From: Chloroflexota bacterium
GTDB lineage: Bacteria > Chloroflexota > Dehalococcoidia > Tepidiformales > Tepidiformaceae
Length of the DNA: 64,000 bases
Reading direction: 5' to 3'
Assembly (NCBI GenBank): GCA_016234445.1
Contig: JACRBT010000007.1
Span: 1-64,000 of the forward strand
Each line of letters starts with the position of its first letter. Position 1 is the first letter of the stretch. A program made the position numbers and the translations under genes. Shown here piece after piece: positions 1 to 64,000 of the stretch. The notes under the pieces are model-generated. The model did no database searches, was not told where the DNA came from, and saw only the letters and a list, made by a program, of their open reading frames with translations.

Positions 1-2322
<2,322 letters not shown>

Positions 2323-2347
2323 GCCCCGCACCCGCAACCAACCATTC

Positions 2348-2383
2348 GAAGGCCGTGGAGCAATCCACGGCCTTCGCTATTGT
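2348..2383 (+). terminator. Terminator between hppA and the convergent deaminase gene
   Basis: A perfect 12-bp stem (GAAGGCCGTGGA / TCCACGGCCTTC) with a GCAA loop lies 25 nt after the hppA stop codon. The T-tract is weak. It may act in both directions because the next gene is convergent. Confidence 0.7.
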
Positions 2384-2871
2384 GGGGTAAGTCGCGTCTG
2401 CTGCAGGTGGAGCCGGTGTGGCACCAGCGCCTCGTCCTCCAGGATTGGCCCCGCGACCGTCATCGGCGGCGCCAAATGGTCGAGCAGTGACCGGCAGTCC
2501 CAGGCGTGCTTGAACCGCGGCGAAGTATCGGCCCAAACGGCGTACATCGCCGACTGCGACGCCCCGAAGACAAGGCGTCCTACGCCGCTCCACGCAATCG
2601 CTCCCGTGCACATCGGACAGGGTTCCGTGCTGCTGTAGAGGGTGCACCCGCCGAGTTCCTCGCGCCGCCATCGCGCCAGGGCCATCCGCAGCAGGTTGGT
2701 CTCCGCGTGCCCCAGGGGATCCCGGCCCCTGACGACCGTCTGCTGCGCCTCAAGGAGAACCGCACCATCCACGCCCACGAGGATCGCGCCGAATGGGAGG
2801 TCACCCCCATTGAGCGAAGCCACCGCAACCTCGAAGGCCCGTCTCATCCATCGCGTGTCAAGTTCGGACAC
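2377..2871 (-). CDS. Nucleoside deaminase, cytidine/deoxycytidylate deaminase superfamily
   Basis: Zinc-dependent hydrolytic deaminase of 164 residues. The zinc and catalytic motifs are intact: HAE at residues 55-57 and PCPMC at 84-88. The closest known groups are guanine deaminase (GuaD-type) and TadA-type tRNA adenosine deaminase; the sequence alone does not settle the substrate. The start is GTG. A candidate promoter TTGCAG-N16-TAGAGT ends 9 nt before this GTG, so the mRNA leader would be very short. Confidence 0.85.
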   Translation of the reverse strand: MSELDTRWMRRAFEVAVASLNGGDLPFGAILVGVDGAVLLEAQQTVVRGRDPLGHAETNLLRMALARWRREELGGCTLYSSTEPCPMCTGAIAWSGVGRLVFGASQSAMYAVWADTSPRFKHAWDCRSLLDHLAPPMTVAGPILEDEALVPHRLHLQQTRLTPQ

Positions 2872-2950
2872 AGTGGAGGGACTCTAGCCTGTTCCCCGCC
2901 TGCTGCAAGTGGCCCTCTCCCCGGCTGTCCGCGGCGGTGCCGCCGTGAGG

Positions 2951-2956
2951 TATGCT
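2951..2956 (+). promoter_or_regulatory. -10 element TATGCT, 6 nt before a GTG start
   Basis: TATGCT is followed by exactly 6 nt and then the GTG of the antitoxin gene, with no ribosome-binding site. The same spacing occurs in front of five other genes in the window, which suggests a leaderless transcript. No convincing -35 box is visible. Confidence 0.5.
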
Positions 2957-2962
2957 TGGCAT

Positions 2963-3262
2963 GTGAGAACGGCCACGATCACCGAAGTCAGGAACCGCCT
3001 GGGCGCCCTCATCGACGAGGTGCGAACCGGTGAGACGATTGTCATCACCGACCGCGGCGTCCCCGTCGCCCAGATCACCTCGGCCGTGGGGGCCGCGGAT
3101 GACACTGGCGATGCCCGCTCTTCCCGCCTCGAACGCGCCGGCATTCTCCGGCTGCCGGCGAAGCCTCCCCTCTCCGCCGAATATGTCCGTGCCATCCTCC
3201 GGGGTGACCCCCCGGCCGGCGGCGTCGAAGCGCTTCTGGCTGAGCGTGAAGAAGGCAGGTGA
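2963..3262 (+). CDS. Antitoxin, Phd/YefM (prevent-host-death) family
   Basis: The N-terminal half (TATITEVRNRLGALIDEVRTG, then ETIVITDRGVPVAQI) is the DNA-binding fold of Phd/YefM antitoxins. The C-terminal third is a variable toxin-binding tail. GTG at 2963 is chosen because translation from there begins with the conserved domain; an in-frame ATG at 2909 would add 18 poorly conserved residues. The gene overlaps the following PIN toxin by 4 bp (GTGA), the usual arrangement for translational coupling of antitoxin and toxin. Confidence 0.85.
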   Translation: MRTATITEVRNRLGALIDEVRTGETIVITDRGVPVAQITSAVGAADDTGDARSSRLERAGILRLPAKPPLSAEYVRAILRGDPPAGGVEALLAEREEGR

Positions 3263-3702
3263 GGTTCTGGGACTCGTCTGCCGTCATGCCGCTCCTCGTT
3301 GAGGAGGCATCGTCGCCGGCGATGGCTGCGGTCTATGACACAGATCCCAATATGGGCGTCTGGTGGGCAACTCCGATTGAATGTGAGTCGGCCATCGCGC
3401 GCCTGGAACGAGAGGGACTCCTCCCTCCCCGAGCTGCCCTCGCCCGGGAGCGGCTCGCCGAATTTCGGCTGGCCTGGCGCGAATCGAACCCCTCCGAGGA
3501 GGTCCGCGACACCGCGCTTCGTCTCTTGCGCGTCCATCCGCTTCGCGCGGGTGATGCACTCCAACTTGCTGCCGCTCTCCTCGCCGCCGAAGGGCGCCCC
3601 TCGACCCTCGAATTCGTCTGCCTCGATGCCCGCCTCCTCGCTGCTGCCCGGGTCGAGGGACTCCGGGTGGCCACTCCCGGTGATCCTGCTGGTGCCGGTT
3701 GA
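3259..3702 (+). CDS. vapC: PIN-domain ribonuclease toxin, VapC family
   Basis: Predicted Mg2+-dependent endoribonuclease toxin of 147 residues, partner of the upstream Phd-like antitoxin. Asp5 in the start motif (RFWDSSAVMPLL), a Glu near residue 42 (PIECESA) and the late Asp in RAGDALQLAAALL are the expected acidic active-site residues. The start GTG overlaps the antitoxin stop codon. The length is normal and the gene looks intact. Confidence 0.88.
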   Translation: MRFWDSSAVMPLLVEEASSPAMAAVYDTDPNMGVWWATPIECESAIARLEREGLLPPRAALARERLAEFRLAWRESNPSEEVRDTALRLLRVHPLRAGDALQLAAALLAAEGRPSTLEFVCLDARLLAAARVEGLRVATPGDPAGAG

Positions 3703-3727
3703 AACCCTCGCCGCATTCCGCTACCGT
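3699..3727 (+). promoter_or_regulatory. Candidate promoter TTGAAA-N17-TACCGT
   Basis: The -35 TTGAAA (3699-3704) overlaps the end of vapC, and the -10 TACCGT is at 3722-3727 with a 17-nt spacer. The predicted transcript starts at or next to the ATG of a 31-codon ORF at 3737. Confidence 0.5.
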
Positions 3728-3736
3728 ATCCGGACC

Positions 3737-3832
3737 ATGAGCCAGCTCACTGCCCCCCGCATCGCTTCGACCGGCGCGAACGCCAGCGCGCTCGTCGGCG
3801 TTGGCACGTACGGCCACGGCAAGGGTCCCTGA
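3737..3832 (+). CDS. Possible 31-residue leader peptide upstream of the acetyltransferase
   Basis: A short ORF from ATG 3737 to TGA 3830 encodes a small Ala/Gly/Ser-rich peptide. It begins about 9 nt after a good -10 box and is followed by a terminator-like hairpin before the acetyltransferase start. Promoter, short ORF, hairpin and gene in that order is the layout of an attenuated leader. There is no sequence family to support it, so the coding call is tentative. Confidence 0.35.
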   Translation: MSQLTAPRIASTGANASALVGVGTYGHGKGP

Positions 3833-3858
3833 GCAGGTCACCGTATCCACCCACTCAG

Positions 3859-3890
3859 AGGCCCACCCCACCCGGTGGGCCTTTCCGTTT
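3859..3890 (+). terminator. Hairpin terminator or attenuator before the acetyltransferase gene
   Basis: A 9-bp stem AGGCCCACC / GGTGGGCCT with a 6-nt loop is followed by TTTCCGTTT. It ends just before the ribosome-binding site of the gene at 3909, so it could terminate the leader transcript or end the toxin-antitoxin operon. Confidence 0.65.
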
Positions 3891-3908
3891 CCAGGAAGGA
3901 GTTGTCCC

Positions 3909-4451
3909 ATGCAGTCACCCTACGAAGGCCGCCTCACCCGCCTCCGCGCCCGCGAACCCGAGGAAGAGCCGCTCCTCTACCAATGGTTCAACGACCCGGA
4001 GGTCACCGAGTTCCTCAGCATCCGCTACCCGCTCTCGCACCAGCAGGAGCGCGACTTCCTCGCTCGCGTCAACGCCATCTCCTTCGATCACGCCAGCTTC
4101 TCGATCGTGACGAAGGACGACGGCCGGCTTATCGGCGGCTGCGGCTTCGAACGCACCAGCCCCGAAAACCGCACCGCCATCCTCGGCATTGCCATCGGCG
4201 ACAAGACCTGCTGGAACGGCGGCTACGGCACCGACGCCATGCGTACCCTCTGCCGCTTCGGCTTCGAGCACATGAACCTCCATCGCATCGAACTCGACGT
4301 CTACGCCGGGAACGAACGGGCCCAGCGTGTGTACGAAAAGGTCGGCTTTCGCGTCGAAGGCCGCCGCCGCGACGCCCTCTTCAAGTACGGCCGCTACCAC
4401 GACATCATCGTCATGGGGCTGTTGGAAGGGGAGCTCGTCCTCGATGGCTGA
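3909..4451 (+). CDS. GNAT N-acetyltransferase, RimJ/RimL-like
   Basis: Acetyl-CoA-dependent acetyltransferase of 180 residues. The fold runs from the substrate-binding N-terminus (LRAREPEEEPLLYQWFNDPE) to the acetyl-CoA region (GNGGYGTDAMRTL-type; here WNGGYGTDAMRTLCRFGF) and the classic C-terminal motif LDVYAGNERAQRVYEKVGF. This pattern is typical of RimJ/RimL-type enzymes that acetylate protein N-termini or small molecules; the substrate is unknown. ATG 3909 has a good ribosome-binding site (AGGAAGGAG); an earlier in-frame ATG at 3801 would read through the hairpin and is rejected. Confidence 0.85.
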   Translation: MQSPYEGRLTRLRAREPEEEPLLYQWFNDPEVTEFLSIRYPLSHQQERDFLARVNAISFDHASFSIVTKDDGRLIGGCGFERTSPENRTAILGIAIGDKTCWNGGYGTDAMRTLCRFGFEHMNLHRIELDVYAGNERAQRVYEKVGFRVEGRRRDALFKYGRYHDIIVMGLLEGELVLDG

Positions 4452-4601
4452 CCCACGCCGCCGGCCCGGCCAGGACCTCGGCCGGCAATGCGACCGCCCG
4501 GGACGGGTTCTCCGGGGCCAACCCGGCCCGCTCTGCCCGTCATAACGCCTCGTCAAGGCCCTACCCGCCGGTAAATTTGTGAAGGAAATCGCAATCAGGG
4601 G

Positions 4602-4631
4602 TTGACAGGCCGGATCCAATCTTGGTAGCGT
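4602..4631 (+). promoter_or_regulatory. Promoter TTGACA-N18-TAGCGT for the riboswitch transcript
   Basis: A perfect -35 TTGACA (4602-4607) and a -10 TAGCGT (4626-4631) with an 18-nt spacer stand about 50 nt before the cyclic-di-AMP aptamer. Nothing else in this gap looks like a gene. Confidence 0.6.
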
Positions 4632-4682
4632 CCGCCTATAGCCCGTTAAACGGCTGTAAACGCGCTCGGTAAAACGTGCAAA

Positions 4683-4801
4683 CACTGCCTAGTGCGCCGG
4701 CAGGCGCAGCGGGGGAACCACCAATCTGGGGTGAATTCGGCCCCTCCCGGCCGATAGGGCGACCTTCCGCCCGAACCCGTCAGCTAACCCCGTCGGCAGC
4801 A
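4683..4801 (+). ncRNA. Cyclic-di-AMP riboswitch (ydaO-yuaA class)
   Basis: The aptamer core is recognisable by its invariant blocks in order: GGGGGAACC, then GGGGTGAAT, then CCGAACCCGTCAGCTAACC. The closing helix is formed by CTGCC (4685-4689) and GGCAG (4795-4799). This is the known c-di-AMP-binding ydaO/yuaA element, which normally controls potassium transport, osmolyte or cell-wall hydrolase genes. A terminator lies immediately downstream, so ligand binding probably stops transcription. Confidence 0.9.
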
Positions 4802-4805
4802 GGAA

Positions 4806-4845
4806 GGCCTGGCGAGCAGGTCGCTCGCTGTTAGGTCTTTTTTTC
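4806..4845 (+). terminator. Riboswitch expression-platform terminator
   Basis: The two-part stem GGCCT-G-GCGAGC pairs with GCTCGC...AGGTC (4806-4837, one G-U pair), followed by seven Ts and more pyrimidines. It sits 5 nt after the aptamer and 46 nt before the regulated start codon. Confidence 0.8.
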
Positions 4846-4890
4846 TGTCTCGCTATCTCGCCTTTTTGGCTGTTCAGGAGGGAATCCCAT

Positions 4891-5109
4891 ATGCCGGCTC
4901 TACAGGAAGCCCCGCCCAAGTCTTGCCCCAAGTGCCGCGGCTCCATGATCGTCGAACGCGACTGGCATGGCACCTACGGTAGCTGCATCATGTGCGGCTA
5001 CGTCCACGAGGTGCTCACCAGCCCCCCCGTCGACCTGGCCGCCGAAGAAGCCGCGCTGCCCCAGCGCCAGCGCCGCCGCCAGCCGTCCCACGGCAAGCTC
5101 CGCTTGTAG
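4891..5109 (+). CDS. 72-residue zinc-ribbon protein under c-di-AMP riboswitch control
   Basis: A small protein with one four-cysteine zinc-binding site: SCPKCRGSM near residue 12 and SCIMCGYVH near residue 32. A basic, Arg/Gln-rich tail (QRQRRRQ) follows. The ATG has a strong ribosome-binding site (CAGGAGGGA). It is the only gene between the riboswitch terminator and the next terminator (5140), so it is the direct target. The ribbon plus basic tail suggests nucleic-acid or ribosome binding, but that is inference; I do not recognise a named family. Confidence 0.8.
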   Translation: MPALQEAPPKSCPKCRGSMIVERDWHGTYGSCIMCGYVHEVLTSPPVDLAAEEAALPQRQRRRQPSHGKLRL

Positions 5110-5139
5110 GAGTACCGCCAACCAGATCGCACTTCCGAC

Positions 5140-5170
5140 AGCCCCCCGCACCCCGGGGGGCTTCGTCGTT
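5140..5170 (+). terminator. Terminator after the zinc-ribbon gene
   Basis: The stem AGCCCCCCG / CGGGGGGCT (5140-5162) has a short ACC-type loop and is followed by TCGTCGTT. It separates the riboswitch-controlled gene from the next transcription unit. Confidence 0.65.
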
Positions 5171-5192
5171 CCCTGGCAACCCACCGATCGCC

Positions 5193-5198
5193 TATGAT
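5193..5198 (+). promoter_or_regulatory. -10 element TATGAT for the monooxygenase-fold gene
   Basis: TATGAT lies 31 nt before the GTG of the next gene. The -35 region (around 5170) is weak, so this is a candidate only. Confidence 0.4.
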
Positions 5199-5229
5199 TC
5201 GGCCAGCACCACCCCAGGAGGAGCACCCC

Positions 5230-5517
5230 GTGGCCTACATCCGCCTCTCCATCGCCCGTCCCCAGCGTGGACAGGAAGCCCGTCTCACCGAAATCATGCA
5301 CAAGCTCGCCGCCGTCGCCGAAAAGCAGCCCGGCTGCAGGGAAACCTTCGTCCTCAAGAGCGGCGATGGCAGCGGCGACCTCGCCCGCATCACCATCTAC
5401 GAAAACGAAGCCGCCGGTGAAGCCGCAGCCAACGACGCCTCGATGATGGCGCTTCGCTCCGAGATGCACCTTATCGTCGACCCCGACCATCTCGAGCGCG
5501 CGTTCTTCAGTGTTTGA
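5230..5517 (+). CDS. Antibiotic biosynthesis monooxygenase (ABM)-domain protein
   Basis: A 95-residue dimeric alpha/beta-barrel protein of the ABM family. The pattern is typical: an N-terminal strand (AYIRLSIARP), a helix, the conserved QPGCRETFV region, and a central strand leading to ITIYENEAAGEAAANDA. Members include quinol monooxygenases and haem-degrading enzymes; the substrate cannot be told here. The GTG at 5230 follows a good ribosome-binding site (CCAGGAGGAG). Confidence 0.75.
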   Translation: MAYIRLSIARPQRGQEARLTEIMHKLAAVAEKQPGCRETFVLKSGDGSGDLARITIYENEAAGEAAANDASMMALRSEMHLIVDPDHLERAFFSV

Positions 5518-5759
5518 AGTCAACCAATGATCGTCGATCCCTCTCTGGGGCTCTGGAGAGGTCTGCGGGTGGAAGAATGGTTGCTGTCAGGTTGTTCCCC
5601 CGCGGTATTAGGGTGAACCCCTATAGGTTAAGGGGTAGGCTGGCTTAGACTTCATCCTGTTCTTAGGGGGTTCCGTCCCCGGCATCAGCGGTTCAGCACC
5701 ACGATTGTGTGGCACCCGGGCCGGAAACACGGAAGACCCACCAGCGGAGGAGTTCACCT

Positions 5760-6560
5760 GTGACCACCATTCAGCAATCCCCCCGGTCCATGACCGCCAG
5801 GACCCAGTCGACAGGCCATGCCGGGAACCGCGGCCAGCACCCCATTCGCATCCTTCTTGTCGACGACCACGCCGTCATCCGCCAGGCCCTCAGGATGCTC
5901 CTCGAAAGCCAGGCCGAACTGGAAGTCGTCGGCGATGTCGAAAACGGGCGCGAAGCGGTCCAGGCCGTGGAAAAGCTGAACCCCGACGTCGTCCTCATGG
6001 ACGTAGTGATGCCCGGCCTCAACGGCCTCGAAGCCACCCGCCAGATCCGCCGCTCCTCCCCCGGTACCCGCGTCGTCATGCTCAGCGGCTTCGTCGACGA
6101 AGACCAGTTGCTCGACTCCCTCCGCTCCGGCGCTTCCGGCTACATCATCAAGAAGTCCGACGTCTCGGAGCTTGTCCTCGCCATCCAGACCGTCCACCGG
6201 GGCAACAGCTACTTCTCCAGCGCCCTCAGCGAAGGCTTCGACCTCGCCGAGGTCCTCTACCAGGCCAAGCGGACCGACCAGCGCACCGGCGTCGAAGCCC
6301 TCACCCCCCGTGAGCGCGAAGTCCTCCAGCTCATCGCCGAAGGCTACACCAACCAGGGCATCGCCAACGAGCTCTACATCAGCGTCAAAACCGTCGAAGC
6401 CCACAAGGCCCACATCATGGCCAAGCTCCACGCCCGCAACCGCACCGACCTCATCCGCTACGCCATCCGCAAGGGCATCGTCCGCCTCGAAAGCGTCGAA
6501 GAAGCCCAGCGCATGCTCAGCGAATTCGGTGAAGACGGCGCCGCGGTGCTCGCCGGCTAA
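5760..6560 (+). CDS. NarL/FixJ-type response regulator
   Basis: Two-component regulator of 266 residues with a disordered N-terminal tail of about 28 residues. The receiver domain has Asp35-Asp36, phosphoacceptor Asp81 (VVLMDVVMPG) and Lys131 (GYIIKKSD); Ser replaces the usual switch Thr (VVMLSG). A LuxR-type helix-turn-helix follows at about 180-240 (LTPREREVLQLIAEGYTNQ). GTG 5760 is preceded by GCGGAGGAG. It stands just upstream of the flagellar operon, so it is a candidate regulator of motility. No sensor kinase gene is adjacent. The 240-nt gap upstream contains an inverted repeat ACCCCT-N8-AGGGGT (5617-5636). Confidence 0.92.
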   Translation: MTTIQQSPRSMTARTQSTGHAGNRGQHPIRILLVDDHAVIRQALRMLLESQAELEVVGDVENGREAVQAVEKLNPDVVLMDVVMPGLNGLEATRQIRRSSPGTRVVMLSGFVDEDQLLDSLRSGASGYIIKKSDVSELVLAIQTVHRGNSYFSSALSEGFDLAEVLYQAKRTDQRTGVEALTPREREVLQLIAEGYTNQGIANELYISVKTVEAHKAHIMAKLHARNRTDLIRYAIRKGIVRLESVEEAQRMLSEFGEDGAAVLAG

Positions 6561-6588
6561 TCCACGAAGGTCCCTCTTCCGCTTCGCA

Positions 6589-6621
6589 CGAGGCCCGGCG
6601 CATAGCCGGGCCTCGTCGTTT
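6589..6621 (+). terminator. Terminator after the response regulator
   Basis: A perfect 11-bp stem CGAGGCCCGGC / GCCGGGCCTCG (6589-6615) with loop GCATA is followed by TCGTTTT. It separates the regulator from the flagellar operon. Confidence 0.8.
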
Positions 6622-6799
6622 TCCCCGCCAAAGTGTGACGGTCCCCGGGTTCCAAGTGCGGTGCCGCCTCGGTCCCCTTTCGGGGAAACACCGATCTCCT
6701 CTGAGGGTTCCGGGTCGCCCCCGCGGGGCCTTCCCCAATAACCCGTCCTCCCGCTTCTCCCTAAATTGAGTGAGCCGAGGAGGGGACCTTCCCGCAACC

Positions 6800-7000
6800 A
6801 TGATCCAGCTCACCCGCATCGATGGCACGACCTTCTTCCTCAACCCCGACCTCATCGAGGTTGTCGAGGCCATGCACGACACCCACATCACCCTCCTCAA
6901 CGGCCACCGCTACGTCTGCGCGGAAGCTCCCGACGTCATCGCCGAGAAGATCGCCGACTACCGCAGGTCCGTCATGGGCGCTGTCCGGAGGACTGCCTGA
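6800..7000 (+). CDS. flbD: FlbD family flagellar protein
   Basis: A 66-residue protein that matches the small FlbD family found next to motA in Gram-positive and related flagellar operons (MIQLTRIDGTTFFLNPDLIE and the later THITLLNGHRYV). Its molecular role is unknown. It overlaps motA by ATGA and opens the long flagellar operon. The ribosome-binding site GAGGAGGGG lies about 12 nt before the ATG. Confidence 0.9.
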   Translation: MIQLTRIDGTTFFLNPDLIEVVEAMHDTHITLLNGHRYVCAEAPDVIAEKIADYRRSVMGAVRRTA

Positions 7001-7803
7001 TGGACCTCGCAACCGTCATCGGCCTCGGCCTCGCCCTTGTCGGGATCATCGGCGGGAATGTCCTCGAAGGTGGCAATCCCGCCGCCCTCATCAACCTCCC
7101 CGGGTTCATGATCGTCGTCCTCGGTTCTCTTGGCGCCACCATGATCTCCCAGCCCCTGGCGAACATCACCGCCCTCCCCAAGTCCCTGATGAAGGCCTTC
7201 ATGGGCCCCCCCAAGCACAACTCCGCCGAGACGGTCGAACTCTTCGTGAACATGGCCGACAAAGCCCGCCGCGAAGGTCTCCTCGCCCTCGAAGCCGACG
7301 TCGACCAGATCCACGACTCATTCACCCGCAAGGGCGTCCAGCTCATGATCGACGGCACGGACCCCGAACTTCTCCGCGAGATCATGGAGATCGACGCCGA
7401 GTCCACCAAGCACCGGAACGAACAGGGCGCCGGCGCCCTCGAATTCATGGGCGGCATCGCCCCCACCATCGGCGTCCTTGGCGCCGTCCTCGGCCTCATG
7501 GGCGTCATGGGCCACCTCGATGAGCCCGAGCACATCGGCCCCGGCATCGCGACCGCCTTCGTCGCGACGTTCTATGGTGTCGCCACCGCAAACGTCCTCT
7601 GGCTCCCGCTCGCAAAGAAGCTCATCAACAACAGCAAGATCGAGCAGCACGCCCTCGCTGTCGTCATCGAAGGGCTCATGTCCATCCAGGCCGGCGACAA
7701 CCCCCGCATTGTCCGCGAGAAGCTCGAAGGCTTCCTCGATCCCGCCCAGCGCCAGAGCAAGGATGGCCCTGAAGGCGGCGCTGCCCACAAGGAGGCAGCA
7801 TGA
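7000..7803 (+). CDS. motA: Flagellar motor stator protein MotA
   Basis: Stator subunit of 267 residues with four predicted membrane helices (about 3-23, 32-55, 150-172, 182-205) and a cytoplasmic loop that contacts the rotor. The segment GGIAPTIGVLGAVLGLMGVMG is the conserved third helix. It overlaps flbD and motB by ATGA on both sides. Together with MotB it forms the ion channel; the coupling ion is not proven by sequence alone. Confidence 0.95.
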   Translation: MDLATVIGLGLALVGIIGGNVLEGGNPAALINLPGFMIVVLGSLGATMISQPLANITALPKSLMKAFMGPPKHNSAETVELFVNMADKARREGLLALEADVDQIHDSFTRKGVQLMIDGTDPELLREIMEIDAESTKHRNEQGAGALEFMGGIAPTIGVLGAVLGLMGVMGHLDEPEHIGPGIATAFVATFYGVATANVLWLPLAKKLINNSKIEQHALAVVIEGLMSIQAGDNPRIVREKLEGFLDPAQRQSKDGPEGGAAHKEAA

Positions 7804-8555
7804 GCCGCAGGGCCGCCGAACCCGAACCGCCGGAGAACCACGAACGCTGGATCGTGAGCTACGCCGACATGGTGACCCTCCTCTGGGCACTCTTCGTCGT
7901 CCTCTATGCCATCAGCGATTCCAACCCGCGCAAGCTCCTCCTGGTCAGCCAGTCCATCGACCGCGCCTTCAACGTTGGCATCCTCAGCGGCGCCACCTCC
8001 GGCTCGCCCATCTTCGACACCGGCGGCGGCCTCGCCCCCGGCTTCGACGAGATCCGCTCGAAGAATTTCGCCGCCATCTCCGAATCACTCGCCGACTTCT
8101 CCGCCAAGAAAGACTTCGCCAACAAGATCCAGGTGAAGATGGACACCGACTCCGTCATCATCAGCCTCTCGGACAACCTCCTCTTCGACTCCGGCAGCGC
8201 CGACCTGCGCCCCGGCAGCCAGGAGGTGCTCCTCGCCGTCGCCAACCAGGTCCGCGACCTTCCCAACCCCCTTCGCATCGAAGGCCACACCGACAACGTC
8301 CCCGTCAACAACCCGGACTTCGCGACCAACTGGGAGCTCTCTTCGGCCCGCGCCTCCACCGTCCTCCGCTTCCTCAACGAAGAAGCGGGCATTCCTGCCG
8401 GCCGGCTCTTTGCCGCGTTCTTCGCCGACACCCGCCCCATTGCCAGCAACGACACCGCCGAAGGCCGCGCCATCAACCGCCGCGCCGACATCGTCATCGT
8501 TTATCCAACCCAGGAAGACCTGGAGCGCGCGACCGGCGCCCAGGCACCGAGGTAG
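7800..8555 (+). CDS. motB: Flagellar motor stator protein MotB
   Basis: A 251-residue stator subunit with a single N-terminal helix. Asp23 in SYADMVTLLWALFVVLYAIS is the ion-binding aspartate. The C-terminal OmpA-type domain (GHTDNVPVNN, NWELSSARA) anchors the stator to peptidoglycan. It overlaps motA by 4 bp. Confidence 0.95.
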   Translation: MSRRAAEPEPPENHERWIVSYADMVTLLWALFVVLYAISDSNPRKLLLVSQSIDRAFNVGILSGATSGSPIFDTGGGLAPGFDEIRSKNFAAISESLADFSAKKDFANKIQVKMDTDSVIISLSDNLLFDSGSADLRPGSQEVLLAVANQVRDLPNPLRIEGHTDNVPVNNPDFATNWELSSARASTVLRFLNEEAGIPAGRLFAAFFADTRPIASNDTAEGRAINRRADIVIVYPTQEDLERATGAQAPR

Positions 8556-8560
8556 TGGCC

Positions 8561-9046
8561 ATGCCCGACAAGAAGATCCTCGCCGGTGGGGCGGTGCTCT
8601 TCGGAGCCGCCTTCTGGTTCTACATCAAGCCCAACTACCTGGAATCGCCGCCGCCTCCCGTCTACACGGAAGAACAGCTGGCCGAGGCGCCGCGCCCAAC
8701 GCTCACGCTTGAAGAGCGTGTCATCAACCTCAAGTCCCCCACGACTTCCCCCAACTACGCGAAGGTCACCATCGCCTTCGAATTCGCCGACCCCGACCAC
8801 AAGTACATCGGCGCGAAGGGCGCCGGGCTCGAAGCGAAGAACGAAGTCTTCGCCGAGGAGATGAAGCCCGAACTCCACCGCATTTGGGACGTTGTCACCA
8901 ACGTCATGGGCAAGAAGACCATCGAACAGGTCGCCTCGTCGGAAGGCAAGGAACAGCTCAAGACCGAGCTCATCGCCGCCCTCAACAAGGAACTCCACGA
9001 AGAGAAGGTCGAAGGCGTGTTCTTCGTTTCCTTCATCACCCAATAA
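8561..9046 (+). CDS. fliL: Flagellar basal-body-associated protein FliL
   Basis: A 161-residue membrane-anchored protein: a TM helix at about 7-24, a proline-rich linker, then the extracytoplasmic FliL domain ([21 protein letters not shown] ... [10 protein letters not shown]). It sits between motB and the switch gene, as in many flagellar operons, and is known to support stator function. The start ATG 8561 is 6 nt after motB. Confidence 0.85.
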
Positions 9047-9057
9047 AGGGCCACGCC

Positions 9058-10179
9058 ATGCCGAACCCGCACGAGGTCCTCTCCCAGCTCCTTTCCTCCG
9101 CCCAGGCCGACCGCCTCCAGGAAGCCGGCCGCGACAGTTGGGCGAGCGTCAGCCGCGCCCTTTCCGCCTTCCTCGGCGCTGAACTGGGCTTTTCCGGCGT
9201 CGATGGGCGCCTCGTCATGCCCGACGAGATCGCCGGCGAGTTCGAGCAGCCGCACCTTGTCGCCCCCATCGAACTCTCCACCTCGCAGGATCAGACCGCG
9301 ACCGCCTATGCCGTCGCCCCCACCGCCTTCGCCGCCGGCTTCTTCGACTCCGCGGCCGACGACCCGACCGACGAAGAACAGCAGACCATCGTCATCGCCT
9401 CCACGATGCTCGGCCAGGTCGTCCAGGCGCTGAACCGCGAGGTATTCGCGGCTTCCCCGGCCGGTCTCGTCGTCTCCCTCGACGACCTCACCGCCAACAC
9501 CATGCCCACGCTCCTCGGCGTCATGGAAGAGCCGGCCCTCGCCCTCACCGTACAGCTTGATGGCAACCGCGCCCTCCCCATCACCTTGATCTTCCCCGGC
9601 ACGTTCCTCGACATTGTTGCCGGCGCCATGCCCGCCGCCGCGTCGCCGGCCCAAGCGTCCGCCCCGGCCGTCAACGCCGTCGACCCCGCCCTCGGCTTTT
9701 CGCTCACCGCCGACGACCTCGACGGCGCCGAGCTGATCGAGCCCAACGACGTCCCCAGGGCCGCCCCGCCGCCGCTGCGCCCGGCGGCGCCGCCGGTCTT
9801 CCAGCAGCCGCAGGCGCCGCCGCCGCCCCCCGCCCGCGAGCCCACGCCGATCACCGCCGCGACGGCGAACCGGGCCCGCTTCGCCCCCCTCCCCGTCTCC
9901 GAACCCCAGGAAGCCCGGAGCCGGATGGACCTCCTTGCCAACCTCCAGATGAACGTCTCCGTCGAACTGGGGCGGACCGAGATCACCGTCGCCGAAGTCC
10001 TCGGTCTCGGCCCCGGCTCCGTCATCGAACTCGACCGCCTTGCCGGCGAGCCCGTCGACATCCTCGTCAACGAGCGCCTCATCGCCCGCGGTGAGGTCGT
10101 CGTTGTCGACGAGAACTTCGGCGTCCGCGTCGTCGAAGTGGTCCGCCGGGGCGCGGAGCAGGAGGAGCGCGTCAGTTGA
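9058..10179 (+). CDS. fliY: Flagellar switch protein FliN/FliY
   Basis: Switch-complex protein of 373 residues. The C-terminal 75 residues are a clear SpoA/FliN domain ([28 protein letters not shown]). The N-terminal region of about 200 residues is not a FliM domain but resembles the CheC-like part of FliY, with an acidic patch before [18 protein letters not shown] Pro/Ala-rich linker of about 90 residues joins them. No fliM is present in this window. The gene overlaps fliO by TTGA. Confidence 0.85.
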
Positions 10180-10796
10180 ACGCTGCCGCCAACCGCAAGC
10201 GGCTGATCTGGATGGCTGCCCTGGGCGGCGGGCTCCTGCTCGTCCTCCTCGTTGCCAGCCTGGCCGCGCCTTCCGGCAGCTCCGCCCCCGTCACGCCCGT
10301 CATCCGTACAGACGCCGCCGCCGGCCTGCCCGGTGCCACCACGGCCGCCCCCACCGGCACGAACCCCGAAGCAGACCCCGGCTTCAGCCTCGGTGGCGCC
10401 CAGGCCGTTTCCCTCGCCTGGCGCCTGGGACTGGTCGTGATCATCATCGCCGCCTCCATCGCCGGCCTTCGCTGGTGGGCACGCCGCGCTTCCGCCCCCC
10501 GCAGCACCAGCGGCTTCCTCAAGGTCGTCGACACCCTCGCCATCGGCAGTGGACGGACTGTCCACCTCGTCGCCCTCGGCGAACGCGTCATCGTCGTCGG
10601 CGCCACCGCCCAGAACCTCAGCCTCCTTGGCGAACTCAGCGAGGACGAGGCCGGGACCGTCCACGTCGCCCGCCCCGCCTCCGCCCCCCAGAGCCTCTCC
10701 GGCTTCGCCAGCGACCTCTTCGAGTCGATTCGCCGCGAGCGCCGCGCCCCAACCGCGCGCGTCGAAGCCGTCATCGGCGGAGGCGACTACTCGTGA
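10176..10796 (+). CDS. fliO: Flagellar biosynthetic protein FliO
   Basis: A 206-residue membrane protein with helices near 10-30 and 86-104. The segment after the second helix ([30 protein letters not shown]) is the FliO core that assists export-gate assembly. The start is TTG, which overlaps the upstream stop codon; fliP overlaps its end by 4 bp (GTGA). Confidence 0.85.
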
Positions 10797-11560
10797 CCAG
10801 GAGGCTCCGTTCCCGCCGGGTTGTCGTGCTGGCGCTGCTCGTCCTCGGCGGCGTCCTCCTCTCGTCCTGCGCCACCGACCCGGCCGCGGCCCAGCCAACC
10901 GCCGGCGGCGTCCCCGACCCCAACAACCCCCAGAACGTCTCTGCCGCCCTCCAGATCCTCGTCCTCGTGACCGTCGTCTCCCTCGCCCCCGCCATCCTCG
11001 TGATGGTCACTTCCTTCACCCGCGTCATCGTCGTCCTCTCGCTTGTCCGCAACGCCGTCGGCATCCCTCAGCTGCCGCCCAACCAGGTCCTCATCGGCCT
11101 CGCCCTCTTCCTCACCGTCTTCGTCATGGCCCCGGTTATCAAGACGATCAAGGAAGACGCCGTCGACCCGTACATGAACGGCACCATCGGCCAGCAGGAA
11201 GCCTTCGACCGCGGCGAACAGCCCCTCCGCGCCTTCATGCTCAAGCAGACCCGCGAACAGGACCTCGCCCTCTTCCTCAAGCTCAGCAAGTCCGAAAAGC
11301 CCGAGACGATCGACAACGTCCCCACCTACGTCATCGTCCCCGCCTTCACCATCTCGGAGCTCAAGACGGCCTTCCAGATGGGCTTCATCATGTTCATCCC
11401 CTTCCTCATCATCGACCTCGTCGTCTCATCCGCCCTCCTCAGCATGGGCATGATGATGCTCCCCCCGGTCGTCGTCTCGCTGCCCTTCAAGATCCTCCTC
11501 TTCGTCCTCGTCGACGGTTGGTACCTGATCATCGGGTCGCTCGTGGGGAGCTTCAATTGA
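10793..11560 (+). CDS. fliP: Flagellar type III export gate protein FliP
   Basis: Export-gate subunit of 255 residues. The signal peptide is followed by the conserved family core (LVTVVSLAPAILVMVTSFTR, LRAFMLKQTREQDLALFLKL, LKTAFQMGFIMFIPFLIIDL). Four membrane helices follow. The N-terminal signal ends in a lipobox-like LLSSC with Cys26, which is unusual for FliP. GTG start inside a 4-bp overlap with fliO. Confidence 0.95.
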   Translation: MTRRLRSRRVVVLALLVLGGVLLSSCATDPAAAQPTAGGVPDPNNPQNVSAALQILVLVTVVSLAPAILVMVTSFTRVIVVLSLVRNAVGIPQLPPNQVLIGLALFLTVFVMAPVIKTIKEDAVDPYMNGTIGQQEAFDRGEQPLRAFMLKQTREQDLALFLKLSKSEKPETIDNVPTYVIVPAFTISELKTAFQMGFIMFIPFLIIDLVVSSALLSMGMMMLPPVVVSLPFKILLFVLVDGWYLIIGSLVGSFN

Positions 11561-11576
11561 GCGCCGGAGGTGCACG

Positions 11577-11846
11577 GTGAACGAAGCCGTCGTCCTCGGG
11601 CTCGCCCGCGAGTCGCTCATGGTCGCCCTCCTCGTGGGCGCCCCCATCCTCGGCATCAGCCTCGTCATCGGCGTTGTCGTCAGCATCTTCCAGGCCGTGA
11701 CCCAGGTGAACGAAATGACCCTCACCTTCGTCCCCAAGCTCATCGGCGTCTTCGTCGCCATGCTCATCTTCGGCCCCTGGATGCTCGAGACCCTCCTCAA
11801 CTTCTCCGCCGGCCTCTTCGCAAACATGGGCGCGTACGGGCGATAG
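11577..11846 (+). CDS. fliQ: Flagellar export gate protein FliQ
   Basis: An 89-residue two-helix protein with the family pattern (LVGAPILGISLVIGVVVSIFQ, then TLTFVPKLIGVF). It forms the export gate with FliP and FliR. GTG start with ribosome-binding site CCGGAGG. Confidence 0.92.
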   Translation: MNEAVVLGLARESLMVALLVGAPILGISLVIGVVVSIFQAVTQVNEMTLTFVPKLIGVFVAMLIFGPWMLETLLNFSAGLFANMGAYGR

Positions 11847-11859
11847 GGGGCGAATCCAG

Positions 11860-12630
11860 ATGCAGCTCTCGCCCGCCCTGACCCTCGCCTTCGTCCTCAT
11901 CCTCGTGCGGACGTCGAGCATGCTCGTCTCCGCCCCCCTCCTCAGCCACCGCGGCATCCCGTCCTACACGAAGGTGGGCTTCGCCGTCGTCATCTCGCTC
12001 GTCCTGGTCCCGCTCACCCAGGACCACGCCCCCGAACCCCCCGCGAACTTCATCGCCCTCGCCGAGGCGGTCGTCCGCGAAACCCTCTTCGGCCTCGGGC
12101 TCGGCCTCGCCATGAACATCGTCTTCATCGGCATGTCCGCGGCCTCCCATCTCGTCGGGGTCCAGGTCGGCTTCGGGCTTGGGGGCGTCCTCAACCCTCT
12201 CACCGGCGCCGAAGCCGGTGCCCTCGACCAGTTCTACATGGTCCTCGCCACCCTCGTCTTCTTCACCATCAACGGCCACTACCTCGTCATCACTGCCCTT
12301 TCGGAAACGATGGTCGCCGTCCCCCTTGGCACCTTCGATCCGTTCGGCATCACCCCCTCCGGGATCACCGCGCTCATGGCCGGCCTCACGGTGACCGCGC
12401 TCCGCGTCGCCATGCCCGTGATGGTCGCCCTCTTCCTGGCCGACTTCGGCATGGGCCTCGTCGCCCGCACCGTCCCCCAGATGAACATCCTCATGGTCGG
12501 CCTCCCGCTCAAGGTCGGGGTCGGCCTCCTCGTCCTCGTGGCCGCCCTCCCCATGACCATGCAGGTCATGAACGGCGTTGTCGGCTCCTCCCTCGCCGGC
12601 TCAAGCGAAACCCTCCTGGGGGCGCGCTAG
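11860..12630 (+). CDS. fliR: Flagellar export gate protein FliR
   Basis: A 256-residue integral membrane protein with about six helices and the typical FliR opening (LTLAFVLILVRTSSMLVSAP). The conserved glycine-rich middle (VGVQVGFGLGGVLNPLTGAE) is present. It is immediately followed by flhB with no gap, which fits the FliR-FlhB functional pair. Confidence 0.93.
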   Translation: MQLSPALTLAFVLILVRTSSMLVSAPLLSHRGIPSYTKVGFAVVISLVLVPLTQDHAPEPPANFIALAEAVVRETLFGLGLGLAMNIVFIGMSAASHLVGVQVGFGLGGVLNPLTGAEAGALDQFYMVLATLVFFTINGHYLVITALSETMVAVPLGTFDPFGITPSGITALMAGLTVTALRVAMPVMVALFLADFGMGLVARTVPQMNILMVGLPLKVGVGLLVLVAALPMTMQVMNGVVGSSLAGSSETLLGAR

Positions 12631-13710
12631 ATGGCGAGCGAACGGACTGAGGCGCCGACGCCAAAACGGCTGCATGACGCCCGCCAGAAGGGAAACGTCA
12701 GCCGCAGCCAGGAACTCGTCTCCGCGGGAGCCCTCCTTGCCGCCCTCATTGGCCTTCGCCTCGCCGGCCCCGGCATCTGGGAAGACCTCGCCGTAATCAT
12801 GCGCGAAGGTCTCCAGCAGCCGGTCAACGAGGAGCTCACCCCGTCGTCCGCGCTCGGCCTGGGCCAGCACGCCGCCGCCCAGGGGATGCTGGCCCTCGCC
12901 CCTCTCCTCGCCATCGTCGTCCTCGCCGGCGTGGTCCTGAACGTCGCCCAGACCGGCCTCGTCCTCTCTGGCGCTGGCCTCTCCCCCAAGTTCTCCCGCG
13001 TGAACCCGGCCGCCGGCATGAAGCGGCTCCTCGGCATGGACGGCCTCGTAAACCTCGGCAAGGCCGTCGCCAAGATGGCGATCGTCGCTGTTGTCGTCTG
13101 GATGACTATGTCCGCCCAGCTCGCCGAAATCGCCGCCCTCGGGCAGCTCTCCATCGGCGCCGCAACCGCCCGCGCGGCTCAGTTCTCCTTCGACGTCGGC
13201 CTCCGCGCCGCCATCGTCCTCCTCGTCCTCGCCGCCCTCGACTACGGCTGGCAGCGCCGCCGCTACCTCCAGCAACTCCGCATGACGAAGGAAGAGGTCC
13301 GCCAGGAACTGAAGGAAAGCGACGGCGACCCCCAGATCAAGGCCGCCATCCGCCGCCGCCGCCAGTCCCTCCTCAACCGCATGATCGCCGCCGTCCCCAA
13401 AGCCGACGTCGTCGTCACGAACCCGACCCACTACGCCGTCGCCCTCCAGTACGACCCGCTCGCCATGGGCGCCCCCATCGTCATCGCCAAGGGCGAACGG
13501 CTCGTCGCCCAGCGGATCAAGGAAGTCGCCCGCAAGGCCGGCGTCCCCGTGCTCGAAGAGCCGCCGCTCGCCCGGGCCCTCTATGCCGCCGTGCCAATCG
13601 GCCATCCGGTCCCGGCCAACCTCTACCGTGCCGTCGCCGAGGTCCTCGCCTGGGTCTATTCGCTGCGCGCCCGCACCCGGCGGGCACCAGCATGGCAGGG
13701 GGCGAAGTAA
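12631..13710 (+). CDS. flhB: Flagellar export switch protein FlhB
   Basis: A 359-residue substrate-specificity switch protein. The start (ERTEAPTPKRLHDARQKGNV) is diagnostic. Four membrane helices precede the cytoplasmic domain, where Asn264-Pro-Thr-His is the autocleavage site that switches export from hook to filament proteins. It begins at the base after the fliR stop codon and is followed by flhA after 3 nt. Confidence 0.95.
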   Translation: MASERTEAPTPKRLHDARQKGNVSRSQELVSAGALLAALIGLRLAGPGIWEDLAVIMREGLQQPVNEELTPSSALGLGQHAAAQGMLALAPLLAIVVLAGVVLNVAQTGLVLSGAGLSPKFSRVNPAAGMKRLLGMDGLVNLGKAVAKMAIVAVVVWMTMSAQLAEIAALGQLSIGAATARAAQFSFDVGLRAAIVLLVLAALDYGWQRRRYLQQLRMTKEEVRQELKESDGDPQIKAAIRRRRQSLLNRMIAAVPKADVVVTNPTHYAVALQYDPLAMGAPIVIAKGERLVAQRIKEVARKAGVPVLEEPPLARALYAAVPIGHPVPANLYRAVAEVLAWVYSLRARTRRAPAWQGAK

Positions 13711-13713
13711 GCC

Positions 13714-15828
13714 ATGGCCCTGAACGCCGCCGCCGCGCCACGACCCACCGGCTGGGGACGCCTCCTCGGCCAGACCGACGTCCTCCTCGCCGTTGGCATC
13801 ATGACCATCGTCGGGATGATGATCATCCCCCTCCCGCCGGCGCTCCTCGACCTCCTCCTCACGGTCAACATCGCCGTCTCGGTGACCATCCTCCTCGTCG
13901 CGATCTACACCGACGACGCAATGAAGTTCTCCGTCTTCCCCTCCCTCCTCCTGATCACCACCCTCTTCCGCCTTGCCCTCAACGTCTCCACCTCCAGGCT
14001 CATCCTCCTCCACGCCGATGCCGGCAGCGTCGTCGACTCGTTCGGCGGGTTCGTCGTCGGCGGGAACCTGGTCGTCGGCCTCGTCGTCTTCCTCATCCTC
14101 GTCGTCATCCAGTTCGTCGTCATCACCAACGGCGCGGGCCGCGTCGCGGAAGTCGCCGCTCGCTTCACCCTCGACGCCATGCCCGGCAAGCAAATGGCCA
14201 TCGACGCCGACCTCAACGCCGGCCTCATCGACGAAAACCAGGCCCGCGATCGCCGCCGCGCCATCGGCGAAGAGGCCGACTTCTACGGCGCGATGGACGG
14301 CGCCAGCAAGTTCGTCAAAGGCGACGCGATCGCCGGCATCGTCATCATCATCGTGAACATCATGGGCGGTCTCGCCATCGGCGTCCTCCAGCAGGGCATG
14401 GGCCCGAGCGAAGCGCTGGGCACCTTCGCCCGCCTCACCGTCGGCGATGGCCTCGTCTCGCAGCTCCCCGCGCTGCTCATCAGCACGGCCACGGGCATCA
14501 TCGTGACCCGCGCCGGCGGGACGTCGAACCTCGGTGCCCAGGTCTTCGGCCAGCTCACCAGCCAGTCCCGGCCCCTCTTCGTCGCCGGCAGCATGCTCGC
14601 CGTCTTCGCGGTGATGCCAGGCCTGCCAAAGCTCCCCTTCTTCGCCGTCGCCGGCATGGCCCTCGCCGGAGGCTATCTGATCCGGCGCTCGAATGCTGCC
14701 GAGGCGCTTGCCGCCCGAACCCCCGCCGCCACCGAGGCCCGCGAACCAGACCAGCTCGGCCCCCAGCAGGTCATCCAGATGATGAGCCTCGACCCCCTCG
14801 AGATTGAGGTCGGCTACGGCCTCATCCCCATCGTCGACGAGCAGGCCGGCGGCGGCCTTCTTCGCCGGATCACCATGATCCGCCGCCAGGTCGCCCTCGA
14901 CCTTGGCCTCGTCCTCCCGACAGTCCGCGTCCGCGACAACCTCCAGCACGCGCCCAACACCTACGTCGTCAAGCTCCGTGGCGTCGAGATCGCCCGCGGC
15001 AGCCTCACCCCCGGCCACTTCCTCGCCATGGACCCCGGTACCGCCGAGGGCGACGTCCCCGGCGTCGAGACCCGCGAACCCGCCTTCGGTCTCCCCGCCC
15101 GCTGGATCGCCCCCGTCCACCGCGAGCGCGCCGAGCTCCTCGGATACACCGTCGTGGACGACGAATCGGTCCTGGCCACCCACCTCACCGAACTCGTTAA
15201 GCGCTTCGCCCCCGACCTCCTCAGCCGCCAGGACACCCAGAACCTCCTCGAGAACCTGCGTGTCGAATACCCCGCGCTCGTCGAAGACCTTGTCCCCGCG
15301 ACCCTCACCGTCGGCGAGGTCCAGGAGGTCCTCCAGAACCTGCTCAGCGAACGGGTCTCCGTCCGCGACCTTGTCACCATCTGCCAGTCGCTCGCCACCC
15401 ACGCCCGGGTCACCAGGGACATCGACCTCCTGACCGAATACACCCGCGCCGCCCTCGCCCGCCAGATCGCCCGCCAGTACAGCGACGACGACGCCAACAT
15501 GATGGTCATCACGGTCGGCCCTCGCACCGAAGACGAAATCGCCAACTCCATCCAGCAGACCGAACGCGGCAACGCCGTCGCCCTCTCCCCGTGGCAGACT
15601 CAGCGCCTCCTCGCCGCCGTCTCTACCGAAGTCGAGCGCGCCGCCGGCATGGGGCGCGATCCCGTCATCCTCTGTTCGTCACGAATTCGCCTTGCCCTCA
15701 GGCGGTTGCTCGAACGCCGTCTGCCCAACGTCGTCGTCCTCTCCTTCTCCGAAATCACGTCCCAAACATCCGTCGAAGCGGTAGGAAACATCGAGGTGAC
15801 CAGTGGAAACGAAGCGGTTCATCGGTAG
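13714..15828 (+). CDS. flhA: Flagellar export apparatus protein FlhA
   Basis: A 704-residue export-gate ATPase partner. The N-terminal third has about seven to eight helices; the FHIPEP signature (RFTLDAMPGKQMAIDADLNA) starts at residue 150. The cytoplasmic C-terminal half binds chaperone-substrate complexes. The length matches the family. Its end overlaps the flhF-like start by 26 bp. Confidence 0.95.
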   Translation: MALNAAAAPRPTGWGRLLGQTDVLLAVGIMTIVGMMIIPLPPALLDLLLTVNIAVSVTILLVAIYTDDAMKFSVFPSLLLITTLFRLALNVSTSRLILLHADAGSVVDSFGGFVVGGNLVVGLVVFLILVVIQFVVITNGAGRVAEVAARFTLDAMPGKQMAIDADLNAGLIDENQARDRRRAIGEEADFYGAMDGASKFVKGDAIAGIVIIIVNIMGGLAIGVLQQGMGPSEALGTFARLTVGDGLVSQLPALLISTATGIIVTRAGGTSNLGAQVFGQLTSQSRPLFVAGSMLAVFAVMPGLPKLPFFAVAGMALAGGYLIRRSNAAEALAARTPAATEAREPDQLGPQQVIQMMSLDPLEIEVGYGLIPIVDEQAGGGLLRRITMIRRQVALDLGLVLPTVRVRDNLQHAPNTYVVKLRGVEIARGSLTPGHFLAMDPGTAEGDVPGVETREPAFGLPARWIAPVHRERAELLGYTVVDDESVLATHLTELVKRFAPDLLSRQDTQNLLENLRVEYPALVEDLVPATLTVGEVQEVLQNLLSERVSVRDLVTICQSLATHARVTRDIDLLTEYTRAALARQIARQYSDDDANMMVITVGPRTEDEIANSIQQTERGNAVALSPWQTQRLLAAVSTEVERAAGMGRDPVILCSSRIRLALRRLLERRLPNVVVLSFSEITSQTSVEAVGNIEVTSGNEAVHR

Positions 15829-17059
15829 CGACATGGCCCGGCTTTACGATCGCATCCGGGCCCAGTTCGGGTCGGGCGCCGTCATCATCGGGACCAGGAC
15901 CCTTGCCCGCCCCGGCGCGGCCCCGCTCGTCGAGATCATCGCCGGCCCTGCCGGTTCCGAAGGCGAATCTGGCCTCGCCCTCGACCTCCAGTGGTCGATG
16001 CTCGGTGGCGCTCTCAGCCGCCTTGAAGGCGAACGCGGCCCCGCCACCGTCGCCGACCTCGAAGAACTCGCTTCCCGCGATCCCGGCCGGTTCGCCCCCC
16101 TCGACGGGGCCCCGGCCGCACCCCCCGACTGGCTCCGTGGCTTCGTCGACATCGAAAAGGCGCCCGCGCCACCCCGCTCGCCCGCCGCCCGCCGCGTCAT
16201 CCCAACCGTGCCTGAACCGGACACCGTTGTTCCCCCCGCGAACGACTGGACGCGCGCCCCGAGGCCGATGTTCGCCCGGAGGGACTCCACCACCATGCCT
16301 GAGCCGCCGAATCCAGGCGGGCTGGCGGCCGCGCTTCGCGCGCGCGGGTTCACGGAAGGTGCAGTCCTCGCCGTCACCACCAGCGCGCCTTTCGAACGAG
16401 ACCCTGCCCGCGCGGTCGCCGCCGCCCTTGCCGCCCTCGAAGTCTCCTACCCCGAGGAGGGCGAAACCGCCGTCATCACCATCGAGGGCGCGCCCGCCAG
16501 CGGCCGCACGACTGCCCTCGTCCGCATGGCCCTCGACTGCGCCGACTCCGGCCGCGCCGCCGTCCTCGTCGCCGCTGACCGCACCCGCATCGCCGCCCGC
16601 GAACAGGTTCACAGCTACGCCAGCGCCCTCGGCATCCACGTAGAGGACTCCTTCGAGGCAGGCCAGCTCCAGGACATCGCCCGGAACCTCCCGCCCGGGG
16701 CCTGTCTCTTCGCCGACGTCCCGGCCGGTTCGCCTGCGCCCCTGGCCGGCCCCGGCATCAGCCACCTTCGCTTCGTTGCCCTCCCCGCCCATTGGCAGCA
16801 GAACGCCCTCGCCCGCGCCCTCGCGAACCTGCCTCTCTCCACCTTCGCCGGGAGCGTCATCACCTTCAGCGACCTCGCCCCCGACCTCGCGCCCGTCATC
16901 TCCACCGCGCTCGACCTTCGCGTGGGGATGGCCTTCCTCTCCTCCGGCCGTGATGTCTCCACCGGGGTGGCCCCCGCGGACCCCGTCACACTCGCATCAG
17001 GGATCTTCGCAGCCATGACAGGGGAGGCCACGAATGGGACAGCCAGAGCCACAGCGTAA
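15803..17059 (+). CDS. FlhF-like protein with degenerate GTPase motifs
   Basis: A 418-residue protein at the flhF position directly after flhA. The start (VETKRFIGSDMARLYDRIRA, then GSGAVIIGTRTL) and the C-terminal SRP-like NG region (VLVAADRTRIAAREQVHSYA) identify FlhF. The nucleotide-binding motifs are altered: Walker A reads GAPASGRTT with Arg235 instead of Lys, the DTAG motif is replaced by a DVPAG-type stretch, and no TKxD is visible. It is probably a weak or inactive GTPase that keeps a placement role. GTG start at 15803. Confidence 0.75.
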   Translation: METKRFIGSDMARLYDRIRAQFGSGAVIIGTRTLARPGAAPLVEIIAGPAGSEGESGLALDLQWSMLGGALSRLEGERGPATVADLEELASRDPGRFAPLDGAPAAPPDWLRGFVDIEKAPAPPRSPAARRVIPTVPEPDTVVPPANDWTRAPRPMFARRDSTTMPEPPNPGGLAAALRARGFTEGAVLAVTTSAPFERDPARAVAAALAALEVSYPEEGETAVITIEGAPASGRTTALVRMALDCADSGRAAVLVAADRTRIAAREQVHSYASALGIHVEDSFEAGQLQDIARNLPPGACLFADVPAGSPAPLAGPGISHLRFVALPAHWQQNALARALANLPLSTFAGSVITFSDLAPDLAPVISTALDLRVGMAFLSSGRDVSTGVAPADPVTLASGIFAAMTGEATNGTARATA

Positions 17060-17726
17060 GAATCCCTATAGCGCCGAGGGCCTCTGCCCCGGCATCACGC
17101 TGCGGATGGAGGTGGCGGTGGGCAACCAGGTGGAGTCCTACGTCACGAAGGTGGAAACCGTCACCGGCACCGCCATCGGAGTCCTTCCCGCCATGGAGCG
17201 GCTGGAAGTGCGCCTGCTCGCCCCGGGTACGATCGTCCACGCCTCGTACACCGCCGCCCGCAAGCGCTTCCGCTTCATCACCGAAGTCACCGGCCGCAAC
17301 CTCGACGGCACCATCCAGTACCTCCTCCCGCCGGCGACCATCGAATCCTCCGAACGCCGGAGCTCGTTCCGCCTGGAAGCCGCGCTTCGGCCACAGTCCC
17401 TCTATCGCCTCGTCGTCGATCCCACCCGCGACGACGTCGCTCAGGACTTCGAAGGCACCATCGTCGACCTCTCCGAGGGCGGGGTCTGCGTGAGCACGCG
17501 GGAAGCCGCCGTCGTTGGCGAACGCCTCGGGTTCCAGGTCGAGCTCCCCCAGGCCGGCCTCCTTCACGCCCGGGTCCGAGTCGCCGAGGCTGATGCCCCT
17601 CGCCCGCCGCGCCGGAACTGGCGCCTCCATTGTCTCTTCCTCGACCTCTCGCCCTCTAACCGTGATCGCATCGCCCGCTACCTGATGCGCCGCCAGCTCG
17701 AATTGCGGAGGCGCGGACAGATATGA
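17034..17726 (+). CDS. PilZ-domain flagellar brake protein (YcgR-like)
   Basis: A 230-residue protein with an N-terminal YcgR-N-type beta domain and a C-terminal PilZ domain. The c-di-GMP contacts are present: RRSSFR near residue 105 and DLSEGGV near 144. In other bacteria such proteins slow the motor when c-di-GMP is high. It overlaps the flhF-like gene by 26 bp and the next gene by 4 bp, so it is part of the motility operon. Confidence 0.85.
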   Translation: MGQPEPQRKNPYSAEGLCPGITLRMEVAVGNQVESYVTKVETVTGTAIGVLPAMERLEVRLLAPGTIVHASYTAARKRFRFITEVTGRNLDGTIQYLLPPATIESSERRSSFRLEAALRPQSLYRLVVDPTRDDVAQDFEGTIVDLSEGGVCVSTREAAVVGERLGFQVELPQAGLLHARVRVAEADAPRPPRRNWRLHCLFLDLSPSNRDRIARYLMRRQLELRRRGQI

Positions 17727-17971
17727 CCTTCCCGCCCTTCGCCGTCGCCCGCTACGGGGTTTACGTCGCCGTCGCCATCGCCGCGATCAGTGTCTGGCTC
17801 GGCCACCAGGCCGGCGCCTCGCTCGACTGGGCCGTCATGCGCGCCGTCTTCTTCTTCGTCATCGTCGCTGCCCTCGGTTTCGCCGCCGAAGCAGTCCTCA
17901 CCGTCGGCTATCAGCCCCGGCCACGGCGTGCCGCCAATCCTTCAACCGACCAGGAGACCCATGATGCGTAG
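17723..17971 (+). CDS. Small two-helix membrane protein of unknown function
   Basis: An 82-residue protein with two predicted membrane helices (about 8-26 and 38-64) and a short basic/polar tail. It overlaps the PilZ gene by ATGA and precedes the sigma-28 gene by 20 nt. I do not recognise a family; its position suggests a motility role. Confidence 0.7.
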   Translation: MTFPPFAVARYGVYVAVAIAAISVWLGHQAGASLDWAVMRAVFFFVIVAALGFAAEAVLTVGYQPRPRRAANPSTDQETHDA

Positions 17972-17991
17972 CTCAACCCCGGAGGCTCGCT

Positions 17992-18732
17992 GTGTCCGCT
18001 GCTGAAGCCCGAGTCAGCCTCCTCGATGACCGCGATGCTGCCATCCGCCAGTACGCCCCCCTCGTCAAGTACGTCGTGGGGCGGCTCGCCATTGGCCTCC
18101 CCGCCATCCTCGACTACGAAGACATCCTCAGCTACGGCACCATCGGCCTCATCGAGGCCCTCGACCGTTTCGACGACAGCAAGGGCGTCAAGTTCGAAAC
18201 CTATGCCATCAGCCGCATCCGGGGGGCGATCATCGACGCCCTTCGCTCCCTTGATCGCCTCCCCCGGTCCGTCCGCCAGAAGGCCCGCCGCCTCGAACAG
18301 GTCACCGTCGCGCTCACCGCAGACCTCGGCCGCGAACCCACCGACGCCGAGCTCGCCGCTGGCATGGGGATGACCCGCGAGGTCTACAACCAGACCCTCA
18401 TCGACTCGAGCTGGGTCACCGTCTCCCTCGACGGCCTCCTCGACCGCGACGAAAACTCCGACGGCGCCGCCGCCACCGAGCTCCCCGCCGACCCCAACGA
18501 AGAAGACTTCACCCGGCGCATGGAGAAGCGCCAGATGCTCGAAGCCCTCACCGGCGCGGTCAAGTCCCTTCCCGAACGCGAATGGCTCATCGTCAGCCTC
18601 TACTACCGCGACGAGATGACGATGAAGGAAATCGCCCAGATCCTCGACATCTCCGAGTCCCGCGTGTGCCAGCTCCACGGCCGCGCCCTCGGCCGCCTGC
18701 GCGCCCGCCTCGCCCGCGACCGGGCCGCGTGA
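17992..18732 (+). CDS. fliA: Flagellar sigma factor, sigma-28 (FliA/WhiG) family
   Basis: A 246-residue sigma factor without region 1.1. Region 2 (YAPLVKYVVGRLAIGLPAIL, then GLIEALDRFD), region 3 (SLDRLPRSVRQKARRLEQ) and region 4 (LPEREWLIVSLYYRDEMTMK) are in order. It should transcribe the late flagellar genes, including the three flagellin promoters in this window that share GCGATAAC. Two FlgM-type anti-sigma genes are nearby. GTG start with GGAGG upstream. Confidence 0.93.
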   Translation: MSAAEARVSLLDDRDAAIRQYAPLVKYVVGRLAIGLPAILDYEDILSYGTIGLIEALDRFDDSKGVKFETYAISRIRGAIIDALRSLDRLPRSVRQKARRLEQVTVALTADLGREPTDAELAAGMGMTREVYNQTLIDSSWVTVSLDGLLDRDENSDGAAATELPADPNEEDFTRRMEKRQMLEALTGAVKSLPEREWLIVSLYYRDEMTMKEIAQILDISESRVCQLHGRALGRLRARLARDRAA

Positions 18733-18743
18733 GGAGCCTCGAC

Positions 18744-19115
18744 ATGACCGACGCAATCGCCCTCCTCGCCATCTCCCAAATCGTCTGCCTCGGCGGAATC
18801 GCCTACCTCTACGTCCAGCTCCAGGCGGTCCGCGGCCAGCTTCCCCGGCTCCGCAGCGCCGCGGCCTCGCGCGTCCAGCGCGCCGTCGCCGAAGATCACA
18901 CCCCGTCCGCGCCTCGTTCCGCCACCGTCCGCCCTGGTTCGCCGGCCGCCCGGACAGCTCCCGCCGCCGCGCCCGCGCCGCGCCCCCTCAACGCCGCCAC
19001 CATCGCTGCCCGCATGGACGAACTCGGCGTCGACGTCGCCGCCCTCGCCCGCCGCACCGGCCGCAGCGAAGAAGAAGTGCGCCTCATGCTCCGCCGCCAG
19101 GGGATGAGTCGATGA
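18744..19115 (+). CDS. Membrane-anchored protein with C-terminal HTH-like segment
   Basis: A 123-residue protein: one N-terminal TM helix (about 4-26), an Ala/Pro/Arg-rich linker, then a helical C-terminus (ARMDELGVDVAALARRTGRS) that looks like a short helix-turn-helix. It lies between the sigma-28 gene and the LPDTG gene and overlaps the latter by ATGA. The family is not recognised; the layout recalls the small DUF proteins often found next to fliA. Confidence 0.6.
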   Translation: MTDAIALLAISQIVCLGGIAYLYVQLQAVRGQLPRLRSAAASRVQRAVAEDHTPSAPRSATVRPGSPAARTAPAAAPAPRPLNAATIAARMDELGVDVAALARRTGRSEEEVRLMLRRQGMSR

Positions 19116-19747
19116 CCCTGCGGGCCGCCCTCCTCCTGCTCGCGCTCGCGCCGTTCCTTGCCTTCGGGGCAGGGGGCCAGCCCGCGCGCGCCAACGGGGT
19201 GCCGCAGCTCGTCAAGCTCACCTACCTCGACGGCGTCTCCAACTTCGGCCCCAAAGACGCGGAGGGCGTCCTCGAATTCAGCTTTGCCGAGGCCTACGCC
19301 CGCGTCGACGTGAAGAACCTTCAGCCCCAGGCCGGCATGGTGTATGAAGGCTGGCTCGTCGCCCCCGATGGCAAGACCTTCCTCGTTGGCCAGATCGCCA
19401 TCGCCGCTTCCGGTATCGGCGGGCTCGACACGAAGCTCAACGGCCTCACCCGCTTCGATTACAACCTCTTCGTCGTCACCGCCCGGGCGAGCACCACCGC
19501 GGCCTCGGCAGCGATGCCCGCCCAGAAGTCCATCGCCGGCCGCTTCACCGTGGTCCCCAATACTTCCGATGGCAACCGCACCGACATCCGCCCGAACCAG
19601 CTGCCCGACACCGGCGAACAGGCGGGCAGGAGCCTTGCCTCGCGCCTCGCCCTCACTGCTGCCGCCACCGCCGGGGCAGCCGCCATCGCCATCGTGACGT
19701 TCCGCGTTACCCGCGGCCGAACCGCAACCGGAGGGAAGGGACGATGA
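19112..19747 (+). CDS. LPDTG-motif surface protein in the flagellar operon
   Basis: A 211-residue secreted protein. A signal peptide (about 1-28) is followed by a beta-rich domain whose central part (YEGWLVAPDGKTFLVGQIA) resembles the extracytoplasmic domain of anti-sigma-K-like proteins. The C-terminus is a canonical sortase signal: LPDTGE at 164-169, a hydrophobic helix at about 179-197, and a basic tail (RVTRGR). It overlaps both neighbours by ATGA, so it is co-translated with rod/hook genes. A sortase gene lies at 32522 in the same locus. Confidence 0.78.
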   Translation: MTLRAALLLLALAPFLAFGAGGQPARANGVPQLVKLTYLDGVSNFGPKDAEGVLEFSFAEAYARVDVKNLQPQAGMVYEGWLVAPDGKTFLVGQIAIAASGIGGLDTKLNGLTRFDYNLFVVTARASTTAASAAMPAQKSIAGRFTVVPNTSDGNRTDIRPNQLPDTGEQAGRSLASRLALTAAATAGAAAIAIVTFRVTRGRTATGGKGR

Positions 19748-20499
19748 TCAAAGGCATCTATTCGGCCTTCAACGCCATGGAGGCGGCCTGGAAATACCAG
19801 GACTCCCTGGCCAACAACATCGCCAACGCCGGCACCGCTGGCTTCAAGCGCGAAATCGGCGCTCAGCAGTCCTTCGCCGACATCCTCCTCTCCCAGCGGA
19901 CGCCGATCCCGGCCCCCTTTGCCGCCCGCGTCGAGGCGATCGTCGGCCAGATCGGCTCCGGCACCTTCCTCGCCGAACTCACCACCGACTTCACCAACGG
20001 CGAGCTCCAGCCCACCAACGGAGAATTCGACTTCGCCCTCGACCAGGGCTTCTTCGCCGCCCAGGACGAACAGGGCCGCGTCTTCTACACCCGTGGCGGC
20101 CGCTTCGGCCGTGACTCCGCCGGCGACCTTGTCACTAGCCGCGGCGACCGCGTCCTCGACGAAAATGGCGCCACCATTAACCTCCCGCCGGGCGCCGTCC
20201 ACGTTGGCCTCGACGGCGTGATCGCGATCGCCGGCCAGGACGTCGCCCGCCTCGGAGTCTTCGACTTCACCCCCAACCAGCTCGTCCGCGCCGGAGAAGC
20301 GCACTTCACCAGCGCCACCCCCGGAACGCTCCTCGACGGCGGCGTCCGCCAGGGCTTCATCGAAGGCTCCAACTCCCAGGTCGGCGAAGAGCTGACCACG
20401 ATGCTCGCCGTCACCCGCACTTTCCAGGCCAACCAGACCGTCCTCGCCCGTCTCGATGCCAGCCTTCAGCAGGCTGCCACCGACATCGGGCAGCTCTAG
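19744..20499 (+). CDS. flgF: Flagellar rod protein, FlgF/FlgG family
   Basis: A 251-residue rod protein. The N-terminal rod signature (SLANNIANAGTAGFKRE) and the C-terminal flg_bbr region (LTTMLAVTRTFQANQTVLA) are both present. It may be FlgF or a second FlgG; the two are paired here as in other Gram-positive-type operons. Overlaps the LPDTG gene by 4 bp. Confidence 0.85.
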   Translation: MIKGIYSAFNAMEAAWKYQDSLANNIANAGTAGFKREIGAQQSFADILLSQRTPIPAPFAARVEAIVGQIGSGTFLAELTTDFTNGELQPTNGEFDFALDQGFFAAQDEQGRVFYTRGGRFGRDSAGDLVTSRGDRVLDENGATINLPPGAVHVGLDGVIAIAGQDVARLGVFDFTPNQLVRAGEAHFTSATPGTLLDGGVRQGFIEGSNSQVGEELTTMLAVTRTFQANQTVLARLDASLQQAATDIGQL

Positions 20500-20508
20500 G
20501 AGTAACCG

Positions 20509-21246
20509 ATGGCTACCGTACTCGGCACTTCCGCCGGCGCCCTCCAGAACCTCCAGATCGTCCTCGACGCCGTCGCCGCGAACATCGCTAACGTCAGCAC
20601 CGCCGGCTACAAGAGGATCGACGCCATGACCGAGGGCGTGCCCCAGCTCGATGCCGCCCAGCCAGCCGGCCGGCTCGCCGTCGCCGAAGTCTCGCTCGAC
20701 ATCTCCCTCGGCGCTGCCCAGGGCGGCGCCAACGCCATCAGCTTCGCCCTCCAGGACGACTCGTTCTTCCAGGTGCGGGACACGGATGGCGGGCTGTCGT
20801 TCACCCGGCTTGGCGCAATGCAGGTCGACGGCGCAGGGAACATATCCACCCTCAGTGGCCGCGTCCTCGAACCCCCGGTCCAGCTCCCCTCGGGCTGGAG
20901 CGCCCCCGGCATCAACCACGCCGGCGAAATCACCGCCACCGACGACGCCGGCAATCGCCAGGTTATCGGCCAGCTCACGCTCGTCAGGTTCGTCAACCCC
21001 CGCGGCCTCTTGGTCCTTGGCGAAGGGATGTACCGCGAGACCGCGAACACTGGCGCCCGGACCACCGGCAACCCCGGCAGCCCCGAATTCGCGGCCCTTG
21101 TCCCCGGCTCCATTGAAGCCTCGAACGTCGACCTCGCGACCGAATTCACCAACCTCATCGCCGCGCAGCGCGCCTACCAGGCCAGCGCCCGCTCTTTCAG
21201 CCTCGGTGACGAAATGCTCAAGACCGCCACCGACCTCAGCCAGTAG
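20509..21246 (+). CDS. flgG: Flagellar rod/hook protein, FlgG family
   Basis: A 245-residue rod protein with N-terminal signature VAANIANVSTAGYKRIDAM and C-terminal signature SNVDLATEFTNLIAAQRAYQ, the FlgE/FlgG family pattern. It follows flgF by 9 nt. The length fits FlgG; the hook protein FlgE proper is not in this window. Confidence 0.88.
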   Translation: MATVLGTSAGALQNLQIVLDAVAANIANVSTAGYKRIDAMTEGVPQLDAAQPAGRLAVAEVSLDISLGAAQGGANAISFALQDDSFFQVRDTDGGLSFTRLGAMQVDGAGNISTLSGRVLEPPVQLPSGWSAPGINHAGEITATDDAGNRQVIGQLTLVRFVNPRGLLVLGEGMYRETANTGARTTGNPGSPEFAALVPGSIEASNVDLATEFTNLIAAQRAYQASARSFSLGDEMLKTATDLSQ

Positions 21247-21257
21247 GAGACGCCACC

Positions 21258-21569
21258 ATGAACCGCATTGACGGCCTCAACCCGCTCAGCACCAGCCGTA
21301 CCCGGGAGAACCGCGAAACCGGCGCTGTCGACGGCGGCGCTGGCCACCGCAGCCAGTCCGCGGAGAAGGCCGCCTCCGGGCTCGACCAGGTCAGCCTCTC
21401 CGGCCGCGGCCGCGGCGTCGCCCGGGCGGCGGCGGCCGTCCTCGCCGCTCCCGATGTCCGGGAAGCAAGGGTCGCCGCCCTCAAGGCCGCCATCGCCGGC
21501 GGCACCTACAACCCCGACCCCGCCGACGTCGCCGCTCGCCTGCTCGCCAGCGGCAGTTTCGGAGACTAA
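21258..21569 (+). CDS. flgM: Anti-sigma-28 factor FlgM (first copy)
   Basis: A 103-residue protein with a disordered N-terminal half and a C-terminal helical region (VREARVAALKAAIAGGTYNP, then DPADVAARLL) matching the sigma-28-binding part of FlgM. It stands directly before flgN-flgK-flgL, the usual place. A second paralogue is at 33211. Confidence 0.88.
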   Translation: MNRIDGLNPLSTSRTRENRETGAVDGGAGHRSQSAEKAASGLDQVSLSGRGRGVARAAAAVLAAPDVREARVAALKAAIAGGTYNPDPADVAARLLASGSFGD

Positions 21570-21575
21570 CGCGCC

Positions 21576-22055
21576 GTGGCTACCGTCTCCTGGCTCGAAT
21601 CCCTCCACACCGTCTTGCTCGAAGAGGAGCGGGAGCTTGCCCTGCTCGTCGCCCTCGCCCTCGAGGAGCAGGAAGCCCTCATCCTTTCCGACGCCGAGGC
21701 CGTGACCGCCGTCAGCACCCGGATGCTCTCCGCTGCCGGCCGAATGGAGGCGATCGAGGCCCGCCGCGAAGCCATCCTCGCCGAGGCCGGGTACGCCGGG
21801 TCCACGCTCACCAACATCCTCCCGGTCGCCGCCGAGTCCGGAATGACCACGCTCGCCGACTCCCGCGACAGGCTCGTCTCCCTCGCCAGCGATCTCCGCG
21901 ACGCCCAGGAGCGGAACGCCCGCCTCATCCTCGGCGCCCTCCGCATCCGCGAACGCTGGGCGAACATGCTCGCCAGCATGGGCGCTCCAACCTACGCCGC
22001 CTCGGGCCGCGCTGCCCCGCGGGATGGCTCCACCTATCTCTCCAAGAGCGCCTAG
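21576..22055 (+). CDS. flgN: FlgN-like flagellar export chaperone
   Basis: A 159-residue all-helical protein between flgM and flgK, the usual position of FlgN, which escorts FlgK and FlgL to the export gate. The start is GTG 21576, 6 nt after flgM. Sequence similarity to FlgN is weak; the call rests largely on size, helical content and position. Confidence 0.75.
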   Translation: MATVSWLESLHTVLLEEERELALLVALALEEQEALILSDAEAVTAVSTRMLSAAGRMEAIEARREAILAEAGYAGSTLTNILPVAAESGMTTLADSRDRLVSLASDLRDAQERNARLILGALRIRERWANMLASMGAPTYAASGRAAPRDGSTYLSKSA

Positions 22056-22066
22056 GAGGCTGGCCC

Positions 22067-23473
22067 ATGGGCCTGTCCGTTGGTCTCGATACCGCAGTCC
22101 AGGCCCTTCGCGCCCACCAGTTGGGCGTCGACATCGCCTCCCATAACATCGCCAACGCCCAGACCCCAGGGTTCTCGCGGCAGCGGGCACTCCTTCGCGC
22201 CCTCAACTACAGCTCCGGCAGCAGTTATGCCAGCGGCGGGCTTCTCGGCCGCGCCGGGAACGGTGTCGACGCCAGCGACATCAACCGCGCCCGCGACACC
22301 TTCCTCGATTTCCAGGCCCGCCAGGCTTTCGCCGGCTACGGCCACCAGCGCGCCCTCACCACCGCCCTCGCCCAGACCGAGGTTGTCTTCAACGACCCCT
22401 CCGACCAGGGCATCAGCCAGCTTCTCGGCCGCTTCTGGGCCTCCTGGCACGACGTCGTCAACGACCCCGAGTCCGCCGCCGCCCGCACCAGCCTGGTTCA
22501 TTCCACCACCACCCTCACCACGCGCGTCCGCCAGGCATCCACCGACCTCACGAACCAGCGCACCAACCTCAACCAGCGCGTCAGCGCCATCGGCGACTCC
22601 ATCAACGGCGCCGCCACCGAAATCGCCGCCCTCAACCTCCAGATCGTGAAGGTCGAAGTCGCAGGCAGCGCGGCCAACGATCTCCGGGATCGCCGCGACT
22701 TCCTCGTGGACCAGCTCTCCAGCCTCGCTGAGGTCAGCTACTCCGAACAGGCCAACGGCTCCCTCGATGTGACCCTCGGCGGCCACGCCCTCGTTTCGGG
22801 CACCACCGTCGACGCCGTCACGGCCGTCCCCGACCTCCTCAATCCAGGCATGAACAAGCTCATCTTCAGCAGCGACAGCGCCGGCGTGACCAGCACCACC
22901 GGGGAACTTCGCGGCGTCCTCGATGCCCGCGATGTCGACCTGCCTGCCCTCCTGGCCAAGGTCGACACCCTCGCCGCCGCCCTCATCACCTCCATCAACG
23001 CCGTCCACAGTGCTGGCTTCGGGCTCGACAACTCCACGGGCCTCCTCTTCTTCACCGGCACAGGCGCCTCCGACATCGCCCTCAACTCCGTCCTGGCCGC
23101 GGCACCCCAGCAGATCGCCGCCGCCTCTGCGCTCGGCAGCCCCGGCGACGGCAGCAACGCCCTCGCCATCGTCGACCTCCAGCTGGCCGCCACGATGTCC
23201 GCCGGCACCCAGACTTTCGACGAGTTCTACGGCAGCATCGTCAGCATCCTCGGCGCCGACGCCGCCCGAGCCCGGGATGCCGCCAGTGCCGCCGACCTCA
23301 TGTCTTCCCACCTCGAAGGCCTCCGCCAGTCCACCTCCGGCGTCAACATCGACGAAGAAGTGACTAACCTCGGCGCCTCCCAGCACGCCTACAACGCGGC
23401 TGCCCGCGTCATCACCGCGGTCGATGAAATGCTCGACCAGCTCATCAACCGCACCGGCATCGTCGGGAGATAG
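22067..23473 (+). CDS. flgK: Flagellar hook-filament junction protein FlgK (HAP1)
   Basis: A 468-residue hook-associated protein. The N-terminus has the axial-protein motif (ISHNIANAQTPGFSRQRALL-type; here ASHNIANAQTPGFSR) and the C-terminus the helical motif (SGVNIDEEVTNLGASQHAYN) typical of FlgK. It starts 11 nt after flgN and is followed by flgL after 2 nt. Confidence 0.94.
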   Translation: MGLSVGLDTAVQALRAHQLGVDIASHNIANAQTPGFSRQRALLRALNYSSGSSYASGGLLGRAGNGVDASDINRARDTFLDFQARQAFAGYGHQRALTTALAQTEVVFNDPSDQGISQLLGRFWASWHDVVNDPESAAARTSLVHSTTTLTTRVRQASTDLTNQRTNLNQRVSAIGDSINGAATEIAALNLQIVKVEVAGSAANDLRDRRDFLVDQLSSLAEVSYSEQANGSLDVTLGGHALVSGTTVDAVTAVPDLLNPGMNKLIFSSDSAGVTSTTGELRGVLDARDVDLPALLAKVDTLAAALITSINAVHSAGFGLDNSTGLLFFTGTGASDIALNSVLAAAPQQIAAASALGSPGDGSNALAIVDLQLAATMSAGTQTFDEFYGSIVSILGADAARARDAASAADLMSSHLEGLRQSTSGVNIDEEVTNLGASQHAYNAAARVITAVDEMLDQLINRTGIVGR

Positions 23474-23475
23474 CG

Positions 23476-24363
23476 ATGAGAGTCAGCGAACAGTCCCGCC
23501 AGACCAACCAGCTCCGCTACCTCCAGACAGCGAGCGAGCGTCTCGACCGCATCCAGCAGCAGCTGGCAACCGGCCGCAAGATCGAGCGCGCCAGCGACGA
23601 TCCCTCCGGCGCCGCCCTCGCCCTCGAACACCGGGCCAGCATCAGCTTCGAAGACCAGATGCGCCGCAACCTCGCCAACGGCACCGCCTTCATGAACATG
23701 ACCGAGACCGCCCTCGAAGGCGTCACCGAGGCCTTCCAGCGCGCCCGCGAGCTCACCGTCCAGGCCTCCAACGACGCCCTTTCCCCAAATGAACGCACCG
23801 CTATCGCCCGGGAGATGGACCAGCTCATCCAGCAGCTCGCCCAGCTCGGCAACACCAACTTCGGTGGCGCCTACATCTTTGGCGGCCACCAGACACGCAC
23901 CCCGGCCTTCAGTGTGACCGGGAACCCGCCCACCGCCGTCACCTACCAGGGCGACACGGGACAGAGGATGCATCGCATCTCCCGCGAAGACGCCGTTGCT
24001 GTCAACATCCCCGGTTCCACTGCCTTTGGCACGGTCTTTGCGGACCTGATCGCCCTCCGCGACAACCTCGACGCGGGCGCCCCCGGTGCGGCCATTGCCC
24101 CCAGCATCTCCGTGATCGACGACGCCCTCGACCGCGTCCTCCAGCAGCGGGCAGAGATCGGCGCCCGGGTCAATCGCTTCGCCTCGTCTCTCAGCCGCTC
24201 CGAGGACACCGACACCTCGCTCCAGCAGCTTCGTTCGGACATCGAAGAGATCGACCTCCCGGCGACGATCGTCAACCTCACGGCCCAGGAGGCCTCCATG
24301 CAGGCCGCTCTCGGCGCCATTGGCCGGACCTCGCGGCTCACCCTGCTCGACTTCCTCCGGTAG
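23476..24363 (+). CDS. flgL: Flagellar hook-filament junction protein FlgL (HAP3)
   Basis: A 295-residue flagellin-like protein. The N-terminal D0/D1 helix (RLDRIQQQLATGRKIERASD) and the C-terminal helix are conserved, and the middle (NFGGAYIFGGHQT) is the FlgL signature. It is the last gene of the long operon before the flagellin cluster. Confidence 0.92.
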   Translation: MRVSEQSRQTNQLRYLQTASERLDRIQQQLATGRKIERASDDPSGAALALEHRASISFEDQMRRNLANGTAFMNMTETALEGVTEAFQRARELTVQASNDALSPNERTAIAREMDQLIQQLAQLGNTNFGGAYIFGGHQTRTPAFSVTGNPPTAVTYQGDTGQRMHRISREDAVAVNIPGSTAFGTVFADLIALRDNLDAGAPGAAIAPSISVIDDALDRVLQQRAEIGARVNRFASSLSRSEDTDTSLQQLRSDIEEIDLPATIVNLTAQEASMQAALGAIGRTSRLTLLDFLR

Positions 24364-24434
24364 TCCGGTCACCAGGAGGGAAACCCCCTCCTTGTTCACC
24401 AGATGTCCCCCGTTTGGATGCCTGTTCACCCCCC

Positions 24435-24460
24435 TAAGGGATTCGCGCCACAGCGATAAC
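24435..24460 (+). promoter_or_regulatory. Sigma-28 promoter of flagellin 1
   Basis: TAAG (24435-24438) and GCGATAAC (24453-24460) with a 14-nt spacer resemble the sigma-28 consensus (TAAA / GCCGATAA). The GCGATAAC octamer is repeated in the same place before flagellins 2 and 3. Confidence 0.75.
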
Positions 24461-24552
24461 CATGGGGAGCGACCGCCACAAATTCCAACGCGTGTGGTGG
24501 TCCATCGCCCCGGCCTCCGGGGCAGGGGTAAGGAAGGACATCCGGTAACACC

Positions 24553-25749
24553 ATGGGCATGCAGATTGCAACGAACGCTGCGGCCATCAACGCGCAGCGC
24601 AACCTCGCCAACACGGGCGTCAAGATGGGCAAGGTCCTGGAGAAGCTCTCCAGCGGCTACCGCATCAACCGCGCCTCCGACGACGCCGCCGGTCTCGGCA
24701 TTAGCGAAAAGATGCGGGCACAGGTCCGCGGCAACCAGCAGGCTGTCCGCAACGCCCAGGACGGCATCTCGATGCTGCAGACCGGTGAAGGCGCACTGGA
24801 CGAAGTTCACGCGATCCTCCAGCGCATGCGCGAACTCTCGGTCCAGGCCGCCAACGGCACCTACGCCGACAGCTCGGCCGAGCGCACCTCCATCGGCCAG
24901 GAAATCAACCAGCTGAAGCAGGAGATCGACCGCATCGCCGGGGCGACCAAGTTCAACGGCCAGAACCTCCTGACCGGCACCCTCACCGGCACCCTCGGCG
25001 GCGCCACCGCCACCGACCTGATCGTCGGCGACCAGCTGACCACGACGGCCGTTGCAGCGGTGACCAAGGTGGAAGTGGCCGGGGCGAAGGCCCAGACGTA
25101 CACGTTCACCTCGGGCGGGGCCGGCAGCCTCACGCTGACGGGGGCCGACGGCAGCGCCCAGACCCTTTCGGGCATCACCAGCCTCGCGGCGAACGAGACC
25201 CGGACCCTGAACTTCTCCAACGTCGGTGTCTCGATCACGGTCCAGGCCAACGCCTCGGGCAAGGTCGTCGCCGACATGATCACCGACCTCACCGCGGCCG
25301 CGAACGACACCATCGTCGTCACCGGCTCGGGTGCAGCTTCGCTCCAGGTCGGCGCCAACAGCGGCGACTCCCTGAGCATCAGCTTCGCCGACATGCAGGC
25401 CGCCCAGCTCGGCGCTGGTTCCGACCTCGCAACGCTGATCACCGACGACCTCAACGTCAGCACCCAGGCCAAGGCGAGCACCCTCATCTCGGAGCTGGAC
25501 GGCGCCATCGCCGACGTCAACGCCCAGCGCGGTACCCTCGGTGCCGCCCAGAACCGCCTTGAGCACAGCATCCGCAGCCTTGGGGTCTCGGTCGAAAACC
25601 TCAGCGCCGCTGAAAGCCGCATCCGCGACGCCGATGTCGCCGAGCTCTCGAGCGCGATGGTCAGCCAGCAGATCCTGCAGCAGGCCGGCATCTCCGTCCT
25701 CGCCCAGGCGAACCAGGCGCCGCAGTCGGCCCTCTCCCTCCTGCGGTAA
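24553..25749 (+). CDS. fliC1: Flagellin 1
   Basis: A 398-residue flagellin with conserved N-terminal (MQIATNAAAINAQRNLANTG) and C-terminal (AESRIRDADVAELSSAMVSQ) D0/D1 helices. The central domain of about 190 residues is shared almost unchanged with the two paralogues downstream. It has its own sigma-28 promoter and terminator. The start ATG-GGC-ATG parallels those of the other two copies. Confidence 0.95.
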   Translation: MGMQIATNAAAINAQRNLANTGVKMGKVLEKLSSGYRINRASDDAAGLGISEKMRAQVRGNQQAVRNAQDGISMLQTGEGALDEVHAILQRMRELSVQAANGTYADSSAERTSIGQEINQLKQEIDRIAGATKFNGQNLLTGTLTGTLGGATATDLIVGDQLTTTAVAAVTKVEVAGAKAQTYTFTSGGAGSLTLTGADGSAQTLSGITSLAANETRTLNFSNVGVSITVQANASGKVVADMITDLTAAANDTIVVTGSGAASLQVGANSGDSLSISFADMQAAQLGAGSDLATLITDDLNVSTQAKASTLISELDGAIADVNAQRGTLGAAQNRLEHSIRSLGVSVENLSAAESRIRDADVAELSSAMVSQQILQQAGISVLAQANQAPQSALSLLR

Positions 25750-25777
25750 CCACCACCCTCAACGCCCCTCCAGTAAA

Positions 25778-25810
25778 CAGGGCCCCCTCCAGCGAGGGGG
25801 CCCTGTTTTG
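25778..25810 (+). terminator. Terminator of flagellin 1
   Basis: A perfect 12-bp stem CAGGGCCCCCTC / GAGGGGGCCCTG with loop CAGC is followed by TTTT. Confidence 0.92.
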
Positions 25811-25907
25811 TGCTCCCCGGGTTCGGCCTGTGAAGACTCCCCGCGAGGGAACCCCCTCGCCTCCGCCCGCGCTCTCCCCGCTTTTCGCCCGATCTCCTCG
25901 CTGGCCC

Positions 25908-25935
25908 TCAGGTTTCCCGTCCACGCGGCGATAAC
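25908..25935 (+). promoter_or_regulatory. Sigma-28 promoter of flagellin 2
   Basis: GCGATAAC at 25928-25935 matches the -10 of the other flagellin promoters; the -35 (TCAG, 25908-25911) is weak. Confidence 0.7.
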
Positions 25936-26021
25936 TGAACTGTAACCCGGTGTCCACCAAACACACACCTCATGGTGGACCGGAGAGTGAAAGGCTCCAG
26001 CCGGGCGAAAGGGAAGACCTC

Positions 26022-27221
26022 GTGAGCATGCAAATCGTCACCAACGTCGCTGCCATCAACGCCCAGCGCAACCTCGCGAACACCGGCGTCAAGATGGGCA
26101 AGGTCCTCGAGAAGCTCTCCAGCGGCTATCGCATCAACCGCGCCGCCGACGACGCCGCCGGCCTCGCCATCAGCGAAAAGCTCCGCGCCCAGGTCCGCGG
26201 CAACCAGCAGGCCGTCCGCAACGCCCAGGACGGCATCTCCATGCTGCAGACCGGTGAAGGCGCCCTGGACGAACTCCACAGCATCCTCCAGCGGATGCGC
26301 GAACTCTCCGTCCAGGCCGCCAACGGCACCTACGCTGACGGTTCGGCCGAGCGCACCTCGATCGGCCAGGAAATCAACCAGCTGAAGCAGGAGATTGACC
26401 GCATCGCCGGGGCGACCAAGTTCAACGGCCAGAACCTCCTGACGGGTACCCTCACCGGCACCCTCGGCGGCGCCACCGCCAGCGACCTCATCGTCGGCGA
26501 CCAGCTGACCACCACGGCCGTGGCTGCCGTCACCGAAGTCAACGTCGCCGGGGCGAAGGCTCAAACCTACACCTTCACTTCGGGCGGGGCCGGCAGTCTC
26601 ACCCTGACGGGGACGGACGGCAGCGCCCAGACCCTCTCGGGCATCACCAGCCTCGTCGCCAACGAGACCCGGACCCTGAACTTCTCCAACCTCGGCGTCT
26701 CGGTCACGGTCCAGGCCAACGCCTCGGGCAAGGTCGTCGCCGACCTCATCACCGACCTCACCGCGGCCGCGGACGACACGATCGTCGTCACCGGCTCGGG
26801 CGCGGCCCAGCTCCAGGTTGGCGCCAACAGCGGCGACACGATGAGCATCAGCTTCGTCGACGTCCAGTCGGGCCAACTCGGCGCCGGCTCGAACCTCTTC
26901 ACCCTCATCACCGACGACCTCAACGTCGACACCCAGGCCAAGGCGAGCGTCCTGATCTCGGAGCTCGACGGCGCCATCCAGGACATCAACGCCCTCCGCG
27001 GCGCCCTCGGCGCTTCCCAGAACCGCCTCGAACACGTCGTCAAGAGCATTGGCGTCGCCGTCGAAAACCTGAGCGCCAGCGAAAGCCGCATCCGCGACGC
27101 CGACATCGCCGAGCTCTCCAGCCAGATGGTGAGCCAGCAGATTCTCCAGCAGGCCGGCGTGTCCGTCCTCTCCCAGGCGAACCAGGCGCCGCAAGCCGCA
27201 CTCGCCCTCCTCCAGCGGTAA
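26022..27221 (+). CDS. fliC2: Flagellin 2
   Basis: A 399-residue flagellin, nearly identical to copies 1 and 3 in the terminal helices and very similar in the middle. Differences from copies 1 and 3 include an Arg-for-Gln near the end and ELHSILQRM in place of EVHAILQRM. The start is taken as GTG 26022 (VSMQIVTN) to match the M-x-M start of the others; ATG 26028 is the alternative. Confidence 0.94.
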   Translation: MSMQIVTNVAAINAQRNLANTGVKMGKVLEKLSSGYRINRAADDAAGLAISEKLRAQVRGNQQAVRNAQDGISMLQTGEGALDELHSILQRMRELSVQAANGTYADGSAERTSIGQEINQLKQEIDRIAGATKFNGQNLLTGTLTGTLGGATASDLIVGDQLTTTAVAAVTEVNVAGAKAQTYTFTSGGAGSLTLTGTDGSAQTLSGITSLVANETRTLNFSNLGVSVTVQANASGKVVADLITDLTAAADDTIVVTGSGAAQLQVGANSGDTMSISFVDVQSGQLGAGSNLFTLITDDLNVDTQAKASVLISELDGAIQDINALRGALGASQNRLEHVVKSIGVAVENLSASESRIRDADIAELSSQMVSQQILQQAGVSVLSQANQAPQAALALLQR

Positions 27222-27242
27222 CAGGGACGAGGTCACCCCCTG

Positions 27243-27275
27243 AGGGCCCGGCCAATTTGGCCGGGCCCTTCCCTT
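27243..27275 (+). terminator. Terminator of flagellin 2
   Basis: Stem GGGCCCGGCC / GGCCGGGCCC (27244-27268) with loop AATTT, followed by TTCCCTTT. Confidence 0.88.
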
Positions 27276-27378
27276 TGCGCGACGGATCTCGCCGTTCTGG
27301 CGCCTTGCACTCAGGGGATCCCACTACGGCGACCCCTATCTTTCCCCTAATTCCGGCCGTTTTCCCACCTTCCCTGCC

Positions 27379-27404
27379 AAGATCCCCGAGAACGTGGCGA
27401 TAAC
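27379..27404 (+). promoter_or_regulatory. Sigma-28 promoter of flagellin 3
   Basis: GCGATAAC at 27397-27404 is preceded 15-16 nt upstream by a CAAG/CCAAG -35-like element, as in the flagellin 1 promoter. Confidence 0.72.
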
Positions 27405-27503
27405 TCTCCTGTACCGAACGTCCACCCAAATCACACCCGTGGTGGACAGCCAGGAGTGGAACCCCTTCCTCCCGGCAGGCACCCGAAAGGATCCCGGACA
27501 GTT

Positions 27504-28703
27504 ATGGGAATGCAAATTGCAACGAACATCGCTGCGATCAATGCGCAGCGGAACCTCGCCAACACGGGCGTCAAGATGGGGAAGGTCCTGGAGAAGCTCT
27601 CCAGCGGCTACCGCATCAACCGCGCCGCCGACGACGCCGCCGGCCTCGCCATCAGCGAAAAGATGCGGGCACAGGTCCGCGGCAACCAGCAGGCCGTCCG
27701 CAACGCCCAGGACGGCATCTCCATGCTGCAGACTGGTGAAGGCGCCCTGGACGAAGTTCACGGCATCCTCCAGCGGATGCGCGAACTCTCGGTCCAGGCT
27801 GCCAACGGCACCTACGCCGACAGCTCGGCCGAGCGCACCTCGATCGGCCAGGAAATCAACCAGCTGAAGCAGGAGATTGACCGCATCGCCGGGGCGACCA
27901 AGTTCAACGGCCAGAACCTCCTGACGGGCACCCTCACCGGCACCCTCGGCGGGGCTACCGCCACCGACCTGATCGTCGGCGACCAGCTGACCACGACGGC
28001 CGTTGCCGCCGTGACCAAGGTGGAGGTGGCCGGGGCCAAGGCCCAGACCTACACCTTCACCTCGGGCGGCGCCGGCAGCCTCACCCTGACGGGGACGGAC
28101 GGCAGCGCCCAGACGCTGTCCGGGATCACCAGCCTCGCGGCGAACGAGACCCGGACCCTCAACTTCTCGAACCTCGGCGTCTCGATCACGGTCCAGGCCA
28201 ACGCCTCGGGCAAGGTCGTGGCCGACATGATCACCGACCTCACCGCCGCCGCCGATGACACCATCGTCGTTAGCGGCTCGGGCGCGGCTTCGCTCCAGGT
28301 CGGCGCCAACAGCGGCGACTCCCTGAGCATCAGCTTCGTCAACATGCAGACCGGCCAGCTCGGCGCCGGCTCGAACCTCTTCACCCTGATCACCGACGAC
28401 CTCAACGTCGACACCCAGGCCAAGGCGAGCACCCTCATCTCGGAGCTCGACGGCGCCATTCAGGATGTCAACGCCCAGCGCGGCACTCTCGGCGCTTCCC
28501 AAAACCGCCTCGAGCACGTCATCCGCAGCCTCGGGGTCGCCGTCGAGAACCTCAGCGCCGCTGAGAGCCGCATCCGTGATGCCGACGTCGCCGACCTCTC
28601 CAGCTCCATGGTGAGCCAGCAGATCCTGCAGCAGGCCGGTATCTCGGTTCTCTCGCAGGCCAACCAGGCGCCGCAGGCCGCTCTCGCCCTCCTCCGGTCG
28701 TAG
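27504..28703 (+). CDS. fliC3: Flagellin 3
   Basis: A 399-residue flagellin closest to copy 1: both share the same central block (TATDLIVGDQLTTTAVAAV) and the EVH variant of the D1 helix. Starts with ATG-GGA-ATG, ribosome-binding site AAAGGAT. Ends with its own terminator. Confidence 0.95.
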   Translation: MGMQIATNIAAINAQRNLANTGVKMGKVLEKLSSGYRINRAADDAAGLAISEKMRAQVRGNQQAVRNAQDGISMLQTGEGALDEVHGILQRMRELSVQAANGTYADSSAERTSIGQEINQLKQEIDRIAGATKFNGQNLLTGTLTGTLGGATATDLIVGDQLTTTAVAAVTKVEVAGAKAQTYTFTSGGAGSLTLTGTDGSAQTLSGITSLAANETRTLNFSNLGVSITVQANASGKVVADMITDLTAAADDTIVVSGSGAASLQVGANSGDSLSISFVNMQTGQLGAGSNLFTLITDDLNVDTQAKASTLISELDGAIQDVNAQRGTLGASQNRLEHVIRSLGVAVENLSAAESRIRDADVADLSSSMVSQQILQQAGISVLSQANQAPQAALALLRS

Positions 28704-28729
28704 TTCCTGGCTATTGTCGTCGCCTCATG

Positions 28730-28762
28730 AGGGGCCCGGTCACCAGGCCGGGCCCCTTCCTC
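28730..28762 (+). terminator. Terminator of flagellin 3
   Basis: Stem AGGGGCCCGG / CCGGGCCCCT (28730-28757) with an 8-nt loop, followed by TCCTCATT. Confidence 0.85.
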
Positions 28763-28837
28763 ATTCCCGCCCCTGGCACTCAAGAATAGGCGCCTCCCGA
28801 TCGATGATTAGGTAGGTCTCCCACAGGCAGGTGCACC

Positions 28838-29158
28838 ATGTCGGCGCTTAAGCTGGCTTCGGTCGAACCCATTGCCGTCGCCCCGCGGGAAACGCGATGG
28901 GACCACGGGGGCAACGCGCGACAGCAATTCCGCGGCCGGCAGCGCTCGCCTGCCCGCCAGCGAATGCTTCGCGTCGCCGTCCCCGGCCACGACCCGGAGA
29001 CGTGTGCTATCGCCATGGAACTCGATGCCTCCGGCGAACTTCGCCACCTCATCATCACCGACGCCGCCAGCGGTTCTGTCCTCGCGACCCTCACCCCCGC
29101 CGAGGTTCTCGCCATCGGCGCCGGCGACTCAGGCATCCTCTTCGAGCGAAAGGGCTGA
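28838..29158 (+). CDS. flaG: FlaG-like protein upstream of fliD
   Basis: A 106-residue protein with a basic, disordered N-terminal half and a C-terminal domain (IAMELDASGELRHLIITDAA, then GSVLATLTPAEVLAI) that fits the FlaG pattern of a strand, turn and ETG-like segment followed by a helix. It directly precedes fliD (3-nt gap), the standard FlaG position. FlaG affects filament length in other bacteria. Confidence 0.65.
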   Translation: MSALKLASVEPIAVAPRETRWDHGGNARQQFRGRQRSPARQRMLRVAVPGHDPETCAIAMELDASGELRHLIITDAASGSVLATLTPAEVLAIGAGDSGILFERKG

Positions 29159-29161
29159 CCC

Positions 29162-31519
29162 GTGGCCGACCCCGTGCGCGTCAGCGGCTTCTTCTCCACC
29201 TTCGATACTGAAGCCGTCATCAAGCAGCTCACCGAAGTCCGGCAGATTCGCATCCGCCGCATGGACATCGAACAGGCGCGCGCCGACGTCCGCGGTCAGA
29301 CCATCGCCGACCTCAACACCAGGCTGGCGGCGCTCCTCAGCAAGGCCAAGGCTCTCTCCTCGATAACCTCCGTCTCCGGGAAGTCCACCACCGTCGAAGG
29401 CAGCGGTGTCGCTGCCGCGGCCGGGCCGAGTGCGGCGACCGGCACCTTCACCGTCGACGTCACGAAACTCGCCACCGGCACGACCGCCACCGGGAGCGCC
29501 ATCACCGCCGCCCTCGACTCGACCTCTCCCATGAGCCGTTCGAACTTCGCCACCGGGGTCACCGATGGCAAGTTCACGATCAAGACTGCGACCGGCGGCT
29601 CCGCACAGTTCACCGTAGGCCCCACCGCGGCCAATTCTGCCGCCCTGCTCAACGCTTCGAATTTCTCCACCGCCGTCACCAGCGGCACTTTCACCCTCGC
29701 AACCACCGGGGGCGGCTCGGCCGTCATCAACGTCGACATAACCACCCAGTCCCTCGACGACGTCATCACGGCCATCAACGGCAGCGGTATTGGCGTCACA
29801 GCTTCCCTCACGAACGACGCCAACGGCCGCGCGACCATCCTCACCCTCACCTCCACGAACGGCGACATAACCGTGGGCGGCGGCAGCGACACGTCGAATT
29901 TCCTTACGGCTACCAACCTTTCGGCTGCCACGGGCACCACGACCCGCGCCAGCACCGCCGCCTTCACAACCCAGGATTCCCTCGCCCAGGTCATCACCGC
30001 CATCAACGCCAGCGGCATCGGTGTGACCGCAACCATCACCAACGACGCCAACGGCCGTGCCAACATCGTTTCGCTCGCCTCCGCCAGCGGCGCCATCACC
30101 CTCGGCACCGGCGCCGACACCTCCAACTTCCTCTCCGCGACAAACCTCCTCGCGTCCCCCGGCACCACCAGCCGCCAGAGCACCCAGGCCATCGCCAGGA
30201 TGAACGGCAGCACGAAGATGGCCGACGGCAGCTGGTTTGGCGGCGCGCCCGCTTCCGGGGCCCACACCTTCACAGTCAACGGTGTCTCCATCGCCTACGA
30301 CACCGCCGCCGATTCCCTCAACGACGTCATCGCACGCATCAACGGCAGCACCGCCGGCGTCACCGCCCGCTACGACACCGCGACCGACACCATCAAGCTC
30401 CAGCAGTCGAAGACCGGCTCCCTCGCCGTCACCCTCGCCGACGACGGGTCCGGCGGCAACTTCCTCTCGAAGACCGGTCTCCTCACCGCCACCCAGGCCC
30501 TCGGTGCCAGCGCCGAATACAGCATCGACGGCGGCGCCACTCAATACGCCTCCTCCAACTCCGTCCTCGCGGTTGCCGGCGTCACCCTCACCTTTTCGAC
30601 CCTCACCACGGTGGGTACCCCCGTCAAGGTCACCGTCAACCAGGACACCTCCAGCGCCGTCACGGCCATCAAGGCGTTCGTCACCGAGTTCAACGCCGCC
30701 ATCACCGCCATCGACGAAGCCACGAAGACCGACGCCAAGGACGCCAGCAGCGCCGGCGCTCTCAGCGGCGACGCCAGTGTCCGGGCCCTCAAGTCATCCC
30801 TCCGCGGCCTCATCAACGGCCCCGGCCTCGGCCTCACCGGCAAGTACACCAATCTCGGCGAAGTCGGCCTTTCCTTCGGCGCCGTTGGCAGCGCCGTCGG
30901 CACCACGAACACCCTCCAGTTCGACGAATCGAAGTTCAAGGCTGCCCTCGCCGCCGACCCGACCTCCGTCCAGTCGCTCCTCAGCGCCTACACGCTCAGC
31001 GCCACGCTCGCCGGCGGCGGCACGGGCTCGCTCGCCAGCATGACCGGCTCCTACACGGGCACGAAGACCGGTTCCTACGCGATCACCGACGACGGATCGG
31101 GTCACCTCAGCGCCGTCTTCAGCCCCGCCGACGGCGGCTCCCAGACCACAACCACCGCAACCGTCACCGCCGGGGGAAGCAATACCACCCTCATCCCCGG
31201 GATGACCCTGACCATCGGCGCCCTCCAGGCCGGCAACCACAGCATCGCGGTCTCGGCGACGAAGAGCAGCGTCTTCCGCCAGGTCCAGCAATACCTCGAA
31301 GGCCAGGCCGGCGCGGGCGGCATCCTCACCAAGCGCCAGGACACCTACTCCGCCGTATCGAAGGACATCGCCGCCCGGAAGGTCGTCATCCAGGACCGCA
31401 TCGACAAGGAGATGGCCATCCTTCGCCGCAAGTTCGTGGCCATGGAACAGGCGCAGGCCCGGGCCCAGTCGGCGATGACCGCCCTCCAGCAGGCCATGGT
31501 CAAGGTGAGCAACCAGTAG
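29162..31519 (+). CDS. fliD: Flagellar filament cap protein FliD
   Basis: A 785-residue cap protein (HAP2), longer than the common 450-600 residues. The N-terminus (VRVSGFFSTFDTEAVIKQLT) and C-terminal coiled coil (VIQDRIDKEMAILRRKFVAM) are typical. The extra length comes from repeats of a hook_IN-like unit at about residues 197-265, 275-345 and 385-430 (for example SLDDVITAINGSGIGVTASL and SLAQVITAINASGIGVTATI). GTG start at 29162. Confidence 0.92.
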   Translation: MADPVRVSGFFSTFDTEAVIKQLTEVRQIRIRRMDIEQARADVRGQTIADLNTRLAALLSKAKALSSITSVSGKSTTVEGSGVAAAAGPSAATGTFTVDVTKLATGTTATGSAITAALDSTSPMSRSNFATGVTDGKFTIKTATGGSAQFTVGPTAANSAALLNASNFSTAVTSGTFTLATTGGGSAVINVDITTQSLDDVITAINGSGIGVTASLTNDANGRATILTLTSTNGDITVGGGSDTSNFLTATNLSAATGTTTRASTAAFTTQDSLAQVITAINASGIGVTATITNDANGRANIVSLASASGAITLGTGADTSNFLSATNLLASPGTTSRQSTQAIARMNGSTKMADGSWFGGAPASGAHTFTVNGVSIAYDTAADSLNDVIARINGSTAGVTARYDTATDTIKLQQSKTGSLAVTLADDGSGGNFLSKTGLLTATQALGASAEYSIDGGATQYASSNSVLAVAGVTLTFSTLTTVGTPVKVTVNQDTSSAVTAIKAFVTEFNAAITAIDEATKTDAKDASSAGALSGDASVRALKSSLRGLINGPGLGLTGKYTNLGEVGLSFGAVGSAVGTTNTLQFDESKFKAALAADPTSVQSLLSAYTLSATLAGGGTGSLASMTGSYTGTKTGSYAITDDGSGHLSAVFSPADGGSQTTTTATVTAGGSNTTLIPGMTLTIGALQAGNHSIAVSATKSSVFRQVQQYLEGQAGAGGILTKRQDTYSAVSKDIAARKVVIQDRIDKEMAILRRKFVAMEQAQARAQSAMTALQQAMVKVSNQ

Positions 31520-31620
31520 CCCGTCCGGAGAAATAGGCGAATTCCCCGATACGGCCCCCCGCCAGGATTTCGATGCTCGCTATGAAGCTCGTGCTTCCGA
31601 AGGAGACGCAGGTTCGAGGA

Positions 31621-32022
31621 ATGAGCAGGAACCCCTACGACGCTTACCACACCGTCCGGACGACGACCGCCGATCCAATCTCCATCACCACCATGCTCTT
31701 CGATGGCTGCCTCAAGGCCATCCGCAAGGCCCGGCTCTTCGAAGCCGACGGCAACCGCAAGAGCTTCCTCGACGAAACGGACCGCGCCCAGCTGATCGTC
31801 GGCGAACTCCTCTGCACCCTCGACATGGAACAGGGCGAAATCCCGAAGCACCTCAGCGCCATCTACTCCTACTGCCTCCGCTGCCTCATCGAAGCCACCC
31901 TCGGCGACATGCCCAAGCTGGACGAAGTCGAAAAGCACATCGCCCGCATCGCCGACGCATGGAAGATCGCCACCGCCGAGCTCAAGGCGAAAGGCGCCGT
32001 CCCCTCCCGGGTTGCAGCCTGA
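31621..32022 (+). CDS. fliS: Flagellin export chaperone FliS
   Basis: A 133-residue helical chaperone. The start MSRNPYDAYHTVRTTTADPI fits FliS (NPY..Y motif), and the body has the four-helix pattern. FliS caps flagellin C-termini before export. ATG 31621 follows a Shine-Dalgarno-like GAGGA; an upstream ATG at 31573 would add 16 residues and is less typical. Confidence 0.9.
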   Translation: MSRNPYDAYHTVRTTTADPISITTMLFDGCLKAIRKARLFEADGNRKSFLDETDRAQLIVGELLCTLDMEQGEIPKHLSAIYSYCLRCLIEATLGDMPKLDEVEKHIARIADAWKIATAELKAKGAVPSRVAA

Positions 32023-32024
32023 CC

Positions 32025-32351
32025 ATGCACCAGTTCATCGTCGCCGCGCTCGAAGAGACCCACCGGCAGCTTGCTTCCCTCCGGGCCGGCGACGACACGG
32101 GCTTCGTCGAACACGCGCCCACCCACGAGGCTGCCTGCCTCCTCGTCGCCGGCCTCCCCGGGGCGGTGCTGGCAGGCGAAGCCGCGGCCCTCGCCTCCCT
32201 GGTCGAAGCAAACGCCGGCCTCGATGACCTGATCGCGGCCCACCAGGCTGCCGCCGCCGGCCGCATGACCGCCCTCGCCGTCAGCCGCCACGCCGCCTCA
32301 GCCTACGGCGCCGCCCTCCCCGGGTCGGCCTACCCCACGCGCGAAGCCTGA
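32025..32351 (+). CDS. FliT-like small helical protein
   Basis: A 108-residue all-alpha protein rich in Ala, 2 nt after fliS. Position and size suggest FliT (the FliD chaperone), but the sequence is too diverged to assign on motifs. The distal part lacks a recognised domain. Confidence 0.55.
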   Translation: MHQFIVAALEETHRQLASLRAGDDTGFVEHAPTHEAACLLVAGLPGAVLAGEAAALASLVEANAGLDDLIAAHQAAAAGRMTALAVSRHAASAYGAALPGSAYPTREA

Positions 32352-32521
32352 CTCGCCACTTCCCGTCACCCCGGGACACGCCCCTGTCACCTGTTCGCTC
32401 TCCAATCCCCACCTCGGGGCCCGGTCTCCGGGAGTCAAGTTTCCCCGGCTGGTGACGACTCTTAGGGGGAGCGGCGACGCCCGGACATCTCCGGCCGGCG
32501 AATCCCCGCTGGAGCAGCACA

Positions 32522-33154
32522 TTGGTATCCTCCCGACGAAAAGGCGGCTGGTTCTCCCCTTCGAGCCTTGTCGCTGCCGTCCTCGTCGCGGCCGCCGGCG
32601 GGATCGCCTGGTACGAGACCGGCACTCCCGGTCCCTCCAATCGGCCTGGCGCGACCGCGGCTACCCTTGCCGTGCCCCCCGAAACCAGTTCGGCCACCGC
32701 TTCCGATCCGGCAGCCCGCCCCCCAGCCGGGAGCCTCCCCACCCGCGTCGTCCTCGAATCCGTGGGCATCGACGCCCCCATCACCGGGGTCGGCGCAGTC
32801 GAGGCCGGCGGCAAACTCACCTGGGAAACCGCCTGGCGCGCCGCCGGCCACCACATCGACTCCGCCCGCCCCGGCCAGCCCGGCAACATGGTCCTCACCG
32901 GCCACGTCTCCGTCGCCGACCGCGGCAACATCCCCGTCTTCGCTTCCCTCGGCAAGGTTGCGCCCGGCGACACCGTCAAGGTCTTCTCCGGCGACCAGGT
33001 CTTCACTTATCGGATCACGAAGGTCTCCGTCGTTTCTCCGGCGGAGACCAGGGTTCTCCGTTCGAGCCCCGCGGCCACCGTCACCCTCATCACCTGCACC
33101 TCCGACCTCAAGAAGCGGCTTGTCGTTGTCGGTACCCTGGTTCAAGGAGCCTGA
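32522..33154 (+). CDS. Sortase, class D/E/F-like transpeptidase
   Basis: A 210-residue membrane-anchored sortase with an N-terminal TM helix (about 11-28) and a Pro/Ala/Thr-rich linker. The catalytic triad is present: His128 in VLTGHVS, Cys192 in LITCTSD and Arg199 in KKRLVV. The GNIPVFASLGKVAPGD segment is the usual sortase core. TTG start (32522) with GGAG upstream. It lies inside the flagellar locus, and an LPDTG protein is encoded at 19112, so they may be substrate and enzyme; that pairing is inference. Confidence 0.85.
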   Translation: MVSSRRKGGWFSPSSLVAAVLVAAAGGIAWYETGTPGPSNRPGATAATLAVPPETSSATASDPAARPPAGSLPTRVVLESVGIDAPITGVGAVEAGGKLTWETAWRAAGHHIDSARPGQPGNMVLTGHVSVADRGNIPVFASLGKVAPGDTVKVFSGDQVFTYRITKVSVVSPAETRVLRSSPAATVTLITCTSDLKKRLVVVGTLVQGA

Positions 33155-33160
33155 AATGTC

Positions 33161-33189
33161 TTGTAAACCCACCGTCCCCGGCCTACGAT
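33161..33189 (+). promoter_or_regulatory. Promoter TTGTAA-N17-TACGAT for the second flgM
   Basis: TTGTAA at 33161-33166 and TACGAT at 33184-33189 with a 17-nt spacer give a plausible sigma-A promoter 22 nt before the ATG at 33211. Confidence 0.55.
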
Positions 33190-33210
33190 TGTCCGGAGGG
33201 GGGAGTGCAC

Positions 33211-33492
33211 ATGCCTGAGCTCAGGAAGCCGTCCGGCGTCACCTCCACCGGCGCGGTCGTCTACGACATCTCCGCCGCCCGGCGCCGCGTGGCCGCCAGG
33301 TCCGCCGCCGCCTCCGATCGCTCCGGCGTTAGCGAGGCCGGCCGCGAACTCTCCCGCGCCCTGCTTGCGGCCGAAGAGTCCCCAGAATTGCGCGCCGAGA
33401 AGATCCGCGCCCTCCGCGCCCAGATCGCCAACGGCAGCTACCGGCCCGACCCCCGCGACGTTGCCCGGAGCATGCTCGAACGAGGATTCTGA
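33211..33492 (+). CDS. Second FlgM-like anti-sigma factor
   Basis: A 93-residue protein whose C-terminal region (RAEKIRALRAQIANGSYRPD, then PRDVARSMLERG) parallels the FlgM at 21258 (ARVAALKAAIAGGTYNPDPA). Both share the PDPxDVA turn that binds sigma-28. The N-terminal half is disordered. It has its own promoter and ribosome-binding site (GGAGGGGGG), so it may be regulated separately from the first copy. Confidence 0.8.
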   Translation: MPELRKPSGVTSTGAVVYDISAARRRVAARSAAASDRSGVSEAGRELSRALLAAEESPELRAEKIRALRAQIANGSYRPDPRDVARSMLERGF

Positions 33493-33543
33493 GCACTCTC
33501 CATTCCTTTCCCGAAACCCTTGCGCGATCCCGGCGCCGCTGAG

Positions 33544-33558
33544 TCGGGATACTCCCGA
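33544..33558 (+). promoter_or_regulatory. Palindrome TCGGGA-TAC-TCCCGA before an OmpR-type gene
   Basis: A perfect 6-3-6 inverted repeat lies about 90 nt upstream of the regulator at 33649 and could be its operator. There is no direct evidence for binding. Confidence 0.35.
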
Positions 33559-33648
33559 TTCGCAGCGTTTCCGGCTCTCCCTAGCATGAAGAAGGGCAGC
33601 AGAAGGCTGCACGGGTCCGTCACCGGATTCGACTGGGGGAGGGTGGAA

Positions 33649-34335
33649 ATGCCAGGGGTCCTTGTCATCGAACCGCAGCTCCCGCCCGCAATGCAGGGCC
33701 GCCACTTGCTCGCCGACCGCCTCACGATCGACTTCTGCAACAGCCCCGAAATTCCGCTCCAGGCCGCCGCCGAGCGCGTCTACGACCTCCTCGTCCTCGC
33801 CGGGATGGACGTAGAAGAACAGCAGGCGACCGCCGCCCGGTTCCAGCAACACCGCCGCTGGCGGCTGGTACCCGTCCTCTATGTCATGCCCGTGGACGTC
33901 CCCGGGTTCGCCATCCCCGGCGGCTATCGCCCGGAGATGGACGGCCTCGTCCGCGGCTCGCTCGACTCCCCTGCCGTTGAACGCCGCATCCGGGCCATGG
34001 CCCGCGAAGGAGTCTCCGATGCCGACATGGTCGTCGCCGGCCCCTTCGAACTCGACCCCATCCGCGGCCGTCTCCGTCTCAACGGTACCGAGATCCTCCT
34101 CACCGGCCGCGAAGCCGAGATCCTCGCCATCCTCCTCGCTCAGTCGAACCGCACCGTCAGCGCCGGCGAGATCATCGAGCGAGGCTGGGGCGCGGGTGCC
34201 GATCCGCGCTACCTCCAGATCCTCCGTCGCCACGTCTCCAACATCCGCCGAAAGCTCGAACAGACACCCGCGGCTCGCTCCGTCCGCACCGTTCGTGGCA
34301 ACGGCTACCGCTTCGACACCCGGATAGCCAGTTAG
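33649..34335 (+). CDS. OmpR-type winged-helix regulator with atypical receiver
   Basis: A 228-residue regulator. The C-terminal winged helix is clear (LTGREAEILAILLAQSNRTV, then RHVSNIRRKLE and VRGNGYRF). The N-terminal domain has a receiver-like order of strands and helices, but the phosphoacceptor position reads VLAGMD rather than an Asp, and the acidic pocket after strand 1 is only VIEPQL. It is probably a pseudo-receiver with phosphorylation-independent activity. ATG 33649 has ribosome-binding site GGGAGGG. It closes the flagellar locus. Confidence 0.8.
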   Translation: MPGVLVIEPQLPPAMQGRHLLADRLTIDFCNSPEIPLQAAAERVYDLLVLAGMDVEEQQATAARFQQHRRWRLVPVLYVMPVDVPGFAIPGGYRPEMDGLVRGSLDSPAVERRIRAMAREGVSDADMVVAGPFELDPIRGRLRLNGTEILLTGREAEILAILLAQSNRTVSAGEIIERGWGAGADPRYLQILRRHVSNIRRKLEQTPAARSVRTVRGNGYRFDTRIAS

Positions 34336-34438
34336 CCCGCAACCGCCCCCGCCTGGACGCGTGATTGTTCCCTCGCCGGGCGTCGCCCACCGGTAGACTC
34401 GCAGAACGTCCGGGGAGGCACCTTGCGGAGGTGCGGGA

Positions 34439-35035
34439 ATGAACACGCGATTCACAGTGGTATCGGTCGGAGCGGCGGTTGCGCTCCTCGCCCTGGCCGG
34501 GGGCACGCTCGTACTCGCCCAGTCGAGCGAAAAAAGCGACGCAGTTTTCGGCTGCGTCGGCGGCGACAGCCTGCTCCGGGTGACCGGCCCGGGCGTCGCC
34601 TGCCGGAAGAACGAGACGCCCATCTCCTGGAACATTCAAGGCCCGCCCGGAGCCGACGGTCCCGCGGGCCCCGCCGGCGCGGACGGCCAGCCGGGTCCCG
34701 CCGGCCCACAAGGCGACGTCGGCCCCCAGGGTGACGCCGGCCCCGCCGGCGCTCCGGGCATGAGCGGTCTGGAGGTCGTGAGGACCACCTCGGCCAACGG
34801 GTCCGACACCTATCGCACCATCGGCGCCTTCTGCCCGTCGGGTAAGAACGCCGTCGGCGGTGGCGCCTTCCTCTCGCCGTCGAACACGGTGCCGGCCCTT
34901 GCCATCCAGGGCACCTACCCCGTGCTTTCAGCCGGCCGCTCGCTCGGGTGGACCGCCATCGCCGCCGAAACCGCGCCCTACGACGGCAGCTGGACCCTCA
35001 CCGCCTACGCGATCTGCGCCACCGTGGCTCCATAG
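34439..35035 (+). CDS. Secreted collagen-like repeat protein
   Basis: A 198-residue protein with an N-terminal signal peptide (about 1-28), a cysteine-bearing segment (CVGG), then a run of Gly-X-Y triplets at about residues 64-102 (GPPGADGPAGPAGADG and following). The C-terminal domain (about 105-198) is beta-rich with paired cysteines. Such bacterial collagen-like proteins form triple helices at the cell surface. It is not part of an obvious operon. Confidence 0.8.
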   Translation: MNTRFTVVSVGAAVALLALAGGTLVLAQSSEKSDAVFGCVGGDSLLRVTGPGVACRKNETPISWNIQGPPGADGPAGPAGADGQPGPAGPQGDVGPQGDAGPAGAPGMSGLEVVRTTSANGSDTYRTIGAFCPSGKNAVGGGAFLSPSNTVPALAIQGTYPVLSAGRSLGWTAIAAETAPYDGSWTLTAYAICATVAP

Positions 35036-35050
35036 CCCTCGCATCTGGTT

Positions 35051-35095
35051 CTCCCTCCCCCGCCCCGCGGGGGAGGGCCGGGGTGAGGGGTCACC
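35051..35095 (+). repeat. Hairpin repeat, copy downstream of dnaE2
   Basis: Stem CCCTCCCCCGC / GCGGGGGAGGG (35053-35077) is followed by CCGGGGTGAGGGG. The same family, in the same orientation, occurs at 38491-38546 on the other side of dnaE2. It may also serve as a terminator for the convergent genes. Confidence 0.65.
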
Positions 35096-38000
35096 CGAAG
35101 TTGTGCGATTCCGGCTCGTCGATGAATCCCGGCAGCGGGCAGGGCCGGAATCGCTCCGCAATGATGTTCGGGAAGCCGCTCTGTTCGTTGTCCACCCGCC
35201 CCCGGACGATGACGAACGGCGTCGCCCGGATCAGCTCCCGCTGCCGCTCCTGGAGCTGCGTGTAGACCACCACGTTCGCCAGCCCGAATTCGTCTTCCAG
35301 CAACATGAAGATGATCCCGCTCGCCGTCGAAGGCCGCTGCCGCGTCACCACCATCCCCGCCATCTCCACCATCATCCCTTCGGGCAGCCGGTTCGGGTTC
35401 CCCGGCCCACCAAGGTGTCGCGCCGTGATCAGCCCCTCGTGCAGCAGCGGCCGCACCAGCGCCATCGGGTGCTGGCCGGAGAGCCCGAGCTTTTCGAAGT
35501 CCCAGGCCAGCTTCTCCCACTCCGGCAGCGGCGGCAGCACCGCCATGTCCTGGTGGGTCGGCAGCGGCAGCCCCGGCTGGAAGTTTCGCGGCCGCCCCTT
35601 CCGCCGTTCGTCCACCCCCACCCCCTGCGTCAGCACCCCCAGCTGCCACAGCAGTTCCCGCCGAGGCAGCCCGAATTCGTCCAGCGCGCCCGCCCGGATC
35701 AGCGCCTCCGCTTCGCGACGATCCAGCCGCGCCCGCGTCACCAGGTCGTACAGCGAACGGAAAGGCCCCCCTTGCTCCCGCGCCGCCACGATCCGTTTCG
35801 GCGTCCCCTCGCGGCGCTCCTCCGCGCTCTTCCCGCGTTCGTCCGCCCAGCTCCCGCCAAGCCCCTTCACGTGCGAAAGCCCCAGGCGGATGTCGTCGCG
35901 TTCCGGCCAGGTCCGCGCCCGGCTGACGTTGATCGCCGGCGGCAACACCTCGATCCCGTGCCGCCGCGCGTCCCCCGTCAGCACTTCCACCGAATAGAAC
36001 CCCATCGGCTGGGCGTTGAAGAGCGCGCAGGTAAACGCCGTCGGGTAGTGGTAGCGAAGCCAGGCCGACTCGTATGCCAGCAGCGCGAACGCCACCGCAT
36101 GGCTCTTCGGGAACCCGAACGCGGCGAACGCGGCCATCTTCTCGAACGCGACTTCCGCGGCCTCCCGGCTCACTCCCTGCCGCGCCGCCCCCGCATAGAA
36201 CTCCTCCGCGAGCGCCTGCATCGCCTCCACCGAACGCTTGCGGCTCATCGCCCGCCGCAACTTGTCGGCCTGCCCCGGGGTGAACCCCGCGACCGCGCAC
36301 GAAATCTGCAGCACCTGGTCCTGGTAGAGCACGTGACCAAGCGTCTCGGCCATGCAGTCTTTCAGCAGCGGCGCCAGTTCCGGGTGGCCGTAGTCCACCT
36401 CCACCGCTTCGCCCCGGGCCAGCCGCTGCCGGTATTCCATGTAGGGCCGGAACGCCCCCGCCACGATCGGTCCCGGCCGGATGATCGCCACCTGCACCGC
36501 AAGGTCGTCCAGGTTCGCCGGGCGCGTCCGTGGCAACGTCTGGATCTGCGCCCGGCTCTCAATCTGGAACACCCCCATCGTGTCCCCGTCCTGGATCGAC
36601 GCGTAAATCTCCGGGCTGTCGTGGGGGATGCGCCCCAGGTCCACGCGCACCCCCTGCTCCTCCTCGATGATGTCCAGGCATTCGTTGACGGCACTCAGCA
36701 TCCCCAGCGCCAGGAAGTCGATCTTCACGAACCGCGCATCGTCGACCGAATCCTTGTCCCACTGGCAGACATACCGCCCCTCCATCCGCGCGGGCTCCAC
36801 CGGCACCACCGACGTCAGCGGGTCGGCCGAGATCACCACCCCGCCGACGTGCTGGCCGATGTGCCGCGGGAACCCCGCTACCTGTTCTGCCAGCGCCACC
36901 AGGTCCCGCCAGATCGGCGCGTTCACCAGCGGCCGCAGCTCCGGGATCAGCCGCATCATCTCCGCCACTTCGTCGGCGTTTGCGAACCCGTCCCCGAGCT
37001 TGTTCAGCTTCGCCAGGACCGGCGCCGGCAACCCCAGTGCCTTGCCGATGTCCACCACCGCGCTCCGGAACCGGTAGGTCGGGAAGGCCGCCACGATCGC
37101 CGCGTGCTCTTCCCCGAACCGCGTGTAGACCCGCTTCAGCAACTCGTCCCGGATGTCCCGCGGGAAGTCGAGGTCGATGTCCGGCAGCGAATGCAGCTCT
37201 TCGTTCAGGAACCGTTCGAGGTAGAGGTTGTTCCGGACCGGGTCGATGTGCGAAAGCCCGATCAGGTAACAGACGATCGAACTGACCGAAGATCCCCGCC
37301 CCCGCCCCACCGGGCGTTCGTCCGGCATGAGTGTCCGGTCGCGCCCGTGCAGTTCCTGGGCCACTTCCCCCGCCATCTCCAGCAGCTCCCAGTAGACCAG
37401 GAAGAAGCCCGCCAGCCCGTGCTTCGCAATCAACCCCAGTTCGCGTTCCAGCCGCTCCCGCGCCTCCTCCCGGAACGACGGTTCCAGCGGGCCGTACTTC
37501 CGCCGGAACGACCGCTCGCAGATCCCCCGGAGAAAACTGTCCGGCGAGGCCCCATCCGGCACCGGGTAGTCCGGCAGGCGGTAGGGCAGGTCGCGGGTGA
37601 GGTCGAACCGGCACCGTTCGGCGATCGCCAGCGTGTTCGAAACCGCCCCCGGGTAGCGCGCGAACCTCCGCGCCATCGCCTCGCCCCGCTTCAGGAAGAA
37701 CTCCGAATTCGGGCGCCGTTCCCGGTGCGAGCTGTCCAGCGTCAGCCGGTGCCGCACCGCCACGAGCACGTCATTCAGCCGGTGGCGTTCGCGCACGTGG
37801 TAGTGAGCGTTGTTCGTCGCGACCACCTGGAGCCCCGCCCGTTCCGCCACCTCTGCCAGTGCCGCCACCCGCTCGCTGTCGCCGTAGACGTCGTGATGCT
37901 GCAACTCCACGAAGAAGTGGTCCCCGCCGAGCGCGTCGCGCCATTCGCCCGCCACCCGCTCAGCCTCCCCCGGCGCCAGGTCGCTGAACACCCCCTCGCG

Positions 38001-38402
38001 GCAGCCCGAGAGGACGACGAGCCCGTCACGGTGTTCGAAGAGCCACTCCCGCTCCGTCCGCGGCGAATCCTTGCCATGCGCCAGGTAGGCCCGGCTCAGC
38101 AGCCCGCAGAGGTTGCGATACCCCTCGACCGTCTCCGCCAGCACTGTCACATGCCGGACCCTCTCGCTGCCCGCTTCCCCGGACAGGCTCAGTTCGCAGC
38201 CCGTGATCGGCCGCAGCCCCCGTTCGCGCGCCGCCCGCGCATACTCCATCGCCCCGTAGAGGTTGTCGTGGTCGGTGATCGCCATCGCCGGGTAGCCCAG
38301 CGCCACCGCCCGGTCGACCATCTCGTCAGTCGCGCTTGCGCCCTCCCGCAACGACCAGCAGGAGTGCGCATGGAGCTCGGCGTAAGGCGAACTGAGAGCC
38401 AT
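35091..38402 (-). CDS. dnaE2: Error-prone DNA polymerase III alpha subunit DnaE2 (ImuC)
   Basis: A 1103-residue C-family polymerase, close to the usual DnaE2 length. The N-terminal PHP domain starts ELHAHSCWSLREGASATDEM and has ITDHDNLYG; the polymerase palm has the PDIDLDFP motif. The C-terminal OB-fold region (VVVYTQLQERQREL) fits DnaE2. It is normally used in SOS mutagenesis with ImuA/ImuB, which are not in this window. A LexA-type box is centred on its promoter. Confidence 0.9.
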   Translation of the reverse strand: MALSSPYAELHAHSCWSLREGASATDEMVDRAVALGYPAMAITDHDNLYGAMEYARAARERGLRPITGCELSLSGEAGSERVRHVTVLAETVEGYRNLCGLLSRAYLAHGKDSPRTEREWLFEHRDGLVVLSGCREGVFSDLAPGEAERVAGEWRDALGGDHFFVELQHHDVYGDSERVAALAEVAERAGLQVVATNNAHYHVRERHRLNDVLVAVRHRLTLDSSHRERRPNSEFFLKRGEAMARRFARYPGAVSNTLAIAERCRFDLTRDLPYRLPDYPVPDGASPDSFLRGICERSFRRKYGPLEPSFREEARERLERELGLIAKHGLAGFFLVYWELLEMAGEVAQELHGRDRTLMPDERPVGRGRGSSVSSIVCYLIGLSHIDPVRNNLYLERFLNEELHSLPDIDLDFPRDIRDELLKRVYTRFGEEHAAIVAAFPTYRFRSAVVDIGKALGLPAPVLAKLNKLGDGFANADEVAEMMRLIPELRPLVNAPIWRDLVALAEQVAGFPRHIGQHVGGVVISADPLTSVVPVEPARMEGRYVCQWDKDSVDDARFVKIDFLALGMLSAVNECLDIIEEEQGVRVDLGRIPHDSPEIYASIQDGDTMGVFQIESRAQIQTLPRTRPANLDDLAVQVAIIRPGPIVAGAFRPYMEYRQRLARGEAVEVDYGHPELAPLLKDCMAETLGHVLYQDQVLQISCAVAGFTPGQADKLRRAMSRKRSVEAMQALAEEFYAGAARQGVSREAAEVAFEKMAAFAAFGFPKSHAVAFALLAYESAWLRYHYPTAFTCALFNAQPMGFYSVEVLTGDARRHGIEVLPPAINVSRARTWPERDDIRLGLSHVKGLGGSWADERGKSAEERREGTPKRIVAAREQGGPFRSLYDLVTRARLDRREAEALIRAGALDEFGLPRRELLWQLGVLTQGVGVDERRKGRPRNFQPGLPLPTHQDMAVLPPLPEWEKLAWDFEKLGLSGQHPMALVRPLLHEGLITARHLGGPGNPNRLPEGMMVEMAGMVVTRQRPSTASGIIFMLLEDEFGLANVVVYTQLQERQRELIRATPFVIVRGRVDNEQSGFPNIIAERFRPCPLPGFIDEPESHNFG

Positions 38403-38414
38403 CTCGCCCGCCAG

Positions 38415-38434
38415 TATAGAACAAACGTTCTATA
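38415..38434 (-). promoter_or_regulatory. LexA (SOS) box of dnaE2
   Basis: The sequence TATAGAACAAACGTTCTATA is a near-perfect palindrome with the Gram-positive-type LexA core GAAC-N4-GTTC. It starts 13 nt before the dnaE2 start codon and overlaps a -10-like TATACT on that strand. Confidence 0.82.
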
Positions 38435-38490
38435 ATTACCTGCTACTTCGCGCGAAAGTTTGCTCGGAGGCTTCTCCGGGCCAGCGCTGG

Positions 38491-38546
38491 CTCCCCCTCT
38501 CCTCCCCGAACACCGACGGAGGAGAGGGGGCCGGGGGGTGAGGGTC
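38491..38546 (+). repeat. Hairpin repeat, copy upstream of dnaE2
   Basis: Stem CCCCCTCTCCTCC (38493-38505) / GGAGGAGAGGGGG (38518-38530) followed by CCGGGGGGTGAGGG. It lies between dnaE2 and vapC and shares the tail CCGGGG(GG)TGAGGG with the copy at 35051. Confidence 0.65.
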
Positions 38547-38547
38547 C

Positions 38548-38958
38548 CTACGCCACTAACCGCACGCCGACCCGTGCCGCCGCAGCCCGTAGCTGCTCGT
38601 CCTGGGTGGCGAGTGGCAGCCCTTCCCGCATCCCCAGCGCCAGGTAGGTCGCGTCATAGGTGCTCAACTGCTGGGCGCGTCCCAGGTCGAGGACTGAGCC
38701 AAGCGCCTCATCAAGCGTCATCTGGTCGAAGGTGATCGGCAGGTCCGCGAGAATCCCGTGCACGTGGGCGACGTCGGCAGCGCTGAGCCGGCCCCGGCGT
38801 TCGGCCACCAGCAGGCCATTCGTGACCTCCACGAGCCAGAGGGCCGGGACCACCGCCGTCTCTTTCGCCAGGAGGCGGAGCACCCGGGCAGCGTAGTCAC
38901 TCTGCTCGTCCCGGAAGCACCAGGAGAGCGCCACGGACGCATCCACGACCAGCGCCAC
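38548..38958 (-). CDS. vapC: PIN-domain toxin VapC (second pair)
   Basis: A 136-residue PIN ribonuclease. Acidic active-site residues are visible at Asp6 (VVDASVALSW), Glu44 (WLVEVTNGL) and in STYDATYLALG. GTG start at 38958 immediately after the antitoxin TAA stop codon, so the two are translated as a unit. Confidence 0.9.
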   Translation of the reverse strand: MALVVDASVALSWCFRDEQSDYAARVLRLLAKETAVVPALWLVEVTNGLLVAERRGRLSAADVAHVHGILADLPITFDQMTLDEALGSVLDLGRAQQLSTYDATYLALGMREGLPLATQDEQLRAAAARVGVRLVA

Positions 38959-39198
38959 TTAGCGGCGCCGCCCTTCCTCGATGAGCTCGCGGGGGCTGAG
39001 TCCATCGAGCGTGTGCTCCTCCCGGAAGGCGAGCAGCGCCTCGATCGCCTCGTTGGCGGTTCGCCTTGGAGCGCCGATAGGCACCAGCCGCGCCACCGGC
39101 TTTCCATGCCGGGTGATCGTGACCGTTTCGCCCCGCTCAACTTCCTCAAGAAGCCGGGGAAGCTGTGTCTTTGCGTCATAGACGCCTACCTCTCGCAT
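38959..39198 (-). CDS. Antitoxin, Phd/YefM family (second pair)
   Basis: A 79-residue antitoxin with the conserved start (VGVYDAKTQLPRLLEEVERG) and TITRHGKPVARLVPI, then a toxin-binding tail. It directly precedes the PIN toxin. A 10-bp direct repeat just upstream could be its operator. Confidence 0.9.
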   Translation of the reverse strand: MREVGVYDAKTQLPRLLEEVERGETVTITRHGKPVARLVPIGAPRRTANEAIEALLAFREEHTLDGLSPRELIEEGRRR

Positions 39199-39211
39199 CG
39201 CCCGTCTCCAT

Positions 39212-39231
39212 TCTGGTCTACTCTGGTCTGA
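39212..39231 (-). promoter_or_regulatory. Tandem direct repeat upstream of the second antitoxin
   Basis: On the forward strand TCTGGTCTAC is followed directly by TCTGGTCTGA. The repeat sits about 13-33 nt before the antitoxin start, where autoregulatory operators of such pairs lie. Confidence 0.45.
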
Positions 39232-39300
39232 ATTATCGACCGCCCTGCCCGCCTTCGCAAGCGTGGAGGCGAACCGCGCCCGTCGCCACGGAGCTGCGGC

Positions 39301-40548
39301 TCACTGCGCGAACGGCGGGAGCTGGACGGACGGCTCTGGGAACTGGCTATCGCAGATCCCCTTACCGCCGATCCCCACCAGAAAAAGCGCCCGGCCATCC
39401 GTTGTCGCTCCGTAGATCCCGTCGCCGTCGTAGGGTACAGACCACATCCCGCTGGACTGGAATTCCACCGCCGCGCCATTCGCCAGCAGGAGGCGTGTGA
39501 TACCGGGCGTTCTCACTGCATCGTCGAAGCGGTAACCGTCGTTGCGGGGCCGGGCTGGCAGCCCCTCGCGGATCTCGCCGGAAGGGACGGCGACCCGCCG
39601 GCCCTCCCATCCATACGCGAGCGTCCCATCCTCGAACCAGTAGTCGCCAATGCAGGTCGGCGTGCCCACTGCCCGCAAGACCTCCTCCCCCGTGGCGGCG
39701 TCGAAGACACGCTGACCTCCCGTGTTGCCGCCGTTCGCGGTGGCCAGGTACCGGCCATCCGGCGACCACCTGGGGTTGTAGCCGCGATCACTGCCGCCCA
39801 ACGGGATCTCGATCTGCGGTGCCTTCCCCGCCGAGACGATCCACAACCCCGTTGCGGTGCTCACCGCGAGACGGATCCCGTCCCGCGACCAGCGAATCGG
39901 CCAGGTACCCCCGTCAATCGTCAGCGCGCTCCCGTTAGGCCGGAGGATGACTGTCGTCCGCGAGCCGGCGCTCTGGGCGGCGAAACCCGTCGCTGCAGCG
40001 CCATCGGGCGCGAACTCAGCGGCGCCGCTCGAGTTCCCCGGAGGGCTTGGCGCTTCCGCCAGCACTCTGCCTGATTCGGTCTCGACCAGCGCCACGCGCG
40101 ACACGCCCACGAGAAACAGGAGTTGGCCGTCGCCTGAGAATCCGGCCGCCCCAGCCGGCTCGCCGCTGACCGTCAGCACCCGGTCGAGGCCCGTGTGCGT
40201 GTCAAGCAGGTGAGTGCGGCTCACACCCTGGGCCCCCCAAACTACCCATCGCCCGTCCCGCGAAATCGGCCGCGCCCCGTACGGACCCGGCATGGCCCAG
40301 AACTCCATCTCACCTGTATCAAGCCGTATGTAGAGGAGGCCGTTCTCGGAGGGCAGCATGCCCCCGTTCGGGACAACATGGCGTTGAGGAACTGTGACGG
40401 CCGTCGTTGGCGTCAGGCTAGCCGCGGGGACGGCCGACGGGGTGCCTGGCACTGCGGTGTGTTCCCCCACCGCCGATCTGCCGTCGCCGCACGCCAACGC
40501 GGTCGCCACCACCGTGAGCGCCCCAACCAGGGCCAACCAGGTCCGCAC
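39301..40548 (-). CDS. Lipoprotein with TolB/PD40-type beta-propeller repeats
   Basis: A 415-residue secreted protein. GTG 40548 gives a short lipoprotein-like signal (TWLALVGALTVVATALAC) with Cys22. Repeats such as YNPRWSPDGRYLATANGG and IRWSRDGIRLAVST mark a beta-propeller. The ribosome-binding site is a run of six Gs. An upstream ATG at 40647 would place the signal 33 residues inside and is rejected. Confidence 0.72.
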   Translation of the reverse strand: MRTWLALVGALTVVATALACGDGRSAVGEHTAVPGTPSAVPAASLTPTTAVTVPQRHVVPNGGMLPSENGLLYIRLDTGEMEFWAMPGPYGARPISRDGRWVVWGAQGVSRTHLLDTHTGLDRVLTVSGEPAGAAGFSGDGQLLFLVGVSRVALVETESGRVLAEAPSPPGNSSGAAEFAPDGAAATGFAAQSAGSRTTVILRPNGSALTIDGGTWPIRWSRDGIRLAVSTATGLWIVSAGKAPQIEIPLGGSDRGYNPRWSPDGRYLATANGGNTGGQRVFDAATGEEVLRAVGTPTCIGDYWFEDGTLAYGWEGRRVAVPSGEIREGLPARPRNDGYRFDDAVRTPGITRLLLANGAAVEFQSSGMWSVPYDGDGIYGATTDGRALFLVGIGGKGICDSQFPEPSVQLPPFAQ

Positions 40549-40708
40549 GGTAACCCCCCACCATTCGTAACATACAAGACGCCGCCATGCTGCCGTCGGT
40601 TCCACCGCGGCCCGGCACAGCGCCCCCGTCCGCCCGCCTGTGAACAACGGTAATGGGAACTACATCTAGACCCCGCCGTCTGTCCGTAGCCTGGCGACGT
40701 CAGTATCC

Positions 40709-41278
40709 TCACAGGCCAAACGCGCGCTTGATCCGCTCCAGGACAGCCTGTTCCTCGGGGGAGACTTTCGATCCCAGGCCCATGAACCCGCCCCTCGCCT
40801 CGGCGGTAGCCCGTGCCCGCTGGAGGGTCTCATTCCCGAGCGCCACCCGGAGGTCCGGCGGGAGCGTCTGCGACAACCCCTGCACGTAGTCTCCCCAGGC
40901 AGCCAACATCGAAGGCGGCGGTGGCTGAGTCAGCCAGCCCTCAAGCATGGCGCGGCCCTGGCTTCCCTCGCCGAGCCCCATGGCTGCCGCCCCTTCCAGG
41001 ATCGCCCGGCGCTCCTCAGGTTCCAGCTTCCCGTCTGCCCAACCGGCCGCCACCATCGGCACAACCTCGAGAGCCGAAATCGCGGTCGCATCGATCCCGG
41101 CGTCGATGAGCCGGTCGATGATTGCCGAGTCCGAGATCCCGGACGCGTCCTGGAGCGCCAGCCGGGCCTCCTCGCGTTTCCTCGTGGCGCGGAGCTGTTC
41201 CAGGACGGCCGCGTTCGCGTTCCGGAAGAATTCCTCTTCAAGGGTGCGCTTTCGTTCGCCAAGCAGATCTTCAGGCAT
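40709..41278 (-). CDS. TerB-like helical protein next to terC
   Basis: A 189-residue all-helical protein. The central part (EVVPMVAAGWADGKLEPEER) has the TerB-like pattern of short helices around an acidic loop. It is encoded 56 nt downstream of terC on the same strand, so a functional link to metal stress is plausible. The start ATG 41278 (MPEDLLGERK) has AAGGAA upstream. Confidence 0.6.
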   Translation of the reverse strand: MPEDLLGERKRTLEEEFFRNANAAVLEQLRATRKREEARLALQDASGISDSAIIDRLIDAGIDATAISALEVVPMVAAGWADGKLEPEERRAILEGAAAMGLGEGSQGRAMLEGWLTQPPPPSMLAAWGDYVQGLSQTLPPDLRVALGNETLQRARATAEARGGFMGLGSKVSPEEQAVLERIKRAFGL

Positions 41279-41334
41279 GTGTGTTCCTTTCAAGCTGACA
41301 TTTGTTGGAGCCCAGCCTCCCCGGGCTGCCTAGC

Positions 41335-42336
41335 CTAGCCGTCCGCGGCCTCCGGGGCGACCGGCTCGACCACCAACGGGAACGCGGGCGCCGGGTGTGC
41401 CGGCAGGTTTCGCCACCGTGCCCGGGCGAGCGAGGCCGCGATCGCCACTGCAAGGATAGCCAGGATGACCGCCAGGCTCGCAAGAGCCGGCACCTTGTAC
41501 ACCTCCCCCACCAGCATCTTCGTCCCCACGAACACGAGAATCGCCGCGAGTGCCGGCTTCAAATACGCCAGGCCCGCAAGGTACCCCGCGAGTACGAAGT
41601 AGAGAGCGCGCAGCCCCAGGATGGCGAAGATGTTCGACGTGAAGACAATGAACGGGTCGTCGGTAATGGCGTAGATTGCCGGGATCGAGTCGACCGCGAA
41701 CATAACGTCCGTGGCTTCAATCAGCACGAGCGCCAGGAACAGCGGTGTCATGAAGAGCACCCGGTTCCGGCGGACGAAAAACCGCTGGCCCTCGTACCCC
41801 TCTGTCACCGGGAAGAACCGCTTCACCAGCCGCAGCAGCCGGCTCTTTTCCAGCGAAGGCGCGTGCTCCGTGTCCCGGAGGAACTTGATCCCGGTGAAGA
41901 TGAGGAAGGCCCCGAAGACGTAGATCACCCAGTGGAGGGTGCCCAACAAGAAGCCCGCCACGCCGATCAACAAAGCCCGGGTGACCAGCGCCCCGACGAT
42001 TCCCCAGAACAATACGCGGTGCTGGTAGGCGGGCGGTACGGCCAGGGTGGCGAAGATCAATAGGAAGACGAAGACGTTGTCGATGCTCAGCGTCTTCTCC
42101 ACGAGGTAGCCGGTCGTCCACTCAAGGCCGCGGTCCTGCCCGCGGAACACGTACACGCCGAGGTTGAACAGTATCGCCAGCCCAATCCAGAAGACGCTCC
42201 AGAGGAGCGCCTCCTTGCGCTTCACTTCGTGGGCGTCCCGGTGCAACACCCCGAGGTCGAGCGCCAGCATCGCGCACACGAACGCAAGGAAGAGGACCCA
42301 TGGCAAAGCTTCGATGAACAATTCTTCGGTCTCCAC
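41335..42336 (-). CDS. TerC/Alx-family integral membrane metal exporter
   Basis: A 333-residue membrane protein with about nine helices. Diagnostic TerC/Alx motifs are TLSIDNVFVFLLIF and IEATDVMFAVDSIPAI, the acidic helices thought to bind Mn2+. The family is a known target of yybP-ykoY riboswitches, and such an element lies upstream. Related proteins export Mn2+ and help load exoenzymes. Confidence 0.92.
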   Translation of the reverse strand: METEELFIEALPWVLFLAFVCAMLALDLGVLHRDAHEVKRKEALLWSVFWIGLAILFNLGVYVFRGQDRGLEWTTGYLVEKTLSIDNVFVFLLIFATLAVPPAYQHRVLFWGIVGALVTRALLIGVAGFLLGTLHWVIYVFGAFLIFTGIKFLRDTEHAPSLEKSRLLRLVKRFFPVTEGYEGQRFFVRRNRVLFMTPLFLALVLIEATDVMFAVDSIPAIYAITDDPFIVFTSNIFAILGLRALYFVLAGYLAGLAYLKPALAAILVFVGTKMLVGEVYKVPALASLAVILAILAVAIAASLARARWRNLPAHPAPAFPLVVEPVAPEAADG

Positions 42337-42412
42337 AGATTCAAGCGGCCGTGCTCGGCCAGGCTCGGCGCCGGCCCCGCAGGGCAGCGCCGCGTGGTCA
42401 GGTCAGGGCCGC

Positions 42413-42640
42413 CTAGTGAAACTGATCGACGCCGTCATCCTCGCGCTCGCGCCGGGAGCGACCTACGCGCCCCGCGTCCCCAGCGTTCCCCCGGGGCCGT
42501 TGGTCCCCCCCTCCGTCGTCGTTCGAATCGCCCGGGCTTCCCGTGAGGCGATCGAACGAACCCAGCGGCCCCTTGCGACGTGGTTGGCCGTCCCGGCCGG
42601 CCTCTCCGTCGAATTCAAACCGGTCATGAGGCGATGTCAC
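42413..42640 (-). CDS. 75-residue charged protein between Mn2+ riboswitch and terC
   Basis: A hydrophilic, Gly/Asp/Arg-rich, probably disordered protein. The GTG start (42640) is preceded by GAGGAGGG, a strong ribosome-binding site, and the ORF ends 77 nt before terC. A longer in-frame reading from 42982 runs back through the riboswitch and is rejected. Family unknown. Confidence 0.55.
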   Translation of the reverse strand: MTSPHDRFEFDGEAGRDGQPRRKGPLGSFDRLTGSPGDSNDDGGGDQRPRGNAGDAGRVGRSRREREDDGVDQFH

Positions 42641-42699
42641 GGGAGCCCTCCTCTGCGGTTCCGGATGTGACCGATCCGGGCGCACCCATAGAATGGATG

Positions 42700-42812
42700 T
42701 GCCGTCGGTCTCTCCAGCGAGAAGGTTGCTCGCTGAGCAGCCGGCGCGGTTAGCGCGTGTTGACGACTGCTCACACGCCCGGGGTTGGGCGTTGGATACT
42801 CCCCAATGACAA
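42700..42812 (-). ncRNA. Probable Mn2+ riboswitch (yybP-ykoY class)
   Basis: Read on the minus strand, the blocks follow the class consensus: ATTGGGGAGTA at the 5' end (GGGGAGTA at 42804-42797), AGTCGTCAACA in the middle (about 42769-42759), and GAGAGACC at the 3' end (42714-42707). The transcript predicted from the upstream promoter starts at about 42811, right at the aptamer. The downstream gene is terC, the usual target of this class. Confidence 0.72.
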
Positions 42813-42817
42813 GGACG

Positions 42818-42847
42818 ATCGTAGCCGTCGCCGGTGCTGCCGGTCAA
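42818..42847 (-). promoter_or_regulatory. Promoter TTGACC-N18-TACGAT of the riboswitch-terC transcript
   Basis: On the minus strand TTGACC (42847-42842) and TACGAT (42823-42818) are spaced by 18 nt. The expected start lies just at the riboswitch 5' end. Confidence 0.6.
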
Positions 42848-42890
42848 ACCGTTCGTGTTCGACCCGGGTGAGAAAGCCTCCAATACCCCC

Positions 42891-42918
42891 TTGTAATCCC
42901 CGGCGGACGCGCTAGACT
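42891..42918 (+). promoter_or_regulatory. Promoter TTGTAA-N16-TAGACT
   Basis: TTGTAA (42891-42896) and TAGACT (42913-42918) precede the 41-codon zinc-ribbon ORF, divergent from the riboswitch promoter. Confidence 0.55.
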
Positions 42919-42950
42919 CCCCGCGCGGCAACCAACCGCAGGAGGACAGC

Positions 42951-43076
42951 ATGAGCGAGAAACCGCCCGGAGATTCGGTCACAGTCGATCAGGGCCCGCA
43001 GATGGTGACCTGCGCGACCTGCGGCGAAAAGCGACCCAAAGACTCTAGCCCTTGCCCGCACTGCGGGGTGAAGTAG
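42951..43076 (+). CDS. 41-residue zinc-ribbon protein
   Basis: A very small protein with two CxxC knuckles (VTCATCGEKR and SPCPHCGVK), ending two residues after the last cysteine. The start has a strong ribosome-binding site (GCAGGAGGA) and a promoter. It is intact and probably real despite its size; function unknown. Confidence 0.72.
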   Translation: MSEKPPGDSVTVDQGPQMVTCATCGEKRPKDSSPCPHCGVK

Positions 43077-43284
43077 GCCCGTCCCCTCCTCTCCCGGGTA
43101 AGAGCCGGCGACCACATGCTTCCGCGGCCACCCGCCGTCGACGGTCGTGGCCGCCGCGGCGCTGCGCCCTACCGCCCGGGAGACCCCAGGACGCTTCGGT
43201 TCGCTGCCCACATCCGGGCTGGCCGCTCCGGCAGCTTTCCGACGAGCCCACGGGTGGGGAGAGGATCCACCTGAAAGGCGCGCG

Positions 43285-43326
43285 ATGAACACGCGGTTCG
43301 GCACCAGGACAGCGCTACGCTGGTGA
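43285..43326 (+). other. 13-codon mini-ORF coupled to the following gene
   Basis: ATG 43285, preceded by GAAAGG, reads 13 codons and ends at TGA 43324, overlapping the GTG start (43323) of the next gene by GTGA. It could be a translational coupling leader. There is no other support. The rest of the gap 43077-43284 holds nothing I can identify. Confidence 0.25.
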
Positions 43327-45626
43327 GCACAGAAGACTCCCTGCTCGACGATGAACTCCGTTCCGCCCTCCGCTGGTCCGGGTTCGCACCGCCCGCCCCG
43401 GCTTCTCTTGTCGGCGTCGAACAGGAGTACAGCCTCACGGTTGATGGCCGCCCGCTCGACTTCCGCACCATCGCCCATTCCCTTCCCATTGACGGCCGCA
43501 GGCTCGACCCCGGCGACGCAAACGCCTATCGCCTGCGCTCCGGTTCCGCGCTCACCTGCGACGAAGCCGAGGCCGAACTGGCATCTCCCCCGCTCCCCAT
43601 GCGCGAGGGCTTTGCTCGAAACCTCGAAGCGTGGGCCTGGGCCGCGCGTGGTGAACTCTCGGCGGTCCTGCCGGTGGATGTGGCGGTTGGCGGGCATTCC
43701 ACGCACATCAACGTTGCGATGCCGCCGGCCCTCAACGGCCGCGTCGCACTCCTCTTCGCCCAGACCTTCGCCCCCGCGCTCATGCTCATGGCCGACGCCC
43801 CGTTCGGCGGCGGAGCCTATGTGCGGCCCAGGCCCGGCCGGCTTGAACTCTGCGCCGAGTATATGGAGGGCGACCACCTCCGCCTCGCGGGGATCATTGC
43901 CTCCGGCGGCGCACTGGCCTGCGCCCGCGCCCTTAGTTCTGGCCGCGCCGGACTTCTGCCCCCGATGCTCTCACCCTACCTGGCGCCCTGCACGGACCGT
44001 TTTGGCCTGCTCGTATCGCGCCGCGCTTTCGGCTTCGACCTCTACTCCGCACCGCGCGAGGCGACGTTGCCTGCCGCTGCCGGGGCCACCATCCCGGCCG
44101 CCGAACACCTCGCCCTCGCCTGGGAGAGCGCCGTGTCAGCACTGAACGGCTGGGCGTCCCCCGGGGATGTGGAGGCCGGGCGCCGCATGATCGCCGGCGA
44201 CCTCCCTCTCCGGGTCGAGGTGAATCTCCCGCCGTCACCGCCGGCGGCCATTCCCGCGAACCCGGGTGATCCCGCGTTCGGACGGGTCGCCTCGCCAATC
44301 GCCCGCCCGGGCTTCGACCTTACCCCTGTCCTTGCCACCTGGGACACCACGGTGCTCCGCGCCGGTCGACGCAATGGCAGGCACGTCTTCCTCTGCCTTC
44401 CACGTGCGGCCCTCCAACCGTTTTTCGCTTCCCTCGACGCCGGCCTGCTGGACGGACTCCTTGCCCGCCGGCTCGCGCTTCGGCCGAACGGAAGCGTCCT
44501 CCGCCGCTACTCCCAGGCCCTGCGCCCGGGCTTCTTCGATGAGATCGGCGAACGCGCAAAGCTGCTCGCACCGGAACGTGACGCCGACCCTGACATCGTG
44601 GACGTCCTCCGCCGAGCCACTGCCGGGTACGAGCGCGAGGCCTCGGCTGCCGCCCTGGCGCCGGGCCGCCGGGCACAGGCGGGCGGGAACTCGCCGGGCC
44701 GATCCGCTCCTGTCGCACCCACGCCTCCAGCCCTCCGGGAGCGGGCGCGGTCATCTCCCGGGACGCAGGAGCGCCAGCCTTCCACCCAGGCCCGTCCCGG
44801 CAAGACTCCCACCCCATCGCGGATAGTCGAGGAGACGCCTTCCCGTTCCCCCGGACCCGACGATGGCGGCGGGATCGCGGTCGACACCGGCGGAGGCATC
44901 CCACGCTGGGTCATCGGCACCGGGATCGCCATCCTCATCGCGATCGTCACCGCCCTCGTCGCCTGGGCCCTGACCGGCGGCGGCTCCGCCGACGACGACC
45001 AGGGGCAACCAGAGGAGTCTCCGACCGTGGCCGACGGCGGCGGGGTCGTGTCCACGCCCACGCCAACCAGAACTCCAACCCCCACGCCGAACCGTGCGGA
45101 CCAGGGAGGCGGCACCGCCCCGACGCCAACGCACACCCCCACTCCGACGCCAACTCCAACGCCGACCCGCGTCGACGACGGTGGCGGCGTGGCTCCCACG
45201 CCCACCCATACCCCGACGCCAACGCCAACGCTCCCGCCCACCGTAGCGCCAACCCCGACCTCGGCCACCGTCAATCAACTACCCACGGTGGCGAGCATCA
45301 GTGCGACGTTCGCTAACTTCACCACCACCTACACCATCGTTGCGAGCGACCCCGAAGGCGACGCCCTCAGCTATCAATGGACGCTCAACGTCGGTTCGGC
45401 GACCGAGGAGTGCGGGGCGCCGAAGGCACCCTGGGTCCAGGTGGGCAAGACGGTCTCATGGTTCCACGCGGCGCCCTCCAACGGTGGCGATTGCCCGCCC
45501 CACACGAATCACAACGTCCAGGTGACCGTGATCGTCTTCGAAAACGGCGTGCCCGCGAAGGAGTGTGGCAGCCTCACCGCCGAAGCCGGCGTGCTGAGCC
45601 CTCCGGCCTGCACGAGCCTGAGGTAG
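43323..45626 (+). CDS. Large multidomain membrane protein: ligase-like N-terminus, TM helix, TP-repeat linker, PKD-like end
   Basis: A 767-residue protein. The N-terminal 450 residues include VGVEQEYSLTVDGRPLDF and GGHSTHINVAMPP, which recall the carboxylate-amine ligase (GCS/GS-type) fold with an E-x-E metal motif; this assignment is tentative. A Pro/Arg-rich linker is followed by one TM helix at about residues 520-545 (WVIGTGIAILIAIVTALVAW). Outside, runs of TPTPT repeats (about 570-655) lead to a PKD-like beta domain (NQLPTVASISATFANFTTTY) with cysteine pairs. GTG start. Confidence 0.65.
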   Translation: MSTEDSLLDDELRSALRWSGFAPPAPASLVGVEQEYSLTVDGRPLDFRTIAHSLPIDGRRLDPGDANAYRLRSGSALTCDEAEAELASPPLPMREGFARNLEAWAWAARGELSAVLPVDVAVGGHSTHINVAMPPALNGRVALLFAQTFAPALMLMADAPFGGGAYVRPRPGRLELCAEYMEGDHLRLAGIIASGGALACARALSSGRAGLLPPMLSPYLAPCTDRFGLLVSRRAFGFDLYSAPREATLPAAAGATIPAAEHLALAWESAVSALNGWASPGDVEAGRRMIAGDLPLRVEVNLPPSPPAAIPANPGDPAFGRVASPIARPGFDLTPVLATWDTTVLRAGRRNGRHVFLCLPRAALQPFFASLDAGLLDGLLARRLALRPNGSVLRRYSQALRPGFFDEIGERAKLLAPERDADPDIVDVLRRATAGYEREASAAALAPGRRAQAGGNSPGRSAPVAPTPPALRERARSSPGTQERQPSTQARPGKTPTPSRIVEETPSRSPGPDDGGGIAVDTGGGIPRWVIGTGIAILIAIVTALVAWALTGGGSADDDQGQPEESPTVADGGGVVSTPTPTRTPTPTPNRADQGGGTAPTPTHTPTPTPTPTPTRVDDGGGVAPTPTHTPTPTPTLPPTVAPTPTSATVNQLPTVASISATFANFTTTYTIVASDPEGDALSYQWTLNVGSATEECGAPKAPWVQVGKTVSWFHAAPSNGGDCPPHTNHNVQVTVIVFENGVPAKECGSLTAEAGVLSPPACTSLR

Positions 45627-45691
45627 GGGCCACGCGCCGGCCGGCTACTCGCCCGGGCGTCCGACCGGTGGTGTTGAGCGTGCCGCGACGT

Positions 45692-46051
45692 TTAGGCCTT
45701 CCGGGCGTAGTTGCTCGCGCCGTACCAGTCGACGAGCACCACGGGCTCGTTGCCCACGACCCAGGCGTCGTGGCCGCTCGGCAACGAGGTGACGTCCCCA
45801 GGCTCGGCGATGAATTCCGACCCATCGTCCATGCGCACGGCCAGGCGCCCGCTGATGTGGTACTGGAAGTGGGGCGCCTCGCAGCTCTTGGTCCCCGCGA
45901 TCGGCTTGACGTCGTTCGACCAGCGCCAGCCGGGCTGCAGGATGAGGCGGCCAACGGTCCCGTCTCCGACATTCATGAGCTCTACCTTGCCGTGGGGGAA
46001 CTCCCGGACCTCGTCCGGCTTTACGAAAGTCTTGTGCTCGGTCGAATGCAT
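45692..46051 (-). CDS. Cupin-domain protein
   Basis: A 119-residue single-domain cupin. The conserved core PGWRWSNDVKP and HFQYHISGRLAVRMDDGSE carries the metal-binding histidines, followed by the GDVTSLPSGHDAW strand. Divergent from a TetR gene whose predicted operator lies between this gene's -35 and -10. The substrate is unknown. Confidence 0.8.
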   Translation of the reverse strand: MHSTEHKTFVKPDEVREFPHGKVELMNVGDGTVGRLILQPGWRWSNDVKPIAGTKSCEAPHFQYHISGRLAVRMDDGSEFIAEPGDVTSLPSGHDAWVVGNEPVVLVDWYGASNYARKA

Positions 46052-46100
46052 GATCACGCTCCTTGTCCCGTTTCTGCGCCGGGATGTCCCGGTGCGCCGT

Positions 46101-46129
46101 GTTCTACCAACTAGTAGATAGACTGTCAA
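46101..46129 (-). promoter_or_regulatory. Promoter of the cupin gene
   Basis: On the minus strand TTGACA (46129-46124) and TAGAAC (46106-46101) have a 17-nt spacer. The TetR operator candidate sits in this spacer and over the -10. Confidence 0.65.
46103..46118 (+). promoter_or_regulatory. TetR operator candidate in the cupin-tetR intergenic region
   Basis: The inverted repeat TCTAC-N6-GTAGA (TCTACCAACTAGTAGA) lies between the divergent genes. It overlaps the cupin promoter, so TetR binding would repress the cupin. Confidence 0.65.
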
Positions 46130-46141
46130 GAGGCGCGGCCT

Positions 46142-46147
46142 TACCAT
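46142..46147 (+). promoter_or_regulatory. -10 element TACCAT, 6 nt before an ATG
   Basis: TACCAT is followed by 6 nt (GCTAGA) and the ATG of the TetR gene; there is no ribosome-binding site. Same layout as other leaderless candidates here. Confidence 0.45.
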
Positions 46148-46153
46148 GCTAGA

Positions 46154-46765
46154 ATGCCCCGCGTGACCTCCCCGGCTCTTGCCACCGGAACACCGCCCGG
46201 GACTGCCGCCCAGGTCCTCGACGTCGCCGAACGCCTTGTCCAGACCCGCGGCTTCAACGGCTTCAGCTACGCCGACATCGCCGCCGAACTCGGTATCACC
46301 AAGGCCACCCTCCACTACCACTTCCGCACGAAAGCCGAACTCGGCGGGCGCCTCATCGCCCGCTACACCGGCACCTTCCGCGCCGTCCTCGAGTCCATCG
46401 GAGCGAGCAGTGAGCCCGCGTCCGAAAAGCTCGCCCGCTACGCCCGCGTCTACGCCGAAGTCCTTCGCAACGAGCGCATGTGCCTCTGCGGCATGCTCGC
46501 CGCGGAATACTCCACCCTGCCCCCGCCCATGCAGCAGGAGATCCGCCGCTTCTTCGATCTCAACGAAGCCTGGCTCTCAATCGTGCTGGAGGAGGGGCGC
46601 CGGGCCGGCAGCCTTCGCTTCGACGGCCCCGCCGCCGAAGTCGCCGCCCTGTTCCTCGGGGCCCTCGAAGGCGCCATGCTCGTCGCCCGCTCCTATGCCG
46701 ACCCCGCCCGCTTCGACTCCTCCTCCGCCCGCCTCCTCAACGACCTCACCGCGCCCGCGAAGTGA
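46154..46765 (+). CDS. TetR-family transcriptional regulator
   Basis: A 203-residue repressor. The N-terminal helix-turn-helix (FSYADIAAELGITKATLHYH) is typical, followed by a helical ligand-binding domain. It is divergent from the cupin gene and probably represses it from the operator at 46103. ATG 46154 is likely read from a leaderless transcript. Confidence 0.9.
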   Translation: MPRVTSPALATGTPPGTAAQVLDVAERLVQTRGFNGFSYADIAAELGITKATLHYHFRTKAELGGRLIARYTGTFRAVLESIGASSEPASEKLARYARVYAEVLRNERMCLCGMLAAEYSTLPPPMQQEIRRFFDLNEAWLSIVLEEGRRAGSLRFDGPAAEVAALFLGALEGAMLVARSYADPARFDSSSARLLNDLTAPAK

Positions 46766-46808
46766 CTGAACGGCCGAAACCGAGACAGTCGCGGCGATCA
46801 GGGGAGAC

Positions 46809-46885
46809 TGGTGGGCGATGAGGGGCTCGAACCCCCGACCCCCTCGGTGTAAACGAGGTGCTCTGGCCAACTGAGCTAATCGCCC
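46809..46885 (-). tRNA. tRNA-Val (anticodon TAC)
   Basis: On the minus strand the sequence folds as a complete cloverleaf: acceptor GGGCGAT / ATCGCCC, D-arm GCTCAGTTGG, anticodon stem CCTCG / CGAGG around TTTACAC, and T-arm GGGGTTCGAGCCCC. The anticodon is TAC (valine). The CCA end is encoded (46809-46811). Confidence 0.95.
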
Positions 46886-46925
46886 TCTCTGAAGTCTACG
46901 CCCACCGTCCCTCAGCCGCCCTCGC

Positions 46926-47930
46926 CTACAGGTCCATCCGCCCCTGCGCCGCCGGCGACGGCCCCTCTCCCGCCAGCCGTGCCAACACCCGCACCGTGCT
47001 CTCCAACTCCGTCCGCGCGATTCGCTCGTCTTCGAGCCACGCCCGCGCCCCGCGTTCGTCCCAGCGCCCCACCGCCCGGTACTCGTCCAGCGACGGGAAG
47101 CGCTCCGCTGCCGCCCGCAGGTCCATCAGGTCCCGGTTGCGCTCGAACACCTCCCGCGCCTCCCCCGAAGCGAGCGCAGCTTCCAGCTTCGCCTGCCGCC
47201 GCCCCAGCACCTGCGCGGCCAGCCGGGGGGCAGCGAAGTACGCTTCGATCGGCCGCTGGGCCAGCAGCCGCGCCGCCGTCAGCGTCCCCACGCCGGGGAT
47301 CCCCGGCAGGTCGTCGCTCGCGTCGCCACTGGCCGCCCGGTAGTCGAGGTATCGCTCCCGCGGGAAGGGCGCCGCCGTGCCGCCGCTGTCGCTCGGCGCG
47401 GTCGCGTCCGCGAAGTTCGCCACCGTGACCAGCAGCTTTTTCACCGGCGAATACACGGTCACTCGCTCGTCGACCAGCTGGAGAAAGTCCCGGTCGGTGG
47501 ACGCGATCCGCACCGGCCCCGCGTGCTGGCCCGTCGCCGCCGCCGCGAGGTCGTCCGCCTCCGTGTTCGTCCCCCGCAGCACGGTCACCGGCAACAGCCG
47601 CGCCATCTCCACGAATCGGTCGATCGCCCCGACCACGTACTCCTCGTACTCCATGAACGACGGGTTGCGCTCGCGCCCGGTCTGGTAGGCCGGGAAGATC
47701 TGCCGGCGACGCAACGGCCGCCCGTGGTCGAATGCCACCACAACCTCAGCGGCCTCTCCCGGGGTCGTGCCCGGCGCTTCACCGCCGCGCGTGGTCAGCC
47801 CCAATACGCCCTGGGCGAGCCCGAGCAGGGCCGCCCGCCGTAGCTTTTCCGGCGTGTCCGCGTTCATCGGCCGGCAAAGGGCATGGAAGCCCGCCCAGGC
47901 CACGTTGTTCCCGTCGATCACCAGCAGCAT
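46926..47930 (-). CDS. 5'-3' exonuclease / flap endonuclease-like protein
   Basis: A 334-residue stand-alone relative of the N-terminal nuclease domain of DNA polymerase I. Acidic active-site regions include MLLVIDGNNVAWAGF, NTEADDLAAAATGQ and ASTDRDFLQL; the helix-hairpin-helix region is DLPGIPGVGTLTAARLLAQR. No polymerase domain is attached. It lies 14 nt from the O-antigen-ligase-type gene on the same strand. Confidence 0.85.
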   Translation of the reverse strand: MLLVIDGNNVAWAGFHALCRPMNADTPEKLRRAALLGLAQGVLGLTTRGGEAPGTTPGEAAEVVVAFDHGRPLRRRQIFPAYQTGRERNPSFMEYEEYVVGAIDRFVEMARLLPVTVLRGTNTEADDLAAAATGQHAGPVRIASTDRDFLQLVDERVTVYSPVKKLLVTVANFADATAPSDSGGTAAPFPRERYLDYRAASGDASDDLPGIPGVGTLTAARLLAQRPIEAYFAAPRLAAQVLGRRQAKLEAALASGEAREVFERNRDLMDLRAAAERFPSLDEYRAVGRWDERGARAWLEDERIARTELESTVRVLARLAGEGPSPAAQGRMDL

Positions 47931-47944
47931 GGTTCCAGTATCGC

Positions 47945-49861
47945 CTATCGTGGCGAAATCCCCGGCCTCACGTCTGTGTCCGATATCCCAAACACGACGC
48001 TCTCCGCCACGGCGCCTACCCGGAACTGGGCGGCCGAGGCGGCCACCGCAAGGCCATGCGGGTTCAGCCCCTCGCCCCGGTCGATCAGTGGCAGCGTCTC
48101 TTCAGCGGGGTACCCCAGGGCGATCCGCACGGCCGCCAGGTCCAACACCTCGTTCGAACCGGCCCCGAATCGCTCGTCGAACTGGGTTAACGCCCGTTCC
48201 GCCTCCTCCAGGTCCAGCGAGCGCAGCCAGGAGAGCGCGGCCCGCTGAGAGTAGTCGCGCGAGAGCGGCATGAGCGCGGCCGCATCCTCGTACCGCCCCG
48301 CCGCCGTCCTGTAATCCTTCGCGGCATACGCCCCCCACGCCTTCTCGGCGCGACGGTCCGCGAAAGGCTGAAGCACGGCGATGACGGTCAGGGCGGCGGC
48401 CACCGGCGCAACGACCGTCCACTTCGGCCAGGCTGGCCACGTCGTTCCTCGCGTCAGCGTTCGCACCTGCGTCTGCCCCTCCATGACCCCGAGGAGCGCG
48501 CAGAATCCGGCGTGGCCAGCCAGCGAGAGCGGGTTCAGCATCGTCATCGCCAGGTATCCGGCGATGCCCCCCCAGGCGACATAGGATCCCGCCATCAGCC
48601 GCTCCCGCTGCCGCAGCGACCCCGCGAGCACGGCCAGGGTCAGCACCACCGACGCCCCCAAGCCCACAAGCCCCGTCGCCGCCGCAGTGTCCAGGACCAG
48701 GTTGTGGCTGCTCTGGACCGTCAGGTCGTACTGCTCGAACTCGCCCCCCAGGTCCGCTGGCCGGTGCTGCGGGAAGCTCAGGAAGAGCCCGTCCGGGCCG
48801 CTCCCCCATAGCGGCGAGGCCATGATGGCCGGCACCGTCCCCCGCCAGAGTGCGTACCGGGTCGAAGCTCCTTCGTCCCCGTGCGTCACTCCCGACCTCA
48901 CCCGGTCGATCGTTCCCAGCGCCCCGCTCTCGTCCGGACCTGTCCCCGCCCTGCCCGCGTTCGGGTTGCCGTCCACGAAGCTGCCGGCGGCGACGCTCAG
49001 CACAAACCCGGCGGTGAATCCCGCCACCAGCAGCGCGGTCTCCCGCCATGCCTCCCGGCGGCCGCCCCGCGCCAACTCCGCGGCCACGGGCACGCACGCC
49101 ACCGCCACCCCCAGCGCCGCCAGCCCGCTGCGGCTCTCCGATTCCAGGATGACGAAACTCACCGCCGCCGCCGAACAGACCAACACCGCCATCCGCAACC
49201 GCCCGCCACCCGGTGCCGCCAGCCCCAGGAACGCCAGCGCGATGAGCGCGTAGCTTGCCAGTTCGTTCGCGTTCCCGATCGTCCCGATTGCCCGGGTCGC
49301 CGTGTTCGTCCACCAGTCGACCGGGTCCCGTCCGACGGCCTGCACCGCCGTGTAGAGCACCGCTGCCGCGAGGCCCGCGGCCACCGCGACGACAGCCAGC
49401 TTCGTCCTCCCCATCCGTACGGTCGCGATGCCCCCAAGGAAGAGCGCGAAGTAGCTGACGTCCGTCAGGTAGCCGTGCCGGTACTGGTACACGCCCAGCG
49501 TCCCTCCGCGTGGGTCCTCCCCCAGCAGCCACGCCAGCGTCGTCCATGCCACCAGCGCCAGGAAGGCGTAGCGCACCACCGGCCGCCGCGGCAAGACCTC
49601 GGGCGCCGCCGCGAACCCCACCAACAGCAGCGCCGCCGCGACCAGGAGCGCCGACTGTTTCATCAGCGTGAAGTCGTCGTAGATCCCCGGGAGGAAGACC
49701 GCCGGCGCAACCCCGAGTGCCACCACCATCCCGGCCAGCGTCAGCAACCGCCCGATGCCCTCCCGCGCCCCCCGGGTCAGGCCCACCGCTGAGTCATCCG
49801 AGGGCTCGGGGCTGGAATCACGCACGGTCATCATGCTAGGGCGGCCTTCCATCCTGTCCAT
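47945..49861 (-). CDS. O-antigen ligase-type membrane protein with TPR-like C-terminus
   Basis: A 638-residue integral membrane protein with about 10-12 helices and a soluble, helical C-terminal part of about 150 residues. The periplasmic-type segment YALWRGTVPAIMASPLWGSG and HNLVLDTAAATGLVGLGASV match the Wzy_C/O-antigen-ligase superfamily. In a monoderm it more likely ligates or polymerises cell-surface glycans. ATG 49861 is used; ATG 49834 or 49831 are alternatives. Confidence 0.78.
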   Translation of the reverse strand: MDRMEGRPSMMTVRDSSPEPSDDSAVGLTRGAREGIGRLLTLAGMVVALGVAPAVFLPGIYDDFTLMKQSALLVAAALLLVGFAAAPEVLPRRPVVRYAFLALVAWTTLAWLLGEDPRGGTLGVYQYRHGYLTDVSYFALFLGGIATVRMGRTKLAVVAVAAGLAAAVLYTAVQAVGRDPVDWWTNTATRAIGTIGNANELASYALIALAFLGLAAPGGGRLRMAVLVCSAAAVSFVILESESRSGLAALGVAVACVPVAAELARGGRREAWRETALLVAGFTAGFVLSVAAGSFVDGNPNAGRAGTGPDESGALGTIDRVRSGVTHGDEGASTRYALWRGTVPAIMASPLWGSGPDGLFLSFPQHRPADLGGEFEQYDLTVQSSHNLVLDTAAATGLVGLGASVVLTLAVLAGSLRQRERLMAGSYVAWGGIAGYLAMTMLNPLSLAGHAGFCALLGVMEGQTQVRTLTRGTTWPAWPKWTVVAPVAAALTVIAVLQPFADRRAEKAWGAYAAKDYRTAAGRYEDAAALMPLSRDYSQRAALSWLRSLDLEEAERALTQFDERFGAGSNEVLDLAAVRIALGYPAEETLPLIDRGEGLNPHGLAVAASAAQFRVGAVAESVVFGISDTDVRPGISPR

Positions 49862-49901
49862 GGGTTCCCGCCGTTACCCTGCCGCTTTACCGTCGTGCGG
49901 G

Positions 49902-49907
49902 TACCAT
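49902..49907 (+). promoter_or_regulatory. -10 element TACCAT, 6 nt before the dxr GTG
   Basis: TACCAT is followed by GGTTGG and then GTG, the same 6-nt spacing as other leaderless candidates in the window. Confidence 0.45.
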
Positions 49908-49913
49908 GGTTGG

Positions 49914-51074
49914 GTGGAACAAGCTCCCATCCGCGTGGCCGTCCTCGGCTCGACCGGCTCCATCGGCCGCCAGGCGCTCGACGTCATCAGCCAGTTGCCC
50001 GGCCGCTTTCAGGTCGTCGCCCTCGCCGCAGGCCGGAATACCGCCGAACTCGCCCGCCAGGTTGCCGCTTTCAAACCCGCCTACGCCTGGGCCGACGCCC
50101 CCCGCGATTCCGCCCTCGACAGCGCCCTCGAAGCCGCCGGCGCCCGCTGGCTGGACATGGACGCCATCGCCGTCGCCGCCGACGTCGACATCCTCCTCGT
50201 CGGTACCGCCGGGGCCGCCGGCCTCACCCCCACGCTCGCCGCACTCAACGCCGGTCGCCCCGTGGCCATCGCCAACAAGGAAGTGCTCGTCATGGCCGGC
50301 CACCTGGTCCGCCGTGCGATGCTCAGCGGCGGCGGCAGCCTCCGCCCGGTCGACAGCGAGCACTCCGCCATCTGGCAGTGCCTCTGGGGCGAAGAAGACC
50401 ACGAGATCCGCCGTATCCTCCTCACGGCCAGCGGCGGCGCCTTCCGCGACTTCGACCAGCGCGCCCTCGACGCCGTCACCCCCGCGCAGGCGCTGGATCA
50501 CCCCACCTGGAAGATGGGCGCCAAGATCACCGTCGATAGCGCCAGTCTCATGAACAAGGGCATGGAGACCATCGAGGCGATGTGGCTCTTCGGCGTCCCC
50601 ATGGAGAAGGTCGAAGTCGTCCTCCACCGCGAATCCATCGTCCATTCCCTCGTCGAATTCAGCGACGGTAGCGTCAAGGCCCAGCTCGGCGTCCCCGACA
50701 TGCGCCTGCCCATCCAGTGCGCCCTCGCCTACCCTGAACGAATGCCGGTCCCGCCCGCGCCTCCCCTGGACCTCGCGACGGTCGGCGCCCTCCACTTCGG
50801 CGCGCCCGACCTCTCCCGCTTCCCTTGCCTCGCGCTGGCAATGGAAGCGGGCCGCCGGGGTGGCACCTATCCCGCCGCCATGGCTGCCGCCGACGAAGTT
50901 GCCGTCGCCCGTTTCCTCGCCGGTGAAGTCCGTTTCACGGATATTCCCCGGATCATCGAATCCGCCATGGAGAGGCACACCAGCACCGCCGAACCTGATC
51001 TGGAGACGGTCCTTGCCGCGGACGCATCCGCGCGCGAAGCCGCCGCCACCGTGTCCGTGAGGGTCCCCGCCTGA
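49914..51074 (+). CDS. dxr: 1-deoxy-D-xylulose 5-phosphate reductoisomerase
   Basis: First committed step of the non-mevalonate isoprenoid pathway: DXP to MEP with NADPH. The 386-residue protein has the nucleotide-binding start IRVAVLGSTGSIGRQALDVI, the Mg2+-binding region (VDSEHSAIWQCLWG), and the catalytic SGGAFRD / ITVDSASLMNKGMETIEA motifs. GTG 49914 is chosen because it starts just before the NADP fold. Overlaps rseP by 1 bp, a common pairing. Confidence 0.95.
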   Translation: MEQAPIRVAVLGSTGSIGRQALDVISQLPGRFQVVALAAGRNTAELARQVAAFKPAYAWADAPRDSALDSALEAAGARWLDMDAIAVAADVDILLVGTAGAAGLTPTLAALNAGRPVAIANKEVLVMAGHLVRRAMLSGGGSLRPVDSEHSAIWQCLWGEEDHEIRRILLTASGGAFRDFDQRALDAVTPAQALDHPTWKMGAKITVDSASLMNKGMETIEAMWLFGVPMEKVEVVLHRESIVHSLVEFSDGSVKAQLGVPDMRLPIQCALAYPERMPVPPAPPLDLATVGALHFGAPDLSRFPCLALAMEAGRRGGTYPAAMAAADEVAVARFLAGEVRFTDIPRIIESAMERHTSTAEPDLETVLAADASAREAAATVSVRVPA

Positions 51075-52267
51075 TGCCTTTCCTCCAGATAGACCCCGCC
51101 CAGATCTTCGGCTCCGGCGCCATCTTCCTCCTCCTCCTCGTGCCCCTCGTCATGGTCCACGAACTCGGGCACTTTGTTGCAGCCAAGCTCTTCGGCATCA
51201 AGGTGCTCGAATTCGGCCTCGGCTTCCCCCCGAAGATCAAGGGCTGGCGCCGCAAGAACGGCGAGACCGAGTACACCGTCAACTGGCTCCCGATCGGCGG
51301 CTTCGTCCGGCTTCTCGGCGAAGAAGACCCCACCGACCCCCGTTCCCTCGCCGCCGCTGCCCGCTGGAAGCGCCTGACCGTCATGTTTGCCGGCGTCGCA
51401 ATGAACGTCTTCTTCGCCATCCTCCTCTTCACTGTCAGCTACATGATCCCTCGCGACCGGCCCCTCACCATGGCCCAGATCCAGGACGTGGCCGCCGGCT
51501 CTCCCGCCGCCGAGGCCGTCATCACCGGCGAAATGCGCGACGGCAGTGCCCCCGCGCAGGGCCTCCAGCCCGGCGACATCGTCCTCGAAGCCGAAGGCCG
51601 CGACATCAAGAACACCAGCGAGCTCATCTACGTGAACCGCCTCAATCTCGGCGAAACCCAGACCTGGGTCATCAGCCGCGAAGGCGCCACCCTCACCGCC
51701 CGCGTCTATGCGCGCTGGCACCCGCCCGCCGACCAGGGCCCCACCGGCATCAAGGTCGGCGCCCCCCGCGTCTGCACAAGCATCGACGACGACGGCAACC
51801 CTACCAACTGCCAGCTCAAGTTCCCCTTCAGCGAATCCGTCTGGTACTGGCCCTGGACCGCCGCCGTCAAGGGAACCCAGTCCCTTTGGGATACCCTCGT
51901 CCTCACCAGGAACGAACTCCAGGTCCGCTTCGGCGGTGGCGGCGGTGGCGCCGGCACGAGCGACGAACCTGCGTTCACCGGCCCCGTCGGCATCGCCGAC
52001 ACCACCGGGAAGGTCGTCGACCAGGCCGGCTGGCGCGCTCTCATTGAGTTCGCCGCGCTCCTCAGCCTCAACCTCGGCATCTTCAACGTCCTCCCCCTGC
52101 CAATGCTCGACGGCGGCCGCATGTTCTTCGTCTTCGTCGAAATCCTCCGCGGCGGCCGCCGTATCGCCCCCGAAAAGGAAGCCCTCGTCCACCTCGCCGG
52201 CTTCGTCCTCTTGATGTTTGCCGCCGTCGTCGTCACCTACTTCGACATCGCCCGCCTGGTCTCCTGA
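51074..52267 (+). CDS. rseP: RseP-type site-2 membrane metalloprotease (M50)
   Basis: A 397-residue intramembrane zinc protease. HELGH (His29, Glu30, His33) and the late LDGG motif (NVLPLPMLDGGRMFF) are intact, with a PDZ domain between (AAGSPAAEAV, GLQPGDIVLEAEG). In other bacteria RseP-type proteases cleave anti-sigma factors or signal peptides. Cotranslated with dxr. Confidence 0.93.
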   Translation: MPFLQIDPAQIFGSGAIFLLLLVPLVMVHELGHFVAAKLFGIKVLEFGLGFPPKIKGWRRKNGETEYTVNWLPIGGFVRLLGEEDPTDPRSLAAAARWKRLTVMFAGVAMNVFFAILLFTVSYMIPRDRPLTMAQIQDVAAGSPAAEAVITGEMRDGSAPAQGLQPGDIVLEAEGRDIKNTSELIYVNRLNLGETQTWVISREGATLTARVYARWHPPADQGPTGIKVGAPRVCTSIDDDGNPTNCQLKFPFSESVWYWPWTAAVKGTQSLWDTLVLTRNELQVRFGGGGGGAGTSDEPAFTGPVGIADTTGKVVDQAGWRALIEFAALLSLNLGIFNVLPLPMLDGGRMFFVFVEILRGGRRIAPEKEALVHLAGFVLLMFAAVVVTYFDIARLVS

Positions 52268-52269
52268 CC

Positions 52270-52587
52270 GTGCCTCCCTCTTTCGACGCCATCGCCCTCA
52301 CCCTCCTCCTCGCGGGCTGGGCGATCGCGGGCGCCATCCCCTGGCTTGCCCTCTCGGTGGCCACCCGCGGAAACGCCGGCCTTGCGTTCCTTCCGATCGC
52401 GATGATCACCGGCGTGATCGGCGCCCTCGTGGTGCCCATCGTGGGCGCCACCGGTGCCACCGGGCTGGTGGTCAGCTTCCCCGTCGCCTTCTTCGCTTCC
52501 GCCGCCCTCCTCGCGGCCCGCAAGCTCAGCCTCTCGGTCAGCCATCCCGCGGACCCCGTCGCCGCCCACGGAGAACGCCGCCGGTGA
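52270..52587 (+). CDS. Small membrane protein of unknown function
   Basis: A 105-residue protein with three predicted helices (about 6-28, 38-60, 64-85). GTG start 2 nt after rseP, and a 4-bp overlap (GTGA) with the next gene. No family is recognised. Confidence 0.65.
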   Translation: MPPSFDAIALTLLLAGWAIAGAIPWLALSVATRGNAGLAFLPIAMITGVIGALVVPIVGATGATGLVVSFPVAFFASAALLAARKLSLSVSHPADPVAAHGERRR

Positions 52588-53510
52588 GCCCCAAACCCCT
52601 CGCCCTCTCCACCATGTACGCCCAGCAGGACCGCTTCGCCGACGGCGCCGACTTCGCCCGCTACGCCGCCGATGCCGGTTACGACGCCATCGAGATCAGC
52701 CACTCCACCCGCCAGGACAAGCTCGAACAGATCCTCGCCGCCGCGGCCCTTCCCGTGACGTCCGTGCACCAGCCCGCGCCCTGGGATCGCTACCACGACG
52801 GCCGCGGCAACTCCCACCTGAACCTGGCCGCCGTCGACGAAGGCGAACGCCGCGCTGCCGTCGACTACGCCCGGACGAGCATCGACTGGGCGGCGCGGAT
52901 CGGCGCCAGGCGTCTTGTTGTCCACCTCGGCGCGGCCTGGGACCAGGACGGCATGTTCCCCGAAGAGTACGAAATGCGGCGCATGTTCGATTCCGGCCGC
53001 GCCAACGAAGAGGCGTTCCCTGAACTCCGCACCGCCGCGATCGCCCGCCGGCGCACCATGGCCGAGCCCTGTCTCGAAGCCGCCCGCAAGTCCCTCGTCG
53101 AACTGGTTCACGTCGCCGAGCCCGCCCGCATCGTCATCGGCCTCGAGAACCGCTACCACTACCACGAGATCCCCCACCCGGACGAGTACGAGCTGCTTCT
53201 CGACGGCCTCGTCAACGAACAGGCCGGCTACTGGCACGACACCGGCCACGCCGAAGTCCTCCACCGCCTCGGCTTCATCGACCGCCACGCCTGGCTCCCG
53301 CGGCTCTCCACCCGCATCGTCGGCGCCCACCTCCACGACGTCCTCGGCATTGGCGACCACCGCGCCCCCGGCGACGGCGACGTCGACTGGAGCTACATAA
53401 CCTCCGGCCTCAGCCATCTCCCGGCCTTCACCCTCGAGATCAACCAGCACCAGTCCGACGCCCGCGTCCACTCCGCCCCCGCCTTCCTCGAAAGCGTCGG
53501 CCTCCGCTGA
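52584..53510 (+). CDS. Sugar phosphate isomerase/epimerase-like TIM-barrel protein
   Basis: A 308-residue protein of the xylose-isomerase-like (AP endonuclease 2) TIM-barrel superfamily. Conserved metal-binding residues are suggested by EISHSTR, VHQPAPWDRYHD, VVHLGAAWD, IGLENRYHYHE, WHDTGHAEV and VGAHLHDVLG. The substrate is unknown. It overlaps the upstream membrane gene by 4 bp and runs convergent to the DUF433 gene. Confidence 0.85.
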   Translation: MSPKPLALSTMYAQQDRFADGADFARYAADAGYDAIEISHSTRQDKLEQILAAAALPVTSVHQPAPWDRYHDGRGNSHLNLAAVDEGERRAAVDYARTSIDWAARIGARRLVVHLGAAWDQDGMFPEEYEMRRMFDSGRANEEAFPELRTAAIARRRTMAEPCLEAARKSLVELVHVAEPARIVIGLENRYHYHEIPHPDEYELLLDGLVNEQAGYWHDTGHAEVLHRLGFIDRHAWLPRLSTRIVGAHLHDVLGIGDHRAPGDGDVDWSYITSGLSHLPAFTLEINQHQSDARVHSAPAFLESVGLR

Positions 53511-53534
53511 CCGACGCGCCCGGCGCGGCCATCT

Positions 53535-53631
53535 CTACATCCACCCCCGCCATCGCGCCGATTCGTGTCCGTCGACCCGGAGGCGATCGACGATCCTCCC
53601 GCGCACGCTTTCGTCGACCACCAGCCTTACA
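53535..53631 (-). pseudogene. Remnant of a DUF5615 PIN-like toxin
   Basis: Right after the DUF433 antitoxin, on the same strand, about 30 residues match the start of DUF5615 PIN-like toxins (LVVDESVRGRIVDRLRVDG), then the frame ends at a TAG. The remaining 80 or so residues expected for the family are missing, and the overlap with the antitoxin (ATGTAAGG) looks as if a 2-bp insertion broke an ATGA coupling. Most likely a decayed toxin. Confidence 0.55.
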
Positions 53632-53860
53632 TGCCCGCCGGGGCCGGGACAACCAAGTCCGCGCGAAGCACCGCCAGCGCGTATGCCAACGCCGCCTGGA
53701 TGTCCTCGCGCGCCAGGAACGGGTAGTCCCTCAACAGGTCTTCGACCGTCGCTCCGCCGGCGAGCTCGTCCAGGATCAGCTCCACGCTCACCCTGGTGCC
53801 CCGAATTGCAGGCTTCCCAAGGAGAATGGCCGGGTCGGATACGATTCGCGCTTCGCTCAC
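53627..53860 (-). CDS. DUF433-family antitoxin-like protein (copy 1)
   Basis: A 77-residue protein of the DUF433 family, which pairs with DUF5615 PIN-like toxins in type II systems. Conserved blocks: RIVSDPAILLGKPAIRGTRV, then VELILDELAGGATVEDLL. GTG start 53860. A toxin remnant follows on the same strand. Confidence 0.8.
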   Translation of the reverse strand: MSEARIVSDPAILLGKPAIRGTRVSVELILDELAGGATVEDLLRDYPFLAREDIQAALAYALAVLRADLVVPAPAGM

Positions 53861-53866
53861 CCGCCC

Positions 53867-53872
53867 AGTATA
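53867..53872 (-). promoter_or_regulatory. -10 element TATACT, 6 nt before a GTG
   Basis: On the minus strand TATACT (53872-53867), then 6 nt (GGGCGG), then GTG of the DUF433 gene, with no ribosome-binding site. Confidence 0.5.
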
Positions 53873-54083
53873 CCCCCCGGCGTGACCCGGTAGCCGCGGC
53901 CCACCGCGGCCGCATCTCTTGCCGCCGAACTCGCCTGTCGGCCGCCAATCCCCTCGCAGTGGAAATTCCCGCCCAAACCGCGTATCGTAGTAGTCAGGTC
54001 TTTTCGCGATGTTCGTCTGACTCCCGTTTTCCACTGGCGCTCGATGACCACAGAAGATTCCAATCCAACCCGGAGGTCGTCGA

Positions 54084-54494
54084 GTGCCATTCGCCGACAA
54101 AACCCTAACCTGTTCCGATTGCGGAACTACCTTCACGTTCACCGCTGGTGAGCAAGAATTCCACGCATCCAAGGGCTTCTCCAACGAGCCCCGCCGGTGC
54201 CCCAACTGCCGCCTCGCCCGGCGCGATGACTCTGGCGGAGGCGGTCGCAGCAGCGGCCCCCGCGAGATGTTCAGCGCGACCTGCGGCTCCTGCGGCAAAG
54301 AAGCCAAGGTCCCCTTCCAGCCCCGCGGCGATCGTCCCGTCTACTGCAGTGACTGCTTCCAGTCGCAGCCCCGCACCGGTGGCGGCGGCGGTGGTGGCTA
54401 CGGCGGCGGCGGTGGTGGCGGTGGCCGCTATGGCGGTGGTGGCGGCGGCTACGGCGACCGCGACCGCGGTGGCTACGGCGGCGGGCGCCGCTAA
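54084..54494 (+). CDS. Double zinc-ribbon protein with glycine-rich tail
   Basis: A 136-residue protein. Two zinc-ribbon modules: LTCSDCGTTFTFTAGEQEFH with RRCPNCRLARR, then ATCGSCGKEAKVPFQPRGDR with VYCSDC. They are followed by a glycine/tyrosine/arginine-rich tail (about 105-136), a kind often found in RNA-binding proteins. Probably RNA or ribosome associated. GTG start with GGAGG. Confidence 0.8.
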   Translation: MPFADKTLTCSDCGTTFTFTAGEQEFHASKGFSNEPRRCPNCRLARRDDSGGGGRSSGPREMFSATCGSCGKEAKVPFQPRGDRPVYCSDCFQSQPRTGGGGGGGYGGGGGGGGRYGGGGGGYGDRDRGGYGGGRR

Positions 54495-54508
54495 CCCCTC
54501 GTCCTCAA

Positions 54509-54555
54509 GGTCTGGGGGTGGGGCACCAACCCTCCCCACCCCCAGACCGTTCCCT
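54509..54555 (+). terminator. Terminator after the zinc-ribbon gene (bidirectional)
   Basis: A 15-bp stem GGTCTGGGGGTGGGG / CCCCACCCCCAGACC (54509-54548) with a 10-nt loop, followed by GTTCCC. It separates convergent genes. Confidence 0.85.
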
Positions 54556-54587
54556 TCGGTAAGAATAGGTGCGCGGCTGCGTCCTGA

Positions 54588-54779
54588 TCAGGCTGCCGCG
54601 AAGGCCAGCGCCGTCAGCAGGTCGTCCTTCGTCAGGCGCGGATGCGCATCCAGCAGCTGTTCGAGAGACTCGCCCGCGGCAAGGCAGTCCAGGATGTGCT
54701 CCACCGTGATCCGGGTGCCCTTGATCACGGGTTTTCCCATCATCACGCCTGAGTCGGAAACGATTCGTCCTTCGTTCAC
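54588..54779 (-). CDS. DUF433-family antitoxin-like protein (copy 2, orphan)
   Basis: A 63-residue DUF433 protein (NEGRIVSDSGVMMGKPVIKG). No DUF5615 toxin follows it; the next downstream element on this strand is the terminator of the zinc-ribbon gene. It may be an orphan that cross-reacts with a distant toxin, or the partner was lost. GTG start 6 nt after TATACT. Confidence 0.75.
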   Translation of the reverse strand: MNEGRIVSDSGVMMGKPVIKGTRITVEHILDCLAAGESLEQLLDAHPRLTKDDLLTALAFAAA

Positions 54780-54785
54780 GCGGTA

Positions 54786-54791
54786 AGTATA
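54786..54791 (-). promoter_or_regulatory. -10 element TATACT, 6 nt before a GTG
   Basis: On the minus strand TATACT (54791-54786), then TACCGC, then GTG of the DUF433 copy 2 gene. Same layout as copy 1. Confidence 0.5.
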
Positions 54792-54806
54792 TACCCGGCC
54801 ACCGCC

Positions 54807-55664
54807 CTAGAACGTCAGCTCCAGGCTGATGTCCAGGGCCCGCGCGCTGTGCGTGAGCGCTCCCACCGAGATCGCGTCCACCCCCGTCTCCGCGATCCCC
54901 CGGACCGTCTCCAGCGAAACGCCCCCACTCGCTTCGAGCTTGGCCCTGCCCGCCGTCCGCCGCACCGCCTCGGCCATCTCCGCGACCGCCATGTTGTCCA
55001 GCAGTACCCATTCCGGCGCCGCGGCCAGCGCCGCCTCCAGTTCGCCCACCGAGTCGATTTCCACCTCCACCGGCACCCCCGGCGACCGGCCGCGAATCGC
55101 CGCCACTCCCTCCGCCAGGGTCCAGCCGCGTCGCTCCAGCGCCTCCCGGTGGTTGTCCTTGATCATGGCCATGACCGCCAGGTCCCGCCGGTGATTCGTC
55201 CCCCCACCGCAGCGCACCGCGTATTTCTCCAGATCTCGTAGCCCCGGCGTCGTCTTTCGCGTGTCGAGGATCACCGCCTTCGTCCCCGCGACGGCGTCGA
55301 CGAGCCGCCGCGTCAGTGTCGCCGTCCCGCTCATCCGCTGGAGGAAGTTCAGCGCCACCCGTTCGCCCTGCAAGAGCGCCCGCACCGGCCCCCGTCCTTC
55401 CGCCAGCACCGCGCCCGTCTCGAACCGCTCGCCGTCGCCCACCAGCCGTTGCAGCTCCACCTTCGCGTCCACCTGCCGGAAGGCCTCCAATGCGACCTCG
55501 AGCCCGGCGAGCACCCCGGGCTCCTTCGCCAGGAACCGGGCCACTCCCGCGAGCCCCGGTTCCACCACTGCCAGCGTCGTTACGTCTTCGAAAGCGCGGT
55601 CTTCGGCCAGCGCCGCCGCCACCGCCTTCGCCACAACTTCCCGCGGCAGCGGCTCAATCCGCAT
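54807..55664 (-). CDS. nadC: Nicotinate-nucleotide pyrophosphorylase (carboxylating)
   Basis: Third step of de novo NAD synthesis: quinolinate and PRPP to nicotinate mononucleotide. The 285-residue protein has the family motifs ERVALNFLQRMSGTATLTRR, LDTRKTTPGLRDLEKYAVRC and LEASGGVSLETVR. It overlaps nadB by 11 bp on the same strand. Confidence 0.95.
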   Translation of the reverse strand: MRIEPLPREVVAKAVAAALAEDRAFEDVTTLAVVEPGLAGVARFLAKEPGVLAGLEVALEAFRQVDAKVELQRLVGDGERFETGAVLAEGRGPVRALLQGERVALNFLQRMSGTATLTRRLVDAVAGTKAVILDTRKTTPGLRDLEKYAVRCGGGTNHRRDLAVMAMIKDNHREALERRGWTLAEGVAAIRGRSPGVPVEVEIDSVGELEAALAAAPEWVLLDNMAVAEMAEAVRRTAGRAKLEASGGVSLETVRGIAETGVDAISVGALTHSARALDISLELTF

Positions 55665-57213
55665 GCCGGAACACCTGCCGCCGGAGCCAGTGGACGTCGT
55701 CCCGCTCCGGGTAGTCGCGCCGGAAATGTGCGCCGCGGCTCTCCGTCCGCGCCAGTGCGGCCGTCAGCATCAGTGTCGCTGCCACCGCCATCTGCTCCCG
55801 TTCGTACCGCTCTCGCCCCGGTGGCGAATCCGCCGCCGGCGCCCCTGCAAGCGCATCGAGCCCGCGTTGCAGCCCCGCACGATCCCGTTCGATCCCGGCA
55901 CACTCCCACATCAGCTGCTGCAGGACGGCCACGTCCGGCGCCCCGCCGCCCGTCGAGATTGCCTCGACGCCGGGCGTTGGCGCCGCTGCCCCGCCGCCCC
56001 CGGCCTCCATGCGCTCGACCACTCGCTTCCCGAAAACCACCGTCTCCATTAACGAATTGCTCGCCAACCGGTTTGCCCCGTGGACGCCCGTGCAGGCCGC
56101 TTCTCCGCACGCGTACAGCCCCGGCACCGTCGTCCGCCCGTCGATGTCGGTTCGCACGCCACCCATCAGGTAGTGTGCGGCCGGCGAAACCGGGATCGGC
56201 TCCCGCTGCATGTCGATCCCCTGTTCCCGGCAGAATGCGTAGATCCCCGGGAACCGCGCCGCCAGGTTCACTTCTCGCAGGTGGGTGCAGTCGAGGACCA
56301 CCCGGTTGCTCCCGGTCGCCTTCATCTCCGCCACGATCGCCCGCGCGACCACGTCCCGCGGCGCCAGGTCCCGGAGTTCGTGGTAGCGCTCCATGAACGC
56401 CTCGCCCTTTGTGTTCCGAAGGACCGCGCCCTCGCCGCGCACCGCCTCCGAGATCAGGAACGGCGGCCCGCCGTTGCGCCGGAACGCCGTCGGGTGGAAC
56501 TGGTAGAACTCCAGGTCCGCGACCTCCGCCCCCGCCCGGAACGCCAGCGCGATCCCGTCGCCGGTCGCGACCGCCGGGTTCGTCGTGTACGAAAACAGCT
56601 GGCCGGCTCCACCCGTCGCCAGGACCACAGCCTCGGCCCGGTACTCTTCGAACGTGCCGTCGGCAAGATTCAGGGCTTCGACCCCAACGACAGCGCCCCC
56701 TTCCACAAGTAGCCTCGTCGCCAGCGTGAAGTCGAGCACCGTGATCGCCGGGTCCCGGACCGCGTCGCCTCCCAATGCCGCCTCGATGACCGCCCCCGTG
56801 CGGTCGCCCCCGGCATGGAGAATCCGCGCCCGGCTGTGGGCGGCCTCTCTCCCGAGGGCCACCTCGCCGCCAAGGCTGTCGAATGCCACCCCGTATTCGA
56901 CCAGGTCGCGGATTCGCCCCGGCGCCTCGCTGCAGAGGACCCGTGCCGCCACTTCGTCCACCAGCCCCGCCCCGGCGTCGATCGTGTCCTTCAGGTGCGA
57001 CTCGACCGAGTCGAGCGGTCCAACCGCCGCCGCGATCCCGCCCTGCGCCCAGCGCGTGTTGCAGTCGTCGATGCTCCCCTTCGTGAGGACGAGCACGGGC
57101 CCCAGGCGCCGCGCTTCGAGCGCCACGAACAGCCCCGATATCCCGCTCCCGATGATGATGACGCGGTAGCCCCCGCCCGCCGCTCCCCTGCCTGCCCGTT
57201 CGCCTGCTGTCAC
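55654..57213 (-). CDS. nadB: L-aspartate oxidase
   Basis: First step of de novo NAD synthesis: FAD-dependent oxidation of aspartate to iminoaspartate. The 519-residue protein has the FAD motif RVIIIGSGISGLFVALEA, the substrate-binding block RWAQGGIAAAVG, and YLMGGVRTDIDGRTTVPGLY. GTG 57213 is used; a longer reading from 57273 is unlikely because GTG is exactly 6 nt after a good -10 box. nadA is not in this window. Confidence 0.94.
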   Translation of the reverse strand: MTAGERAGRGAAGGGYRVIIIGSGISGLFVALEARRLGPVLVLTKGSIDDCNTRWAQGGIAAAVGPLDSVESHLKDTIDAGAGLVDEVAARVLCSEAPGRIRDLVEYGVAFDSLGGEVALGREAAHSRARILHAGGDRTGAVIEAALGGDAVRDPAITVLDFTLATRLLVEGGAVVGVEALNLADGTFEEYRAEAVVLATGGAGQLFSYTTNPAVATGDGIALAFRAGAEVADLEFYQFHPTAFRRNGGPPFLISEAVRGEGAVLRNTKGEAFMERYHELRDLAPRDVVARAIVAEMKATGSNRVVLDCTHLREVNLAARFPGIYAFCREQGIDMQREPIPVSPAAHYLMGGVRTDIDGRTTVPGLYACGEAACTGVHGANRLASNSLMETVVFGKRVVERMEAGGGGAAAPTPGVEAISTGGGAPDVAVLQQLMWECAGIERDRAGLQRGLDALAGAPAADSPPGRERYEREQMAVAATLMLTAALARTESRGAHFRRDYPERDDVHWLRRQVFRHAD

Positions 57214-57219
57214 CGGGTT

Positions 57220-57225
57220 AGTGTA
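57220..57225 (-). promoter_or_regulatory. -10 element TACACT of nadB, 6 nt before the GTG
   Basis: On the minus strand TACACT (57225-57220), then AACCCG, then GTG of nadB. The same hexamer is inside the palindrome at 57221-57235. Confidence 0.5.
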
Positions 57226-57235
57226 CTTGGTACAC
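57221..57235 (+). promoter_or_regulatory. Perfect palindrome GTGTAC-TTG-GTACAC at the nadB promoter
   Basis: A 6-3-6 inverted repeat overlaps the nadB -10 and stands about 100 nt before def on the other strand. It is a good candidate operator for NAD-dependent or other control of nadBC. Confidence 0.6.
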
Positions 57236-57337
57236 GAAGTCCCCGGCCACCGCCGGGAAGCGCATATCCCCACCCTCGCGATACACTACCGCAGGGCCGG
57301 CCGCCAGCCGCTCAGTCGCCTCCGGGAGCCTCCCACC

Positions 57338-57832
57338 TTGGCCATCATCCCCATCCGTCGCGCGGGCGACCCCGTCCTTCGCGAAAAGGCCCGCCGCGTC
57401 CGCGCCATCGACAGCTCCATCCTCAAGCTCATCGAGGACATGTGGGAGACCATGTACGACGCCCCTGGCGTTGGCCTCGCCGCCCCCCAGATCGGCATCC
57501 CCCTCCGCGTCGTCGTCATCGACGTCCATGACTATCCGCCCTTCGCCCTCGTCAACCCCGAGATCGTGAAACGCTCCGGCGAACGCCGCTGCGACGAAGG
57601 CTGCCTCTCCGTCCCCGGCTTCCGCGGCGAAATCACCCGCTCCGTGAAGGTCCTCGCCAAGGGCCTCGACCCCAAAACCGGCAAGGAAGTCCGGATCAAG
57701 GGCGAAAACGACCTCCTCGCCGAGGCCCTCGAACACGAGATCGACCACGTCAACGGCATCCTCTACATCGACTACCTCTCCGGGCCCGAGGCGCTCATCC
57801 CCCTCAGCGACGCGCCCGAAATCAAGGCCTGA
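57338..57832 (+). CDS. def: Peptide deformylase
   Basis: Removes the formyl group from N-terminal Met of new proteins. The 164-residue protein has all three metal motifs: GVGLAAPQIG, EGCLS (Cys89) and HEIDH (His133, Glu134, His137). TTG 57338 is the start that gives the typical AIIPIRRAGDPVLREKA N-terminus. Divergent from nadB across a 124-nt gap. Confidence 0.93.
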   Translation: MAIIPIRRAGDPVLREKARRVRAIDSSILKLIEDMWETMYDAPGVGLAAPQIGIPLRVVVIDVHDYPPFALVNPEIVKRSGERRCDEGCLSVPGFRGEITRSVKVLAKGLDPKTGKEVRIKGENDLLAEALEHEIDHVNGILYIDYLSGPEALIPLSDAPEIKA

Positions 57833-59257
<1,425 letters not shown>

Positions 59258-59266
59258 CCGCCCGCC

Positions 59267-59881
59267 ATGCTCCCTCCCCTCCGAGCCGCCGCCGACCGCC
59301 TCCTCTTTGACTTCGGGCACGTCAAGTACATCGCCGCGAACCTCCCGAAGAAAGGCATGGACCGCGTCGTCCCCGGATCGGAGTGGACCGTCCGCCAGGT
59401 CATCGGCCATCTCTCCGCAGATCTTCTCGGCCAGTCCGAAGCCGTCGCCCGCTTCCTCGCCGGTCAGCCGCCGGTGCCCCCGGGCTGGGATCTGCAGGCC
59501 GCCAATGAGCGCGCCGCCGCCACCGACGCTGGCGCCTCCCTCCGCTCGCTGGTCGCCCGCCTCGACACCGCCTGGCTCGCCACGAACGACGTCTACGAGC
59601 GCATCGACGACACCACCGCCGCCAGCGACTTCCGCGGCAGCCCCCTTGTCGACGTCCTCTCCCGCTGGACCCGCCACACCACCGCCCACGGCATGGACCT
59701 TATCGAAGCCCTCCCCGAGCTTCGCTACGACCCCATGCTCCTCAACTGGATCCTCTTCGCCGATTTCGACTGGAACCCGGAAGCCGCCGCCAAACAGCGC
59801 AAACTCTGGGATGACGTCCGCGCCCTTCCCGACGAAGATGAGCCCGAAACTGAACCCGACGAGGAAGAAGATGCACTCTGA
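59267..59881 (+). CDS. DinB-superfamily protein (copy 1)
   Basis: A 204-residue four-helix-bundle protein of the DinB/YfiT/maleylpyruvate isomerase type, with WTVRQVIGHLSADLLGQSEA at the metal-binding helix and a His in HTTAHGMDLIEAL. It overlaps the next DinB-like gene by 11 bp. Confidence 0.75.
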   Translation: MLPPLRAAADRLLFDFGHVKYIAANLPKKGMDRVVPGSEWTVRQVIGHLSADLLGQSEAVARFLAGQPPVPPGWDLQAANERAAATDAGASLRSLVARLDTAWLATNDVYERIDDTTAASDFRGSPLVDVLSRWTRHTTAHGMDLIEALPELRYDPMLLNWILFADFDWNPEAAAKQRKLWDDVRALPDEDEPETEPDEEEDAL

Positions 59882-60449
59882 CGTCGCCACTGTGACCGCC
59901 GAGCTCGACGCCCACCGGCTTCGGTTCGAAGCGCTCTGCCGCTCCCTCAACGCCCGCGAACTCGACCTCCCCGTCCCGGCGAGCACGTGGCTTGTCCGCG
60001 ACTTCATCGCCCACCTCGCCACCATCGACGACCCCGTCCGCGAGATGTTCCGTTCCCTCCGCGAAGGCTCCCCCCGCACATCCTCCAGCGGCGAGGACCG
60101 TTGGGACGTCGACCGCTGGAACGAAGCCCGAGTTCAGGAACGCCGTGCCCTCACCGTCGAGCAGCTGCTCGCCGAAGCCGCCGAATCCCGCGCGCGCATC
60201 CGCGACGAGATGGCTCGCCTCGACGCCGAAACCCTGGCCCGCACCCTCGACTTTGGCGGCGACAGCAAGCGCCCCGCGTCGAAGGTCCAGCTCCTCGCCT
60301 ACCTCCGCGGCTGGTGTAAACACGACCCCATGCACGCCCTCGACATGCTTCGCGCCATGCCCGGGCGCCTCACGCCAGAACTCGAAGCCTGGTTCGACGA
60401 CCCCGTCATCCGCGGCTACCAGGCGGCGATGAACCGCGACCCCCAATGA
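59871..60449 (+). CDS. DinB-superfamily protein (copy 2)
   Basis: A 192-residue DinB-like four-helix protein: WLVRDFIAHLATIDDPVREM has the metal-site helix, and the last helix has WCKHDPMHALDMLRAM. Metal-binding histidines at both helices are kept. It overlaps neighbours on both sides (11 bp and 4 bp). Related members are thiol-dependent (mycothiol or bacillithiol) S-transferases. Confidence 0.72.
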   Translation: MHSDVATVTAELDAHRLRFEALCRSLNARELDLPVPASTWLVRDFIAHLATIDDPVREMFRSLREGSPRTSSSGEDRWDVDRWNEARVQERRALTVEQLLAEAAESRARIRDEMARLDAETLARTLDFGGDSKRPASKVQLLAYLRGWCKHDPMHALDMLRAMPGRLTPELEAWFDDPVIRGYQAAMNRDPQ

Positions 60450-61306
60450 CCGCGATCCGCGTCTCCCCGCCGCGCATCTTCCCGGCGGCGACGCGCGCCC
60501 CGAAGCCCCCCGCCGACGCCGCCGGTTCCGCCGACGCCCACCGCCAGTGCTCCTTCACCCTCGGCGACGACCTCTCGCTCGTCCTCGCCGGCCTGCAACT
60601 GGAGGGCACCCTCGCGGAGGCAGCCGCCGGGTCGAAGTACCGCACACAGCTCACCGCTTCCGCGCTCCTCCTCTGGTCTCGTGGCTGGCTCAACCGCCTC
60701 GAAGCCCTGCATGCCGTCGAGTGGGGCAACTATGCCGCCGCCTTCCCCCTCATCCGCGCCGCCGCCGACTACCAGGCCGCCGAAGTCGCCCTCCTCCGCA
60801 CCGGCGCCGCTGAGTGGCAGGAGTGGCTCGACGAGGGCGGCATCGGCCTCGCCCCCGGGGAGCATGCGTTGGAATACCGCCTCCACGCCTTCCGCTCCGG
60901 CGAAGTCCTCGCCTCCGACCCCGTCCTCGGCCCCGTTTATCGCATGGCCACCGACTTCTCGCTCTCCCACTTCGGCGCCAGCCTCCTCATCGCGGGGGGC
61001 GACTCCGACCCCAACCGCGTCCTCGCGACCTTCGGCGACCGCGACTTCCATCTCGGCCTCGCGGAGATCGCTCTCGGCTGGCTCCTTCAGCTCAACGCCG
61101 CCCAGGTCGAGACCGTCGCCGCCTACCCTGCCGCGTTCCCGCAGCCGCCCGAATCAGCCGAGTCGCACACCCGGGCCGCTCTCGCCGCCGCCTCCCGCAA
61201 CGACCGCTGCCGTGTCGAAGCCATCCAGCGCGACGAAGGCCAGCGCTACCTCGTCCACAACTGGCGCCGCATCCCCGGCGGCGCCGCCAGGAAGGTGCTG
61301 CTGTAG
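60446..61306 (+). CDS. Conserved hypothetical, mostly helical protein
   Basis: A 286-residue protein, largely helical, translationally coupled to the DinB-like genes by ATGA. No signal peptide or membrane helix is evident. The middle (AAFPLIRAAADYQAAEVALL) resembles an all-alpha adenylyl- or DUF5677-like repeat, but I cannot assign a family. Confidence 0.65.
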   Translation: MTAIRVSPPRIFPAATRAPKPPADAAGSADAHRQCSFTLGDDLSLVLAGLQLEGTLAEAAAGSKYRTQLTASALLLWSRGWLNRLEALHAVEWGNYAAAFPLIRAAADYQAAEVALLRTGAAEWQEWLDEGGIGLAPGEHALEYRLHAFRSGEVLASDPVLGPVYRMATDFSLSHFGASLLIAGGDSDPNRVLATFGDRDFHLGLAEIALGWLLQLNAAQVETVAAYPAAFPQPPESAESHTRAALAAASRNDRCRVEAIQRDEGQRYLVHNWRRIPGGAARKVLL

Positions 61307-61319
61307 AGCGAGAGACGTG

Positions 61320-62069
61320 TCACGGCGTCACGTCGAACGACCAGGTAACCGTTTGGCTCGGTGGCCCCGCCGCGCCCGCGGGCTCCACCACCTGCACCCT
61401 GGCAGTGTAGTGCCCCGGGGGGATGCCACCAGCCTGCGTCAGGCACAGCACCCCCTTGGTCGGTTGACTCCCGATCATCAAGAGCATGAGACGGGGAGTC
61501 ACGTCCTCGCCATCCAACGTCATGCGGAACGCCCGGAAGTTGTCCGTCAGCCCGTCGAACGTCACTTCAGCGCACACTCCCACAGGGTCGGTAACGCCTG
61601 CCGGCACCATCGACGCCCACGCTACCGTAGAACCGTCCGCCGGGCTCACCAGCAGGATGTTCGGTGACCATGCCTCGGCTGGGGTAACCGCGGCCGTGGG
61701 GGAAGCAGCCTCCGCACTCGTTTCGCCTCCGCTCGCGCGTAGTTCCATGACAATCGCGGCGCCGCCAATCAACGCCAGCGCCGCCGCCGAGCCGCCCAGC
61801 GCGACCTTGAGCACCGGCGGACCGACCGCGGCTCGCGCCCACCTCATCACCCTGGCGCGGCCGCTGTTCCGTTCCCGCCACACGGCGGCAAGCTCTTCCC
61901 GGGAGGTGACCCCCTCCTTGGCGATGAGCTGGCTCACGTACCACTTGGCCGTGGCGAACGTCATCCCGAGTTCGTCGGCTATCTCAGGGTTCGTGCGCCG
62001 TCGCCCTACCAACTCGAGGACCTGGAGTTCTCGCTCGCTCAGCTTCTCAGGGGTTTGTGTGCGCTCCAT
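61320..62069 (-). CDS. Membrane-tethered LuxR-type regulator
   Basis: A 249-residue protein with an N-terminal LuxR helix-turn-helix (LSERELQVLELVGRRRTNPE), one TM helix at about 89-109 (VALGGSAAALALIGGAAIVM) and an extracytoplasmic beta-rich domain. This is a one-component topology like ToxR: DNA-binding in the cytoplasm, sensing outside. The outer domain (NILLVSPADGSTV, GHYTARVQVVEPAG) looks like an immunoglobulin-type fold. Convergent to the hypothetical gene. Confidence 0.78.
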   Translation of the reverse strand: MERTQTPEKLSERELQVLELVGRRRTNPEIADELGMTFATAKWYVSQLIAKEGVTSREELAAVWRERNSGRARVMRWARAAVGPPVLKVALGGSAAALALIGGAAIVMELRASGGETSAEAASPTAAVTPAEAWSPNILLVSPADGSTVAWASMVPAGVTDPVGVCAEVTFDGLTDNFRAFRMTLDGEDVTPRLMLLMIGSQPTKGVLCLTQAGGIPPGHYTARVQVVEPAGAAGPPSQTVTWSFDVTP

Positions 62070-62197
62070 GCCCAGAGACTACGACCGCCTCCGGCCGCCT
62101 GTAACCAGCCTATGGTAAAGATGCGCCGGCGTTATGCACCCGATAGCCGCGGAGGTAGGATCTTCCCCGATCGTCCGGCCAACCGTCGCCCTGTAGC

Positions 62198-62611
62198 ATG
62201 AACGGGATGCCTCGCTTGCTCGCCGTTGCCGCCGTCGCCGTCCTCCTCCTCGCTGCCTGCGGAAGCGACAAGGCGCCCGCGGACAACGGAGTCTCCGATG
62301 AGGAGTACCTGCGCGTCCTCTGCACCGGCCTCGACAACTACTCCGACAGCCTCCTCGGCGCCGCGAAGCCGGACCAGATCGCGAAGGTCGTCCAGGACTA
62401 CATAACTGCGATGAAGGCCGTCACCCCGCCCAAGGACCTCGCCCCCTTCCACACCGCCTTCATCACCTACCTCGAACAGGGCTTCGCCGACCCGAAGGCG
62501 CTCCTCACCGTCTCCCCGCCCCGCCCCCCGGAAAAGGTCGCCAGCCGCCTCGTCGCGAAGGAACCCCAGGTCCCCGAATGCCAGGACGCCACCTTTTTCG
62601 GCCGCAAGTAA
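62198..62611 (+). CDS. Small predicted lipoprotein
   Basis: A 137-residue secreted protein. The signal (LLAVAAVAVLLLAAC) has a lipobox with Cys22 (from ATG 62198) or Cys19 (from ATG 62207), then a helical domain of about 100 residues. The exact start is uncertain: TAGCAT lies 7 nt before the second ATG. Function unknown. Confidence 0.75.
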   Translation: MNGMPRLLAVAAVAVLLLAACGSDKAPADNGVSDEEYLRVLCTGLDNYSDSLLGAAKPDQIAKVVQDYITAMKAVTPPKDLAPFHTAFITYLEQGFADPKALLTVSPPRPPEKVASRLVAKEPQVPECQDATFFGRK

Positions 62612-62645
62612 ACCGCCTCCGTCTGGTTCCACGCCAGCGGGGACG

Positions 62646-62651
62646 TATACT
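62646..62651 (+). promoter_or_regulatory. -10 element TATACT before ilvE
   Basis: TATACT is 41 nt upstream of the ilvE ATG; the -35 is weak. Unlike the leaderless genes, this one leaves room for a ribosome-binding site (AAGGAGC). Confidence 0.4.
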
Positions 62652-62692
62652 GGTCGAATCCCCGGCAGCCCCGGGCCAAGGAGCAACCGTCG

Positions 62693-63619
62693 ATGCCTAC
62701 ACCGTACGCGTACTTCCGCGGCGAAGTCGTCCCCCTGGAGCAGGCGAAGATCAGCGTGACCACCCACGCCCTCCACTACGGCACCGCGGTATTTGAAGGC
62801 ATTCGCGGCAACTGGAACCAGGACGACGGCTGCCACTACCTCTTCCGCCTCCGCGAACACTTCGAACGCCTCGCCCAGAGCTCGCGGATCATGATGCTCA
62901 ACCTCAAGGACTCCGTGGACCGCCTCTGCGAACTCAGCGTCGAGATCGTCGAGCGCAGCGGCTACACCGAGGACGTCTACCTTCGCCCCCTGGTCTACAC
63001 CAGCTCCGAACAGCTCGGCGTCCGCATCCACAACCTCGAACACGACGTCCTCATCTTCGTCGTCCCCTTCCCCGCCTACCTCCCCGACTCGGCCCGTTGC
63101 CACACCAGCACCTGGCGCCGCGTCAACGACACCGGCATCCCCCCGCGCGCCAAGGTCACCGGCATCTACGCCAACAGCGCCCTCGCCAAGACCGAGGCAA
63201 ACCTCAACGGCTTCGACGAGGCGATCATGCTCAACGAAGACGGCCACGTCTCCGAAGGCAGCGGCGAAAACATCTTCATGATCCGCAAGGGCAAGCTCAT
63301 CACCCCCGGGCCCGCCGACAATGTCCTCGAAGGCATCACCGCCGCCACCGTCGTCCAGCTCGCGAAGGACGAACTCGGCCTCGAAACGGTCGAACGCCAG
63401 ATCGACCGCTCCGAGCTCTACATCTGCGACGAGCTCTTCATGACCGGCACCGCCGCCCACCTCACCCCCGTCGTCGAAGTCGACCGCCGGCCCGTGGGGA
63501 CTGGCCTCCCCGGTCCCCTGACGAGCAAGCTCAGCAACCTTTTCTACGACGCCATCCGCGGCAAGAACGAGAAGTACAGGCATTGGTGCACGCCCGCCCG
63601 CGTCCGCGTCTCCCGCTGA
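62693..63619 (+). CDS. ilvE: Branched-chain amino acid aminotransferase
   Basis: PLP-dependent class IV aminotransferase of 308 residues that makes valine, leucine and isoleucine. Lys154 in PRAKVTGIYANSALAKTEA is the PLP lysine. The signature EDGHVSEGSGENIF is present. It has a strong ribosome-binding site (CAAGGAGC). The following PH-domain gene overlaps its end. Confidence 0.94.
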   Translation: MPTPYAYFRGEVVPLEQAKISVTTHALHYGTAVFEGIRGNWNQDDGCHYLFRLREHFERLAQSSRIMMLNLKDSVDRLCELSVEIVERSGYTEDVYLRPLVYTSSEQLGVRIHNLEHDVLIFVVPFPAYLPDSARCHTSTWRRVNDTGIPPRAKVTGIYANSALAKTEANLNGFDEAIMLNEDGHVSEGSGENIFMIRKGKLITPGPADNVLEGITAATVVQLAKDELGLETVERQIDRSELYICDELFMTGTAAHLTPVVEVDRRPVGTGLPGPLTSKLSNLFYDAIRGKNEKYRHWCTPARVRVSR

Positions 63620-64000
63620 GCGAAGCCGCCTTCCACCCACCTCGCGCCCTTGGCGTGATCGTGGGTGGCGCCTTCGCGGCCTGGGCGGCGGCCCTGGCCG
63701 TGCTCACCGGCCGCCTCGCCGTCGGCGCCGAAGCCGAGTTCAAGACGTTCCTCGCCTGGCTCGCGACGGCCGTCCTCGTCGGGCTCGCCGTCGTCTTTGC
63801 GAACTGGGCCTACTCCGTCGCCCGCCTCGCCTACGTCATCGACCAGTCTGCCCTCACCATCCGCTGGGGCTTCCGCCGCGTCGTCATCCCCCTCGACACC
63901 ATCCAGCGAATGCTCCCTGGCCGCACCCTCGACGAGGCCCACGTCGCCGGGCTCAACTGGTGGGGCTGCCACGTTGGTGGCGCCGACGTAAAGCGCCTCG
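63586..64000 (+). CDS. Bacterial PH-domain-type membrane protein (3' partial)
   Basis: The reading frame is open to the end of the window, so the C-terminus is missing. After two predicted helices (about 22-46 and 58-82) comes a strand pattern YVIDQSALTIRWGFRRVVIP, typical of a bPH2/YdbT-type membrane-anchored PH domain. The start is uncertain: GTG 63586 overlaps ilvE by 34 bp, or GTG 63655 avoids the overlap. Confidence 0.6.
   Translation, partial: MHARPRPRLPLSEAAFHPPRALGVIVGGAFAAWAAALAVLTGRLAVGAEAEFKTFLAWLATAVLVGLAVVFANWAYSVARLAYVIDQSALTIRWGFRRVVIPLDTIQRMLPGRTLDEAHVAGLNWWGCHVGGADVKRL

Follow-up and report, generated by a model that had tools for sequence, protein, structure and literature searches.

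The DNA examined was a 64 kb stretch (hereafter the window) of contig JACRBT010000007.1 in assembly GCA_016234445.1, from a Tepidiforma-like member of the Dehalococcoidia (Chloroflexota). The window carries a flagellar regulon, and both genes at issue lie within it: a gene for a small protein with an LPDTG motif (positions 19112 to 19747) and a sortase gene (32522 to 33154). All features described here are on the forward strand.

Organization of the flagellar regulon

The upstream part of the conserved cluster includes flhA (13714 to 15828), whose orthologues are collinear in 19 of 20 loci of relatives. The sigma-28 gene fliA (17992 to 18732; TIGR02479, E 6e-73, above cut-off) is two genes upstream of the LPDTG gene, as the original prediction had placed it. 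Directly 3′ of fliA, positions 18744 to 19115 encode a small protein with an N-terminal membrane segment and an HTH-like C terminus, which is SwrB-like by position, is conserved in the family and gave only sub-threshold matches in a Pfam scan. The LPDTG gene follows, and then the rod genes flgF (19744 to 20499; among curated models flgF TIGR02490 scores best, though under its cut-off, with the FlgEFG subfamily above cut-off) and flgG (20509 to 21246; TIGR02488 and TIGR03506), the anti-sigma-28 gene flgM (21258 to 21569; PF04316, E 1e-17), and flgK and flgL (22067 to 24363), the order of which is conserved in relatives.

The sortase gene is part of a second group, with the conserved order fliD (29162 to 31519), fliS (31573 to 32022; PF02561, E 4e-25) and sortase. 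It had been described as lying between a fliT-like gene and a second flgM. The positions of these two ORFs (32025 to 32351 and 33212 to 33493) agree with that description; neither has a Pfam match of its own, and their identities come from position and from locally built profiles, in that Thermomicrobium roseum has an annotated fliT at the first place and relatives have flgM profile matches at the second.

The LPDTG protein

The LPDTG gene encodes 211 amino acids comprising a signal peptide, a beta-sandwich domain (residues 29 to 147), the LPDTG motif (164 to 168), a transmembrane helix (175 to 205) and a basic tail, so that the complete sorting signal that had been predicted is present; the mature N-terminal end is placed at about ANGVPQ. 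The ATGA overlaps claimed for both ends were also found, with the previous gene stopping at 19115 within the start ‘cgATGAcc’ and flgF starting at 19744 inside the end ‘acgATGAtc’. Only one ORF in the window combines LPxTG, a hydrophobic stretch and a basic tail. A chance motif was ruled out, as no such ORF occurred in 50 codon-shuffled windows and the motif is invariant in relatives. The signal peptide and C-terminal sorting signal are those of LPxTG wall-anchored surface proteins, from which the LPDTG protein differs in that its gene overlaps flgF in a flagellar operon and has a flagellum-restricted distribution.

Structural comparison of the domain using VIA-align gave a match to superoxide dismutase 6flh (Z 11.2, 2.5 Å over 104 residues), and its Greek-key beta-barrel corresponds to the SOD1 core. 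Membership of the Cu,Zn superoxide dismutase enzymes was rejected because the sequence contains no histidine and hence no SOD metal site. Foldseek and VIA-align returned SOD and immunoglobulin-like sandwiches only, and no known ring-type fold.

The sole Pfam match was to RskA_C (PF10099), which 14 of 21 members of the LPxTG protein family match at E<=0.01. With the gene only one gene away from fliA, this likeness could be read as an RskA-type extracytoplasmic domain of a sigma-28 sensor or regulator that reports wall or flagellar state. Such a role is very improbable: the window protein, at 24.5 bits, does not reach the Pfam cut-off of 29.4, begins with a signal peptide and has only a short basic tail inside, with no N-terminal cytoplasmic anti-sigma domain, which rules out membership of the RskA anti-sigma factors. 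Moreover, processing at the LPxTG signal would take away the membrane helix, and the window also encodes FlgM, the usual anti-sigma factor.

The flagellar sortase

The sortase gene begins with TTG and encodes an N-terminal transmembrane helix and the predicted catalytic triad H128, C192 and R199, all three residues being invariant among 18 orthologues. The protein matches PF04203 (E 8e-23, 80.9 bits against a cut-off of 26.6) and TIGR01076 (49.7 against 39.35). It shares with sortases of peptidase family C60 (PF04203) the fold, the His-Cys-Arg triad, the TLxTC motif, the N-terminal membrane anchor and a catalytic domain outside the cell; it differs in being encoded in a fliD-fliS cluster behind a sigma-28-like element, and in scoring below the cut-offs of all class C, D, E and F models, the best being class F (58.3 against 166 bits). 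The sigma-28-like element, TCAAG...GACGACTC (32435 to 32461), is located 87 bases before the sortase start and is a degenerate copy of a family motif, TCAAGA-N-GCCGACACT, that precedes the sortase gene in most of the 17 relatives; the window's copy is weak alone (z 0.2 with a flagellin profile), its support coming from the family motif only.

Five sortases are encoded in the genome. Around each of the other four, about 16 kb contained no flagellar genes and no LPxTG ORF, and in a tree these four were placed in a part distant from the flagellar sortase. A housekeeping sortase that happens to lie beside fliS was ruled out because the gene stays 3′ of fliS even where the fliS cluster has a different genomic location, and the distant tree position of the other four also counts against it.

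Conservation across the Chloroflexota

Within the family of the window's genome (Tepidiformaceae), the LPxTG gene lies directly 5′ of flgF in all 21 genomes with flgF and is found in none of the 16 without it. The order fliA, small ORF, LPxTG gene, flgF was present in 18 of 18 family loci read, and the LPxTG residues are invariant in 21 of 21 aligned orthologues.

A sample of 400 Chloroflexota genomes contained 30 strong homologues of the LPxTG protein, 29 of them in flagellated (flgF-positive) genomes. The gene lies between fliA and flgF/G in 29 of the 30, spanning at least 10 families beyond that of the window; among the 26 homologues from other families, 25 adjoin fliA and/or flgF/G and retain LPxTG. 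The remaining homologue is an orphan whose motif has decayed to LPSTA. The flgF start overlaps the LPxTG gene stop by 4 nt in 31 of 47 loci. The link between the LPxTG gene and flagellar genes is conserved far beyond chance, and by its distribution the gene behaves as a flagellar component: it keeps its place in the flagellar operon and is missing where there is no flagellum. The original prediction was to be judged on a conserved link to flagellar genes; for the LPDTG gene and the sortase this link is kept across Chloroflexota families and gone where the flagellum is gone.

These distributions bear on whether the protein belongs to the flagellum. Sortase substrates are mostly surface-display proteins, and the LPxTG protein could be anchored to the wall as a surface adhesin, a sensor or a contact to the S-layer, expressed together with motility but outside the flagellum; its domain is a generic beta-sandwich, and wall anchoring alone would not send it to the basal body. 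We consider this rather unlikely, given that the gene is fixed phylum-wide at one operon position overlapping flgF and is lost along with flgF, and that the protein is small, uniform and repeat-free, unlike typical adhesins.

The sortase gene was found directly 3′ of fliD-fliS(-fliT) in 11 LPxTG-positive families, including those in which this cluster is far from flgF. Seven flagellated families have no LPxTG gene (f49, f56, f63, f76, f78, f88 and f4), and none of them had a fliS-linked sortase (in f4, one of two sortases was read). These families show that neither a flagellum nor its passage across the wall strictly requires the LPxTG gene. Three families that have the LPxTG gene (f79, f80 and f5) yielded no fliS-linked sortase; the pairing thus has exceptions, in which a different sortase must do the work. 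Together with the five sortases of the window's genome, these three families favor the reading that one of the other enzymes anchors the LPxTG protein and that the fliS-linked sortase has other substrates. We judge this unlikely, since neither the window nor the flagellar loci of the family contain any other LPxTG ORF, and the fliS-linked sortase is confined to LPxTG-positive families among those surveyed. The correlation between the LPxTG gene and the sortase depends on few independent changes, four each on a FliA+FlgF tree, and an independent-pairs test had too few pairs to decide.

On the flagellar megaplasmid of T. roseum, the LPxTG gene (TRD_RS09470, annotated ‘hypothetical protein’) and the sortase gene (TRD_RS13845, annotated ‘sortase’) are found at the two corresponding sites, each in its own cluster. 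The genome paper for this species states that flagellar attachment ‘remains ambiguous’, and its main text does not mention sortase (PMC2615216). Literature on sortases or LPXTG proteins with flagella or the basal body, and on Chloroflexota sortases, yielded no description of an LPxTG-sortase flagellar pair. The presence of both genes among the flagellar genes of many Chloroflexota suggests an undescribed, wall-fixed flagellar part.

Proposed role

The two genes probably encode a dedicated sortase-substrate pair of the Chloroflexota flagellar system that would attach a beta-sandwich protein to the cell wall at the flagellum or close to it, most likely as a rod or hook collar, bushing or wall guide. 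The LPxTG protein would be made together with the distal rod protein FlgF, from a common operon with a stop/start overlap, exported by Sec and then retained in the membrane via its C-terminal helix. Produced along with the late filament genes (fliD-fliS), the sortase would cut the LPxTG motif and link the protein to peptidoglycan. The predicted end product is a small beta-sandwich protein held covalently on the wall in that region, presumably at the basal body, where it would most likely stabilize or line the path along which the rod or hook crosses the thick wall. The tight coupling of the LPxTG gene to flgF is compatible with a role at the rod, and a function as rod bushing or sleeve, as in the original prediction, or as collar is possible.

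Tepidiforma is flagellated and monoderm, with a peptidoglycan layer of 20-30 nm and no FlgH or FlgI (PMC10284905). As the original prediction held, the P-ring and L-ring genes are missing here also: neither FlgI nor FlgH was found in the window's genome, and FlgI (PF02119) was found in 0 of 400 Chloroflexota genomes, this one included. The missing P-ring is a weak argument for a rod bushing because FlgI is absent phylum-wide, also in flagellated families without the LPxTG gene. The LPxTG protein resembles the diderm P-ring and L-ring proteins FlgI and FlgH in its possible wall-passage role, Sec secretion and a gene beside rod genes; it differs in its predicted covalent wall anchor, and no sequence or fold similarity to them was found. 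A more speculative and doubtful extension is that the wall-anchored collar is the thick-monoderm counterpart of the P-ring in a thin wall, and that sigma-28 activates the sortase only once the hook is complete, so that it would lock the collar to the peptidoglycan around the finished rod.

Conclusions

Little is understood of how a flagellar rod, lacking a P-ring, crosses and turns in the thick wall of a monoderm. The LPxTG protein translated with a rod protein and the sortase in the same regulon provide named candidates in cultivable motile bacteria (Tepidiforma). If the proposed role is true, sortases would gain a function in building the surroundings of a rotary motor, rather than pili or adhesins.

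Candidate sortase substrate and sortase

The candidate sortase substrate of the flagellar operon (19112-19747, + strand) is a 211-amino acid protein with a signal peptide, beta-sandwich, LPDTG motif, hydrophobic helix and basic tail. It is the sole ORF of such build within the 64-kb window, and codon-shuffled windows contained none of this type. As described in the original prediction, its gene overlaps both the preceding gene and flgF downstream by ATGA, and the sortase has H128, C192 and R199. The model of the LPDTG protein (mean pLDDT 82.7) consists of a beta-sandwich (residues 29-147), a low-confidence linker holding LPDTG, and a terminal helix. In fold, the model most closely resembles the cores of apo Cu,Zn SOD (Z 11.2 over 104 residues), but unlike Cu,Zn SOD the protein has no histidine and therefore lacks the SOD metal site. 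RskA_C was matched by 14 of 21 members of the LPxTG protein group, and the window protein scored under the cut-off. The small protein encoded directly 3' of fliA (18744-19115) has a single membrane segment at its N-terminus, ends in an HTH-like stretch, occupies the place of SwrB in Bacillus, and is retained in several flagellated families without the LPxTG gene.

The identity of the sortase (32522-33154, + strand) is secure (PF04203, E 8e-23, and matches to PDB sortases). Its catalytic triad is unchanged across orthologues, and its model (pLDDT 81) combines a helix at the N-terminus with a catalytic beta-domain. Four further sortases are encoded in the genome, with no flagellar genes in approximately 16 kb around each, and these fall in a different part of the sortase tree from the fliS-linked sortases, which group together (7 changes versus 26.6 with shuffled labels). 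In most relatives, TCAAGA-N-GCCGACA(C/G)T lies 5' of the sortase at varying distance (-62 to -106). This element resembles sigma-28 promoters and has a mean z of 1.5 with a flagellin-derived profile, versus about 0 for most non-promoter controls; the copy in the window (32435-32461) is degenerate. If the element is real, synthesis of the substrate would coincide with that of the rod, and the sortase would appear later, together with the filament; such an order would permit the wall link once the hook is complete. Three very similar tandem flagellin genes (24553-28703) are also present, and a signal-peptide protein with collagen-like G-P-A repeats (34439-35035; PF01391, E 9e-9) is encoded just past the flagellar genes.

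Conservation within the family

Among 37 genomes of the Tepidiformaceae, including that of the window, the LPxTG gene is present in all 21 with flgF, and the other 16 lack both; the two states occur within one genus (G018 with, G005 without). The gene order flhA-flhF-pilZ-orf-fliA-small ORF-LPxTG-flgF-flgG-flgM-flgN-flgK-flgL is conserved as far as contigs reach. LPxTG and the mature N-terminus, A-N-G-x-P, are invariant in the 21 aligned orthologues. The sortase follows fliS in the same region as the LPxTG gene in G004, G013 and G017, and in G058 from another family; otherwise it lies in a separate region of the genome, ordered fliC-fliD-fliS-sortase-flgM. The LPxTG gene occurs in the following named relatives: Dehalococcoidia MAGs, a Tepidiforma MAG and Tepidiforma flava YIM 72310. 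In the record of the last, a strain reported motile, the LPxTG gene and flgF are broken across reading frames (G032; L108, L027, L031), likely through sequencing errors.

Distribution in the Chloroflexota

Among 400 Chloroflexota genomes, 45 of them with flgF by profile, a profile search identified 30 strong homologues of the LPxTG protein. The predicted co-occurrence with flagellar genes was borne out, with 29 of the 30 in flgF-containing genomes and, outside the Tepidiformaceae, 25 of 26 adjoining fliA and/or flgF/G and retaining LPxTG. The thirtieth (G154, L186:6132-6560) is an orphan with its motif decayed to LPSTA, no flagellar genes around it and no flgF match in the genome, as expected after flagellum loss. 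A local profile found a thirty-first (G366). The LPxTG stop and flgF start share a four-base overlap in 31 of 47 loci.

The predicted sortase near fliS accompanied the LPxTG gene in 11 of 14 families, directly 3' of fliS (f1, f3, f8, f23, f52, f69, f71, f83, f91, f95 and f98), and was not found in f79, f80 and f5; f85, where the contig ends at the locus, is in neither group. No examined sortase followed fliS in the seven flagellated families without the LPxTG gene (f4, represented by one of its two sortases, f49, f56, f63, f76, f78 and f88), most of which do have sortases. The contrast of 11/14 with 0/7 provides limited independent evidence, because about four changes suffice for each trait on a FliA+FlgF tree.

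On the Thermomicrobium roseum DSM 5159 megaplasmid, TRD_RS09470 (hypothetical protein, LPQTG) is flanked by FliA and a small ORF on one side and by the first rod gene on the other, and the sortase TRD_RS13845 comes after fliD-fliS-fliT, approximately 173 kb away. The N-terminus of the T. roseum sortase (L263:15864-16532) resembles a lipobox (LLGVSC), and the enzyme may be lipid-anchored.

A second flagellum-linked theme was observed in f83, where a beta-helix protein of approximately 865-899 amino acids with LPxTG, plus its own sortase, follows flgE. Loci of this flgE-linked theme are L187:16457-19051, L188:4780-7476, L208:4576-7257, L249, L248, L243 and L222-L225. Sortases also lie close to flgE in f88, f80, f76 and f56, with an LPNTG ORF close by in f76 and f88.

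Possible role

Cultured Tepidiforma swim, are monoderm, lack FlgH and FlgI, and have a 20-30 nm peptidoglycan layer plus an S-layer (PMC10284905), so close relatives are reported to have a wall that a sortase could use; sortases go unmentioned in the paper's main text. The T. roseum genome paper noted that P- and L-rings are missing and left the mode of flagellum attachment open (PMC2615216). The original prediction proposed a wall-anchored bushing or sleeve for the rod. Translational coupling of the LPxTG gene to flgF, together with the thickness of the wall, makes a putative rod collar or bushing the specific interpretation that fits most naturally. P-ring-less flagella without the LPxTG gene occur in the same phylum, and therefore such a bushing is not obligatory. 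The main rival explanation is that the LPxTG protein is a surface protein only co-expressed with motility.

The sortase and the LPxTG protein are each of a known kind, and no paper found in the open-licence literature describes either a sortase or a substrate of one as part of the flagellum. What is new, to our knowledge, is the dedicated association of the two with the flagellum across the phylum, in which the sortase most likely links the candidate substrate to the wall, serving the flagellum.
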